The translations under genes were made by a program, and so were the position numbers. The notes below the pieces were generated by a model, which was not told the origin of the DNA, ran no database searches, and saw nothing but the letters and a program-made list of their open reading frames with translations. 64,000 nucleotides of DNA from Mactromeris polynyma (lineage: Eukaryota > Mollusca > Bivalvia > Venerida > Mactridae): the NCBI GenBank assembly GCA_032209605.1, contig JASFXZ010000005.1:19148860-19212859 (forward strand), written 5' to 3'. This document shows, piece after piece, positions 1 to 64,000 of this stretch; position 1 is the stretch's first letter; every line of letters starts with the position of its first letter.

Positions 1-75
1 CAAATTAACTGGAAATACCAATATCAGCATATGTTTGTGCCTTAGTCTGTGTGTTCGTTCAATCTTGTGCCAACT

Positions 76-2480
76 GTTACATTGGCATACAGGGAGATTT
101 TTTTCCTGAATACAACAGTGGTTACAACCTTGATCCAGATCAATTTAATTTAGGATCTTTGTTTTAATGGTGCATTAACAAATACTTTGCACTTGCCATT
201 AGGCATGAAGTGTATTGTCATACATACAAACCGTAAATTTATTGATAAATCTCAAGTTGATTGAAAAAAGACAAATTTTGTGATGGCTGAAATTAGTATT
301 ATGGCCATTGCCCGGTTTGATAAAAGATACACATTATGTGACCCACTGTGTCAAGTGGGGGAGATTGTCGGAAGAGTATTCACTGCTTGATGTGGTAGTC
401 CCAGGGGCCTCATCTGAAAATTGTTGTACTGTTTGATAAAAAATGGTGCACTCTGGTGCAACTGTGTGATGAAAGAATTGCCATAACGTCATAATATGAT
501 ATATGACCCATGTCATCACCTAAATAGATAAGGTTAAAGTTGTGGGTGTGATTCCTGTACTAGGATGTTTTTTTAGCAAGGGGCTCGTTAGAGTCAATTG
601 CTATAGTAGGCGAAATTCGCGGACACTCATCGGATGAGGTCATCCCAAGTATTTCATTCTGAACCGCAAAAGGCTATACATACTCCTGGAGAAAGTAGTC
701 CCTGTCTAACATAAAATAGTGGTTACCATTTGCGATATCAGCTATAAAACGGATTTGAGCTGACTTCACTTACGCAAAAGAAAGTACCCCAATTAAAGAA
801 ACTTGATCAAATATTGCAAATTACAGAAATGTCTGCCTACGCCGCTGCCGTATCACGCGTGTCCATATAGTGTACAGTAGTCAGCAGACGATAGCAGTAG
901 GCAGAGATACGTATACAAGAAAACGATGGAAGATATAATATATCCAACGAACAATTATACGTATATTGAAATAATGGGAAATGCAATTTTCCGTCATCGC
1001 TCCGTTGAATATCGACGATTTACGGAAACATACTTTTTGTTTTATTGTCATCCTGTCTGTAGGTCGGTCGATTGGTTGTTCTGTCCAATATACAACATAT
1101 GTAGTTTGTGTAGCACCTTATTCTCTCTCTTTTTGTAACTACTTCTTCAGTTTTCAAGGGATTACAATGCATTTTGATAATATAAGTACCCTGATACATG
1201 ATTTGATGATGTGGAAGACATCAATTTGCTTTGCATCCATCAAAATATTTTAGAATTCTGGTCCTTTGAACTGAAGTCTCTTTTTAGAACACATGTAGCA
1301 AAATACTTTAGTTTTTTTATGGATTGCATTGACACTTGGCATATAATCAACATTAAGGTACTGTTTACTTCTTCTCCATCCACCTTTCTGACTGTCTATA
1401 CCAAATCTATGTATACAATCTTGTGTGTTTAACTCCTATACTATTTATTTACTGACATAACAAAGTGTAATTGATAGACTATTGTGATAGGTAATATATA
1501 TATATATGTCAAAGTGACGTCTGTGATCTGCAGTGAGCCCCTTGCTGTCAGCACCTTCTGTGCTTTGATTTGTAATGTTTTGTCCAGAGATTTAAAGTTA
1601 TTTGTCTGCCAGATTAAATCCATGTTGGTGAGTTGCTGGTATGTAAAATAACAAATGGTTTATTCTATTTACAGGTTATTAACCCAGGAATATTTGCTTT
1701 GTTCTCTCTGACCATGAATGTTGTATAAAGTGAAGAGAAATATGTCACCTCAGCGAGTTGGTGATGATCGTATCATCATATGATAAAATAACAGACAGTA
1801 TGGGAGTATTTTGATTTAAAAAATGATGTTCTATGTACGTCTGTGATGCCGGATGATGTTGACCTCTATGATTATTACGGCTGCTACTCATGATAAATGA
1901 ACACACGTTCTGTATCTTTCCAGATGATTTATTCGCATAAAAAATACCAACACATGTTTAGTAGATCTTTCTCAAAGTTCATTTAAATGTGAATAGAATA
2001 TTGCTAACATTAGAACTCAGTCAGCATGAAGTTGAATATTTGATATGCATGCAACATATAGCAAAAGGACATACTTATTAAAAACATAGAAGGGTGTTGA
2101 AGATTCCAATAGTTTTAAATTGGCCATGTTATATGGCTTGCGGAAGAACAGTAGTAAAGGCAACACAAGAAGACTGCTGTATTACTGTATACCATTAGAA
2201 TCAGTTAAACCTTTCTCACATGTTTACTTCTACAGTGAAATTAAAAAAATGTTGTTTGTATAATTTCAGGTTTTTGTTTGAATGAGAAGTTTTGCAACCA
2301 TCCAATCAGAATGAAGTTGGCTTCAGATTGATAATAGGAATGTGGTTAACTTATGATTTCCCCAGAAATGGTGAGTTTGAAGCTATTGTATTTTCTTTGG
2401 AAACAATGATAAAGAAAAGTGTACACAAATAAATCATTACAATTGTCATGAGATGTAACACAATGAAAACAGTTAGTTAT
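76..2480. other. 3' flank of gene A, shared with block B; no gene seen
   Basis: Matches 29282-32745 except for the MITE inserted in B at 30860. It contains overlapping short open frames (e.g. 926-1138) but no recognisable domain, no splice-supported model and no RNA gene. A short (TA)n run sits near 1495. Likely intergenic DNA downstream of the transporter gene. Confidence 0.6.
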
Positions 2481-2489
2481 ATCCATATA

Positions 2490-2715
2490 TAATTCTGATC
2501 AACACTCATGTGTAAGATTCGATGCTTCGTTATAAACATCTTGATTGGAAAAATGCATTAATCTAGGTTAGCATGGAAGAATAGCTACACAACTAGATGT
2601 TAGAAAATGGTAAGCCCCCTTATTTAAGTTATTACAGTACTGTACCATTATTTTGTCCAAAACAGAGAAATTCTGAAGTTTGAAAGGCTGTTGAAGTTCA
2701 GCCAAGACTAACATG
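2490..2715 (+). repeat. Partial copy of a sequence found in intron 8 side of the gene (7075-7345)
   Basis: 'gattcgatgcttcgttataa' and the following 200 bases recur at 7092-7345 in block A and 35678-35930 in block B. A related piece (6950-7050) recurs at 32955-33060 in block B. This marks local shuffling of a dispersed repeat around the 3' end of the gene. Confidence 0.75.
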
Positions 2716-2943
2716 CAAGTGAGGTATTATTATTGTTTTATTATATATTTTTTATTACAGCGACCAATTTGGAACATATTCATGAAGTCCTTGATTATAT
2801 TACCAACATTACTAAAATAGTCGTATGACACGATCACTAAACTTTTTTTTTTGTAACCGCGGTCTTCTTTACATAAAACAAATGTTTATCTACTTTAATA
2901 ACTGATCCCTAAGTTAGGCTATATCTTTGACAGTATCACATAT

Positions 2944-2977
2944 AGTCGGCGCCCTCCTGGGTCGCAGGGCGCTGACT
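2944..2977. repeat. GC-rich imperfect hairpin
   Basis: Arms of 12 bases (AGTCGGCGCCCT and AGGGCGCTGACT, one mismatch) around a 10-base loop, in otherwise AT-rich DNA. No counterpart in block B. Function unknown; possibly an insertion end. Confidence 0.5.
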
Positions 2978-3302
2978 AATAAACTGACAACCATACCGGA
3001 TTTCCTAACTTGGAAAATATTTTTCTTAAAGGATATTGTTCGCTCTCGTCTTCCCGATACATATGGCGTTCTGTGACACGGAAGGAAATGGTCGCGATGT
3101 CTATGACTATCAGCGGAGTCTTCAAACCAAGATTATATTAAATGCTAGCTTAATTACGTATTTTTTGATTGCCATCAACAAAGTTAATGTACTGACGCTT
3201 CGATATCTGAGATACGAATTAAGATCGTCTGTCATGTGAGTCTGTTAGTTTTTTCCCACCAACTTCTGACATTATAATAATTTGCATTTTACAAAAATAG
3301 GT

Positions 3303-3452
3303 AGCCAGCCAGGCTAGCTCAGTTGGTAGAGCGATAGACTATCACCCAGCAGATCGCGGTTCGATTCCCAGTTCGGACAGGTTATGTTCTTCGGTGACAC
3401 TGGCTACGATAATGTCTTGCACGTGTGGAGAAGTTGGCAGTACTGGTTGATA
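3303..3452 (+). mobile_element. tRNA-derived SINE fragment
   Basis: The A-box-like 'TAGCTCAGTTGGTAGAGCG' and B-box-like 'GGTTCGATTCC' lie 33 bases apart, as in a tRNA-derived pol III promoter. The anticodon arm does not pair, so this is not a functional tRNA gene. About 70 bases of non-tRNA body follow. Absent from block B. Confidence 0.75.
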
Positions 3453-3514
3453 ATTACTTCCAGAAAAGCTGGTTAGGTCAATTGACCGCTGTATATGACT
3501 GAATTTTTTTTAAA

Positions 3515-3735
3515 AACCTGCGTAAAACCTTATGAAACTAAAGAAAGATAGGTTTAAGGAAACGTATATCTTTTTCGACTTAACTCATGATCAGGTAAAT
3601 GCCTGGGTATCTGCATAATGCCTGAAAAATGCCTGTAAATGTGCATAAAACCTGATGAAACTAAACAAAGATAGGTCCTATGGAAATGTATATATTTTTC
3701 GGCTTGATCAAGCAAATGCCTGGGTATCTGTTAGA
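3515..3735 (+). repeat. Two tandem units of about 123 bp
   Basis: 'aaacctgatgaaactaaa' with its following bases and 'aaatgcctgggtatctg' each occur twice, about 123 bases apart. Non-coding. Absent from block B. Confidence 0.7.
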
Positions 3736-4235
3736 CTGACATGAACAGTATGCTGACACTACTAGTATGAGGACACTACCCTATTCAGCGTATTGGAAAA
3801 AATTCCAGGTTTTTAACTGGATGACAAGCAAACAAAGTCAGATTGTGAAACGAAAATATTGTTGTCACTCTCAAGTTCTCAATGGGTATTACATGTAGGG
3901 CATTAGACGATACGGTCATCACACGATACTATATGAATCGAATTTTCCGATACGTTACATATATACTTAAATTCAATTACCAAAAAAAAGAGTGTAATTA
4001 TAATTTGTATAGCCATCTTGTTTCCAAACTTTATACTAATTATTAAAGTATTTTCTTATCCCTACTGCATTCCCTCCCAGAACGTCACCTTCATGAGGCA
4101 CTCCCTCCTTTGAACGGCTTTTAAAATTCCTCCCATGCAATTAAACGTAAAAATATCCTCACAGGAACGACAACTCTTTGACAACGATAAACGGCAATTG
4201 AACCAAAGTTTTTTTCATCCGCCAGTAACAAATTA

Positions 4236-4783
4236 GGGCGAATTTGTTTTGCAAAACCTGGTTCAGGTTTGAGGTTTCAGTTTTGTTGTAGTTTGGTTGA
4301 AAAACTTAAACCAGTTTAGATTAAGATTGGTCTGCAAACAAACAGATGGTTTAGTCGATGAAAAATGGCCCACGTGATTTTGATTGTGCAAGATTGCAGA
4401 CAGATTGGTGCATGATAAGAAAATCAGAGTTAAGAACTTTAAAGCGTCTGTTTTGCAACGTAACATAGTGGACAATTTTAAAGCCAGGTTCCCATATAGC
4501 AAAGAAACATTTATTTTTAAACATTACCCCACATATGAGTGGCACGGTCACCCGCCATAAAATCAGTCCACCATTTTGTTTAACTAGTATACGATTATTC
4601 GGATAAATCAAACCAGACAAACCACACTTGGAGGTGGTTCGGTCAGTTTGATTAACCAGTTTAAGATTTGTTATTAACAAATACAAAAACTTGTTTTAGT
4701 TTGAAACCAGTTTGTTAAAACAAATGAAAGGTTTGACAAACCAGTTTTGGAATCAAACCGGTTTGGTACAAACAAATTTGCCC
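4236..4783. mobile_element. Harbinger-type MITE, 548 bp
   Basis: Inverted ends: left GGGCGAATTTGTTTTGCAAA and right (reverse complement) GGGCAAATTTGTTTGTACCA. Both flanks carry TTA, the 3-bp target duplication typical of PIF/Harbinger elements. The inside is full of 'aaaccagttt' motifs and holds no transposase. The overlapping open frames 4263-4686 are shadows. No copy in block B. Confidence 0.8.
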
Positions 4784-5634
4784 TTAGTATAAGAAATACG
4801 AACGGGAGAAAAATACTATTTTGACACATACCCATTTTATTCAACAAACACTGAACTCTAAATATTACATGATTAACTTGATGTAAGGAGTGGAAGACTA
4901 CGGTATGTCGATTGGGACACGCCACAGATTGCCAATTGCGACTTGTTACTTTAGTTTTAAATACAAACCGTCCCATGTTTGTCACGACAGTATGATAAAT
5001 AACTTGTGGATAATTTAATCATATGATTTTGTAGTAAAACTTTATCTGATGGATTTTTTATTGGACACAGTCGATGCGATGTCCCTAGCATTGTGTAAGT
5101 GCTGAATGCCACAGGCATTGCGGTGCCGGAAAACTGTTGACCGTTTGCACAATCTGGTTCTACCTCGCGTACCTGGCAAAACGCAACTGGCAAATCACAA
5201 ATTACATGTCTTAACCCGTTGGAACACAGAATAAACAATCAATGATGTCCATTATAATCAAAACGAGTGAATACATTTGTTTAGTTGTTTAGTATGGTAT
5301 TACTAAGAAATATTAAGATGGTACAGGGAATGTTACAAATGGCACCTTTACATAACATACATTCACAATTCTACTCATTATACATATACATACACACGTC
5401 AAGTCTACAGAATACAATCGGTATCAAATACTTAGATGTGTTATTGTATTCTACATCTCAAATATTTATATCTATACACAAAATAAAAAAGTAACGCTAA
5501 AGTTTCGAAATGTTTCAATGTACGCTAGTTAGAATGACTTGAAATGACCACAATATCACTTCTTGCTGTTGTTATCGATTTTCATAACATATACCAATCT
5601 GTAGAGAGTATCATTCCGATGTCAGTTACTGTTG

Positions 5635-5775
5635 TCAGCTAATTTCCATAATTTCCATATTATCCGTGTTGCAAGGTTGTGTTTCAAATCGTTTCTCATC
5701 TTTCCAACATGCAATCAACCAATGAAGTGGATGAGCAAATGACAGAATAGTTAAACACAGTAGAAATATGTCCGC
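5635..5775 (-). CDS. SLC43A3: SLC43A3-like copy A, last coding exon
   Basis: 141 nt: ADIFLLCLTILSFAHPLHWL (TM12), then a hydrophilic tail ending MEIMEIS and TGA. Acceptor ATTTCAG. Compared with copy B the tail has a 9-nt duplication (extra MEI) and a 14-nt deletion that creates the earlier stop. The exon is not seen as an open frame of 60 or more codons. Confidence 0.9.
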   Translation of the reverse strand, partial: ADIFLLCLTILSFAHPLHWLIACWKDEKRFETQPCNTDNMEIMEIS

Positions 5776-8700
5776 CTGAAATCGATGAAGGAATGCAATC
5801 ATGTATATGTCTTATTTGTAGTCGTGATAGATACGTATATAAGTGTATGTTCAAAATGCATTTAGGAAATATCATATGACTTCGCTAAATATTTTCTCCC
5901 GCAAAATTACCCGAGTTTAAAAGAGGGATAGAGTTGTTACAGGAAACGTCACACACACAAGACAATGTCTCCATACAAAGACCCCCTGGTATATAAAAGT
6001 CTACAAAACATAAGGCACTGAAGAGGCACAAGGGTAAACATGTATTGGAAAAGAAGATTGCTGATCATAAAAAACAACTAAGGAAAATTCAGGGTGACAA
6101 AATGAAAGAACACATCAAGGACCATGTCACAAAAGTCAGAATGGGTGTGTGAAAAGACCATGACTATTACATAAAGTAAAGGATCTACGCATTGAGAAAT
6201 GTCTGCTGTTTAAAAGATTTTCAAAGAAATATGTAAAACCGATACTTGGATATCCCCTTTAATTAACTACTTACATGTTTAATATTTTGAAATAACTTAC
6301 ATGAAAGTCTCCATCAACGTAAGCGGCACTCCATGTATAGATAGCATATTGTAGGAAACCAAACATTGCAGACAGGAAATGCATCGTTCCAAACAGAAAT
6401 CCAAAATAGTGACTTGGAAACCTGACGTATGAAACGGTGTTTCGTAAGAAATGACATGATATTGCGAATATAATTTATCCCCGAATAACATAAATGATGG
6501 AGAAACATACAGAGGGCATCGTCATGCCAACATCACAAGGTGACATGAACAAATTTGCATGTATTGGCCACACCAAATTGATTTGCAGTTCTACTGATTT
6601 ACCGCTCCTTTAAAATGCAAGAATAGAAAAAAATAAAATGACCTCGCACGTCCGTCAAAAATCAAATTTTATTATTTGATGTGCGCGAAATTTGGTGCTA
6701 ATAAGGGGTACTTTTCTCATTTAAATATATGCATAGCAACCGTAGTTAACACTCCCACAATGCATTATAAACATGGGAGTACATGCAAGGATCACAGACG
6801 ATATGCAGGAAATTTACATTAAATGCATCTCAACTTAGGCTAATTAAAGTTCGATATGTACAACATCTACAAAGACATTTAAAGGTTTGGGATACTTGTG
6901 CAACATGAAATACATGTGACAAGCTTGGTAAATTGTACAAATACTGGAAAATTCATGCAGTAGCGAAAACAGATGAAATAGGAAATGTAAACAAATTCGG
7001 ATAGAATAAAGCGAGCATGGAGATGTATAATATGTGTTTTTGTATAATATGTGTTTGGTCGATTTATAATACTGATCAACACATATGTGTACGATTCGAT
7101 GCTTCGTTATAAACATCTTGATTGGAAAAATGCATTTATCTAGGATAGCATGGAGGAATAGCTACACAACTAGAAATTAGAATACAAATCATGAAAATGG
7201 TAAGCCCCCATACTCTGAGGCGTTACAATATTACCATATTTTTGTCCAAAACAGAGGAAATCAGATGAAACTGTTTCGATACTATTTTAGACGAAATTCT
7301 GAAGTTTGAAAGGTTGTTGAAGTTCATCCAAGGCTAACATGGTGCTATTGAACATTATAATTTTAAACTTGAAATGCCATAAGAAGACTTGCTATACATT
7401 TTCACCTTGTTCAGAATCACCCTGTCTGTCAGTCGATGTGTCCAGATATATATATTTGGTTTAAGGCAAAAAATATTAAGTAGTTATGACCCATTAACAG
7501 AAACTAGTTGTGCATCTCATGGTAACATTCAAGTCTAAGTGGGTAGCTCACCTACGCACAAGGTGCTTAATGTGAGCTTATGTGATTGCCTGATGTCTAG
7601 TTTTTAGTTTGCAACCAGCATTGCTCAATGTTTTTGTATTTGCCGCTTGTGAAATTTTGAGAAGTAAAATAAAATTTAAAAAAAATATTTCGCTCGCTCG
7701 CCCCATCTTTTTCTTAAAAATATCCGAAGAACTACTGATCACTTAGGTGTGGCCTAAGGCCCGAAAAACTTAATAAATAACATTAAAGCAAAAGAATCGA
7801 TGCGAGAATGTGATATTGATATTTTATTTCGAATATATATTAGGTATTTAAATCAAAACAATATTGCAGTAAAGCTATTTGCACGCTTAACAATTATACA
7901 AATACTTATTAAATGTGATATATTATAACAACAATTAAAATAAAGCTTTTTAGCTATTCACTTATGTAAACAAGAGGCCCATGATGGCCCTATTTCGCTC
8001 ACTGCCATGTTTTTTTACCGAACTTTAATTTATGCAATATTTTAAGAGGACAATTAGACACTGCTTAACACCAAATATCTAAGCTCTAGACCTTATGGTT
8101 TTTGCACAAGAAGATTTTCAAAGTTTTCACTATTAAAATCTATTTTTATCTCCCGTGACCTACTTATGAACAAACCAAAATTATCTATGTAACTTTGCAA
8201 GAGGACCACCTAAGGATCATTCCTGTCTAGTTTGGTCAAAATCCATTCAGGGATTTAAAAGGAGATGACGTTTATAGTTTCCACTATGTTCGCACATCTG
8301 TAGAGATGCGAGAGTACTGTAAGTATATTATAAACAAAACTAATGGATTTTGTCTTAACATTAGTCTAATCGTGAGAACATGGCTTAGTATCTTAGAAAT
8401 CATATACATGTACATATTAATATTGACACTATTAAGTGGTCAGCCAATTAGTCAATGTAGCAAGTAGAAAGTTCCTTGTTCTCAGGCACTCTCGGTCAGA
8501 ACTCCGTCGAATAAGCACGTTAACATTAAAGAAACTGTTTAAATAGCAAAATCGGGAAAAAACCAACGTTCAGTGAGTAGTTTTACTTATTATTGCGTGT
8601 AAGCAATCAGTTAGTTTTGACATTTTGATAGATTTGAACACATAGAATTAAGCATTTATTCGTATTAATGTTTGCATAAATACTGTAGGTAGTATCTGTT

Positions 8701-11700
8701 GTGTGAGAGAATTTTGTGTGTGAGATTAATGAGATTTCTTGCAACAAGTTTAGATTCATGTATTGTTTTAGCTGTTTAATTGAATTTTCTGGATAATATG
8801 ATATGTTTTATCGACTTCTGTTTAGTTTGTAAACTGTTTATTGATAATATGAAATTGTCTAATTTCAGATAACCACTACACTACACTTCGTTTACACTTC
8901 GCTTAACGCTTTGCAACGTTTCTCTTCACTTGTTTATAACTGTGCACACGCATGTGCGTGTATTGTGAATCTTGAATAAAGTGTGTATGAATAACGATCC
9001 TGATTTTGTTGGGTACAGGTTCCCGCGCCCTCTGTTAACCGGGTCCAGTCTGTCGGTGACAGAACACACTATATACATATAGGAAACAAGGCCCGCCGCC
9101 TGACGGCCATGTTTTTCGACAGATTTTTATTATTTATGCAATCTTGTAAGAGGACAACTAGACAATGCTTAACACCAAATATCTAAGCTCTAGACCTTAT
9201 GGTTTTTGCACAAGAAGATTTTCAAAGTTTTCACTTCTAAAATCTATTTTTAGCTCCCGTGACCTACTTATGAACATACCAAAATTATATATGTAACTTT
9301 GCAAGAGGACCACATAAGGATCATTCCTGTCAAGTTTGGTCAAAATCCATTCAGGGGTTTAAAAGGAGATGACGTTTATAGTTTCCACTATATACATATA
9401 GGAAACAAGGCCCGCCCCTGACGGCCATGTTTTTCGACAGATTTTAATGATTTATGCAATCTTGTAAGAAGACAACTAGACAATGCTACACACCCAATAG
9501 GCCTTATGGTTTGGGTTTGGGACAAAAAGATTTTCAAAGTTTACACTTCCTGAGAAGATTTGACAAAATCCATTCTGTAGTATAGGAGATGTTGTTTAAA
9601 GAAAATGTTGACGCACGATGCACGACGCACGATTCACGATGACGGACGACGGACATCCAAGGATCCTAAAAGCTCACCATGAGCACTTCGTGCTCAGGTG
9701 AGTTAAGAAAATCTATCTACTTTCCCGAATAAATATTTCAAATAATTCATTGATTCTCTAGTAATATCATGTAAAGTTATATCAATCGATTATATAATCA
9801 CTGCTATAAATATTTCCCCACTAAAACGGCACGGCCTCAAAACAATGAAGATAAAATAAATGCGTACGTGTTACGAATATATGCAGCGCCTGAACTATAG
9901 AGGAATGCTCTATATATGGTCATCACAATAAAAATAGGGTACAATAGTTCTTTCACTGGTATGAGTATCAATATTGACATAAGTGTCGCTATCAGGGAAG
10001 TCATAGACATGGGAAGAACAGACGGCATCAGTTCTCTAAAAAGCGGAGATTTGCCATCTGAAATACATTTACTTAGAGCATTAATTAGATAACAACTTTT
10101 ATAATGAAAACAAAAACAATTGTTTTGACTCATGACGTTGGTTATGACATGAACTGTTATTATTTACCAATATTTAATTTATCAATAACAAATCTCTTAC
10201 AATTTTTATATATGTTGTTACATGTCACTTTTATTGATAATGCGATAAAAGCGAAACTATATATTATTCAGATAACTTCTACACAAATAAATTATGCACA
10301 ATATAAATAATTGAAAATTTATATGTTCTTCTAGAATCACAACTGAATAACTTCGGCACCGTTTGCATTGTTATTGTAACCAACGTCCGAACTCTCAGTG
10401 TCGGTACTGGGTAATTAACAATGAATTCAAACCTTCATATCTTCGCTTTTGCCAATCATACAAAGCACCTGTCACAACCGATCCGACAATACCACCCAGC
10501 ATTGTATAGTAACAAACATCCGTGAAGTAACTCACTGGAATCAAAGTAAATAAACAATCTCCTTGGTCACCTAATGGTTATCATCTACTATAGATAATTT
10601 GAAACTTCCCCTTTTGAGGTTGAGACCGAAATAATATATGTATACATTAATTAAAATGATAACTAACTTCTCGGCTCGACGTCGATGATAATAACAATAA
10701 ACAAAATGTCAAATATCGTACACATGTATCGGTAAAACCAGGTTCATAGACATATGTATATGAATAAATTAAAATTCATAGAAAATAGCATATAAATATG
10801 CTCAATACGATGTATAGCGAATATTAGGCTATTATAATTAGATTAGGTTTATTGAACACATTTAAATATGGTATGCTGTGTGTGTGAGGAACATACCTTG
10901 ATCCTCGACGTGAAGCAATCTAGTCAAATATTGGTTAAGAGTACCAAGAAAGTATTGGAATCTCAGATTTAAGATTACCATCCAGAACACGCAGGTGAGG
11001 TATTTTGGATGTAAAAAGCAACGTTTCAAAGTTGGAATATCTTGTTTGGTCTGGGCGCCTACAAATAACATAAGTAATGTCTTAGAATGTAACTATGGAA
11101 ATTATATCTCTATATTTTATAATTTATAAAATAGCACAAAAGTAAGATATATGTTATACATGCAAGAGCGCTGACAAATATACATGTAAACGCAGATTCA
11201 AAGAAATTTGTACAACTGTATTTTATTAATACGCTTGTTAAAACAAAATATTCTACCAGATATTCTACTTCGCAGACGTCATTAGCGATATATAACATTG
11301 TCTGAATGATATCCTAAATATTGAAACAAAGGTTTTGCTATATGGCGATTACCAACTACCCTAGACATCTTTAGTTAAAACTACCAAACGGTCTTTGCTT
11401 TTCGCAGCTTCACTTGCTTTGAATCAGAGTTTCGTTTTAAATAATAAATATATGATAATGAGACTTCCTCTATACAGTTATTGTAAACTATCTGCAGTTG
11501 ATTGGGGATTTGTCTTGAGTTGCATCGGCCAGGGTTAATATTTCACAACTATTCGTGTCAACGCGCATATACATACGTAGATGACTAAAACCCACGATCG
11601 TTGTTTGACTGAAATACCTTTAAACAAGACTCAAATTACGAAGTCTATTATTACAAATCATCTTTTTTCATTTTAAAGTTTAATACGCGTGGAATTTTAC

Positions 11701-14700
11701 GATGATTTGAATAACAAACCTATTAAATACTGGTTCTGATTTCCTGTCTTTGTTTATCAAAACAATGAGTGATGAAGTCGAGCAAGGAATGCCACAGCCA
11801 AATGAAACAGCCACACGCCATGCACACTTACAAATGCAAAAATGACACAAGGGAAATACAAATGATCGGATAATATAGGATTATCGCCTAGCTGCGGTCA
11901 GTGGTAGACATTTGCTTATGTGATGTCAGAACGTGTATATTACTGATCTTCAAATCCAAAACAAAAGGAAATTGTACGATGTTTTACTTTGCCCATCGGT
12001 GCACTGCTATATATATGCTCTACATGTATCATATGTTGGCGAGTTGTATTTGTGTGATAATATAACAAGTGTGAGGGAGGTTCAGTGCCCTGTTAAAGCA
12101 GGTGTAAATCAAAATAAATTTTTGTCAAAATATTAATTAAAAGACAAAGAAGATAAGCTTTCTTTAACGTCGCATAAATTGATATCCATATTTCAGACGG
12201 TCAAAATTTGGATTTTACCATGCTTACCTCTGTTATTTGATGTAGTATATCGTTTTTTTGATGCTGTATTTTCATATGTGTCACTCCTTACACTTACGAT
12301 GAAATGTTTTGGTAAGAAGAACACGCTGCTTATCAAGACGAATATATGGATAACAGCAATCGATATGAACATAGTTTGTCTTGTAAAGCCATGATGATGT
12401 GCGATCTGTAAGAAAGGCATTATCCCAAATAAAAAAGGATTATTTAATGCTTCATCATGTGACATTCTATCAAAAAAATATTTGAAGGAACATGTCTGTG
12501 AAAAGATTTATACGTTTCATCGATCGGCTGGTTGTATGCATGTAAGTCGCGAAAAAGTTTAAATGTATTATGTTTAAGCACATATATAAAATAAAGAATT
12601 AGCATGTATGCAAAATACAATGCAGTCACAGATCATTTTATCACCTACCTTTACAACTAGCATAACAATCGACGAACTATCAAACGCTCCATTCAACAAA
12701 CCAACAACTGTCGAACTGCCAACGGTAAACAGATATGACACCTGCAAATCCAATACAAGAATTAGTTCGTCAGTTTATTCATACATTGCATACCCAATAG
12801 CTTCAAGGAAAACTGGCTGGTAAACTTCCCACGTAAGGATTTAAATAATCCGTTTTAGGTAAGAGGGGGATTGTGCCGGAGAGGTCATTGTCATTCCATT
12901 AAGAAGGAAGTATTAAATTTGTCTTTATGGGGAACGCCACATTCACAAAACAATGCCTCCCAACAGATCCAAGAAAAAAATCTTCAACACTTATCAATAA
13001 ATGTTTTCAATGAACAAACAATCCAATTCGATACACGGGATGGACGTGAATACATAAGATGTGTTTATACGAAAACGATCAATGTTCATGTCGAAAGAAA
13101 TCACCAATGACAAAAATGAAACAAAATGCAATTCAGGAGGTGTACTGCCATCGGGTTAAAACGAACGATGAAGGACGGATGTACTTGGTACAGGAACGCC
13201 ACATTCACAAGACAATGTTTCTTCACACAGCTTTCAGAGAAAATTCATCTCACAAAGCACTAGATAGTTGGTAAATTGTCAACAAATTGATGTATAAATC
13301 TGGAAATACCATCAGTACATCAGCTGTTCGCTTATTTTCGCATTTTATCCTCCACCTTGGGGATAAGAAGCCAATCAGAATCCTGCTTTCACTTTGGTTC
13401 CAGTCTGCGTACATACGCGCAAACTAGGACACAGAAACCAGTTCTGCTTGCTTACCATGTGACTCCTACCTTATGAATACCAGGCGAAAGCACGGGTCGC
13501 TATACATTTGGCAGCAAAAACACGTGTTTAAAATTTGTATCGTACGATGTCTCTAAAATCGGTTAATCTCAAAATTGCTTGCTTTGCATGTGGACCTTGT
13601 GCACACTAAACATGGTCCGATAAAGTGTGAACAAGCGTGTCACATTGTACCTTAGCTAACGCACTACTCAATTCATAACTGAAATCTGATGTAAACATAA
13701 TGCCAAGATTGTCAGAGGCTGAGAGAAATAGAGCTATTTTCAGTTAATGTGATTTGAACTCTGCCCTCAAAAAAGGCTTGACCCTTACCATTCGCTTAGT
13801 GCAGCCCACAATTGAATTGCTGCAGAGAACAGATATTCGGTCGCACGTTACACGAGGAACGCTAAATTCACAAGAAAATGCCTTTTCACACTGATTCTAA
13901 AGGACTCATCAACAAATGACACATTAGAAAATCAGGAGGTGAAATGAGTAACACTTATGGGACTGGGGAAGTACGCAATTGTCTGACTGATTATCAAAAG
14001 CAACCAAAGAGTGTAGGACGGAGCAAATAAAGGCGGAATAGAAGAGTTGCAATGGGGGGAATACCTTACAGGACAAGCTAAGAAAGCAAGTTGGCAACGG
14101 ACAGTATTATAACTGGCCAAGGCATTCTACAAAAGTAAAGGGGAACTAAATATTTAGCTAAAATATAAAGGAAATAATAGTCACAAACCGATTTACAGCC
14201 TTTGAACGAATTTCTATTTTTAGTAACGGTGACATTGATCTTTGACGGACCGAACCCATAAACACTCCCAAGCGAGCTCTCCACATGTTCTTACTATACA
14301 CCCAGTTTGCTGTCAATATGATCAACAAAACTAAAGTTATTCGCCGGAAACCAAATTGCTATTTTTAGTTATGGTCACCTTGGCCTCGGTCGGAACGAGT
14401 CCAAAAGCATTCCCAAGAGAGCTCTCCACATGTACTTACGATACCCCATGTTTGCTGTCACTATGATCAACGAAACAAAAGTTATTCGCCGGAAACCAAA
14501 TTTTTATTTTTAGTAACGGTGACCTTGACCTTTGGCGGACCAAAACCCAATAGCAATCCCAAGCGAGCTCTCTACATGTTCTTACTATACACAAAGTGAA
14601 TAGTTATCAATATATGGAAACACATAACATTTTTGCTATGTAAGTATTAAGTTGGTATAGGGATCGTTTTGTCCAGTATTTAAAAGCGAAATGCATCAAT

Positions 14701-15537
14701 AAAGGAAGTGAAATGTATACAAGAACTACTTGTTTACAGTTTGATATGCATGTTTCTATATTCTCAAGAATAAATTTATAATTCACCTGAATATTTGTGA
14801 TTATTATAGGTAATCCTCCGATACTGATGAAAGCAAGTCCAGGGAACATTAACCAAGGATTGTCCTTACTTATAAAAGCCATCAGTAAGGTTCCAAATTC
14901 AAACACAACACTAAAATGTCAATATTGTATATGTATAAGCATATGTTAATGATGACTTACGTCAGTGGATGGAGATATTCATGTACGACAAGTATGTTGT
15001 TTCTTTTGTTTTAAGAATTTTAACGGTAACCTATCGAGGGTCACACCTGATACGGACTTGTGCGTAGTAAAGTGAATATACCAATAGTTCTTACATGCAA
15101 TATTTAACAATATATAGAAATATAAACTTTACTTACAATGAAATAAGTCGAGTAATTCTTGTTCCAAACTTATAATTTATGAAACCAACCACGAGACTAC
15201 CTGTTCCCATCATTGCGCCAGCTATGGTGATACATAGTGCCAATTTTTCGTCTTGGAGTTTACATGGCTTCTGATATTCGTAGTTTGGTTTCGGTGTGTG
15301 TGTTGAACTTGTGTTTAACATTGTGGCAAATGTAAAGCTTGGTGTTATATTAGTTTCATTGGCCTTCATCTCGTCTTCACATAGATCAGAATAAATGCCT
15401 TCCTTCTTCAGTACAAAGCTTAAAGAACCCCAGCCGAAAACAATGCCACTGAACAAAAGACATTCCATAAATGCCCAAACAGCCATAAACCATTTCTTCC
15501 ATCCAAGATTCCCGTTACTTGTGTCTGATAAAACCAT
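5635..15537 (-). CDS. SLC43A3: SLC43A3-like transporter (equilibrative nucleobase transporter type), copy A, nine exons
   Basis: Plasma-membrane major facilitator. The vertebrate relative SLC43A3 (ENBT1) moves purine nucleobases by facilitated diffusion; its sisters SLC43A1/A2 carry neutral amino acids. Nine exons join in frame: 15137-15537, 14787-14910, 12649-12741, 12228-12405, 10897-11058, 10433-10534, 9868-10057, 6301-6421, 5635-5775, totalling 1512 nt (503 aa; human SLC43A3 is about 491). TM1 contains 'FGWGSLSFVLKKEG'. The TM1-TM2 outer loop has three N-glycosylation sequons (NET, NIT, NTS). 'NGAFDSSS' near residues 190-200 is the same string as in human SLC43A3 and unlike LAT3/LAT4. 'GTLNQYLT' and 'RAFLYSSGAAY' match later family blocks. 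The loop 'GALYDWQKRR' is an MFS motif A equivalent. The ATG has A at -3 and G at +4. Substrate is inferred from the family only. Confidence 0.93.
6301..6421 (-). CDS. SLC43A3: SLC43A3-like copy A, coding exon 8
   Basis: 121 nt: one base completing Thr, then 40 codons, FPSHYFGFLFGTMHFLSAMF through 'WSAAYVDGDFH' (TM11 and loop). Matches the FPSEHFGKLFG block of the family. Acceptor ACGTCAG, donor CAT|GTAAGT. The open frames visible here in other frames are shadows. Single copy here, tandemly duplicated in gene B. Confidence 0.92.
7975..9710 (+). repeat. Tandem bivalve-type repeat, three units of about 320 bp, with terminal hairpin
   Basis: Units begin 'aggcccatgatggccc' (7975), 'aaggcccgccgcctgacggc' (9089) and 'aaggcccgcccctgacggcc' (9410). 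Each continues with 'caccaaatatctaagctc' or a derivative. The array ends in 'acgatgcacgacgcacgatt', 'gacggacgacgg' and a hairpin at 9673-9702 (CTCACC..GAGCAC with GTGCTC..GGTGAG). Block B has one complete unit (36567-36980), so unit number changed after duplication. Confidence 0.85.
8287..9066 (+). mobile_element. Solo LTR of an LTR retrotransposon, 780 bp
   Basis: Begins TGTTC and ends GAACA (5-bp perfect inverted ends of TG..CA type), with a perfect 5-bp target duplication CACTA on both sides (8282-8286 and 9067-9071). An AATAAA signal lies near 8976. It interrupts unit 1 of the bivalve repeat. No internal coding region is present, so this is the product of LTR-LTR recombination. Superfamily not decided. 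Confidence 0.85.
9868..10057 (-). CDS. SLC43A3: SLC43A3-like copy A, coding exon 7
   Basis: 190 nt encoding TM9-TM10: DGKSPLFRELMPSVLPMSM through 'YRAFLYSSGAAYIRN'. Acceptor ATTTCAG. The donor AC|GTACGC was chosen because it alone gives the phase needed to continue into 'FPSHYFG' of exon 8. The open frame runs past this donor to a TGA in the intron. Confidence 0.88.
10433..10534 (-). CDS. SLC43A3: SLC43A3-like copy A, coding exon 6
   Basis: 102 nt: VSYFTDVCYYTMLGGIVGS then VVTGALYDWQKRRYE, i.e. TM8 plus the second motif-A-like loop. Acceptor ATTCCAG, donor GAAG|GTTTGA (weak, but the phase is exactly right for exon 7). No open reading frame of normal search length covers it; it was found by splice-site reading. 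Confidence 0.9.
10897..11058 (-). CDS. SLC43A3: SLC43A3-like copy A, coding exon 5
   Basis: 162 nt. Completes a Gly codon, then AQTKQDIPTLKRCFLHPKYL leading into TM7 and 'YFLGTLNQYLTRLL', equivalent to the human FIGTLNSLLT block. Acceptor TTTGTAG, donor CAAG|GTATGT. Confidence 0.92.
12228..12405 (-). CDS. SLC43A3: SLC43A3-like copy A, coding exon 4
   Basis: 178 nt, 59 codons plus one base. Begins IAHHHGFTRQTMFISIAV (end of TM5 and TM6), then the start of the cytoplasmic loop (TYENTASKKRY). Acceptor CTTACAG, donor AGAG|GTAAGC. Confidence 0.92.
12649..12741 (-). CDS. SLC43A3: SLC43A3-like copy A, coding exon 3
   Basis: 93 nt, exactly 31 codons, residues 176-206. Reads VSYLFTVGSSTVVGLLNGAF then DSSSIVMLVVK, the most diagnostic SLC43A3 stretch. 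Acceptor TTGCAG, donor AAG|GTAGGT; phase 0 at both ends. Confidence 0.93.
12880..13920 (+). repeat. Intron 2 segment with three spaced copies of a 25-bp motif
   Basis: 'GGAACGCCACATTCACAA' and close forms occur at 12930, 13193 and 13856, with a degenerate copy at 5943. All are kept in block B (e.g. 40204 and 40468). The context around each copy is only weakly alike. No open frame of note. It may be a degraded dispersed repeat. Confidence 0.55.
14205..14600 (+). repeat. Minisatellite of about 144-bp units, three units (copy A)
   Basis: Units contain 'tagtaacggtgaccttgacc', 'cccaagcgagctctc' and 'gtcaatatgatcaacgaaac'. Three units lie here in intron 2; block B has about five (46320-46995). The unit is of the 'gtgaccttgacctttg' type common in bivalve genomes. 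Confidence 0.8.
14787..14910 (-). CDS. SLC43A3: SLC43A3-like copy A, coding exon 2
   Basis: 124 nt, residues 134-175 (TM3-TM4; 'PWLMFPGLAFISIGGLP'). Acceptor TTTTAG; the first base completes the Phe codon begun in exon 1. Donor CAG|GTGAAT, phase 0. Confidence 0.92.
15137..15537 (-). CDS. SLC43A3: SLC43A3-like copy A, coding exon 1
   Basis: Encodes residues 1-133, starting MVLSDTSNGNLG: cytoplasmic N-terminus, TM1, glycosylated outer loop, TM2 and the 'KFGTRITRL' motif-A-like loop. Ends after two bases of a codon at a GTAAGT donor. The upstream in-frame ATG seen in copy B is lost here through a 1-nt indel, so the conserved inner ATG is preferred as start. Confidence 0.93.
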
Positions 15538-16154
15538 GATTCTATAGTTTTGAAAAGAAATATCTAAGTATTACACATGCTAATAAAAATGTTTTCACTG
15601 TATTTACACTTCTAGGCTTGCACATCTAATAGAATGATAAAACAAAGTAAATATTTCTTGTTAATAATCAATCGGTCATTATCATTTCCGAATAAGCTCC
15701 AATAGCTATTACTTAATTTATAACACATAGTCACATCCAAATAGATCATACCAGTTATATGAGCAAACTTTTTTGTCAGCATTTTAATACACTACATTGT
15801 TAGTTTCAGAATACGATAATTGAACTGAAAAGTTGTATTCGTTTCAAGGTGAGAAAGGGTACCACAAGAATGCACAAATAAAAGTAAGCAAAACGGAAAT
15901 TCATATACAAAGCCCTGACAAAACAGAGACTTCCCAGTGCAAATGCGGAGGGTTACAAATATATTTATTTCATTATTCACTGCATCAAGTAGGCGAAATG
16001 TGAATTAAGCAATTATACTTCATATACACGAAACAATGAAACTGAAATTAACGTTATTGCTTGATAAACCTCGTTTGACTCTTATGTTTTAAGACGTTTC
16101 TTCGATATTTAGTACTTTAAAGTACTTTATATCAACGAATGTTAAGGTGAATCA

Positions 16155-16268
16155 GAGTTTTTAAATCTAGCTGTACAAAGCGTATTAAAAGTGTGTTATG
16201 TTTAGAATGGTCTGTATGCGGAGTTCTTTTAATCTAGCTGTACAAAGTGTAGTTAAAGTGTGATATGG
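16155..16268. repeat. Two-unit repeat upstream of gene A
   Basis: 'aatctagctgtacaaag' occurs twice about 67 bases apart, followed each time by 'gtgtgttatg' or 'gtgtgatatg'. Kept in block B at about 56445-56550, where the hAT insertion has moved it 7.9 kb away from the gene. Confidence 0.65.
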
Positions 16269-16281
16269 TTAATACTCAAAA

Positions 16282-16289
16282 TGACGTCA
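16282..16289. promoter_or_regulatory. Perfect CRE palindrome upstream of gene A
   Basis: TGACGTCA, the full CREB/ATF site, about 745 bases upstream of the start codon and conserved in block B at 56566-56573. A match of eight bases can occur by chance; its use is inferred only. Confidence 0.35.
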
Positions 16290-16601
16290 TTCAGCATAAA
16301 CAAGGACACATTTCTCTCTATTGTGTTAAAGGTTTTATAACACAACTTAATCCTCATTTAGTATACTCGTAAAATTTTCGTTTCGTTTTCTCGATATTTT
16401 TTTTTTTTTTTAATTTATTTCTATTTGTCTTTATTTTGAATCCCCTTGACCTATCAACAGTATTTATTATGTTTACTTATTAACTGCATTTTTTTGCGAT
16501 TGACTACATAAGGTGTACTATTTTGTGGTTATTTCGCATTCTGATGTTAATATTTTAGTTAATTAGAGCATGGTCAGACTGAGGCTACTTGTATCTTTGT
16601 T

Positions 16602-16743
16602 TGAAAATTTCATAAACATATTGACATTATTTGTTTGTAGCCGCAGATTGAAGGTTCTTGCCACCTGAAATAAGTTGAAAACGGAAATAACCACCAACAT
16701 AATGACTACAAACAAATAATGTCAATATTCTTATGAAATTTCA
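16602..16743. repeat. Foldback element with 38-bp arms
   Basis: Left arm 16602-16640 (ends 'cattatttgtttgtag') and right arm 16706-16743 (starts 'ctacaaacaaataatg') are near-perfect inverted copies, with a 65-base centre. No clear target duplication. Just outside the duplicated block. Confidence 0.7.
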
Positions 16744-17092
16744 AAAAATAAAACCCACCTGTCGTAAAGAGTTCCGGCCTGTATCAGCTCGGGCGCGTTC
16801 TTCTACAGTCATTCTCACCATGTTTTGTGTTTTTCAAAAAGGATTTTCATCAGCAATAACAAAAGTGTACACGAACACGTGCAAATATGTGTCCATGCCC
16901 CCGCACGTGCAAAACGTGCTATAAACGTCAATACGCCTAATACGATTAATTTCATAGCGAGCCGGCTAAAAAAATCAATAATTCGCTGCATTACCTGTCC
17001 AAATATCGGTATGTGAAATTTTGTGTGAATACATGCATTATTAGAAAAATAATAATACAATATAAACTGACCGATTAGGAATTTTGTTGTGT

Positions 17093-17193
17093 GTATATTT
17101 AATCAAGCCCCACATTTCTGATCCATACAGTAATATTTGGACAATTTTTGCATCCAATAATTTAATAAATAAACTTTTTGACATGGGCATTAA
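17093..17193 (-). pseudogene. LINE reverse transcriptase C-terminal scrap
   Basis: The minus strand reads 'DAKIVQILLYGSEMWG', the conserved block after the palm of non-LTR retrotransposon polymerases. Only about 100 bases remain before the TTAA element interrupts. The same scrap, without the interruption, lies at 57728-57822. Confidence 0.7.
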
Positions 17194-17836
17194 AGGTGCT
17201 GAACTCCAGATTGACGAGCGAGCAAAAAAAAAGAAAATTGTCAAATATTTACAAAATCTTGATATTGTTGCACGTAAAGCTCTAAAACATTATTACTTTC
17301 ATTCATCATTACTTGCGAAACATTGTCATAGCGTAGTTTTTCGTATTTTTCCATCGAAAATTTTACTAGGGTTAGTCTACCCTGTAAATCTAAAAATAGA
17401 ACCGTAAACATTGAGCTCATGCACATTCGGAACGCCTCTGTCATTCAAACAATTCATCAGCGCAAAGAAAAGAATAAATGCAGTAAACAAGGTAGCTATA
17501 AGTCACTTACTATTTATTTGCACGCAACGAAAATAAATAATCACTGAACAATTATCTCCTCGATGTCAGTAGTGGATCACGCCATTGTGTATGTTTATTT
17601 TGCAAATTGATCATGTGACTCGTGAGGTGCATGCTGGATGGAAACTCCGCGGTATTTTTAAACTGGAAAACTCCGATTGCTCGATATTACGACGGCGATT
17701 TAATTAGCTTAATTGCTTTAAATTATTCAAATATTCACCATCTACAGCTTTTATTTACGTGTATGATGATACAACTACACATATTTTGCGGAATTGCAAA
17801 AACGACGATTTGTTTTCAATCTGGAGTTCAGCACCT
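17194..17836. mobile_element. TTAA-target MITE, 643 bp, with empty site at 57819
   Basis: Inverted ends AGGTGCTGAACTCCAGATTG, exact on both sides, flanked by TTAA (17190-17193 and 17837-17840). The paralogous sequence at 57811-57830 is uninterrupted and has one TTAA. TTAA duplications point to the piggyBac or Kolobok superfamilies. No transposase; the open frames inside are shadows. Confidence 0.87.
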
Positions 17837-17840
17837 TTAA

Positions 17841-19063
17841 CCCTTTACTCCATAGACCTCTAGTCCATTTACCTACTGTATGCTGATAAGACACTGGTCA
17901 CATAGCCTACTCTATCTCCATACAGGTTATTGGAAAATAATTGGTGATTGAAACCTGTATATTTAAACATGAAATAACAGTGTAAAGTTTTGGTTTAATG
18001 ACTTTTATATGAATGTAAAAGTTTTAGGGAATTAAATTTTCTGTATAATGATGTAAATTTTATTATTGTGGGTTAAAAATTATAGAAGATAAAGAAAATT
18101 ATAATTTGAGATACACATACACTTTGTGTATTTCTAAAAAAATTGTGGTGAAATTGGGTTTATAATCCCAATAGAACATATTAATTAGCAATTATAATTA
18201 TTTATATATGAACAAAGATTATACTGCAGTCACCATTTTAGTAAATATTTATATTTTGTTATAAAATGAATTTATTCAAGCAAAATCTATGTTCAAACAC
18301 AAATGCGGATTTACTAATACAGTTACATTGGCGTATGTTGGCACATGTAAATAAAACAAAAAATCCTTAATGTTAACATTGACTCTAGTATTCTCACAGC
18401 TAATGATAATTGACATTAATAAACATATATTTCTTATGGTTCATTTAATCTGATTGGCTTATGCTAATTGTTTTGCAATTCATAAGCCACGCCCTAGACA
18501 GAAGATTAGTCCTACTGGTCACTAAACTGCCCCAGCTGTGTCAGCTGTAAAAACATAAGAGTCATAAAACCCCAGGAGGTCTTTATTATGTGTTAATTCA
18601 TATGGCTATTTCCTGTTTGATATAATTAATCCCAATCTTTGATCTCAATTTGTAATTCACAACGTGGCTGCAACTGTCATCCAAAAATATTTACTTCAAA
18701 GACTTAGCCAGCGACTTCAAACATCTTTGATGTTTATTCTTGTTGAAAATTAAATTGATGTCACAAGAATTGCAACACAGACAATAAGTACCTGGAGTTG
18801 AACTACTTTAATATTGCTTATGTGCTAGTCAAATTTTCAGAAAATAGCAGACTTGTGTACACAAAAAATGTCATGATGACGTATTGCTCGCGTGATTTAC
18901 ATCCTTTGTTTGGTCGATATTTACACCTTTTTAAAGATTATTAAACCCAGATTGTTTTTCACAGCAGTCTTTCAAACTATTTAATTGGTGTGGAAATGGA
19001 TTAATACAATTAAACTTTGATGAAAATATCAGAATTGAAGTGGAAAATTACCGACTTGTTTAG
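17841..19063 (+). repeat. Repeat X, about 1.2 kb, copy 1
   Basis: Begins 'ccctttactccatagacctc' and ends near 'gacttgtttagaaatagtg'. It recurs in the same orientation at 57823-59092 and inverted in two pieces at 59566-59846 and 61337-61742. No coding frame recognised. Its class is unknown. Confidence 0.8.
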
Positions 19064-19264
19064 AAATAGTGATGATGAAATCGTACTCTGTGAAAATTTC
19101 TTTACATGGGATTGTTTGATCGCTGTTTTTGGAATAACTTTCAATATCAACCATATGATTTTATTGAGGATTTAACATCTTAAAAGGCTGATTTTTACAT
19201 TGGGGTAAGTTTAATTAAGATACTTGTAGTTAAAATCGAATTATAGCGGTTTGAAAACAAGTGA

Positions 19265-19356
19265 GTGAAAACGCGTGATCATGGAGATACGATTAGGGCG
19301 TGAAATCGAGTGATCATGGAGATACGATTAGGGCGTGAAAACGCGTGATCAAGGAG
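19265..19356 (+). repeat. 35-bp minisatellite, 2.6 units
   Basis: Units start at 19265, 19300 and 19335 with 'gtgaaaacgcgtgatcatgg' or a one-base variant. Only in this copy of the repeat cluster. Confidence 0.8.
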
Positions 19357-19700
19357 TAAATATTTCGGCGCAGCCGTACTAACATGGTTTTTCTATTTGC
19401 ATATCAGTGTTGTGTAAACCAATCAAATCTTACGTTAACCACCGAGGCAATTTCTCTTCAACCGAACAACGTTTGTAACATTGACGCGGATTGGTTAACC
19501 TTTCGATAAAGTGTACGTCACCTTGCCGAAATTCACTGAATTTCGGTGAATTTATCGTAAAGTTTTTTTGGATCTGGAGTTACCTGCAATCGTGACATCT
19601 CGGCATTTTTTTCTGTTGCACAACAAATCTTAACCTTCAAATTGAACCGACCATCTTTTTTAAAGATATTTCTTGTTTAACCGTATTTTGTTACATTTTA
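19357..19700 (+). repeat. Dispersed repeat shared with 57268-57605
   Basis: 'tttcggcgcagccgtactaa' and the next 330 bases match 57268-57605 almost base for base. The order relative to repeat X is reversed between the two places, so the cluster was shuffled, not simply copied. No gene recognised. Confidence 0.75.
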
Positions 19701-19789
19701 TACGATTTAATGAAGATAAATTATACTCGTTTTGCTTTTTTAGCATTATTTGTGCCATTCTATGAAAAGACAGTTTGGTGCTGAAAAAT

Positions 19790-20870
19790 TATCCTACGTA
19801 CGAAAATCCATTAACACTTTGACGTTGGTTTTCATTATAAGTCCATGTTTCATGGTGGGATAAATTTGACCATTTTTAAATACTAATATTTTATATTTGT
19901 TTATATTTACAGACAATGTCAAATCGTTACAATATTTAGATAATATATTAAGTTGTTGTTGTAGACCATTAACTGTATCAGTAGTCAAAGCAACATCATC
20001 AGCATAAAGGAATAGCAGCATTTGAGCAATTTCAGGAGCTAACTGTATGCCAGCAATACCGTTAGTTGCAAGAGCGTCGTGCAATTCGTTTATAAATTTA
20101 GAGAACAAAATTGGACTTAAGTTACAGCCCTGCGGACAATTAAACATACCACTATAGTCTGAATCACTTTTGACACTGGCTAACTGAATTATATATACTT
20201 TACATGATTTTCAAAAGGTTACCTTTTACACCATGACGAATTAATACTAAGTATAATTTTGATCTATCGATACTATCTAAAGCATTTTTAAGACTTCATA
20301 CAATTGTCCGCGTTTTTGACGTAGGATTTTGTTTGCTAAAGAGTACAAAATAAAACCATTATCAATTGTTGAATATAAAGCAGAAAACCAGCGTGTGCTT
20401 CAGTTAATCTGTCGAATGCATTAGCAAAAAAGTAAGGCGTTTATTTAAGATGCGTGTATACATTTTACTTAACATTTTCAAAATGGCTATTCCCTGATAG
20501 TTATCAGGACTATTAATGGAGCATTTTATGTACAGGTACAAGTTCAGAAATATACCACTTTTCAGGAAATATACCACTGGAGAATATACTAATAGAATGC
20601 GTATATACACTCACCCAAAGTTCTAATGCATCATATTTAAATTTGTTATAATATTTTTAATTATGTACTAAATAATATGAAAATTATGATTAAGCATTAT
20701 TTTGTTTAAAACCTTTCGCAAATTTTTATTCGATGTAAAGTGCAGCCATGCAGAACGAATGATCGAATTTCGGTATTTTTGACTTGCTGCTTTTACTTGG
20801 CTGTCTTTCATATGATTTATTTTTCTAATTGTGTTGTTTTGTGTTACAGTTGTTAATAAAAACATTATGT
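19790..20870 (-). pseudogene. Decayed non-LTR retrotransposon reverse transcriptase
   Basis: Read on the minus strand, 20870 to 19790. The first block 'PDNYQGIAILKMLSKMYTRI' (about 20440-20510) is the usual N-terminal RT motif, preceded in another frame by 'WYISELVPVHK'. Then come 'CPQGCNLSPILFS' and the catalytic 'FLYADDVAL' near 20000-20140, followed by 'LSVNINKYKILVFKNG'. At least one frameshift and several stops separate the blocks, so it is dead. Neither ends nor target duplication were found. Confidence 0.82.
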
Positions 20871-21282
20871 TTTGCGTGAAAAATGGTCCAAAAGAAATAT
20901 GGGAGGGCTATTTGTCCATTTAAATGATGAAAAATAGTATGCCCTTTCATTAATGTGGCTAAAATTGCATTTCCTGTAGGACTAGAAGTAAAATAGTGTG
21001 TACTCTTAAAGATAATTAATTGAATCTAACAACGGCGTTATTTATGTGAGCTTGTTACACGAGATTTCCACGTGGATCCAAGTAAAAATTGTGAATTTTA
21101 AAACACCGGAAGTGGAACCGGAAGAGTCCGCGCCCTTCGTCTTGACACCAGTTAAGGGGACTCGTGTAATGCTGCGAGTAGGCAGAACATCATAAAACAC
21201 AGGTGCCTAGCACACCCCAACCCTATTTTCAGCATACAGGGATTGCAATTGATAATGTTAGAAGATGTCTTTGCATTCAATG
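20871..21282. other. No feature seen
   Basis: AT-rich, except for a short GC-richer stretch near 21060-21180. No open frame, repeat or RNA gene could be supported. Confidence 0.5.
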
Positions 21283-21477
21283 TCTGTATATTGCAGCTAC
21301 TGAGTTGATTGATTGCCTTCTGCCCCATATGCAACACATGAGGGGCGTCTGTATATTGCAGCTACTGAGTGGATTGATTGCCTTCTGCCCCATATGCAAC
21401 ACATGAGGGGCGTCTGTATATTGCAGCTACTGAGTGGATTGATGGCCTTCTGCCCAATATGCAACACATGAGGGGCG
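21283..21477 (+). repeat. Three perfect-length 65-bp tandem units
   Basis: Units start at 21283, 21348 and 21413 with 'tctgtatattgcagctactg'; only a few substitutions separate them. The frame is open through parts of the units, but 65 is not a multiple of three, so a coding role is unlikely. Confidence 0.9.
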
Positions 21478-23543
21478 TCTGGAAATTCGTGGACTTTTAT
21501 TATAGTCTAATCATTTCTGTATTATATTATCTTGAAGTTCATGTCCTGAAACTTTGACCGTTGAAACTTTTCCATGAGTTAACTTAACAACAATCTTCTT
21601 AACCCTGTTGATAACAGTCTCAATAGAAAATGACATCAAAGGAGGACGTTGTTTAAAACAAGTATGGCAATTTTGTGCTTGTCTTCAAGAAATTACTGCA
21701 GTAACATTTAAGATAAAATGCTACGAAATACAGCTGCTGACTGGTCATTGAACAGCACAAAAGATTTCAAATCCTCCATCATAAAGTATGAACCTTGTCC
21801 TTATTGACTTATGTTTTACTGGAAGTCAAAGCAGGGCTTTGAGGTATCGGGTTTAGCCAAATAATTGAATCTTCAGATAATTTGCTGAAATATAACTACA
21901 AAATAAAAATGTGGACGCTTTTATAAATACATGTAAATCTATCAATTTCTGTAACCTTTACCTTTTCTTGCCATCTAATGATGATATTGCATCTAGCAAC
22001 TGGTTGTGTTTTCTGTCATCAATGTTATCCTGATAAAAAGGAAATAAATATAATTCAGGATGAAATCTCAATTTTGCTGTATGAGTTTTTATGAAACATA
22101 CACTTAAAATCAAATTTTAATTATAGAAAAGTATGTACATTTTGTATTTCCATTTCAAACTTGCATACTGATAGGAAGCGTCAAACAGGTACCCTATAGG
22201 ATACTGTTATGTGACGTACTTTAGACTCAACATTCTATTGGTGTCCTTGGATACAAAATTACAATTGTTATATTTATTCCCCATAAAGTTTGAATTTCAA
22301 CAGTCATTTTCTGTTAAGTATACATATGGTAATCAACCCATCATTTGCCAGTTTTTGCACAAATGAACAAGGAAAGTTTTTTTACACTTAGCAATTTTGG
22401 ATAAATCATAATGTATCCAGTAGACTAGAAGGTTACACTATTTTGATTAAATGTATTGTTTTGCAAAATCTGGGATATCTGCTATGATTTGAATTACAAT
22501 GAAGTGATTGTCTATCAGAAAATAATCTAAAGTCTGAATCATGTTTTATACACATAAAGTCAGCCATTGTATATATTTATAATTATAATTGTACCGAAGT
22601 GTTGAGCACTATAAAAATGAAAATCTAAATTTGAACTTAATGCCAACATTTAGAATCTGGGTGATGTAAAAGAATATGATTTAACAGCTGCAACTTAACA
22701 AAAATTGCTGATGACGTCATGTTAAGCTCATTATGGAAACCCGAACTGGTGAAATGTTTTTAGAATGTATACCTCCTCGCCACTGCTTGGAACATTATCA
22801 TTCTCCACTTGAGCATCAAAATCCATTGCTTACTGAAATGCAAACAAGTGAATATAGTGCATCTATCAAGACAAATAAGATATGTACATATCATTATCGT
22901 CCACATAAAAATTGGTATCACTCAGTCGCAGCTAGGATGACTGATGGAGGTCAGTGATGGCCATCTACTTCATTCCATCTTTGGTTGAAATCGAGAAGCA
23001 AAATGATGAACGTGGGACAACAATGTCACAATTGTTGGGGAAAATGTAGTCCAGCCACGGACGTCACATCTCTATACTGTCGCTGTTACGACGACGCTTG
23101 TAAAAGTCGGAGTACAGAGACACGTATGCGGGGCTAGGGAAAATGCAACTTCTGAGCAATTGGGAAAGGTCCGTAGGCGATTGGGAACAGGTCCGTAGGC
23201 GATGGGAACGGGTCCGTTTACTGGACCTGTCGAAAGAAGGAAAATCGCTGTTAACAAATGATTAGGCCCTCATTTGGTTTTTAAAACAACAATACTGTTC
23301 ATTTAGCTAATTTTTACACAATGAATTCACTGAAATAATAACACTATTACAGAAAAGAGACGCTACCACTTCTTTTTAGGAGTTTTATGCATGAAAGCCA
23401 ATACATGAAAGATAGTTAATGAAATAAGGACTTAGTTTACGCAAGCATGGTCTCCTGCTTATTGTAATGGTGGCTTAATAATCATTCTCTGCTCTGATTG
23501 GACAAGATACTTGGTGTGATCTATTTAAGACATACATTGCGTT
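21478..23543. other. Mostly featureless AT-rich stretch
   Basis: No domain-bearing frame was found. The 74-codon frame at 22733-22957 (with 'ICTYHYRPHKNW') has no recognised family. At 23167-23225 a 21-22-bp unit with 'ggtccgtaggcgat' occurs 2.5 times. Confidence 0.5.
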
Positions 23544-23559
23544 CAGTTACGGATAGTAG

Positions 23560-23850
23560 CGGATCAGTGGTCCAGTGGTAAAACGCTGGACTTGTAATCC
23601 AGGGATCGCTGGTTCGATTCCCCGCTCCATCACTGACCGTACTAACAGTCTTTCGGACGAGACTTTAAAAACCGAGGTCCCGTGTATGATGCTTTACATC
23701 GAGCACGTAAAAGAACCAGGGGTGCTTCTGGAACTGGGGCATCTTCTGTATCATGCACTATCCTCCAAATCTAATATGACTAACATTCTTCCGGAGGCGT
23801 CGCCCATGTGGGAAACCGGTGGCGACGATAAATAAAAGCATATACAACAA
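23560..23850 (+). mobile_element. tRNA-Thr-headed SINE with Nin-DC-like body, copy 1
   Basis: The head at 23561-23633 folds like tRNA-Thr (anticodon stem CTGGA/TCCAG around CTTGTAA, anticodon TGT). The body 'ctttcggacgagacttt' to 'accgaggtcccgtgt' matches what I recall of the Nin-DC domain of mollusc and cnidarian SINEs. Target duplications of 16 bases flank it (23544-23559 and 23851-23866, 14/16 identical). The open frame 23575-23835 is a shadow. Confidence 0.88.
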
Positions 23851-24105
23851 CAGTTACGGCTAGCAGTCGAAATTAACGTTTTGTATTGTATCCCTTGCCC
23901 ATCGTATCACATTGACTGCCCACGGGGAACCAAATTGCAAAAACTTACGAAACGTGTACGGCAAATACCTTTACTGAACGTAGGGCTGTATCCATATTTG
24001 TCATCTCAGCTTACAGTTATGCCCATTGAATAAATAAGACCGAAATAATTTATTTCACATTTTGATGTCTAATTATTGCCATCAAATGGGGCAATAATAG
24101 GTAAC

Positions 24106-24525
24106 AGGTCAACTCGTTCCTTAGTTAACTCGTACCTTCGTCAACTCGTACCTGTTTTGGTTAACTCGTACCTTATCTTCGGTCAACTCGTACCTATTAG
24201 TGTTATTTCTATAGCGTGATAGCAGGGCGCTGTGCCCTGCCCCTTTTTGGCCCTGCCCCGCTGCCCTAATGCCCTATTTGCAATAATCTGTCAACTGTGT
24301 GATCTACATCCTGTAAATGCCCCCGAGCGTCACAGCATGTGCCTTTGTTTACAAGACACCGTAGGCTACCCAAGTCAACTCGTACCTTCGTCAACTCGTA
24401 CCTTCGTCAACTCGTACCTTCGTCAACTCGTACCTGTTTTGGTTAACTCGTACCTTATCTTCGGTCAACTAGTACCTACCCAAGTCAACTCGTACCTTCG
24501 TCAACTCATACCTTATCTTCGGTCA
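24106..24525 (+). repeat. Minisatellite 'GTCAACTCGTACCTTC', two clusters
   Basis: About 16-bp units 'tcaactcgtaccttcg' and 'ttaactcgtacctt' occur about five times in 24106-24204 and about eight times in 24373-24525. Each cluster includes the longer block 'ctgttttggttaactcgtac'. The 24204-24372 spacer has 'gccctgccc' repeats. Units vary and spacers are not unique, so it is not CRISPR. The frame 24232-24561 is a by-product. Confidence 0.85.
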
Positions 24526-24785
24526 GGATTTAAAAGCAAACAGCTGAAAACCTCCCATTAATCAAGATGTGGAGGAACAATTGACCATAGCCATGTCACA
24601 AAAGGACATGACCTGTCCTACCTGGGAATTGAACCTGGACCTATCGGGTGACGGAAACTACACTCCTTCAGTTGCGGTTTTCAATTTTGACAAATAACTC
24701 ATTTACAATTATGATTTTTTTGCAGGTACAAAAGGGCTGTTAACTGTTCTGCAAAAGTGTTGGGTCCATGTGTGCCCAGGTGTAT

Positions 24786-25037
24786 ATTCCTGCTTTTACA
24801 AAAGGCTAGGCTCAGCTTGGAGCTATAGATGTGGAGAAAACAAGAAAAAATGCCAACAGTCGGATACATGTTGAGCGTGGTATTGGTATGGTGAGACAGA
24901 AATTCTATATTCTGTCATCACGCATTCCACATGACTATCTGGAGAATGATGACACTGAGTCACTACCTTTGGACAACATAGTTCATGTTTGTTGTGTTCT
25001 TGCCAACATGTGCGATTTAGTAGTACCATGTAATTAA
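24786..25037 (+). pseudogene. PIF/Harbinger-type transposase, C-terminal fragment (DDE_Tnp_4)
   Basis: The frame reads IPAFTKG, a TAG stop, then AQLGAIDVEKTRKNANSRIH and 'VERGIGMVRQKF', ending after 'VLANMCDLVV'. The 'RIHVER.IG..R' block with 'C..L.N' after it is the C-terminal signature of the DDE_Tnp_4 family. One stop at 24807-24809, and no N-terminal half was found upstream. Dead remnant. Could serve as class evidence for the local Harbinger-type MITE, but no link is shown. Confidence 0.8.
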
Positions 25038-27080
25038 AGAAGTCTAACTGTTAGTGAAAGTGGCTTAAGTTGTAGTATACTGGGACAGAACTGCCGAAAT
25101 GAAATTAACCAAAGTGATATGAACTGTGTTATGCCGGGAAGTTTTGTCTAGATACTTGCTGTTATTATTAATTTGCTGATCTCACATGTTACTGATCTAA
25201 ATCTTTGCTTGTAAGTTTTCTATTGTGTCTATTTAATAAGTCTTCCATATTTGTGATTCAAATTTGTCACATTATTGATAAGATACATGTATTGTGTAGT
25301 TGCATTGTTATTAAAGTTTTTGTTTTATTTCACTGTCAATTTTGTCTTGTTATACTTAATGTAATCCAGATATTATTCAGTCAAAATATCTCATTAGTGC
25401 TTGATTCATGAACAAAGATATCATGGGGCCTAATTCTCAAACATTATATGTCTGAAATTCAGACTTGGACTTTAGAATTTTGCCTGTTATAACAATATAG
25501 ATTTTAATAAAAAACTGCAAAGTTAGACAGAGGGAAACAACAATTATTCAAACAGATTTTCATTAATTTTGATTCAATGAAAACAAATTGCTGGTTAATA
25601 TAAATTTTGCAAGTTTGAGTTCCAGATTTAATTGTTTGTGAATAGTGCCCCAGGAACTAGCTGTAAGTAATAAAGGAGACAAATATAAGTGTACTGCAAG
25701 CATTATTATATTAACATAATAATGACAGAAGTTCAAAACAATAATACTAACATAGTACACTAATATAATTACTGATATATAGTAAATACTAATAACATTG
25801 AAAAATGTAATTAATTTATAAGAAAATTTAAAAAGTTCACACTATGAAGATGTAACAGTAAATGCATCCTGATCTTAACTGCTTTGGCCACAAGTCCATA
25901 TTTCCTTTTTAATGGATCAGTCCCTTGAGTTTTTTGTGTGAATTTCGCCGGCCCTTAAAGCTGTCCAATTATCTGCAATCTGGACAGAACAAGTGTAATT
26001 GAGGTTCTTCCTGATGCTCACACATGTAAAATGGAACCATTTATGTTTGCAGACAGGATTCTAACACTCAACCATTGAACCAAACTCAATGTCTAGACAG
26101 TAGTAGTAGAATTTTTGCGCGGTAAATATCTCATCTTCACTTGTTCCGTCATTATCAGCACAGAGGGCGTCTTGCGTTGGGTGTCTGGTTTTGGTTCAGG
26201 CTGCTGTTCTGTTGTGTGCCTGAAATGACCAGAATCAACTATAACATCAATAGCTATTGAGATTAAAGACAACAAGCTAAACATATATAGCTATAAACAT
26301 TTAGTAGAAAATAATTAATTTTTGGTATTAATATTGGTGACAAATAAAAATAAAGGTGATATACTGGTATTAGTTTCTGACTGTTAAGTCTTTCTTTCAA
26401 AAGTGATTTATATTAAGAGTCAGACAAGTTCTTTTATCTTCATTATTTCATTTGCACTGGGGTTTAACAATTTATGTAAGTATAGAAATGTGAAATGTAT
26501 CATGTTTAAAATCATAAATATCACACATGTTGATTTAATTTTTTAAATAATACACTTAGTTTCTAACATTCAAGGCAATTCTGATCATCTCATTTTATAA
26601 ATTGTCCTTTAAGTAAAGTCCATTAAAAAAATAATTAACACCATTTCTCAACTTTACTGTATATATGTGTCAGATGGTGACAGCCAATACTGACAGGATC
26701 TATATTGGACTCCCACTGGGCCAGACACTGAAATGCTGATTATGGGTCTGTATAAGATTTATATCTAGATAGTGCACACAGGGGACACAATTGTTTTTTG
26801 CATAACATTGTATAATATGTCCAACCCAATACTGGCCGTGTTTCTCCCTCTGTTTCTGTTGTTTATCATATTATCTTAAAGTATAATTTCTGGAATTCAT
26901 AATAATAATGTGTTGCAGGATTTATTGAAGATTTGAGAAATAACTGATGCTAAAACATTACAACTATTTGTAAAATAATGGACAAAATAATGTGCACCAT
27001 GCCACTTGGCTTCAAAATCCGAAACAGTCTGAATATGTCTAAAACAAAGATGCCTTGTAGAAAGTAAGAAAGAACATATA
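25038..27080. other. No feature seen
   Basis: About 2 kb of AT-rich DNA. The frames at 25205-25411, 25563-25760 and 26093-26284 have no recognisable family and no splice support. Confidence 0.5.
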
Positions 27081-27084
27081 CTTT

Positions 27085-27356
27085 TTAACCGCCTCATTAG
27101 CTCAGCTGGTAGAAAGTCAGCTTTGAGTGCGGGAGGTTGTAGGTTTGATCCCTGGCCATGTCGAACCAGAACCAAAAAATATTACTGGTAGCTTCCCTGC
27201 TAGGCACTTAGTATATAAAAGGTAGAATCAGGGGATAAATAAGCCCAGGTATGTATCTGTTAGAGCATACCTTGTTGGTGACCATCAAGCTTTGTAGCTC
27301 ATGTTACTTGTTGATCATATGTGACGTTAAAGAAAGCTTATCTCTATCTATCTACC
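27085..27356 (+). mobile_element. tRNA-derived SINE ending in (TCTA)n
   Basis: The A-box-like 'TTAGCTCAGCTGGTAGAAAG' and B-box-like 'GTAGGTTTGATCC' are 30 bases apart. The body includes 'agcttccctgctaggcactt' and 'tgtgacgttaaagaaagctt', and the tail is 'tctctatctatcta'. A different family from the tRNA-Thr SINEs. The frame 26897-27175 on the other strand is a shadow. Confidence 0.8.
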
Positions 27357-28239
27357 ATCATGTGTCTTAGTCAGTGTGATCTATGAAAGTGGTGAAAGCA
27401 AATCAACATCATCAATATCATTTTAGTACATGTATATAAATAACCACATTTATTGTGATCATTTAGGTTATGTAGTTTTAGAGACCAGATACAGCTTTGC
27501 TAAATAAACTGAATAAAAAGGCCTATCATTTCTATCCTTTACCTTAGCAGTAACGATGATCTTATCATCAACAGAGCTCTCAGCAGGATCCTACATCTCG
27601 GACCCAACCACACACAAATGGGTTGTATGCATCTAGACCTTTATAGTAATCCAGTTGCTCATCAGTGTAGACACTTGTCTTGAAAAACCAAATAATTGAC
27701 CAGATTTATGTAATTGATGTTTGGTAAACGTTCATAATCACCTGACCACAGTACAATCTCGTACGGATCTTGACCCTTTATCAACGATAATTTCTGCTAG
27801 TATCGGTCTTTTTCAATTTTATCAAGTCCATTAATGTATTTCTGTTGTTTATTTGTGTCTGATTGAGAAGATAAAGCTCTGTTATTTGCATTTTTCTGAA
27901 GCGAAAGCACGGGCTTCGTTCTGACTGTCGCCATTTTCTACCAATCAATGCGCTCATCCGATAAACGCTTGTCTACCAACATGGCGGCTAACGGAAAGTA
28001 GGTCATGTAACGGGAACGCTCTAACGTTGTGTATCAACTTCTACGATAAAACGTTTGTTTAAAATGACAAAAAGAACGCGAGATGTATAAAGTACCTTAT
28101 GCGTTACCTGCACAATTTATTGAGAAAACAAGCACAGAATCAGCCGTTAGGATGTTTATTTTGTTTCTCGACTTTCACGTGTTGTGAATAACGGTGCAAC
28201 GTTATAACACTTCATCGTGTGTATAGGGACAGGTTTAAA
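27357..28239. other. No gene supported; YY1-like site near 27980
   Basis: Non-repetitive. 'accaacatggcggctaacgg' at about 27976 resembles a YY1 promoter element, and the 27900-28060 stretch is slightly richer in GC. No exon could be attached to it. Confidence 0.4.
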
Positions 28240-28655
28240 AACACGGCCCGGTCGTAAAATACAATACGGCCCTACACCTTAACATCTTTGTTTTTCGAGA
28301 TATCTTAAAACTTCTTTTTGCATTTACGAGGGCACCCTCGTGGCTATCCTAAAAACGTTTTATATTGAAATTATTAGAATTAGAAGTTTATTCAATTTTG
28401 TCTAAAAGTCGGACCGTTTATTGATCAAATTTACGGCCAAAATGGAAAACACGGCCCTATATATACCCCTTAACTTCTTTATTTTATCAGATATCTTAAA
28501 CATTCTTTTGCATCTCAGAGGGTACCCTCGTGGCTATCATAAAATTTTTACTTAATGTCGGACTATTTTTTTATCAAAATTACGGCCGAAATGGAAAACA
28601 CGGCCATGCCCCTTAACTTCTTTGTTTTTTTAAGATATCTTAAAAATCTTTTATA
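28240..28655 (+). repeat. Three degenerate tandem units (147-185 bp)
   Basis: 'acggccct...ccttaac', 'agatatcttaaa' and 'accctcgtggctatc' recur at about 28267, 28452 and 28599. The second unit contains the perfect palindrome GAGGGTACCCTC. Non-coding. Confidence 0.75.
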
Positions 28656-29213
28656 TACCATATAAAGATGAGTATCTTAATTATTTTTTGTACACAAATG
28701 CGTTAATATAGTCATTTTATGTTACGTGACAAAAATAATATCTGGCCACTAATAAATAACATATATAAAGACGTTTCAATATTTCTCGACAAATTTTGAT
28801 ATTTACATTATTTTGATACCAATCATGGCATGTTTAGAAGAACTGAATGATTGTCATGTGCTCTACATGGTGACATGAGCTAAGAAAGACCTAATGATAA
28901 TGATTATTTGGCATTTAAATAAAAATATCAATCCCAAATGGATTTATATTTGTCTTGTTTTTTTGTCAAAATTAGTGATAAGCAGGGGCGTAGCTTTAGA
29001 TACGCACATGTATACATACAAGCTAGACAAATGAAACAATAATTATGACCCATAATCGTCAGGGTAACTTACTTAAAGTGGGTGATCTTTAAAGGTTTCA
29101 ACGTTACAAAACAGCTAAACTTTGTACTTTATTTTTCAATGAAATATCTTTAAAAATGCCTCCGAATGCAGCTGCGATGGTTTTTAGAATTCCATTATTT
29201 TCTCGGGGATTGA
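28656..29213. other. No feature seen
   Basis: AT-rich spacer between the degenerate repeat and the G/C tract. Nothing coding supported; the frame at 29104-29307 crosses the homopolymers and is an artefact. Confidence 0.5.
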
Positions 29214-29254
29214 GGGGGGGGGGGATGTTCATGGAGCCCCCCCCCCCCCCCCCC
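29214..29254. repeat. G-run/C-run hairpin at the left edge of block B
   Basis: A run of 11 G (29214-29224), 12 bases, then 18 C (29237-29254). The two runs can pair into a GC stem, and the G run can form other structures. The homology of block B starts only 28 bases further on. Homopolymer lengths are uncertain in any assembly. Confidence 0.85.
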
Positions 29255-30859
29255 TTAGAAAGTTGTATGTACACTAGTGATCTGTTACATTGACATACAG
29301 GGAGCAAACTGGACAGTGGTAGATTTTTTTCCTGATTACAACAGTGGTTACAACCAATTTAATTTAGGATCTTTGTTTTAATGGTGCATTAACAAATACT
29401 TTGCACTTGCCATTAGGCATGAAGTGTATTGTCAGACATACAAAACCGTAAATTTATTGATAAATCTCAAGTTGATCAAATTTTGTGATGGCTGAAATTA
29501 GTATTATGGCCATTGCCCGGTTTGATAAAAGATACACATTATTTGACCCACTGTGTCAAGTGGGGGAAGATTGTCGGAAGAGTATTCACTGCTTGATGTG
29601 GTAGTCCCAGGGGCCTCATCTGAAAATTTGTGTGCTGTTTGATAAAAAATGGTGCAACTCTGGTGCAGCTGTGTGATGACAGAATTGCTTTGCTCCTAAT
29701 GCAAAGATGGTTATAACGTCATAATATGATATATGATCAGACCATGTCATCACCTTAATAGATAAGGTTAAAGTTGTAGGTGTGATTCCTGTACCAGGAG
29801 GTGTTTTTAGCAAGGAGCTCATTAGAGCCAATTGCTATAGTAGGCGAAATCCGCGGACACTCATCGGATGAGTCATCCCAAGTATTTCATTCTGAACCGC
29901 AAAAGGCTATACATACTCCTGGAGAAAGTAGTCCCTGTCTTACATAAAATAGTGGTTAGCATTTGCGATATCAGCTATAAAACGGATTTGAGCTGACTTC
30001 ACTTACGCCTAAGAAAGTACCCCAAAGAAACTTGGTGAACAAATATTGCAAATTACAGAAATATCTGTCTACGCCGCAGCCGTATCACGCGTGTAGTGCA
30101 CTGAAAACAAGCTAGCGGACGATAGTATAATATAGTGTACAGTAGGCAGCGGACGATAGCAGTAGGCAGAGAAACGTATAGAAGAAAACGGTGCAAGATA
30201 TAATATATCCAACAAACAATTATACGTATATTGAAATAATGGGAAATGCAATTTTCCGTCATCGTTCCGTTGAATATCGACGATTTACGGAAACATACTT
30301 TTTGTTTTATTGTCATCCTGACTGTAGGTCGGTCGATTGGTTGTTCTGTCCAATATACAGCGTACGTAGTTTGTGTAGCACCTTATTCTCTCTCTTTTTG
30401 TAACTACTTCTTCAGTTTTCAAGGGGATTACAATGCATTTTTGATAATATAAGTACCCTGATACATGATTTGATGATGTGGAAGACATCAATTTGCTTGC
30501 ATCCATCAAAATATTTTAGTATTCTGGCCCTTTGAACTGAAGTCTCCTTTTAGAACACATGTAGCAAAATACTTTAGTTTTCTATGGATTGCATTGAAAC
30601 TTGGCATATAATCAACATTAAGGTACTGTTTACTTCTTCTCCATCCACCCTTCTGACTGTCTATACCAAATCTATGTATACAATCTTGTGTGTATAACTC
30701 CTATAATATGTTATTTACTGACATAACAAAGTGTAATTGATAGACTATTGTGATAGGTAATATATATATATGTCAAAGTGACGTTTGTGATCTGCAGTGA
30801 GCCCCTTGTTGTCAGCACCTTCTGTGCTTTGATTTGTAATGTTTTGTCCAGATATTTAA

Positions 30860-31831
30860 GGTAAGCAGTCCATCAATGGTTGGTGGTTTGGTTTGTTATT
30901 ACTGTTTATGAGGTCGCCCGTCGCCGCGTACATTTTATAATGCACTTTATGGTATTTTGGTCGATCCTGTATGTCCCCCACACACCATAAATATACTTTT
31001 TGAAACCGAAGGGGGGAATTTACCTGCCAGTATAGCAGTATAGATTAAACAGACAATTTTTGAAGCCAAAGACGGTTACTGCACAGTGCCAATGAGACCT
31101 ATCGTACAGTTACCATTTTCCTGGCACCTAACCAGTACTTTCCTGGAATCTACCCAGTACCCAGTTTAAGTCTTGGAAGTGACATTATTTGGCAACAATG
31201 TCAATTTTCTTATGTTTTACAACTACAATGAACTTCATTTGCCATAAATAAATCATACTTTTGAAAGAAATAAGCAAAATTGTGAATTCCAATTAAATCA
31301 TGTGTATGTAAAATGTAGGCAGCAATATGTTCAAAATGAAATTTTGCAAAAACCAGACGGTAAATGTCTCTGAAATTTGGATATAGTTGATGCAATACAT
31401 TACAAATAATTTTCATTGAAGACAATATGACGGGCAACCGGTATTTGTTTTTTTTACATAGTCAATATTTTGATGTTCGCATGATATATTCCTTATTTTA
31501 AAACATTTCTGACACAAATGTGCCGCCTAAAAAGTTTGTTTTGATTTTTTTTCGACTATATTTCTGACTTTTCTTAAATTTGCAAGTCTGTTCAGTGCAA
31601 AGGTGGTTTCACTATATGAACATAGGAAGAAATAAGAAAATAATGTGTTTTTCTATTTATCGGTTTATTTTAAAAGGATTACGTTTTTTCAGAGAACAAA
31701 ACGGGCCATTATTTTTTTGTGGACGGATAAAAAATTATAAAATTTTCAAATTATATCCGCATTATTATATAGATTGAAACAACAACTGTTTCATTTATCG
31801 CAGACATGATGTCAATGATGGACTGCTTACC
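30860..31831. mobile_element. TTAA-target MITE, 972 bp, with empty site in block A
   Basis: Inverted ends GGTAAGCAGTCCATCA, exact on both sides; TTAA at 30856-30859 and 31832-31835. Block A has the uninterrupted site near 1593. No transposase frame. Its ends are unlike those of the other TTAA element at 17194, so two families are present. Confidence 0.88.
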
Positions 31832-31835
31832 TTAA

Positions 31836-33600
31836 AGTTATTTGTCTGCCAGATTAGATCCATGTTGGTGAGTTGTCAGTTGCTGGTATGTAAAAGAACA
31901 AATGGTTTATTCTATTTACAGGTTATTAACCAAGGAATATTTGCTTTGTTCTCTGACAATGAATGTTGTATAAAGTAAAGAGAAATATGTAACATCATTG
32001 AATTGGTGATGACCGTATCTTCATATGATAAAATAACAGACTGTATGGGAGTATTTTGATTTAAAAAATGATGTTCTATGGACGTCTGTGATGTTGTGCT
32101 ATTTTATATTGCTGCTTGCCGGATGATGTTGACCTATATGATTATCACGGCTGCTACTCATGATGAATGAACACAAGTTATGTATCTTTCCAAATGATTT
32201 ATTCGCATTTACCAACAAATGTTTAGTAGATCTTTCTCAAAGTTCATTTAAATGTGAATAGAATATTGTTAACATAAGAACTTGAGCATGAAGTTGAATA
32301 TTTGATGTGCATGCAACATATAGCAAAAGGACATACTTATTAAAAACATAGAAGGGTGTTGAGGATTCCAATAGTTTAAAATTGGCCATGTTATATTGGC
32401 TTGCAGAAGAACAGTAGTAAAGGCAACACAAGAAGACTGCTGTATTACTGTATACCATTAGAATCAGTAAAACCTTTCTCACATGTTTACTTCTACAGTG
32501 AAATTAAAAGAATGTTGTTTGTATAATTTCAGGTTTTTGTTTGAATGAGAAGTTTTGCAACCATCCAATCAGAATGAAGTTGGCTTCAGATTGATAACAG
32601 GAATGTGGTTAACTTATGATTTCCCCAGAAATGGTGAGTTTGAAGCTATTGTATTTTCTTTGGAAACAATGATAAAGAAACATGTACAAAAATAAATCAT
32701 TACAATTGTCATGAGATATAACACAATGAAAACAGTTAGTTATATCCATAATTCAAGACCAAGGCAGTTTCTTCAGTTTGGCAAAGGAATTGTCACTTGC
32801 ATAATTGTTTTTCTAAAATAAACCGAGAAGCAACTGATAGGGATTTGCGGCACTTGTCTCATGAGCAGTAATGTGAGGATTGAAAGAGAAATAAGTCTGT
32901 CTCATATCTTGTTATGTAGATAGACTAGTTTTGCTTTCACCCCTCCATATCTGGAAAATTCATGATGTAGCGAAAACAGATGAAATAGGAAATGTAAACA
33001 AATTCGGATATAATAAAGCGAGCATGGAGCTGTATAATATGTGTTTGGTCTGTCTATATTATTTGTCCAACACAGAGGAAATCAGGTGAAACTTTTTGGA
33101 TATTTGTTTACAGACGAAACTATTGGTCACTCGAAACGAATCGACCAATAAGAAGTCGTTTTACAGATGATATCGGTTCTATATAAAGTTTGTGCTGCAT
33201 AATGGAACTATTTTGTTGCAACATTCGACCATCTCATATCGATATGCTAGGCTTATGTACTGATACATGTTTGCGACTTCATATATCGGTACAGTATCTA
33301 TATTCGCTGTATCGCCTCATCCCTAATTACATGTAGCTATTTAAAATCAAATCTCAACAGTGTACGCTGGTGTCCGCATACTGGTAAAATAGAACGAATT
33401 CTTCTGGCCTTGATTGTACAACATTTTGGAGCCATATGTTGTTTACAATCACAACTTCCCATAAATTTTAGAACAAGGATTTTTCTGAAAAGCTACAAAG
33501 ACCAGATGAACTGAAACACAGCAGAGTTTACATAGAATAGTAAAATGCTTTAAAAAGCATCTGCGTAATGTTCTGGTCTGTCTATAGAGGGGACCCTAAT
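31836..33600. other. 3' flank of gene B
   Basis: 31836-32745 matches block A 1595-2470. 32750-33600 is specific to B apart from a repeat piece at 32955-33060. No gene recognised; the frame 32237-32482 is unsupported. Confidence 0.5.
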
Positions 33601-33972
33601 AGTTGTTTAGTATGGAAATATTAAGATGTTACAGGGAATGTTACAAATGGCACCTTTACATAACATACATTCACAATTCTACTCATTATGCATATACATA
33701 CTCAAGTCTACGTTTCACATATAAACACAAGTCAAGTCTACAGAATACAATCGGTATCAAATACTTAGATGTGTTTTTGTATTCTACATCTCAAATATTT
33801 ATATCTATACACAAAATAAAAAAGTAACGCTAAAGTTTCGAAATGTTTCAATGTACTGATTGAAATATATTGGTCGCTAGTTAGAATGACTTGAAATGAC
33901 CCAATATCACTTCTTGCTGTTGTTATCTATTTTCATAACATATACCAATCTGTAGTGAGTATCATTCCGATG

Positions 33973-34131
33973 TCAGTTACTGTTGTCAGTAAGGACATCA
34001 CAGCTAATTTCCATATTATCCGTGTTGCAAGGTTGTGTTTCAAATCTTTTCTCATCTTTCCAACATGCAATCAACCAATGAAGTGGATGAGCAAATGACA
34101 GAATAGTTAAACACAGTAGAAATATGTTTGC
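33973..34131 (-). CDS. SLC43A3: SLC43A3-like copy B, last coding exon
   Basis: 159 nt: ANIFLLCLTILSFAHPLHWL (TM12) and a tail ending MEISCDVLTDNSN, six residues longer than in copy A. The tail difference comes from a 9-nt duplication and a 14-nt deletion on the A side, or the reverse. Confidence 0.9.
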   Translation of the reverse strand, partial: ANIFLLCLTILSFAHPLHWLIACWKDEKRFETQPCNTDNMEISCDVLTDNSN

Positions 34132-37100
34132 CTGAAATCGACGAAGGAATGTAATCATGTATATGTCTTATTTGTAGTCGTGCTAGATTCGCATATAAGT
34201 GTATGTTCAAAATGCATTTAGGAAATATCATATGACTTCGCTAAATATTTTCTCCCGCAAAATTACCCGAGTTTAAAAGAGGGATAGAGTTGTTACAGGA
34301 AACGTCACACACACAAGACAATGTCTCCATACAAAGACCCCCTGGTATATAACAGTCTACAAAACACAAGGCACTGAGGAGGCACAAGGGTAAACATGTA
34401 TTGGAAAAGAAGTGCAAAAAAAGTTGTTGCTGATCATAAAAAACAACTAAGGAAAATTCAGGGGGACAAAATGAAGGAACACATCAAGGACCATGTCACA
34501 AAAGTCAGAATGGGTGTGTGAAAAGACCATGACTATTACATAAAGTAAAGGATCTACGCAGTGAGAAATGTCTGCTGTTTAAAAGGTTTTCAAAGAAATA
34601 TGTAAAACCGATACTTGGATATCCCCTTTAATTAACTACGTACATGTCTAATATTTTGAAATAACTTACATGAAAGTCTCCATCAACGTAAGCGGCACTC
34701 CATGTATAGATAGCATATTGTAGGAAACCAAACATTGCAGCCAGGAAATGCATCGTTCCAAACAGAAATCCAAAATTGTGACTTGGAAACCTGACGTATG
34801 AAACGGTGTTTCGTAAGAAATGACATGATATTGCGAATATAATTTATCCCCGAATAACATAAATAATATTTTGAAATAACTTACATGAAAGTCTCCATCA
34901 ACGTAAGCGGCACTCCATGTATAGATAGCATATTGTAGGAAACCAAACATTGCAGCCAGGAAATGCATCGTTCCAAACAGAAATCCAAAATAGTGACTTG
35001 GAAACCTGACGTATGAAACGGTGTTTCGTAAGAAATGACATGATATTGCGAATATAATTTATCCCCGAATAACATAAATGATGGAGAAGCATACAGAGGG
35101 CATCGTCATGCCAACATCACAAGGTGACATGAACAAATTTACATGTATTGGCCACACAAAATTGATTTGTAGTTCTACTGATTTACCGCTCCTTTAAAAT
35201 GCAAGAATAGAAAAAAATAAAATTACCTTCTCGCACGTCCGTCAAAAATCAAATTTTATTATTTGATGTGCGCGAAATTTGCCGCTAATAAGGGGTATTT
35301 TTCTCATTTAAATATATGCATAGCAACCGTAGTTAACACTCACACAATGCATTATAAACATGGGAGTACATGCAAGGATCACAGACGATATGCAGGAAAT
35401 TTACATTAAATGCATCTCAACTTAGGCTAAATAAAGTTCGATATGTACAACATCTACAAAGACATTTAAAGGTTTGGGATACTTGTGCAACATGAAATAC
35501 TTGTGACAAGCTTGGTAAATTGTACAAATACTGGAAAATTCATGCAGTAGCGAAAACAGATGAAATAGGAAATGTAAACAAATTCGGATAGAATAAAGCG
35601 AGCATGGATATGTATAATATGTGTTTTTGTATAATATGTGTTTGGTCGGTTTATAATACTGATCAACACATATGTGTACGATTCGATGCTTCGTTATAAA
35701 CATCTTGATTGGGAAAAATGCATTTTATCTAGGATAGCATGGAAGAATAGCTACACAACTAGAAATTAGAATACAAATCATGAAAATGGTAAGCCCCCAT
35801 ACTCTGAGGCGTTACAATATTACCATATTTTTGTCCAAAACAGAGGAAATCAGATGAAACTGTTTCGATACTATTTTAGACGAAATTCTGAAGTTTGAAA
35901 GGTTGTTGAAGTTCATCCAAGACTAACATGGTGCTATTGAACATTATAATTCTAAACTTGAAATGCCATAAGGAGACTTGCTATACATTTTTCACCTTGT
36001 TCAGAATCACCCTGTCTGTCAGTCGATGTGTCTAGATATATATATTTGGTTTAAGGCAAGAAATATTAAGGAGTTATGACCCATTAACAGAAACTAGTTG
36101 TGCATCTCATGGTAACATTCAAGTCTAAGTGGGTAGCTCGTCTACGCACAAGGTGCTTAATGTGAGCTTATGTGATTGCCTGATGTCTAGTTTTTAGTTT
36201 GCAACCAGCATTGCTCAATGTTTTTGTATTTGCCGCTTGTGAAATTTTGAGAAGTAAAATAAAATTTAAAAAAAATATTTCGCTCGCTCGCCCCATCTTT
36301 TTCTTAAAAATATCCGAAGAACTACTGATCACTTAGGTGTGGCCTAAGGCCCGAAAAACTTAGTGAATAACATTAAAGCAAAAGAATCGATGCGAGAATG
36401 TGATATTGATATTCGAATTATTTCGAATATATATTAGGTATTTAAATCAAAACAATATTGCAGTAAAGCTATTTGCACGCTTAACAATTATACAAATACT
36501 TATTAAATGTGATATATTATAACAACAATTAAAATAAAGCTTTTTAGCTATTCACTTATGTAAACAAGAGGCCCATGATGGCCCTATTTCTCTCACTGCA
36601 ATGTTTTTTACCGAACTTAATAATGTATGCTATCTTTTAAGATGACAACTAGACACTGCTTAACACCAAATATCTAAGCTCTAGACTTTATGGTTTTTGC
36701 ACAAGAAGATTTTCAAAGTTTACACTTTTAAAATCTATGTTTAGCTCCAGTGACGTACTTATGCAACATACCGGAACCATTTATATAACTTCGAAAGAAG
36801 ACCACCTAAGGATCCTTCCTGAGAAGTTATGACAAAATCCATTCTGTAGTATAGGAGATGTTGTTTAAAGAAAATGTTAACGCACGATGCACGACGCACG
36901 ATTCACGATGACGGACGACGGACATCCAAGGATCATAAAAGCTCACCATGAGCACTTCGTGCTCAGGTGAGTTAAGAAAATCTATCTACTTTCCCGAATA
37001 AATATTTCAAATAATTCATTGATTCTCTAGTAATATGTAAACTTATATCAATCAATTATCTAATCACTGCGATAAATATTTCCCCACTAAAACGGCACAG

Positions 37101-40100
37101 CCTCAAAACAATCAAGATAAAATAAATGCGTACGTGTTACGAATATATGCAGCGCCTGAACTATAGAGGAATGCTCTATATATGGTCATCACAATAAAAA
37201 CAGGGTACAATAGTTCTGTCACTGGTATGAGTATCAATATTGACATAAGTGTCGCTATCAGGGAAGTCATAGACATGGGAAGAACAGACGGCATCAGTTC
37301 TCTAAAAAGCGGAGATTTGCCATCTGAAATACATTTACTTAGAGCATTAATTAAATAACAACTTTTATAATTGCAAATGAACTAACATTTTTGAAACAAA
37401 AACAATTGTTTTGACTCATGACGTTGGTTATGACATGAACTGTTATTATTTACCAATATTTAATTTATCAATAACAAATCTCTTACAATTTTTATATATG
37501 TTGTTACATGTCACTTTTATTGATAAAGCGATAAAAGCGAAACTATACATTATTCAGATAACTTCTACACAAATAAATTATGCACAATATAAATAATTGA
37601 ACATTTATATGTTCTTCTAGATTCACAACTGAATAACTTCGGCACCGTTTGCATTGTTATTGTAACCAACGTCCGAACTCTCAGTGTCGGTACTGGGTAA
37701 TTAACAATGAATTCAAACCTTCATATCTTCGCTTTTGCCAATCATACAAAGCACCTGTCACAACCGATCCGACAATACCACCCAACATTGTATAGTAACA
37801 AACATCCGTGAAGTAACTCACTGGAATCAAAGTAAATAAACAATCTCCTTGGTCACCTAATGGTTATCATCTACTATAGATAATTTGAAACTTCCCCTTT
37901 TGAGGTTGAGACCGAAATAATATATGTATACATTAATTAAAATGATAACTAACTTCTCGGCTCGACGTCGATGATAATAACAATAAACAAAATGTCAAAT
38001 ATCGTACGCTTGTATCGGTAAAATCAGGTTCATAGACATATGTATATGAATAAATTAAAATTCTTAGAAAATAGCATATAAATCTGCTCAATACGATGTT
38101 TAGTGAATATTAGGCTATTATAATTAGATTAGGTTTATTGAACACATTTAAATAGGGTATGCTGTGTGTGTGAGGAACATACCTTGATCCTCGACGTGAA
38201 GCAATCTAGTCAAATATTGGTTAAGAGTACCAAGAAAGTAATGGAATCTCAGATTTAAGATTATCATCCAGAACACGCAGGTGAGGTATTTTGGATGTAA
38301 AAAGCAACGTTTCAAAGTTGGAATATCTTGTTTGGTCTGGACGCCTACAAATAACATAAGTAATGTCTTAGAATGTAACTATGGAAATTATATCTCTATA
38401 TTTTATGATTTATAAAATAGCACAAAAGTAAGATATGTGTTATACATGCAAGAGCGCTGACAAATATACATGTAAACGCAGATTCAAAGAAATTTGTACA
38501 ACTGTATTTTATTAATAAGCTTATTAAAACAAAATATTCTATCAGATATTCTACTTCGCAGACGTCATTAGCGATATATAACATTGTCTGAATGATATCC
38601 TAAATATTGAAACAAAGGCTTTGCTTCTTTGGCGATTACCAACTACCCTAGACATCTTTAGTTAAAACTACCAAACGGTCTTTGCTTTTCGCAGCTTCAC
38701 TTGCTTTGAATCAGAGTTTCGTTTTAAATAATAAATATATGATAATGAGACTTCCTCTATACAGTTATTGTAAATTATCTTCAGTTGATTGGGGATTTGT
38801 CTTGAGTTGCATCGGTCAGGGTTAATATTTCACAACTATTCGTGTCAACGCGCATGTACATACGTAGATGACTAAAACCCACGATCGTTGTTTGACTGAA
38901 ATACAAGACTCAAATTACGAAGTCTAAATTATACAAATCATCTTTTTTCATTTTAAAGTTTAATACGCGTGGAATTTTACAGTGATTTGAATAACAAACC
39001 TATTAAATACTGGTTCTGATTTCCTGTCTTTGTTTATCAAAACAATGAGTGATGAAGTCGAGCAAGGAATGCCACAGCCAAATGGAACAGCCACACGCCA
39101 TGCACACTTACAAATGCAAAAATGACCCAAGGGAAATACAATTGATGGGATAATATAGGATTATCGCCTAGCTGCGGTCAGTGGTAGCCATTTGCTTATG
39201 TGATGTCAGAACGTGTATATTACTGATCTTCAAATCCAAAGCAAAAGGAAATTGTACGATGTTTTACTTTGCCCATCGGTGCAGTGTTATATATATGCTC
39301 TACATGTATCATATGTTGGCGAGTTGTCCACCGTTTTATTTGTGTGAGGGAGGTTCAGTGCCCTGTTAAAGCAGGTGTAAATAAAATAAATTGTTGTCAA
39401 CATATTAATTAAAAGACAAAGAAGATAAGCTTTCATTAACGTCGCATAAATGGATATCCATATTTCAGACGGCCAAAATTTGGATCTTACGATGCTTACC
39501 TCTGTTATTTGATGTAGTATATCGTTTTGTTGATGCTGTATTTTCATATGTGTCACTCCTTACACTTACGATAAAATGTTTTGGTAAGAAGAACACGCTG
39601 CTTATCAAGACGGATATATGGATAACAGCAATCGATATGAACATAGTTTGTCTTGTAAAGCCATGTTGATGTGCGATCTGTAAGAAAGACATTATCCCAA
39701 ATATAAAGGATTTGTTAATGCTTCATCATGTGACATTCTATCAAAAAAATATTTGAAGGAACATGTCTGTGAAAAGATTTATACGTTTCATCGTTCGGCT
39801 GGTTGTATACATGTAAGTCGCGAAAAAGTTTAAATGTGTATTCTGTTTAAGCACATATATAAAATACAGAATTAGCATGTATACAAAATACAATGCAGTC
39901 ACAGATCATTTTATCACCTACCTTTACAACTAGCATAACAATTGACGAACTATCAAACGCTCCATTCAACAAACCAACAACTGTCGAACTACCAACGGTA
40001 AACAGATATGCCACCTGCAAATCCAATACAAGAATTAGTTCGTTAGTTTATTCATACATTGCATACCCAATAGCTTCAAGGAAAACTGGCTGGTAAACTT

Positions 40101-43100
40101 CCCACGTAAGGATCTAAATAATGCGTTTTAGGTAAGAGGGGGATTTTGCCGGAGAAGTCATGGTCATTCCATTAAGAAGGAAGTATTAAGTTTGTCTTTA
40201 TGGGGAACGCCACATTCACAAAACAATGCCTCCCAACAGATCCAAGAAAAAAATTCTTCAACACTTATGAATAATTGTTTTCAATGAACAAACATTCCAA
40301 TTCGATACACGGGATGGGCGTGAATACATAAGATGTGTTTATACGGAAACGATCAATGTTCATGTCGAAAGAAATCACCAATGACGAAAATGAAACAAAA
40401 TGCAATTAATTAGGTTTACTGCCATCGGGTTAAAACGAACGATGAAGGACGGATGTACTTGGTACAGGAACGCCACATTCACAAGACAATGTTTCTTCAC
40501 ACAAATTTCAGAGAAAATTCATCTCACAAAGCACTAGAAAGTTGGTAAATTGTCAACAAATTGATGTATAAATCTGGAAATACCATCAGTACATCAGCTG
40601 TTCGCTTATTTTCGCATTTTATCCTCCATCTTGGGGATAAGAAGCCAATCAGAATCCTGCTTTCACTTTGGTTCCAGTCTGCGTATACGCGCAAACTAGG
40701 ACACAGAAACCAGTTCTGCTTGCTTACCATGTGACTCCTACCTTATGAATACCAGGCGAAAGCATGGGTCGCTATACATTTGGCAGCGAAAACACGTGTT
40801 TAAAATTTGTATCGTACGATGTCTCTAAAATCGGTTAATCTCAAAATTGCTTGTTTTGCACGTGGACCTTGTGCACACTAAACATGGTCCGATAAAGTGT
40901 GAACAAGCGTGTCGCATTGTACCTTAGCTAACGAACTACTCAATTCATCACTGAAATATGATGTAAACATAATGCCAAGATTGTCAGAGGCTGAGAGAAA
41001 TAGAGTATTTTCAGTTAATGTGATTTGAACTCTGCCCTCAAAAAAGGCTTGAGCCTTACCAATCGCTTAGTGCAGCCCACAATTGAATTGCTGCAGAGAA
41101 CAGATATTCGGTCGCACGTTACACGAGGAACGCTAAATTCACAAGAAAATGCTTTCTCACACTGATTCTAACGGACTCATCAACAAATGACACATTAGAA
41201 AATCAGGAGCTGAATGGAGTTACACTTATGGGACTGGGGAAGTACGAAATTGTCTGACTGATTACCAAAAGCAACCAAAGAGTGTAGGACGGAGCAAATA
41301 AAGGCGGAATAGAAGAGTTGCAATGGGGGAATACCTTACAGGACAAGCTAAGAAAGCAAGTTGGCAACGGACAATATTATAACAGGCCAGGGCATTCTAC
41401 AAAATTAAAGGGGAACTAAATATTGACAGTAAAACTTCGAAACCTCGAACTGCCGTCGGACCTAGCAATTAGTTATAGCCATCTACTGTTCGAGGCATCT
41501 ACGGTATACGCGTATATTTCCTAATTGACAGTCGCCGGTTTTCATACTGAATGAACGTCAATCAATAGTCGCAGCATTATTCATAATAATAAAATTAAAA
41601 AAGAAATGAAAGCAAAAATGATTCCCTAATCCGGAAACTCTCCGATCCGGAAACTTCCTGCAACCGGACAATTTTCTGGGTTTAGTTCCTCCAATACGAC
41701 ATATAAAAAATCCCCCACAGTCCGGATCCTCCCTACTCCGGAATCCGAACGAATTTTTCTGTCCGGATTGTTAGTTTACAGGTAAAATAAATCTCCAAAA
41801 ACCGGACGATAATTTTCCGCAAAAATACGTCAGATCGTATAATGACTGAGAATTGAGAGAAGGCATAATAATTTGTCTCTATGAATACATACCATTAGAC
41901 GTTATCATCGTATGCATTAAGTTTTGATGGAAACAAGGTAAGACCGGGTACGAGATGTACTTATTTTGTAAAAAAATGGAAAACATTGGATGTGAGCGCA
42001 GAACAGGGCCCATTAGGTACACAAATCACAATTCAAAAATTTTACCCTAGATTATTTTTTTCCTCTACGAAAAATCTTTTGAAATGAAGCTATGGTGCAT
42101 AGTTTTCAGGTACGGTGTTTTGATAATTCATCGTACTAAGTGCATAGCTTGTCAGGTTTTATGGACGGTATAATGTCGCAAAATACCCATACTTAATTTC
42201 AGCTGTGTTTAAAATCATTTGACATGTAAAATGATTCATTGAAATACTTGCTTGAGATTCATATATCCACCTTATGCAGTGAAAATATCCACAAAATTCT
42301 AAAAGATAAAATATCTTATACATTTTCTGCACAGTGTAATTTTGCTGTACTTTCTACATCTATTTAAGAATGAACTATAGATCAAAATCTTACGTTTCTT
42401 ATATTCAATGCTTTCATACAGTTTTAAATAAACGAGAGACGTCTACAGCGGTTCATATTCTGAAGAATCGAATTTCCTACATTTCTATAACGAATACACA
42501 CATTATAATGATAATTTACATAATTTAAGGGAGTATTCAAATATCAACCAATATTTCACACATCATGTATTTTGCATATCGCATTGCAAATCTTCCTCTT
42601 ATGAAAGTTGCATAAATATGTTGGTCTCTTATAACTTATGATTTTGGGCTATAAATTGAATTTTCAAGTTTATTTACATTTTGTAGCTTAAATTAGTTTG
42701 CAAAGTCAAATAAAAGAATGCATTCAGACATTATATTACATCGCCATAACGCAAACAACTTCTAGCCAAATGGTATTGAGGTTTTTTCTCTAGCGAACAT
42801 ATTCAAATTACTGAAAGAATTAGGTCTTTTCTCTAGCGAACATATTCAAATTACTGAAAGAATGTCTTGCCTACGGACATTCAATGGAGTAATTCTCTCC
42901 AGTCCGGACTCTCCTCTAATCCGACCTTTAAAGTTTGTCCGAGGGGTGTTCGGATTAGGGAGTTTCCACATGTACAACTGGCAAGTAATTATCACGAAGT
43001 GCGAATAACATGTGTATACTAGTATATTAAGCGGTCATTGAAAGGTGTGAATTATATGGCGGATCCGTGGTCCAGTGGTAACGCGCTGGACTTGTAATCC

Positions 43101-46100
43101 AGGGATCGCTGGTTCGATTCCCCGCTCCATCACTAACCGTACTAACAGTCTTTCGGACGAGACTTTAAAAACCGAGGTCCCGTGTATGATGCTTTACATC
43201 GAGCACGTAAAAGAACCAGGGATGCTTCTGGAACTGGGGCATCTCCTGTATCATGCACTATCCTCCAAAAATCTAATATGACTAACCTTCTTCTGGAGGC
43301 GTCGCCCATATGGGAAACCGGTGGCGACGATAAATAAACGCAAATACAAACGTGTCAATTATTGTATTGTTCGACCTATCTATAGTGAACAATGAATAAA
43401 ATGATAGCTAGGGTCCCCAAATCCTGTTCGAGTGTTCGACCTATCTCTGTTCGAGTGATCTACTGTTAAATAATATGAAATAAGAAGGGGTTTCGCCGGG
43501 ACTTAAGAACCTGTTCGAGGTATCTACTGTGTTCGAGCCAAAACTGTTTGAGGTTTCGAAGTTTTACTGTAGCTAAAAATATAAAGGAAATAATAGTCAC
43601 AAACCGATTTACAGCCTTTGAACGGGCAGGAATGTAATGTCGAAAACATAAAGGCAAGAAAATCATAGCCAGATTTTCAGCCATGAAACATTCAAAAAAA
43701 ACAACCGGGGTTTGAATCAAGTAAAAGATTGCTAACCTCACACTTCACCGCTATATGGTTAAATATTTCTAATTGTCGCCGCACTGAAGTGCGGCGTACT
43801 GTATGGAATGGGATATTTTTTTGTACATGGAGGGGCACGTGACTTTTTTTGTACGTGGAGGGACACGTGACTTTTTTTTCCAAGATTATTCGATTCAAGA
43901 TAATTTTACCCACTGACAATAAAGTTTTACAGAAAAAGTATTTGTAATATTTTTTTATTGTTTTATTTTATTCCATTTTAAAATCTTTTAATTTATTCCC
44001 TCATGTGGTGCACGATTTCAAATGGTCAAGGTCTATTTTGACTGATAAAATATTTGAAACCAGTCTACGGAAAGTTTATTTTTAGATTCCCTCATGTGGT
44101 GCACGATTTCAGAAAATGCTCAGTTAGCACCGTTCATTTTCGGAAATTGCTCAAGAAAAATCAAATAATCGAAAAGCGTTCCCGTCGAAAAGTATGACTT
44201 TCTAATTTGGGCGAAATATTTACCGTTTGCGAATGTTTTATTCCACTCAATTTCTATGATAAACGCGGTTAAAAGCAATGTATGTGATAACCATGCAATC
44301 ACTTTCGTTTTCGGGTCTATTATACGATAAAATCCGTACCGTACGGTCCGTAATGCCGCCCGCTCCGTATTTTACGAGGAATGAAAATTATTATAGTAAA
44401 TTCAGAATACTATTATTTTCGCAAGTATTTACTTATGGTTTAAGTCTCATAGTCTGTGCTATGACTATTCACATACAATTTACCTCACTGTATGTTTAGT
44501 TTATGTTTCATTTGTGACCTAGTTTTTATGTACAGCCGACTGTTTGAAACATGTATTGCTTTTTGCACTTGATTGACTTGTGTTTGGGAGTATACATTGT
44601 CTTCATCTTTCAATTTGAATAATTAATAATTGATAGTGAGATGTTTGTTTAAACTTGAATAACAAGAATAAAATAGACAAGAAATAAGATAACAGTGCTA
44701 CATTGAATCATCCCACAAGCTCAACTAGGAATGATTTGTAGACTATTAAAAGCAATTTCAAAGAAACACTAAAAAGGATTACATTGAAATAACAAAGTCC
44801 TATGCTATAGAATATTGGGGATTGAGGGGACAAACTGCACTAAATATTTGTTGATCGCGTGCTGTGTGATGTAGCCCCCAAATGACTGAAACCGACTGGT
44901 TCCAAAATTGGCTCAAGAAAAAAAGCCAGCGCAAGCCAAGATTGTCAAATTCATCTAGTGAGCAAGACGAGACTTCCAGTTGATCGGAAGTTGATTAGTT
45001 CGTTGAAGAAGGTAGGCCATGGCTAGTATTTAATGATGATGAGATAGTCATGACCTTTACTTGAACAATAAAACTGAGAAATCTTGCTTAATTATAATGG
45101 TTATACATAAAACAACATTTAAAATAAGGATTTTAAGTTGTTAATCCTGTTCAAAACATTGCGACAGGTAAGAAATTGTTGTGACAGGTAAAACATTGTT
45201 GCAACAGGTAAAACATTGTTGCAACAGGTAAAACATTGTTGCGACGGGTAAAAAATGTGTCTTTGCCTGTCGTTATGTCCTGTGAAGGAGAAAAAGTATT
45301 CGCGTTGACTGTTTTACCTGTATTTCACATGTGCTATTGAAATTTTCTTGAAGTGGGCAGTTTATAATTATAATATTATATGATATAGTCATCGCTGATA
45401 ATTTCTCCTTGCATGTACTAACGGAGAAGAAACTGCAGTAAGAAGGAATTTGTTACGGTGATACGCTGTTTATTCATAGTTTAGGGTGGTGCCAGCAACT
45501 ACAGTTTTCAGCTTCATACTGATACCATAATATACTCTTTTTTTCGCTCGCTCGCTTTAATAAAAGACAGTTTGAAAAAAAATCCGAAGAACAAACAAAT
45601 AATTTGTTGTGGCCTAATAATAATTAAAATTGCATTCTTTGAATATTTTACATAACAAATTATAACAAATAGAAGTGATGCGTTAACTGTATGAAATAAA
45701 TATTTAGATAAAAGTAGTGCTTATTCTAAGCTTATTGTTTACGTACGTATGGATCAGAAAAGAAAATATGTTCCGGTGATAAATTTTGAGTGTCATGATA
45801 GTCTGAGATAATTATTTAGAAACTTAATGAGAATTTATGTAAAGGATTCAAAGAATGTAATTTTAAATATTATTATTTTTGTGAACAAAGACCTTGCTAT
45901 ATACAGAGAAGTTGGAACTGGGTCTGTAAACAGATTAATATTTTTTGTTAACGTGTTTGATACTACTAAAATGAAGTGTAATACTTTAGTTACATGTTTT
46001 TTTGTACAAAAGAATGTAAATAACAAAATTTCATTCAATTTTTTAGCGGCGACCTTTGATGCTTTGCATCAATGATTTTCTTGTATATAAATATAAAACA

Positions 46101-47935
46101 ATAAATGTGCAATGCCCACAAACCAGGTTTTAAACCTAATTATTTGTAACCAAGGCTCTATTTGTATAATGAATACATGATGATCATCTATGCTGCAAAG
46201 GTGCCAGAGGTAATACATGCATACACACACTCACAGTTAGATATATTATAAATATATTCAACAACCTATACACCAAGTTTGATGTCAATACACCAACGCA
46301 TAGCAAAGATATTAAGTGGAAACTGGTTTTAAATTTAACGTGACCTTGATCTTGGACAGAACGAACCCAAAAGAAATCCCAAGCGAGCTATCAACATACT
46401 CTTACTATACACCAAGTTTGATGTCAATATGATCAACGAAACTTAAGTTATTCGCCAGAAACCAAATTTCTATTTTTAGTAACGGTGACCTTGACCTTTG
46501 ACGGACCGAACCCATAAACACTCCCAAGCGAGCTCTCCACATGTTCTTACTATACACCCAGTTTGCTGTCAATATGATCAACGAAACTCAAGTTATTCAC
46601 CGGAAACCAAATTTTTATTTTTAGTAACGGTGACCTTGGCCTTGGTCGGAACGAGTCCAAAAGCAATCCCAAGCGAGCTCTCCAAATGTACTTACGATAC
46701 GCCATGTTTGATGTCAATATGATCAACGAAACGAAAGTCATTCGACGGAAATCAAATTTCTATTTTAGTAACGGTGACCTTGACCTTCGGCGGACCTAAT
46801 CCAAAATTAAACCCAAGCGAGCTCTCAACATGTACTTATTACACACCGAGTTTGATGTCAATATGATCAACGAAACGAAAGTTATTCGCCGGAAACCAAA
46901 TTGCTATTTTTAGTAATGGTGACCTTTACCTTTGTCGGACCAAAACCCAAAAGCAATCCCAAGCGAGCTCTACATGTTCTTACTATACACCAAGTGAATA
47001 TTTATCAATATATGGAAACACATAACATTTTTGCTATGTAAGTTTTAAGTTGGTATATGGATCGTTTTGTCCAGTATTTAAAAGCGAAATGCATCAATAA
47101 AGGAAGTGAAATGTATACAAGAACTACTTGTTTACAGTTTGATATGCATGCTTCTATATTCTCAAGAATAAATATAAAATTCACCTGAATATTTGTGATT
47201 ATTAAAGGTAATCCTCCGATACTGATGAAAGCAAGTCCAGGGAACATTAACCAAGGATTGTCCTTACTTATAAAAGCCATCAGTAAGGTTCCAAATTCAA
47301 ACACAACACTAAAATGTCAATATTGTATATGTATAAGCATATGTTAATGATGACTTACGTCAGTGGATGGAGATATTCATGTACGACAAGTATGTTGTTT
47401 CTTTTGTTTTAAGAATTTTAACGGTAACCTATCGAGGGTCACACCTGATACGGACTTGTGCGTAGTAAAGTGAATATACCAATAGTTCTTACATGCAATA
47501 TTTAACAATATATAGAAATATAAACTTTACTTACAATGAAATAAGTCGAGTAATTCTTGTTCCAAACTTATAATTTATGAAACCAACCACGAGACCACCT
47601 GTACCCATCATTGCGCCAGCTATGGTGAAACATAGTGCCATTTTTTCGTCTTGGAGTTTACATGGCTTCTGATATTCGTAGTTTGGTTTCGGTGTGTGTG
47701 TTGAACTTGTGTTTAACATTGTGGCAAATGTAAAGCTTGGTGTTATATTAGTTTCATTGGCCTTCATCTCGTCTTCACATAGATCAGAATAAATGCCTTC
47801 CTTCTTCAGTACAAAGCTTAAAGAACCCCAGCCGAAAACAATACCACTGAACAAAAGACATTCCATAAATGCCCAAACAGCCATAAACCATTTCTTCCAT
47901 CCAAGATTCCCGTTACTTGTGTCTGATAAAACCAT
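33973..47935 (-). CDS. SLC43A3: SLC43A3-like transporter, copy B, nine exons plus a duplicated exon 8
   Basis: Exons: 47535-47935, 47185-47308, 39922-40014, 39500-39677, 38183-38344, 37719-37820, 37134-37323, 34885-35005 (8b) or 34670-34790 (8a), 33973-34131; 1530 nt, 509 aa with a single exon 8. All splice sites and phases equal those of copy A and no stop interrupts it, so it can be functional. Differences include S to G and I to F in TM2, HHH to HQH in exon 4, RFQY to RFHY in TM7, and a longer tail ending SCDVLTDNSN. An in-frame ATG 14 codons upstream (47975-47977) is not conserved in A, so MVLSD is taken as start. Intron 2 is 7.2 kb because of inserted elements, and the 5' flank is split by the hAT insertion. 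Confidence 0.92.
34670..34790 (-). CDS. SLC43A3: SLC43A3-like copy B, exon 8a (downstream duplicate)
   Basis: 121 nt, intact splice sites. Differs from 8b by FPSHN in place of FPSHY at its fifth codon. Because 121 is not a multiple of three, using 8b and 8a together shifts frame and reaches TGA after 35 codons, 13 nt before the 8a donor. The two are compatible only as alternatives. Confidence 0.75.
34885..35005 (-). CDS. SLC43A3: SLC43A3-like copy B, exon 8b (upstream duplicate)
   Basis: 121 nt, FPSHYFGFLFG..., same as copy A except S to A. Complete acceptor (ACGTCAG) and donor (CAT|GTAAGT). Part of a 215-bp tandem duplication (34650-34864 and 34865-35079). Confidence 0.88.
36567..36980 (+). 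repeat. Single unit of the bivalve repeat in intron 7 of gene B
   Basis: Starts like unit 1 of the array at 7975 and ends like unit 3, including the terminal hairpin (36942-36971). It corresponds to the whole 1.7 kb array of copy A. Confidence 0.85.
37134..37323 (-). CDS. SLC43A3: SLC43A3-like copy B, coding exon 7
   Basis: 190 nt; two replacements against A (K to T and I to V in 'IPVTELLYPVFIV'). Donor AC|GTACGC as in A. Confidence 0.88.
37719..37820 (-). CDS. SLC43A3: SLC43A3-like copy B, coding exon 6
   Basis: 102 nt, one silent change against A. Same weak donor GTTTGA, whose conservation supports its use. Confidence 0.9.
38183..38344 (-). CDS. SLC43A3: SLC43A3-like copy B, coding exon 5
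   Basis: 162 nt with three changes against A, all replacements (A to V after the splice, V to I and Q to H in TM7). Donor CAAG|GTATGT. Confidence 0.92.
39500..39677 (-). CDS. SLC43A3: SLC43A3-like copy B, coding exon 4
   Basis: 178 nt. Three replacements against A (H to Q in IAHQHG, F to S in IHISVL, K to T in TASTKRY) and one silent change. Same splice sites and phase. Confidence 0.92.
39922..40014 (-). CDS. SLC43A3: SLC43A3-like copy B, coding exon 3
   Basis: 93 nt beginning VAYLFTVGSS (S to A against copy A) and keeping NGAFDSSS. Two further silent changes. Confidence 0.93.
41427..43569. mobile_element. pogo/Tigger-like non-autonomous element with nested insertions (P1)
   Basis: Ends CAGTAAAACTTCGAAACCTC on the left and its inverse on the right, inserted at a site that is 'tattTAgcta' in block A (14151-14160). 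The right flank is TA and the left is GA, so one base of the TA duplication has mutated. Nested inside is a second element with CCCTAATCCGGAAACTC at 41622 and GTTCGGATTAGGGAGTTTCC near 42953, and a SINE at 43056. No transposase. Confidence 0.82.
43056..43351 (+). mobile_element. tRNA-Thr-headed SINE with Nin-DC-like body, copy 2
   Basis: Same family as 23560-23850, over 90% alike by eye. The head keeps the TGT anticodon loop. Target duplication of 11 bases (GTGTGAATTAT at 43045, GTGTCAATTAT at 43352). Inserted into the pogo-like element. Confidence 0.88.
43625..46455. other. Segment present only in block B, intron 2
   Basis: Begins where block A jumps from 'cctttgaacg' straight to the minisatellite. 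It holds a hairpin CGCCGCACT-GA-AGTGCGGCG (43777-43796), a 33-bp duplicate with 'ggcacgtgac', a twofold 'ccctcatgtggtgcacgatt' and a 'ttcgctcgctcgc' repeat near 45543. No inverted ends were found, so deletion in A is as likely as insertion in B. No gene supported. Confidence 0.6.
45161..45260 (+). repeat. 20-bp minisatellite, five units
   Basis: Units 'gcaacaggtaaaacattgtt' start at 45161, 45181, 45201, 45221 and 45241 with small changes. Confidence 0.9.
46320..46995 (+). repeat. Minisatellite of about 144-bp units, five units (copy B)
   Basis: Same family and position as 14205-14600, with two more units on the left. Frames such as 46498-46722 arise from the repeat. Confidence 0.8.
47185..47308 (-). 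CDS. SLC43A3: SLC43A3-like copy B, coding exon 2
   Basis: 124 nt, one substitution against A, giving GGLPLIITNIQ in place of GGLPIIITNIQ. Same acceptor and donor. Confidence 0.92.
47535..47935 (-). CDS. SLC43A3: SLC43A3-like copy B, coding exon 1
   Basis: 401 nt as in copy A, five substitutions, three of them replacements (L to M, I to F, S to G, all around TM2). Donor GTAAGT. The three outer-loop glycosylation sequons are unchanged. Confidence 0.93.
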
Positions 47936-50443
47936 GATTCTATAGTTTTGAAAAGAAATATCTAAGTATTTACACATGCTAATAAAAATGTTTTCTCTGT
48001 ATTTACACTTCTAGGTTTGCAAATCTAATAGAATGATAAAACAACGTAAATATTTCTTGTTAATAATCAATCGGTCATTATCATTTCCGAATAAGCTCCA
48101 ATAGCTATTACTTAATTTATAACACATAGTCACATCCAAGTAGATCATACCAGTTATATGAGCAAACTTTTTATCAGCATTTTAATACACTACATTGTTA
48201 GTTTCAGAATACGATAATTGAACTGAAAAGTTGTATTCGTTTCAAGGTGAGAAAGGGTACCACAAGAATGCACAAATAAAAGTAAGCAAAACGGATATTC
48301 ATATACAAAGCCCTGACAAAACATAAACTTCCCAGTGCAAATGCGGAGGGTTACACATACATTTATTTTCATTATTCACTGCATCAAGTAGGCGAAATGT
48401 GAATTAAGCAATTACCAGGGCCGTAGCTGGGCTGTTTTTGATGATACGCACGACTGGGGGAGGTACAAGGACGGGGTGTCCCCCTCGTTTGTATAGCGGG
48501 GGTACCATACCCAACAATATTGCTTATCAGATAAATCAGATCGATATCGATGGGGCTTTTGGTCAGCAGTCAATTTGTCTGTCGATAGTTTCCGTAAGTG
48601 ATCGTAAATTTTCCGATGATCACCGATTGATAATTGTTTTTTTTTGGCATTTCATTTCACCCATGTTTTAACATATACCTTTAGATGTAATGGACTTATA
48701 GCTTTTGTTTATATACTTATTTTGTTCAGGATAGTATTCAGTGATAGTATTTTAAAGGGGTATTTAATCCACAATAAGGAAATAAATGAAAGAAAATCAA
48801 ACAAGGCGCACATGTTTATTTATCACTACTATACTTACTATGACGAGAAAATTACAAAATCATAGACAAACAAAATACAACAGTCAATAATATCACTGGA
48901 TTGTTGGAGCTGGACAAGTCGCACATACGGTCTTACAGCTTTGTATAAGTACTCGTTTCGTTCCCGGCTTAGGTTGAATAACTAGTGGAAGTACATCTTG
49001 TGTGAAGCTGTTGTCACGACACCGAAGGATGTTAATTGTTTTTTCATAGGAACTACAGTTTTCTTTTACGGTTACACTCCCTGGTTCATCTTATGACATC
49101 CTGAGGTACTCATATTTTCCTGTTAATACAATGTCACAAGAAAGGGAATTAGACAATTATAAATTTAAAATATAATTAAATCGTAATCAATTGTTATGTG
49201 TTGAGATTGACATTTTAACAAACAATCTGACAATTATAGACACAGTACTAACAGTTGTTAAATTTTGAAACTGATATTCTTACAATTACGATATCAACTT
49301 GATGAAACACTTATTAACACACAGAATTATCAGAATTAAGTGTAATTACATTGTTAATTAGAACCATATTTTTTTGTATTTTTTATCTTTTATATTTCTC
49401 GAAAACATATGTTGTTCAGTGGAAGTGTATCTATATCTCAAATGAAAGAAATTCAGGCAATATATTTCGAATACACACAGTTTAATATTTGCTTTATTTT
49501 GAATCGGTAGGCAGGATATTCTTATGAATTAAGGTTTTACTCAAGCATGCTTTATTATTCATTATGACTTCATAATCATCGTAATCCCAATGGTAAAAAC
49601 AAATAACATAAAAGTACCTTATTCTACGAATTGGTTTGAAGATTGGTGCAGGAAATGCTTTCCAATCACGCTATTGCCACGCTGGGTATCTGACTGCTAC
49701 ATTTGTGGCAGACAACATTTTGAAGCTGTTCCAATGATCACAATCAGTACGGTGGTAAAGTCTCTTCATTGACGCAAACAACTATCTAGGACACCTTGCA
49801 TGTACAATAAATATATTTTTTTCCGTTGACATTATTTAATAGTTTTAAATTGTTTTAAATTATTATATTAATGCTATTTCTAATGTAATACAGATGTTGC
49901 AATTGTTTAGACAAATCACCTGTATAACTTATATAAACTAAATTGAAAAGCATTAAAATTGATATTCATTTTATGTTTTATAAATTCTTTTATAAATCAT
50001 TCCGTGTTCATTTGCACATGCACGTAATACTCAAAGTATACAATTCGCTTCAATATCGTATCTTCAACGTAAAAGAGCGAAGCTCGATGTTTTGCAAAAC
50101 TTTGTTTGATGACTTCAATATGTAGTTACGTATTCTCTCTGTTTCATAATTATTACTAGTAATTAATATATATAAAATTGCTTTGCTCAGTATTTGAAAT
50201 GATATTATACAATCCTTAAAATGTCAGTACCAGGCATTAGTATAGTCAACGACGTAAACGGTAGAAAAATCTAAAATCAAACTAGAGTATAAAGTCCTAC
50301 ATGAATGATTATCATTATGTTTTTATGGATGATAGGCTCATATTTCAGAACAGAGTAGATTTATGAGTAGGCGTGAATCAACCAAGACTTAGTGTTGGTA
50401 TATTATATTATATATTTTACGTATGTATATATATATATATATA

Positions 50444-50763
50444 CAGGCCCATAGCTTGAGGAAAAACTGATTTAACCGAGGCAATGAATGCGGGGTCTGG
50501 GAGTGTCCTCCCCCAGGGGGGTGCTTACAGAAGGGTTCACCTGCGTTTACTGTTTATTTATTGTACCAGTGAAGTGATTTATCAAGTGCAATTTTGTTTT
50601 ATTGTAATCGTATGAATCGAAAGAAATGGGAATTTTTGATGTCCCACAGCTGAAAAATGTCCAAGTAGTCGAATGGCCAAACCATTAAGACTATAGTCCT
50701 CGATTGTTTGGAAAGTTTAACCAACGCAGCTGCCTCGGTGTGCCTCAGCATAGCTACGCCCTG
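50444..50763. mobile_element. Nested hAT-type MITE, 320 bp
   Basis: Ends CAGGCCCATAGCTTGAGG and, inverted on the right, CAGGGCGTAGCTATGCTGAG. Flanks are 'atata' and 'gtata' beside a (TA)n run, so the duplication is not conclusive. Lies in the 7.9 kb insertion. Confidence 0.65.
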
Positions 50764-52847
50764 GTATATACAACTTTTCTTCCCCCGTTTACTTAAGAGT
50801 TACGTACATATAAAAAGTACTATATCATTGAACCAGTAATACCAATGCATATAAAGACGATGCTTTTCTTTAATCATTGCTGCAGAACGATAATTGTCAA
50901 ACTCATTTATATACTTGACTTAAACATAAATTAAGAAATAAGTACCCATAGTTGCGATTGGTATCTATCCGGGTTATTAAGCACATGTTTATTGCTCAAT
51001 AAATTTAAAATGTTCAAAAGTTAAGAAATATTTAGTTAAGAAGTCAAAAAATGTTCGATGTATAAGCTATCTCTTTCCAACCAATTTTTATGTAGAAACA
51101 AATTTCCATTTGTTTGTTTTTTATGGTTGAACTATTCCATATAATTTCTTTAGCAAAGTTGCTTATTGAATTTGTTTGATTGAGCACCAGGATACAAATG
51201 TAAAATTAAATTTCAGTTTATCTGTGTTACAAGTATTATACGTATTTAAAAATATTTATATAAATGTTATGAATTATTTTGCATTTAGCATTATTTCTGG
51301 TATGATTCTTTTGACCGAGCTGACCTTGACTGAATTTAAGAATAAATCGATATCTAGCATTTTCGGTCCTCCATTTTCATATGTTTGGAAAATCATATTT
51401 CGGGATATTTTATGAGGTTAAGAATCTCACAGAAAGTCAAACATAAGAGTTTTATTTTTTTAATTCTCTTTTCTTTTGGATTATTTAAAACTGTGAGTGG
51501 GTACACTAATTCCGGGAATGCAAACGTTTAAAATATATAACTCGCACAGTAAACTCTCACGGAGTGTAATTTATACATTCACTAATTTAATTATGTTACC
51601 ACGGACATATAAACCATTTTATATTGCTATTACGAATTATTCAAACAGATTTATAAATCCTTCTGTATGATGATAATAAATGAATTATATTAGTTCATGG
51701 TATTTATGGAATATCAAGTATACACCACATACATTTTACATGTTCTGTACTATAGTATATTATGTTCAATTGTGTGACCACTACCTCTATCGATATCAAT
51801 GGGGCTTTTGGTCAGCAGTCAATTTGTCTGTCGGTAGTTTCCGTTAGTGATCGTAAATTTTCCGATGATCACCGATTGATAACTGGTTTCACAGGAACTA
51901 CAGTTTTATTTTACGGTTACACTCCCTGGTTCATCTGATGACATCCTGAAGTACTCATATTTTCCAAAATTAAATGTTCGTAGCTTTAAATTCGACACGC
52001 TAGATGCATATAGGAGGTGATATTTCAAATCTAATTTATATGTGTATATAATTATGTGCTTGATCGAAATCGTGGTTATTATTATATCATTATAAAATGT
52101 TGCTTAATATGGGCGCTTTGCACCACCTTACACTATTTATCGGCACATCAACAACAATTTAAAATTTCACGATCTGTTCATGTCTAGCGGTTCTTTGTTA
52201 CATAGTTATATGATTACGTTCATGTAATAAAATTCACCAGACCAATGCATACCCAACAATATCGCTTATCAGATAAATCCAGTCGATGCAATTCGTTATC
52301 GATTGGACTTTTGGTCAGCAGACGATTTGTCTGTCGGCAGTTTCCGTAAGTGACGGTAAATTTTCCGATGATCACCGATTAATGACTTGTATAACACATT
52401 AGCATATAGCCTCGGGCTACGTTAGATCTATGTATCCGATAAACGCTTAAAACATTGTTTTATGATCATAAAGAGAAAACAATTGGAGTTCGACCTATAT
52501 ATTGGTCCCAGATGAAACCCGAGATTATTTCATCATTGAAAACCTATGTATTAACACGGATATGTCCGTGGTGATAGGCAAATGTTTTCTTATAAAATAG
52601 AAAAAAACAAGGAATTCGTTTCACTTAACATGTGTAATAAACACTTGTCTTGCAGTTTCCAATTAAAATTGCAAATACAAATTTATTTTGTGTACTTTAA
52701 ATACCAAAGATACTGTGGTGTCCGCTTACAGTCACTACCGCGTAATATATACGTATTTTATTGGTGGTCCCTGATAGGTATCAGAAATGATGGTATTACA
52801 TGTACATAGGATGTCTGAAAGGCTGTGAATAAAATGTTTTACCCCAG

Positions 52848-52888
52848 GCAAAGACCTAAATACCATTAAATGGTATTTAGGTCTTTGC
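52848..52888. mobile_element. Palindromic mini-insertion a, 41 bp
   Basis: Arms GCAAAGACCTAAATACCAT and inverse around a three-base centre. Perfect 5-bp duplication CCCAG at 52843-52847 and 52889-52893. There is no internal sequence beyond the arms. Confidence 0.8.
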
Positions 52889-53572
52889 CCCAGGCGACTT
52901 TTGGGTGAAAAGAATAAAATCACGGACATATATAACATGTTTAATAACTATTCAGTTTTATTTACAGTAGATTTATTGAAATCAGTTATATAACATATGC
53001 AATAAAACTGTGGACGAAAAAAGGGAAAAAATAAACAGATTCCATGGTACAGAAAGCAACCGTTAATAACAACATAATAATAATGCTTGGCTATTCACTA
53101 TCACACCCTCCGCATTAAATTTAGCATGCGTATATATTTGAATGTTGTTCAAAACAAAGCAGTTTACACCACTGATGGCATTTAATAACTCCAACTGTTC
53201 AAGTCACGACTTTACATGTTCAACAGCAGTTGAATAAGTTTTCCTTTCTTTCTTAATTTTGTTTTTACCCCTTTTTCATTCAGCATGTACATTATTCACC
53301 GTTTTAGGGATTATTATAGTAGAATAATTATGAAAAAGTAACATTATGTGGAGATGAACAAAATAATTTAAACATCAACGTTCAAAATAGTAGAACGTTT
53401 ACCCAATGCTTCTTTTACAAAAAGATATATCTTGATAAGTTCAGTTTTGTTTACAGTTTTTAATCAAATTCATATACCTGGTGCGAAGGTGTGAACAACA
53501 TCATATCTAAGGTAGTGACACAGTAAACACTCACAGAGTGTAATTTATAAATTTATTGATTAAATTCTATTA

Positions 53573-53615
53573 CCACGGATATAATAAACTGTTTATATGG
53601 TTAATATGTCCGTGC
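53573..53615. mobile_element. Palindromic mini-insertion f, 43 bp, decayed
   Basis: Left arm CCACGGATAT, right arm ATATGTCCGTGC; flanks TATTA and TATAA (4/5). A paralogous stretch at 51599-51635 keeps the left arm but has a ruined right arm. Confidence 0.55.
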
Positions 53616-55148
53616 TATAACGAATGATTTAAACTGATTTATAAACCCGATGATAATTTATGAATTATATTAGTTCATGATATTTGTGGAAAATCAAGTT
53701 TACACCACATATATTTTATATATTTGTGACCAATGCTATATCTTTGCGCTGAATAAAACAAAATGTTCATGACAATTGAAATTAAGCTGCAGCTAAAGAA
53801 AATACGACACAACAGTCGATAATGGTCTTCTAGAAGAAATTAATTTCATGAAGCTTAATTAACGCTATAATATTGCATAAATGCAGTCTACACTTGACCA
53901 CCATAAACCATGGTCCAGCGAACAGTTTGATTGAGATAACATCTTATGAGACCACATGTGGAGATTAAACTTGTCACAAGAAAGACTAACCGAAATCGGT
54001 TTCACTCGCTAATCTTCGTGAATTTTCGGTGATATCTCACGGAAACACTCCTGAAATTGACAGGTACTCCATGTATCTCTTAATTCCCCCATTTTGTTTT
54101 CATAATAAATTACATCAATTGACACCGTTGGAACGAGCATAAAACATCCTAACAGAATCTGCTTGAATATTTGAATTCCCGTCTAAGGATAAGTTACAAT
54201 AGTGATTTAAACACGTCGGACGTCCAGGAAAAACGGACCGTTTACACTGTTTTCAATAGGAAACTGGGTGGCTCAAGAAAACTGTGGATTCCCCCGCCTA
54301 AACATATATAAAATTTCAATATTTTTTTATGATTGAAAAGAAGATACATTGAGGTTTCCAAATCTGCTTGAATATTTTGAATATGTTAAAAAATAAAGAA
54401 ATAATCATAATAAATACGTAGCGTTCCCCATCTAATCAATGCTATTTAGACGACTGGAAATATCGATTTTTGGCTGATGCGATAAGCGATATTGTTGGAC
54501 ATGCTTAACAACTTTAAAGATTAAAATCTGAAGCAATTTTATGCATTTCATAAAATACATATGTACTGCATAACCATCAACAAATTGCTTACGTTTTGAA
54601 GAACGCACCCTCATAATGCATTTTAGATTGTTTTACAATAAACAACTGAATGTTGCAATTGTCATAAATTCTTGATCGCTTTAGTGAAATATATGACTAT
54701 AGTATATACATGTTTAAGTATAAGTGTTTATTCATGAGAATGCAAAATTTCAAATCAGCTGAAAATTCAGCAAGGGGTCCAGGGGGCCGCTGAAGCTCCT
54801 GGCTTTTAAGCATATAAGATGGTTTAAATTGTCTCAAAAACGGCCCTTGCGAGCGTCAAATCAATCCGCGGAAAATTCTCATGCAGTTCATCTACTGTCT
54901 GACAGAGATGATGATCGATTTTTACACACATTTTGTACTTATGCACGTTTGTGCGCGATACTTTCAGTGACCACTGCCTATATCTTTGCGCTGAATAAAA
55001 CAAAATGTTTATCACAATTGAAATTAAGCTGCTGCTAAAGAAAATACGACACAAGAGTCGCGATATGGTCTCCAAGAAGAAATTAATTTCATGAAGCTTT
55101 TCACTATAAATGCAGTCTACATTTTACCACCATAAACCATGGATCCAG

Positions 55149-55185
55149 TCACGGACATATAGACATATGGTTTATATGTCCGTGG
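55149..55185. mobile_element. Palindromic mini-insertion d, 37 bp, with empty paralogous site
   Basis: Arms TCACGGACATATA and TATATGTCCGTGG; perfect duplication TCCAG at 55144-55148 and 55186-55190. The paralogous sequence at 53908-53925 reads 'ccatggtccagcgaacag' with a single TCCAG and no insert, showing that the palindrome was inserted. Confidence 0.88.
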
Positions 55186-55382
55186 TCCAGTGAACAGTCA
55201 CATTAAGATAATATCTTAAGAGACCACATGTGGAGATTAAACTTGTCACAAGAGAAACTAACCGAATCGGTATCACTCGCTGATCTTCGTGAATTTCCGT
55301 GAGATATCACGGAAACAATTTTCACATTGACAGGTACTTTATGTATCTCTAAATTCCCCCATTTTGTTCATAATAAACTACA

Positions 55383-55655
55383 TCAATTGGCACCGTTTGA
55401 ACAAGCATAAGCTGTCCTTACAGAAGCTGCTTGAAACTTTAAATTCCCGTCTAAGGATAAGTTAAAATAATGATTTAAACACGTCTTACTTCGCAAATAG
55501 ATCTTAATAGGTCTCATCGTGCTAAAGGACCGTTCTGCTGTCGCTGTTGACACAGGCATTGATAACAATATAGACAGACAGGCACGGACATTTGGGTAGA
55601 TGTCCTTAGTTGCCTGACCCAACGCTTCCAATAGGCAGTCGATTGAGTCCTCCAT
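55383..55655 (-). pseudogene. hAT transposase C-terminal dimerisation domain remnant
   Basis: The minus strand reads 'YPNVRACLSILLSMPVSTAT' then 'AERSFSTMRPIKIYLRS', the Dimer_Tnp_hAT signature (P.S.A..ER.FS...I). After that the expected conserved end is lost and the frame runs into unrelated residues. No catalytic region was found. It lies inside the 7.9 kb hAT-like insertion. Confidence 0.85.
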
Positions 55656-56565
55656 TACCGTCTGGCAGCGTCTTTGTCATCGACGTATCTCGGTGCAGAA
55701 CTGGTCAATGTCGTTGGTCACATCAGATGCACACGAGGCGTGAATTTCACACACCACCTGCCATTTAATTATCAGCATATTAAACATATAATTATTTGTC
55801 TGAAAGGATACCATCCCGTCAGTTCGTCCGTCCGTTGGTGATAATAAAGCGTATGCAAACAACAACTGTCAAATATGTTAATACATAACTATTCTATTCC
55901 TGGAAATGCTCGTATGATACAAATAATGTAGTTCTGGACTAAATTTAACTTCACATCTGCATGATAATGACATTACCTTAAGTTTAGTTTTTACTGATAA
56001 AATGCTCTCTTTTCTATTTGTACACATGAAGTTCCAGTCCTGTATAACCCAATGGCATTTTACATGTATATGATTAAACGTTTAAGAAGCAGTTATATTC
56101 CATATCTAAAATAATGGCGATGTTGTATGTACTTGGTTAATGTCAATATATGTACGTATAGTTCAATAGCTGTGCTGTAACCCTTCACCCCCATCAGCCT
56201 TAGATTTTTAATGCTGATTTAAAGTCTTTAGTTTTTCGACTTTTGAAAATGATGATACGCACGGGCGTACGTGCGTATGCCCAGCTACGGGTCTGATTAC
56301 ACTTCATATACACGAAACAATGAAACTGAAATTAACGTTATTGCTTGATAAACGTCGTTCGACTCTTTTGTTTTAAGACGTTTCTTCGATATTTAGTACT
56401 TTAAAGTACTTTATATCAACGAATGTTAAAGTGAATCAGAGTCTTTAAATCTAGCTGAACAAAGCGTATTAAAAGTGTGTTATGTTTAGAATGGTCTGTA
56501 TGCGGAGTTCTTTTAATCTAGCTGTACAAAGTGTATTTAAAGTGTGATATGGCTAATACTCAAAA

Positions 56566-56573
56566 TGACGTCA
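56566..56573. promoter_or_regulatory. CRE palindrome of block B, displaced from gene B
   Basis: TGACGTCA, the counterpart of 16282-16289. In block B it is about 8.6 kb from the start codon because of the hAT-like insertion. Confidence 0.35.
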
Positions 56574-56678
56574 TTTAGCATAAACAAGGACACATTTCTC
56601 ACTATTGTGTTAAAGGTTTTATAACACAACTTAATCCTCATTTAGTATACTCGTAAAATTGTTTCGTTTTCTCGATAT

Positions 56679-57267
56679 ATATTTTATGGTGGCATAATAC
56701 TGCCACCAGTTAGCATGATAGCGTTCGCGAATTAATTCGTGTCAACCACTTAATTATTACGATAATTATCTAGCTATCTAGTTAATATTCGTGTTAAATT
56801 TTCGGTAAGATAAATATCATACAACTAGAAACAGGCTTGAAAGGGCCCAGAACTGCCACCTCTTACCTTTTTATGATGTATTACACTAGATTTAAGTGGT
56901 AACACGAATCTTATCTAGTTGTCCACTTATTATGTTACTTAGTAACTCAAATTCGCGAATTTCACTTAAGATTCGTGTTACCACTTATTTATAAATGCGT
57001 TTTTGACTTCTACATGTAAGTGGTAACCAGTTGAATTGCATTCAGCTGTCCATTCCTGAAGATACTGATCTTTTAATTTCAATTCAAGCTGTTGTTATAA
57101 TATATTTTGATTTGCAACATATGGATGTTCCCAACTATAACCATGAATAATAAATGTAAATAAAGCTTAACTGTTAGAAGTCCAACTATGATAGCCTATA
57201 CTATCATTATATAACATCATACAATAACATTTTTACATACCATGAATCCGACATATGAATAATTTTT
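56679..57267. other. Spacer with repeated 'ttcgtgttaccactta' motifs
   Basis: 'attcgtgttaccactta' and its inverse 'aagtggtaacacgaat' occur between 56880 and 57020, a loose inverted repeat. No gene. Confidence 0.5.
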
Positions 57268-57605
57268 CGGCGCAGCCGTACTAACATGTTTTTTTCTATT
57301 TGCATATCAGTGTTGTGTAAACCAATAAAATCTTACGTTAACCACCAAGGCAATTTCTCTTCAACCGAACAACGTTTGTAACCTTGACGCGGATTGGTTA
57401 ACCTTTCGATAAAGTGTACGTCACCTTGCCGAAATTCACTGAATTTCGGTGAATTTATCGTAATGTTTTTTTTGGATCTGGAGTTACCTGCAATCGTGAC
57501 ATCTCGGCATTTTTTTCTGTTGCACAACAAATCTTAACCTTCAAATTGAGCCGACCATATTTTTTAAAGATATTTCTTGTTTACCCGTATTTTGTTACAT
57601 CTTAT
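57268..57605 (+). repeat. Dispersed repeat, second copy of 19357-19700
   Basis: Near-identical to 19357-19700, here placed before the LINE scrap and repeat X instead of after them. Confidence 0.75.
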
Positions 57606-57727
57606 ACGAGAAAAAATATACATTGGATATCTTTCACAATCTCCAACTACACCAGCATTACATGACCGTAAAGGTGCGGACATAAATCGTTTACAAGCAT
57701 ACACATGAACATTTTAAATGTCATATA

Positions 57728-59092
57728 TTTAATCAAGCCCCACATTTCTGATCCATACAGTAATATTTGGACAATTTTTGCATCCAATAATTTAAAAATA
57801 CACGTTTTGACATGGGCATTAACCCTTTACTCCATAGACCTCTAGTCCATTTACCTACTGTATGCTGATAAGACACTGGTCACATAGCCTACTCTATCTC
57901 CATACAGGTTATTGGAAAATAATTGGTGATTGACACCTGTATACTTAAACATGAAATAACAGTGTAAAGTATTGGTTAAATGACTTTTACAAGAATGTCA
58001 AAGTTTAAGGGAATTAAATTTTCTGTATAATGATGTAAATTTTATTATTGTGGGTTAAAAATTATAGAAGATACAGAAAATTATAATTTGAGATACACAT
58101 ACACTTTGTGTATTTCTAAAAAATTGTGGTGAAATTGGGTTTATAATCCCAATAGAACATATTAATTAGCAATTATAATTATTTATATATGAACAAAGAT
58201 TATACTGCAGTCACCATTTTAGTAAATATTTATATTTTGTTATAAAATGAATTTATACAAGCAAAATCTATGTTCTAACACAAATGCAGATTTACTAATA
58301 CAGTTACAGTTACATTGGCGTATGTTGGCACATGTAAATAAAACAAAAAGTCCTTAATGTTAAAATTGACTCTAGTATTCTCACAGCTAATGATAATTGA
58401 CATTAATAAACATATATTTCTTATGGTTCATTTAATCTGATTGGCTTATGCTAATTGTTTTGCAATTCATAAGCCACGCCCTAGACAGAAGATTAGTCCT
58501 ACTGGTCACTAAATTGCCCCATGTGTCAGCTGTAAAAACATAAGAGTCATAAAACCCCAGGAGGTCTTTATTATGTGTTAATACATATTGCTATTTCCTG
58601 TTTGATATAATTAATCCCATTGATAATTGCAATGATTAGATCATATCAATATTTGATCTCAATTTGTAATTCACAACGTGGCTGCAACTGTCATCCAAAA
58701 ATATTTACTTCAAAGACTTAGCCAGCGACTTCAAACATCTTTGATGTTTATTCTTGTTGAAAATTAAATTGTTGTCACAGGAATTGCAACACAGACAATA
58801 AGTACCTGGATTTGACCTACTTTAATATTGATTATGTGTTGGTGAAATTTTCAGAAAATACCAGACTTGTGTACACAAAAAATGTCATGATGACGTATTG
58901 CTCGCGTGATTTACATCCTTTGTTTGGTCGATCTTTACACCTTTTTAAAGATTATTAAACCCAGATTGTTTTTCACAGCAGTCTTTCAAACTATTTAATT
59001 GGCGTGGAAATGGATTAATACAATTAAACTTTGATGAAAATATCAGAATTGAAGTGGAAAATTACCGACTTGTTTAGAAATAGTGTTCTATT
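57728..59092 (+). repeat. LINE scrap plus repeat X, copy 2 (uninterrupted)
   Basis: 57728-57822 equals 17093-17193 and carries the empty TTAA site at 57819-57822. 57823-59092 equals repeat X at 17841-19063. Together they date the TTAA element at 17194 as later than this copying. Confidence 0.8.
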
Positions 59093-59565
59093 TCATTTGT
59101 TCACGCCGTGCACACACCTTTGCTGATGCACATGTTTACCGTCCTGCTTTTAGGACATTAGCGAGTCGTTGCAAGCGGCTCGCTGAATGGCTGTCGACGC
59201 ATGTTGATTCACCTGTCTAAAAATAGACAATATCAGTCTTTCGGGAGTTATAAAGCAGAGGAGACTGGATACAAATAACTCCGTAGTGTGGTTAGTCATA
59301 GACCCAATATAGTCTGTTTCAATATAGTTCATCATTACTTATTGCATCACGGACCTATATACCATGGATTCGTGACAGGCTGATATCTGTGAAACGGTAG
59401 GAACGAATAAAAAACCCATAATCCTTAGCGCGCAATTACCCACAATCCTAAGCGCGCTCGGTAAGTATCGAAGATTGCCGATTTTTATCGATCGGCTAAA
59501 GTCGGCAAACTCCGTTAATTTCCGTCCGTTTCAGACTCTGTTGATTAAATGTCCGTGTAATTTAC

Positions 59566-61742
59566 AAAATGAGATAAACAAGTTGGTAATTTTCCGCTTT
59601 AATTCTGATATTTTCATCGAAGTTTAATTGTATTGTTGATGTTGTTTATTAATACATTTCCACGCCAATTTGATAGTTTAAAAGACTGCTGTGAAAACAA
59701 TTTGGGTTAAATAATCTTTAAAAAGGTGTAAAAATCGACCAAACAATGGATGTAGATCACGCAAGCAATATGCCATCATGACATTTTTTATGTACACAAG
59801 TCTGCTATTTTCACCAGCACAAGGCGTAAAAATCAATATTAAAGTACAGTAAAACTTCGAAACCTCGAACTGCCGTCGGACCTAGCAATTAGTTCGAGCC
59901 ATCTACTGTTCGAGGCATCTACGGTATACGCGTATATTTCCTAATTGACAGTCGCCGGTTTTCATACTGAATGCACGTCGATAATAGTCGCAGCATAATT
60001 CATAATAATAAAATTAAAAAAGAAATGAAAGGAAAGCAAAAATGATTCCCTGTGACACATTATTCTCTCTCGTTTATTCTTATACGCATGAATTGTCTGT
60101 CACATACTACATGTACAGTGGAAACTCCCTAATCCGGAAACTCTCCGATCCGGAAACTTCCTGCAACCGGACAATTTTCAGGGTTTAGTTCCTCCAATAC
60201 GACTTATAAAAAATCCCCCGCAGTCCGGATCCTCCCTACTTCGGAATCCGGATTTTTTCTGTCCGGATTGTTATTTTACAGGTAAAATAAATCTCCCAAA
60301 ACCGGATAGTTGTCCGCAAAAATACGTCAGATCGTATAATGACGGAGCATTGAGAGAAGGCATAATAATTTAATTGTCTCTATGAATACATACCATTAGA
60401 CGTTATCATCGTATGCATTAAGTTTTGATGGAAACAAGGTAAGACCGGGTACGAGATGTACTTATTTTGTAAACAATTGGAAAACATTGGATGTGAGCGC
60501 AGAAAAGGGCCCATTAGGTACACAAATCACAATCCAAAAATTTTACCATAGATTATTTTTTTCCTCTACGAAAAATCTTTTGAAATGAAGCTATGGTGCA
60601 TAGTTTTCAGATATGGTGTTTTGATAATTCATCGTACTAAGTGAATAGCTTGTCAGGTTTTATGGACGGTATAATGTCGCAAAATACCCATTTCAGCTAT
60701 GTTTAAAATCATTTGACATGTAAAATGATTCACTGAAATACTTGCTTGAGATTCATATATCCACCTTATGCAGTGAAATTATCAAAATATCCATAAAATT
60801 CTAAAAGATAAAATCTTTTACATTTTCTCACAGTATAATGTTGCTGTAATCTCTACATCTATTTAAGAATGAACTATACGTCAAACTCTTACGTTAATTA
60901 TATTCAATGCTTTCATACAGTTTTAAATAAACGAGAGGCGTCTACAGCGGTTCATATTCTGAAGAATCGAATTTCCTACATTTCTATAACGAATAAACAC
61001 ATTATAATGATAATTTACATAATTTATGGGAGAATTTAAATATCAACCAATATTTCACACATCATGTATTTTGCATATCGCATTGCAAATCTTCCTCTTA
61101 TGAAAGTTGCATAAATATGTTGGTCTCTTATAACTTATGATTTTGGGCTATAAATTGAATTTTCAAATTTATATACATTTTGTAGCTTAAATTAGTTTGC
61201 AAAGTCAAATAATAGAATGCATTCAGACATTATATATTACATCGCGATAACGCAAACAACCTCTAGCCAAATGGTATTTAGGTATTTGCTCTAGCGAACA
61301 TATTCAAATTACTGAAAGAATGTCTTGCCTACTGTAGGTCAAATCCAGGTATTTATTGTCTGTGCAGCAATTCTTTTGACATCAATTTTATTTTGAGCAA
61401 AAATTAACATTCCAAGATGTTTGAAGTCGCTGGCCAAGTCTTTGAAGTAAATATTTTTGGATGACAGATGCAGCCCCATTGTGCAAATTAGGAATTGAGA
61501 TCAAAGATTGATATGACCTAATCGTTGAACTTATCAATGGGATTAATTATATGTAACAGGAAATTAACACATAAATAAAGATCTCCTGGGGTTTTATGAC
61601 TGTTGTGTTTTTACAGCTGACACATGGGGCATTTAATCTTCTGTCTAGGGCGTGGCTTATGAATTGCAAAACAATTAGCATCAACCAATCAGATTAAAAG
61701 AACCGTAAGAAATATTTATTAATTATAGTCAATTATCATTCG
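59566..61742 (-). repeat. Repeat X, inverted copy, split by element P2
   Basis: 59566-59846 is the inverse of the end of repeat X and 61337-61742 the inverse of its middle. With 58390-59092 it forms a large inverted repeat around a spacer of about 470 bases. Confidence 0.78.
59847..61334. mobile_element. pogo/Tigger-like element P2, right end deleted
   Basis: Starts CAGTAAAACTTCGAAACCTC, ends CTACTG, with TA on both sides (59845-59846, 61335-61336). The uninterrupted site is visible in repeat X ('ctggatttgacctactttaa' near 58808). It carries the full left end of the nested element (CAGTGGAAACTCCCTAATCC at 60117), lost in P1, but lacks the right 700 bases, including the SINE. Confidence 0.82.
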
Positions 61743-62579
61743 AATTTTTATATCAAAATTAGATGACACTTAGGTTTTGAATACGATATATTAATCATTT
61801 TTCTACTTACCTAAATTGTTAACACCCAGTGCAAATAATATTAAATGAAGAAATAAAACCTTTTCTAGCTCCTCTAAATTTAAATTACCGTTGAAAGAAA
61901 AAAGACAGACTCAAAAGTAATTAAAATTATTGGATCAAATATTAATGCGAGTAATTATTGATGTTATAATTGTTTTAAGTTGCGTTAAATAAGCATTTAT
62001 TGCAAATTTAGCATCGATATATATAAATTGCAACTACAATGTAATTAAAACAAGAATATAAAAAATATATTTTGGTAGAAAATTGACTTGACCGCTTTCA
62101 AATTATTTGTGGAAATGACATTAAGCATGAAGAATGCAGTCGGTAAGTCGTGGTCTAGTGGTTGAGGAGAATAAGTACTATTACTAAATGAATCCAGCAT
62201 GTCCTTAGACATTACAATAACACACCTCAGTCCATCCACTTTGAATAGATGCCAATTATATAGATACAATATGCTTGCTCATTCTCATAAAGTCCAGTCA
62301 TGAGTTGTGTACTGAGAATGTAGAGAAACATTTTGTTTGAATTTCAACCCAACAGTTGCAGCCGTCTAAATTTTCCTCAAAGCTTGCACAACGAATCTAG
62401 ATGAAATCTAGAGGTGTAATTCGTATATAAATACTAGACTAGTGCAGATATAGTGCCATATCTAGATAACTTAGTTGAAAAAGGAATACACACACTATAA
62501 CAGTAATTACAATTTTATTTCAAGAACTCTGCATTTCAACGCAAAATATTCAACAACGATAGAAAACCACTAGTTTATG
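61743..62579. other. No gene supported
   Basis: AT-rich interior of the 4.4 kb element. The frame 62045-62269 has no recognisable family. Confidence 0.5.
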
Positions 62580-62584
62580 TAATA

Positions 62585-62618
62585 CCACGGACCTATATAC
62601 GGGTATATAGGTCCGTGG
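62585..62618. mobile_element. Palindromic mini-insertion c, 34 bp
   Basis: Arms CCACGGACCTATATAC and GTATATAGGTCCGTGG with two bases between. Perfect duplication TAATA at 62580-62584 and 62619-62623. Lies inside the 4.4 kb element. Confidence 0.85.
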
Positions 62619-63004
62619 TAATACTACACAATTGTTTTTTACTTAGTCAATCACAGATTGAATTAATTTCAGTCACAAAATGATAAATGGATTAAAAATG
62701 TACAAGGAAAAGTTCCGGAGTATTTTCCAAGAACAAATTCATATCAACTCATTGACGAATGTTTGTAAATTCACAGCATATTTCTTTTTGTAACCAAGTT
62801 GACTTTTATGAGGCATCTTGTAAATATCCAGGAAACCTGAAACGATAAAGTAATATTTAACATTATAGCAGATCCAAAACAATTTTATATTATAATGATA
62901 TGACAATAAAGTGTATTTACATTTTTATTATGTAATTGATTATGTAAAAAGCTTTTCAAGCCCCACATTGGGTGCACTTGCCCCCCTTGAATTACTTAAA
63001 TGGT

Positions 63005-63038
63005 GCAAAGACCTAAATACCAGTATTTAGGTCTTTGA
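63005..63038. mobile_element. Palindromic mini-insertion b, 34 bp
   Basis: Arms GCAAAGACCTAAATAC and inverse (last base A instead of C). Perfect duplication ATGGT at 63000-63004 and 63039-63043. Lies inside the 4.4 kb element. Confidence 0.82.
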
Positions 63039-63043
63039 ATGGT

Positions 63044-64000
63044 GGCAGTGTTTGACGATTGAGCCTAAAAAATTATGCCGGAAGAGGGAGGATTGTAGTG
63101 CTGTAGGGTTAGGCGGCCATCCGTTAAGTTTAGTCGGTAGAGAGCCATACTAGTATTTAGCATGAGCTGATGGATTTACACGAGATGTTATCATTTTAGA
63201 ACCAACATGTATCCAATATATATCCGAACTTCTATACAACACAATTTAGACCGTAAAAGTGCAATTATTGATTTATATAATAATAATTCTAAACAAAAAG
63301 ATGATAAATAACGGAAAACAAAATAAATCAAGCTAACGAAGGGAATAAATTACGTTCTATAACGGACTTTTTAACCAAGTATGTAATTTACGGATCGCCT
63401 GTAAATCGAAATTTCAGCCGATTAAAAACGACGCTCGTTTCGTCGAACAACTAGGTGTTGAACCAAAAAATGCATACAAGCAAACAACAGGATAAACTCA
63501 AAATATATAATACCATTAAGAAATGTTTAGCTGTAGTAATCATCACGATTTTAGCGGATCCGAAAGTGAAATTCTCCCGATTCAGCAACAAGATGGCGGA
63601 CATCGCATTTTTTTCTCATCATTTGGTAAACATTTTAGAGGTGTTCCGATTGTTAAATCTCGGCTGGGAAATCTCGCCGTTGCCGTCATTTCAAGCAAGT
63701 TTAGCACAAATATCAGCCTGTCACGAATCCATGGTATATAGGTCCGTGATTGCATAAGTCGTGAACTCACACATCCATGTTAATAAACTTGTTACACAGC
63801 GATTAATCTGATTAAAACAATATAAATGTTCGCGGTTGGTACATAAAACCAAGAAAGTCTTCTTAATTCCAACACCGGACAATCCCCGTGGTGATGAATA
63901 ACAACACTACTTACTGAATAAATCTTGAAATACGCTATAAACAATGTTAACCAATCTGCTTCAAGGTTACACAATTTTTTAATTGAAGAGAAATTGCGCG
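63044..64000. other. Right part of the 4.4 kb element and window end
   Basis: 63592-63601 'agatggcggac' resembles a YY1 site. The overlapping frames 63455-63757, 63523-63741 and 63582-63770 run into the terminal inverted repeat and are not credible genes. After 63754 nothing is recognised. Confidence 0.45.

Follow-up and report, generated by a model that had tools for sequence, protein, structure and literature searches.

Short palindromes between 7-bp duplications as probable excision scars of a P-superfamily-like DNA transposon

Results

Genes and repeats of the locus

The 64-kb stretch of DNA analysed here, referred to below as the window, contains a large, interrupted tandem duplication (92-19071 and 29318-59085), most long pieces of which are 90-97% identical. 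Each copy of the duplication includes a transporter exon on the minus strand (15136-15570 and 47534-48010), and the segment at 47534-48010 matches the structures of the amino-acid transporter LAT4 and the nucleobase transporter ENBT1, both of which we take to be SLC43 proteins of animals. Tandem copies of a unit of about 145 bp form an array at 14209-14592 and a longer one at 46266-46995.

The tandem duplication is broken up by a repeat at 41426-43580, whose inverted ends (CAGTAAAACTTCGAA) presumably resemble those of a Tigger/pogo element; a related repeat occupies 59846-61321, and both carry the palindromic site B3 described below. Two related SINE-like repeats of 290 bp are present at 23559-23847 and 43059-43349, with an Rfam tRNA match at 23561-23629, and no tRNA genes were found by ARAGORN in the 64-kb window. 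A reverse transcriptase fragment lies on the minus strand at 19797-20210 (Pfam RVT_1, E 3e-13). Finally, a hAT-type element (Table 1) hosts the palindromic sites A1, A1c, B1 and S; its own ends differ from theirs. This element is missing at the duplicate locus near 16012, where the site reads through with one base differing from ATTAC.

Table 1. Palindromic sites and the transposon-like elements that surround them. Matches between the two flanks are given in brackets; stubs are the recognisable element ends, in nucleotides.
Feature	Coordinates	Strand	Flanks	Palindrome or element	Stubs and join
B1	52842..52894	.	CCCCAGG (7/7)	52849-52887, 39 bp	18+18, TAA between
A1	55143..55191	.	ATCCAGT/GTCCAGT (6/7)	55150-55184, 35 bp	15 (left), 18 (right), AT between (ungapped script)
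A1c, copy 2	53567..53621	.	CTATTAC/CTATAAC (6/7)	53574-53614, 41 bp	10 (decayed, left), 18 (right), 13-base centre (script)
A1c, copy 1	51593..51633	.	ATGTTAC/CTATTAC (5/7)	51600-51626, within related repeat 51545-51744	18 (left), decayed to 2 (right), 7-base centre
A2	62579..62624	.	GTAATAC (7/7)	62586-62617, 32 bp	15+16, G between
B2	62999..63044	.	AATGGTG (7/7)	63006-63037, 32 bp	17+15, no bases between
B3	61261..61295	.	CTCTAGC (7/7)	61268-61288, 21 bp	4+18, 1-base overlap
S (doubtful; candidate old scar)	52555..52570	.	(4/7)	16 bp, CACGGATATGTCCGTG	9 (left), 11 (right), overlap 4 (script)
Long element	59348-63748 (59341..63755 with flanks)	.	ATTGCAT (7/7)	4401 bp, ends of the palindrome type	
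hAT-type element	48416-56295	.	ATTAC (5-bp duplication)	7.9 kb, ends CAGGGCCGTAGCTGGG / CAGACCCGTAGCTGGG, hAT dimerisation domain inside	

Palindromic sites and a long element with the same ends

A sequence-only reading of this DNA had described five short palindromes as insertions, and all five are present where it placed them. With the palindrome ends set at 5'-CA...TG-3', the placement preferred here, they measure 32-41 bp rather than the 34-43 bp originally proposed. Site B3 was found through an arm search, and copy 1 of A1c and the 4.4-kb element were likewise found outside the palindrome scan described below. All sites fall within 51.6-63.8 kb of the 64-kb window. The palindromes at 53574 and 51600 occupy corresponding positions within a pair of related repeats, and they are therefore taken as one copied event (A1c). 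The single arm consensus proposed earlier holds in a loose form and splits into two end sub-types, CACGGAC(A/C)TATA... and CAAAGACCTAAATACC....

The long element shares these ends and is flanked by exact duplications of its own. Both of its ends start with CACGGACCTATATACCATGGATTCG, and its inverted repeats extend over about 39 bp: counted per ten bases, the mirroring of the two ends amounts to 10, 10, 10 and 9 bases and then falls to 5, 4, 3 and 2. Palindrome A2 (62586) has the end type of the long element, and A2, B2 and B3 are all nested inside it. Further repeats nested in the long element are a segment that recurs at 41426-42820 and inverted segments of the 58389-59076 repeat. Of the 28 ORFs of at least 45 amino acids listed for the element, 12 were screened with Pfam and gave no transposase domain; a wider set of 20 ORFs of the window, these 12 included, likewise gave no P or THAP domain with Pfam.

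Length of the flanking duplication

Comparison of the flanks at nine sites, over repeat lengths from 4 to 10, shows that the palindromes and the long element lie between direct repeats of 7 bp. The repeats agree at 7/7 positions in five sites and at 6/7 in two; the remaining two reach 5/7, in the decayed A1c copy at 51600, and 4/7, in S at 52555, the doubtful site of 16 bp. For other repeat lengths the best flank matches were 4/6 and 4/8 at B1, 4/8 at B2 and 5/10 at A2. The duplication length of 5 bp put forward in the sequence-only reading is too short, its 5-mers being fragments of these 7-mers.

A scan of the 64-kb window for CA...TG palindromes of 16-60 bp, with 9 of 10 arm bases paired and flanks directly repeated over 7 bp with no more than one mismatch, yielded five matches, which are the five palindromes first noticed. 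The same scan gave no matches with repeats of 6, 8, 9 or 10 bp (at most one mismatch) or of 4 or 5 bp (exact), and none in 20 first-order Markov sequences, which were scanned at 7 bp only. Random flanks drawn from the nearby 48-64 kb part agree at 7/7 with a frequency of 0.0002 and at 6/7 or better with a frequency of 0.0034.

A search for terminal pairs spanning 16-8000 bp, again with a 7-bp repeat and at most one mismatch, listed 16 pairs. Six of these carry ends of the palindrome type, namely the five palindromes of 32-41 bp and the 4401-bp element, with none of a size in between. The remaining ten, among them two of 16 bp (at 12988 and 40262), were excluded on account of their different ends. 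Control searches with exact repeats listed six pairs for a length of 5 bp and one for 6 bp; with one mismatch allowed, one pair was listed for 8 bp and none for 9 bp. Ends of the palindrome type are absent among the control pairs listed for 5, 6, 8 and 9 bp.

A 7-bp target duplication is a feature of 1360/Galileo-type members of the P superfamily. Neither the 8-bp duplication of the Drosophila P element proper nor the 5-bp duplication of Transib was found at the compared sites or in the scan. The earlier assignment to Transib or hAT, which assumed 5-bp duplications, was thus rejected, since the flanks measure 7 bp and the scan returned no 4- or 5-bp matches. Around the duplication, the target is slightly more symmetric than random sequence (22 of 49 positions paired symmetrically over 7 sites, against a random mean of 13.7; p ~0.01). 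The empty paralogous site reported earlier for the insert at 55149/55150 was confirmed at 53908-53925, relative to which the left duplication of A1 has one extra base.

Stubs and joins

In every palindrome, two element ends are placed head to head. Stub lengths were measured by setting these ends against three 18-base yardsticks taken from the same sites of the window. With S excluded, 11 of the 14 stubs are 15-18 nt long, the remaining three being 4, 10 and 2 nt, and because the yardsticks stop at base 18, longer agreement could not appear and the upper limit of 18 nt is built in. An independent full-length end serves as yardstick at A2 only, which keeps 15 and 16 nt of the ~39-bp repeat of the long element. 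Read by eye, agreement extends to base 19 between the stubs of B1 and B3 and to base 20 between the right stubs of A1 and A1c; B1 and B2 diverge at base 18. As this agreement reaches bases 19-20, a value of 17 is not exact, and the ends are consistent with a stagger of about 17-18 nt that is not fixed by the present data.

The six independent sites display six different joins. The B-type palindromes, which have one end sequence, are joined in three ways: as two 18-nt stubs separated by TAA, as stubs of 17 and 15 nt, and as overlapping stubs of 4 and 18 nt. The joins of A1, A1c and A2 also differ from each other and from those of the B type. Compared by eye, the two copies of A1c can be interpreted as one event with stubs of 18 and 18 nt and TTTAT between them. 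Within this window, no site was seen at which a long element still occupies the place of a palindrome.

Discussion

The palindromes as probable excision scars

These features together suggest that the palindromes are likely to be excision scars of a P-superfamily-like DNA transposon. An element of this kind, with ends of the CACGG or CAAAG sub-type, would have inserted at each site and duplicated 7 bp of its target. Its transposase would later have excised it with a long stagger, cutting one strand at the tip of the element and the other some 17-18 nt inside. Each side of the resulting gap would then end in a 3' overhang made up of some 17-18 nt of element sequence. End joining could have closed the gap, trimming the ends somewhat and adding a small number of filler bases. 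The product predicted by this route is a duplication, an end stub, a reversed end stub and a second duplication. The terminal inverted repeats also begin with 5'-CA, as do the ends of P and Pdre2, although this is a weak criterion because the hAT-type element of the window starts with CA as well. Counting against the proposal are the failure to find a transposase domain in the ORFs tested, the small number of independent scars (about six), the three short stubs, the built-in 18-nt limit and a target symmetry that is raised only weakly.

The excision of the Drosophila P element provides the closest model for such a process. P transposase is described as cutting one strand 17 nt within the element (PMC7776569), and the donor site as retaining the target duplications with 17-nt tails. 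Published excision junctions read as duplication, stub, filler or microhomology, stub and duplication; the stubs reach 17 nt, and both fillers and losses from one side are recorded (PMC5466332, PMC2895639). For flies with wild-type mus308, the mean insert length at these junctions is reported to be 5.5 nt (PMC2895639). The palindromes resemble the products of the Drosophila P{wa} excision assay, in which the same kept duplications, head-to-head stubs of at most 17 nt, short fillers and, in many isolates, uneven trimming are found. In contrast, the P element has 8-bp duplications and was followed in laboratory crosses, while here the duplications are 7 bp, the genome is a natural one and the transposase is unseen. 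Among the 34 isolates of a control table from Drosophila, 14 are assigned to a long-microhomology class that has lost nearly the whole stub (PMC5466332); as such products lose their stubs, the palindrome scan used here cannot detect that class.

The length of the duplication finds its counterpart in two other members of the superfamily. For 1360, 7-bp duplications are reported in 274 of 279 insertions (PMC3276498), and Galileo is described as having mostly 7-bp duplications, with the target GTANTAC, and 8 bp in some copies (PMC2775673, PMC4168063). The flank of A2, GTAATAC, fits this Galileo target, and a palindromic target preference has been reported for both elements. The superfamily of 1360 and Galileo is established from the literature; here it is a proposal, no transposase domain having been found in the ORFs tested. 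Transib and hAT elements are, like the proposed element, cut-and-paste transposons with target duplications, but the modal length given for the Transib element hopper is 5 bp and that for the hAT element hobo is 8 bp (PMC3276498), as opposed to 7 bp here. The P-MITEs described from Anopheles gambiae, which are non-autonomous P derivatives, resemble the palindromes in retaining their ends, but they measure 205-2450 bp, have 8-bp duplications and are repeated as entire families (PMC1562414), whereas the palindromes measure 21-41 bp and have private centres.

Should this origin be correct, each scar would stand for one departed element, and a single genome would therefore give the excision history of the family, its cut length and the repair pathway of the germ line. 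Such scars would probably be overlooked in repeat annotation or labelled as tiny elements of unknown type. The long stagger of the P element would moreover extend to relatives with 7-bp duplications. It is in our judgement evenly balanced whether P-type excision has left a natural fossil record at the scale of the genome, in which 7-bp duplications and stubs of some 17-18 nt would show the long stagger of Drosophila P to be general to the wider superfamily and the joins would record ancient end joining (microhomology and templated fillers) in the germ line of this organism. Laboratory work has already described the excision process itself. Among the matches listed from the open-licence literature, no natural collection of such scars was found, and no title or abstract opening describes natural P-type scars or palindromes this short.

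Alternative origins

The sequence-only reading was right in placing head-to-head transposon ends at the targets of a DNA transposase that makes staggered cuts, and its suggestion of end remnants left by such an enzyme comes near to the origin favoured here. Its main reading was one of insertions that consist of bare ends and almost nothing else. Palindromes of 32-41 bp would in this case be hypershort mobile elements in their own right, bare pairs of ends that the same enzyme mobilises, and the 7-bp duplications and the empty paralogous site do show that something was inserted. Nevertheless, a mobile family should have a common centre, and no interior sequence common to the copies, as expected of a MITE, was found in this window: each of the six independent sites has a centre of its own, three of these belonging to palindromes that share an end type. 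The possibility is further weakened by the six different joins and by stubs of mostly 15-18 nt, a pattern that end joining yields after P-type excision, and, according to a title cited in PMC7776569, P transposase requires internal sequences, which the palindromes do not have. We therefore consider it unlikely that the palindromes themselves transpose.

Excision could alternatively have been carried out by a transposase from outside the P superfamily that likewise combines a long stagger with a 7-bp duplication, a proposal that agrees with the lack of transposase domain matches in the window ORFs tested. Dada elements, for instance, are reported to have duplications of 6-7 bp (PMC3706591). The same source, however, presents Dada-U6 and Dada-U1 as having no terminal inverted repeats and the Dada elements it describes as sitting in small RNA genes, and Dada was rejected on these grounds. 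In addition, the 17-nt stagger is said to set P apart from other characterized cut-and-paste transposons (PMC7776569), and an enzyme of another superfamily appears quite unlikely.

A third possibility is that longer elements were deleted internally while in place, through hairpin slippage or replication error and without excision by a transposase. The inverted repeats of the long element could indeed fold and delete in this manner. Yet slippage would be expected to give many stub lengths, and 11 of the 14 observed are 15-18 nt, albeit under the built-in limit of 18; moreover, none of the six listed pairs with the same ends has a length between 42 and 4400 bp. Internal deletion is accordingly regarded as improbable. 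That the palindromes are products of chance or regulatory sequences can be dismissed as next to impossible, given the empty scans of random sequences and of other duplication lengths and the rarity with which random nearby flanks agree.

Isolated matches to the palindrome ends

Arm-like matches that stand alone, with no close mirrored partner (for example at 52921, 59546 and 28450), were left out of the count of scars. One viral contig (L001) matches the 18-base B end, but the match is to a single end, with no mirrored partner in 151 bases, and it is probably due to chance; further scans of viral collections gave no matches. Lastly, B3 is seen again, in a more decayed form, at 42760-42794 in a related repeat. 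Right after that copy, at 42778-42863, its right part and flank are repeated as a tandem duplication with a period of 43 bp.
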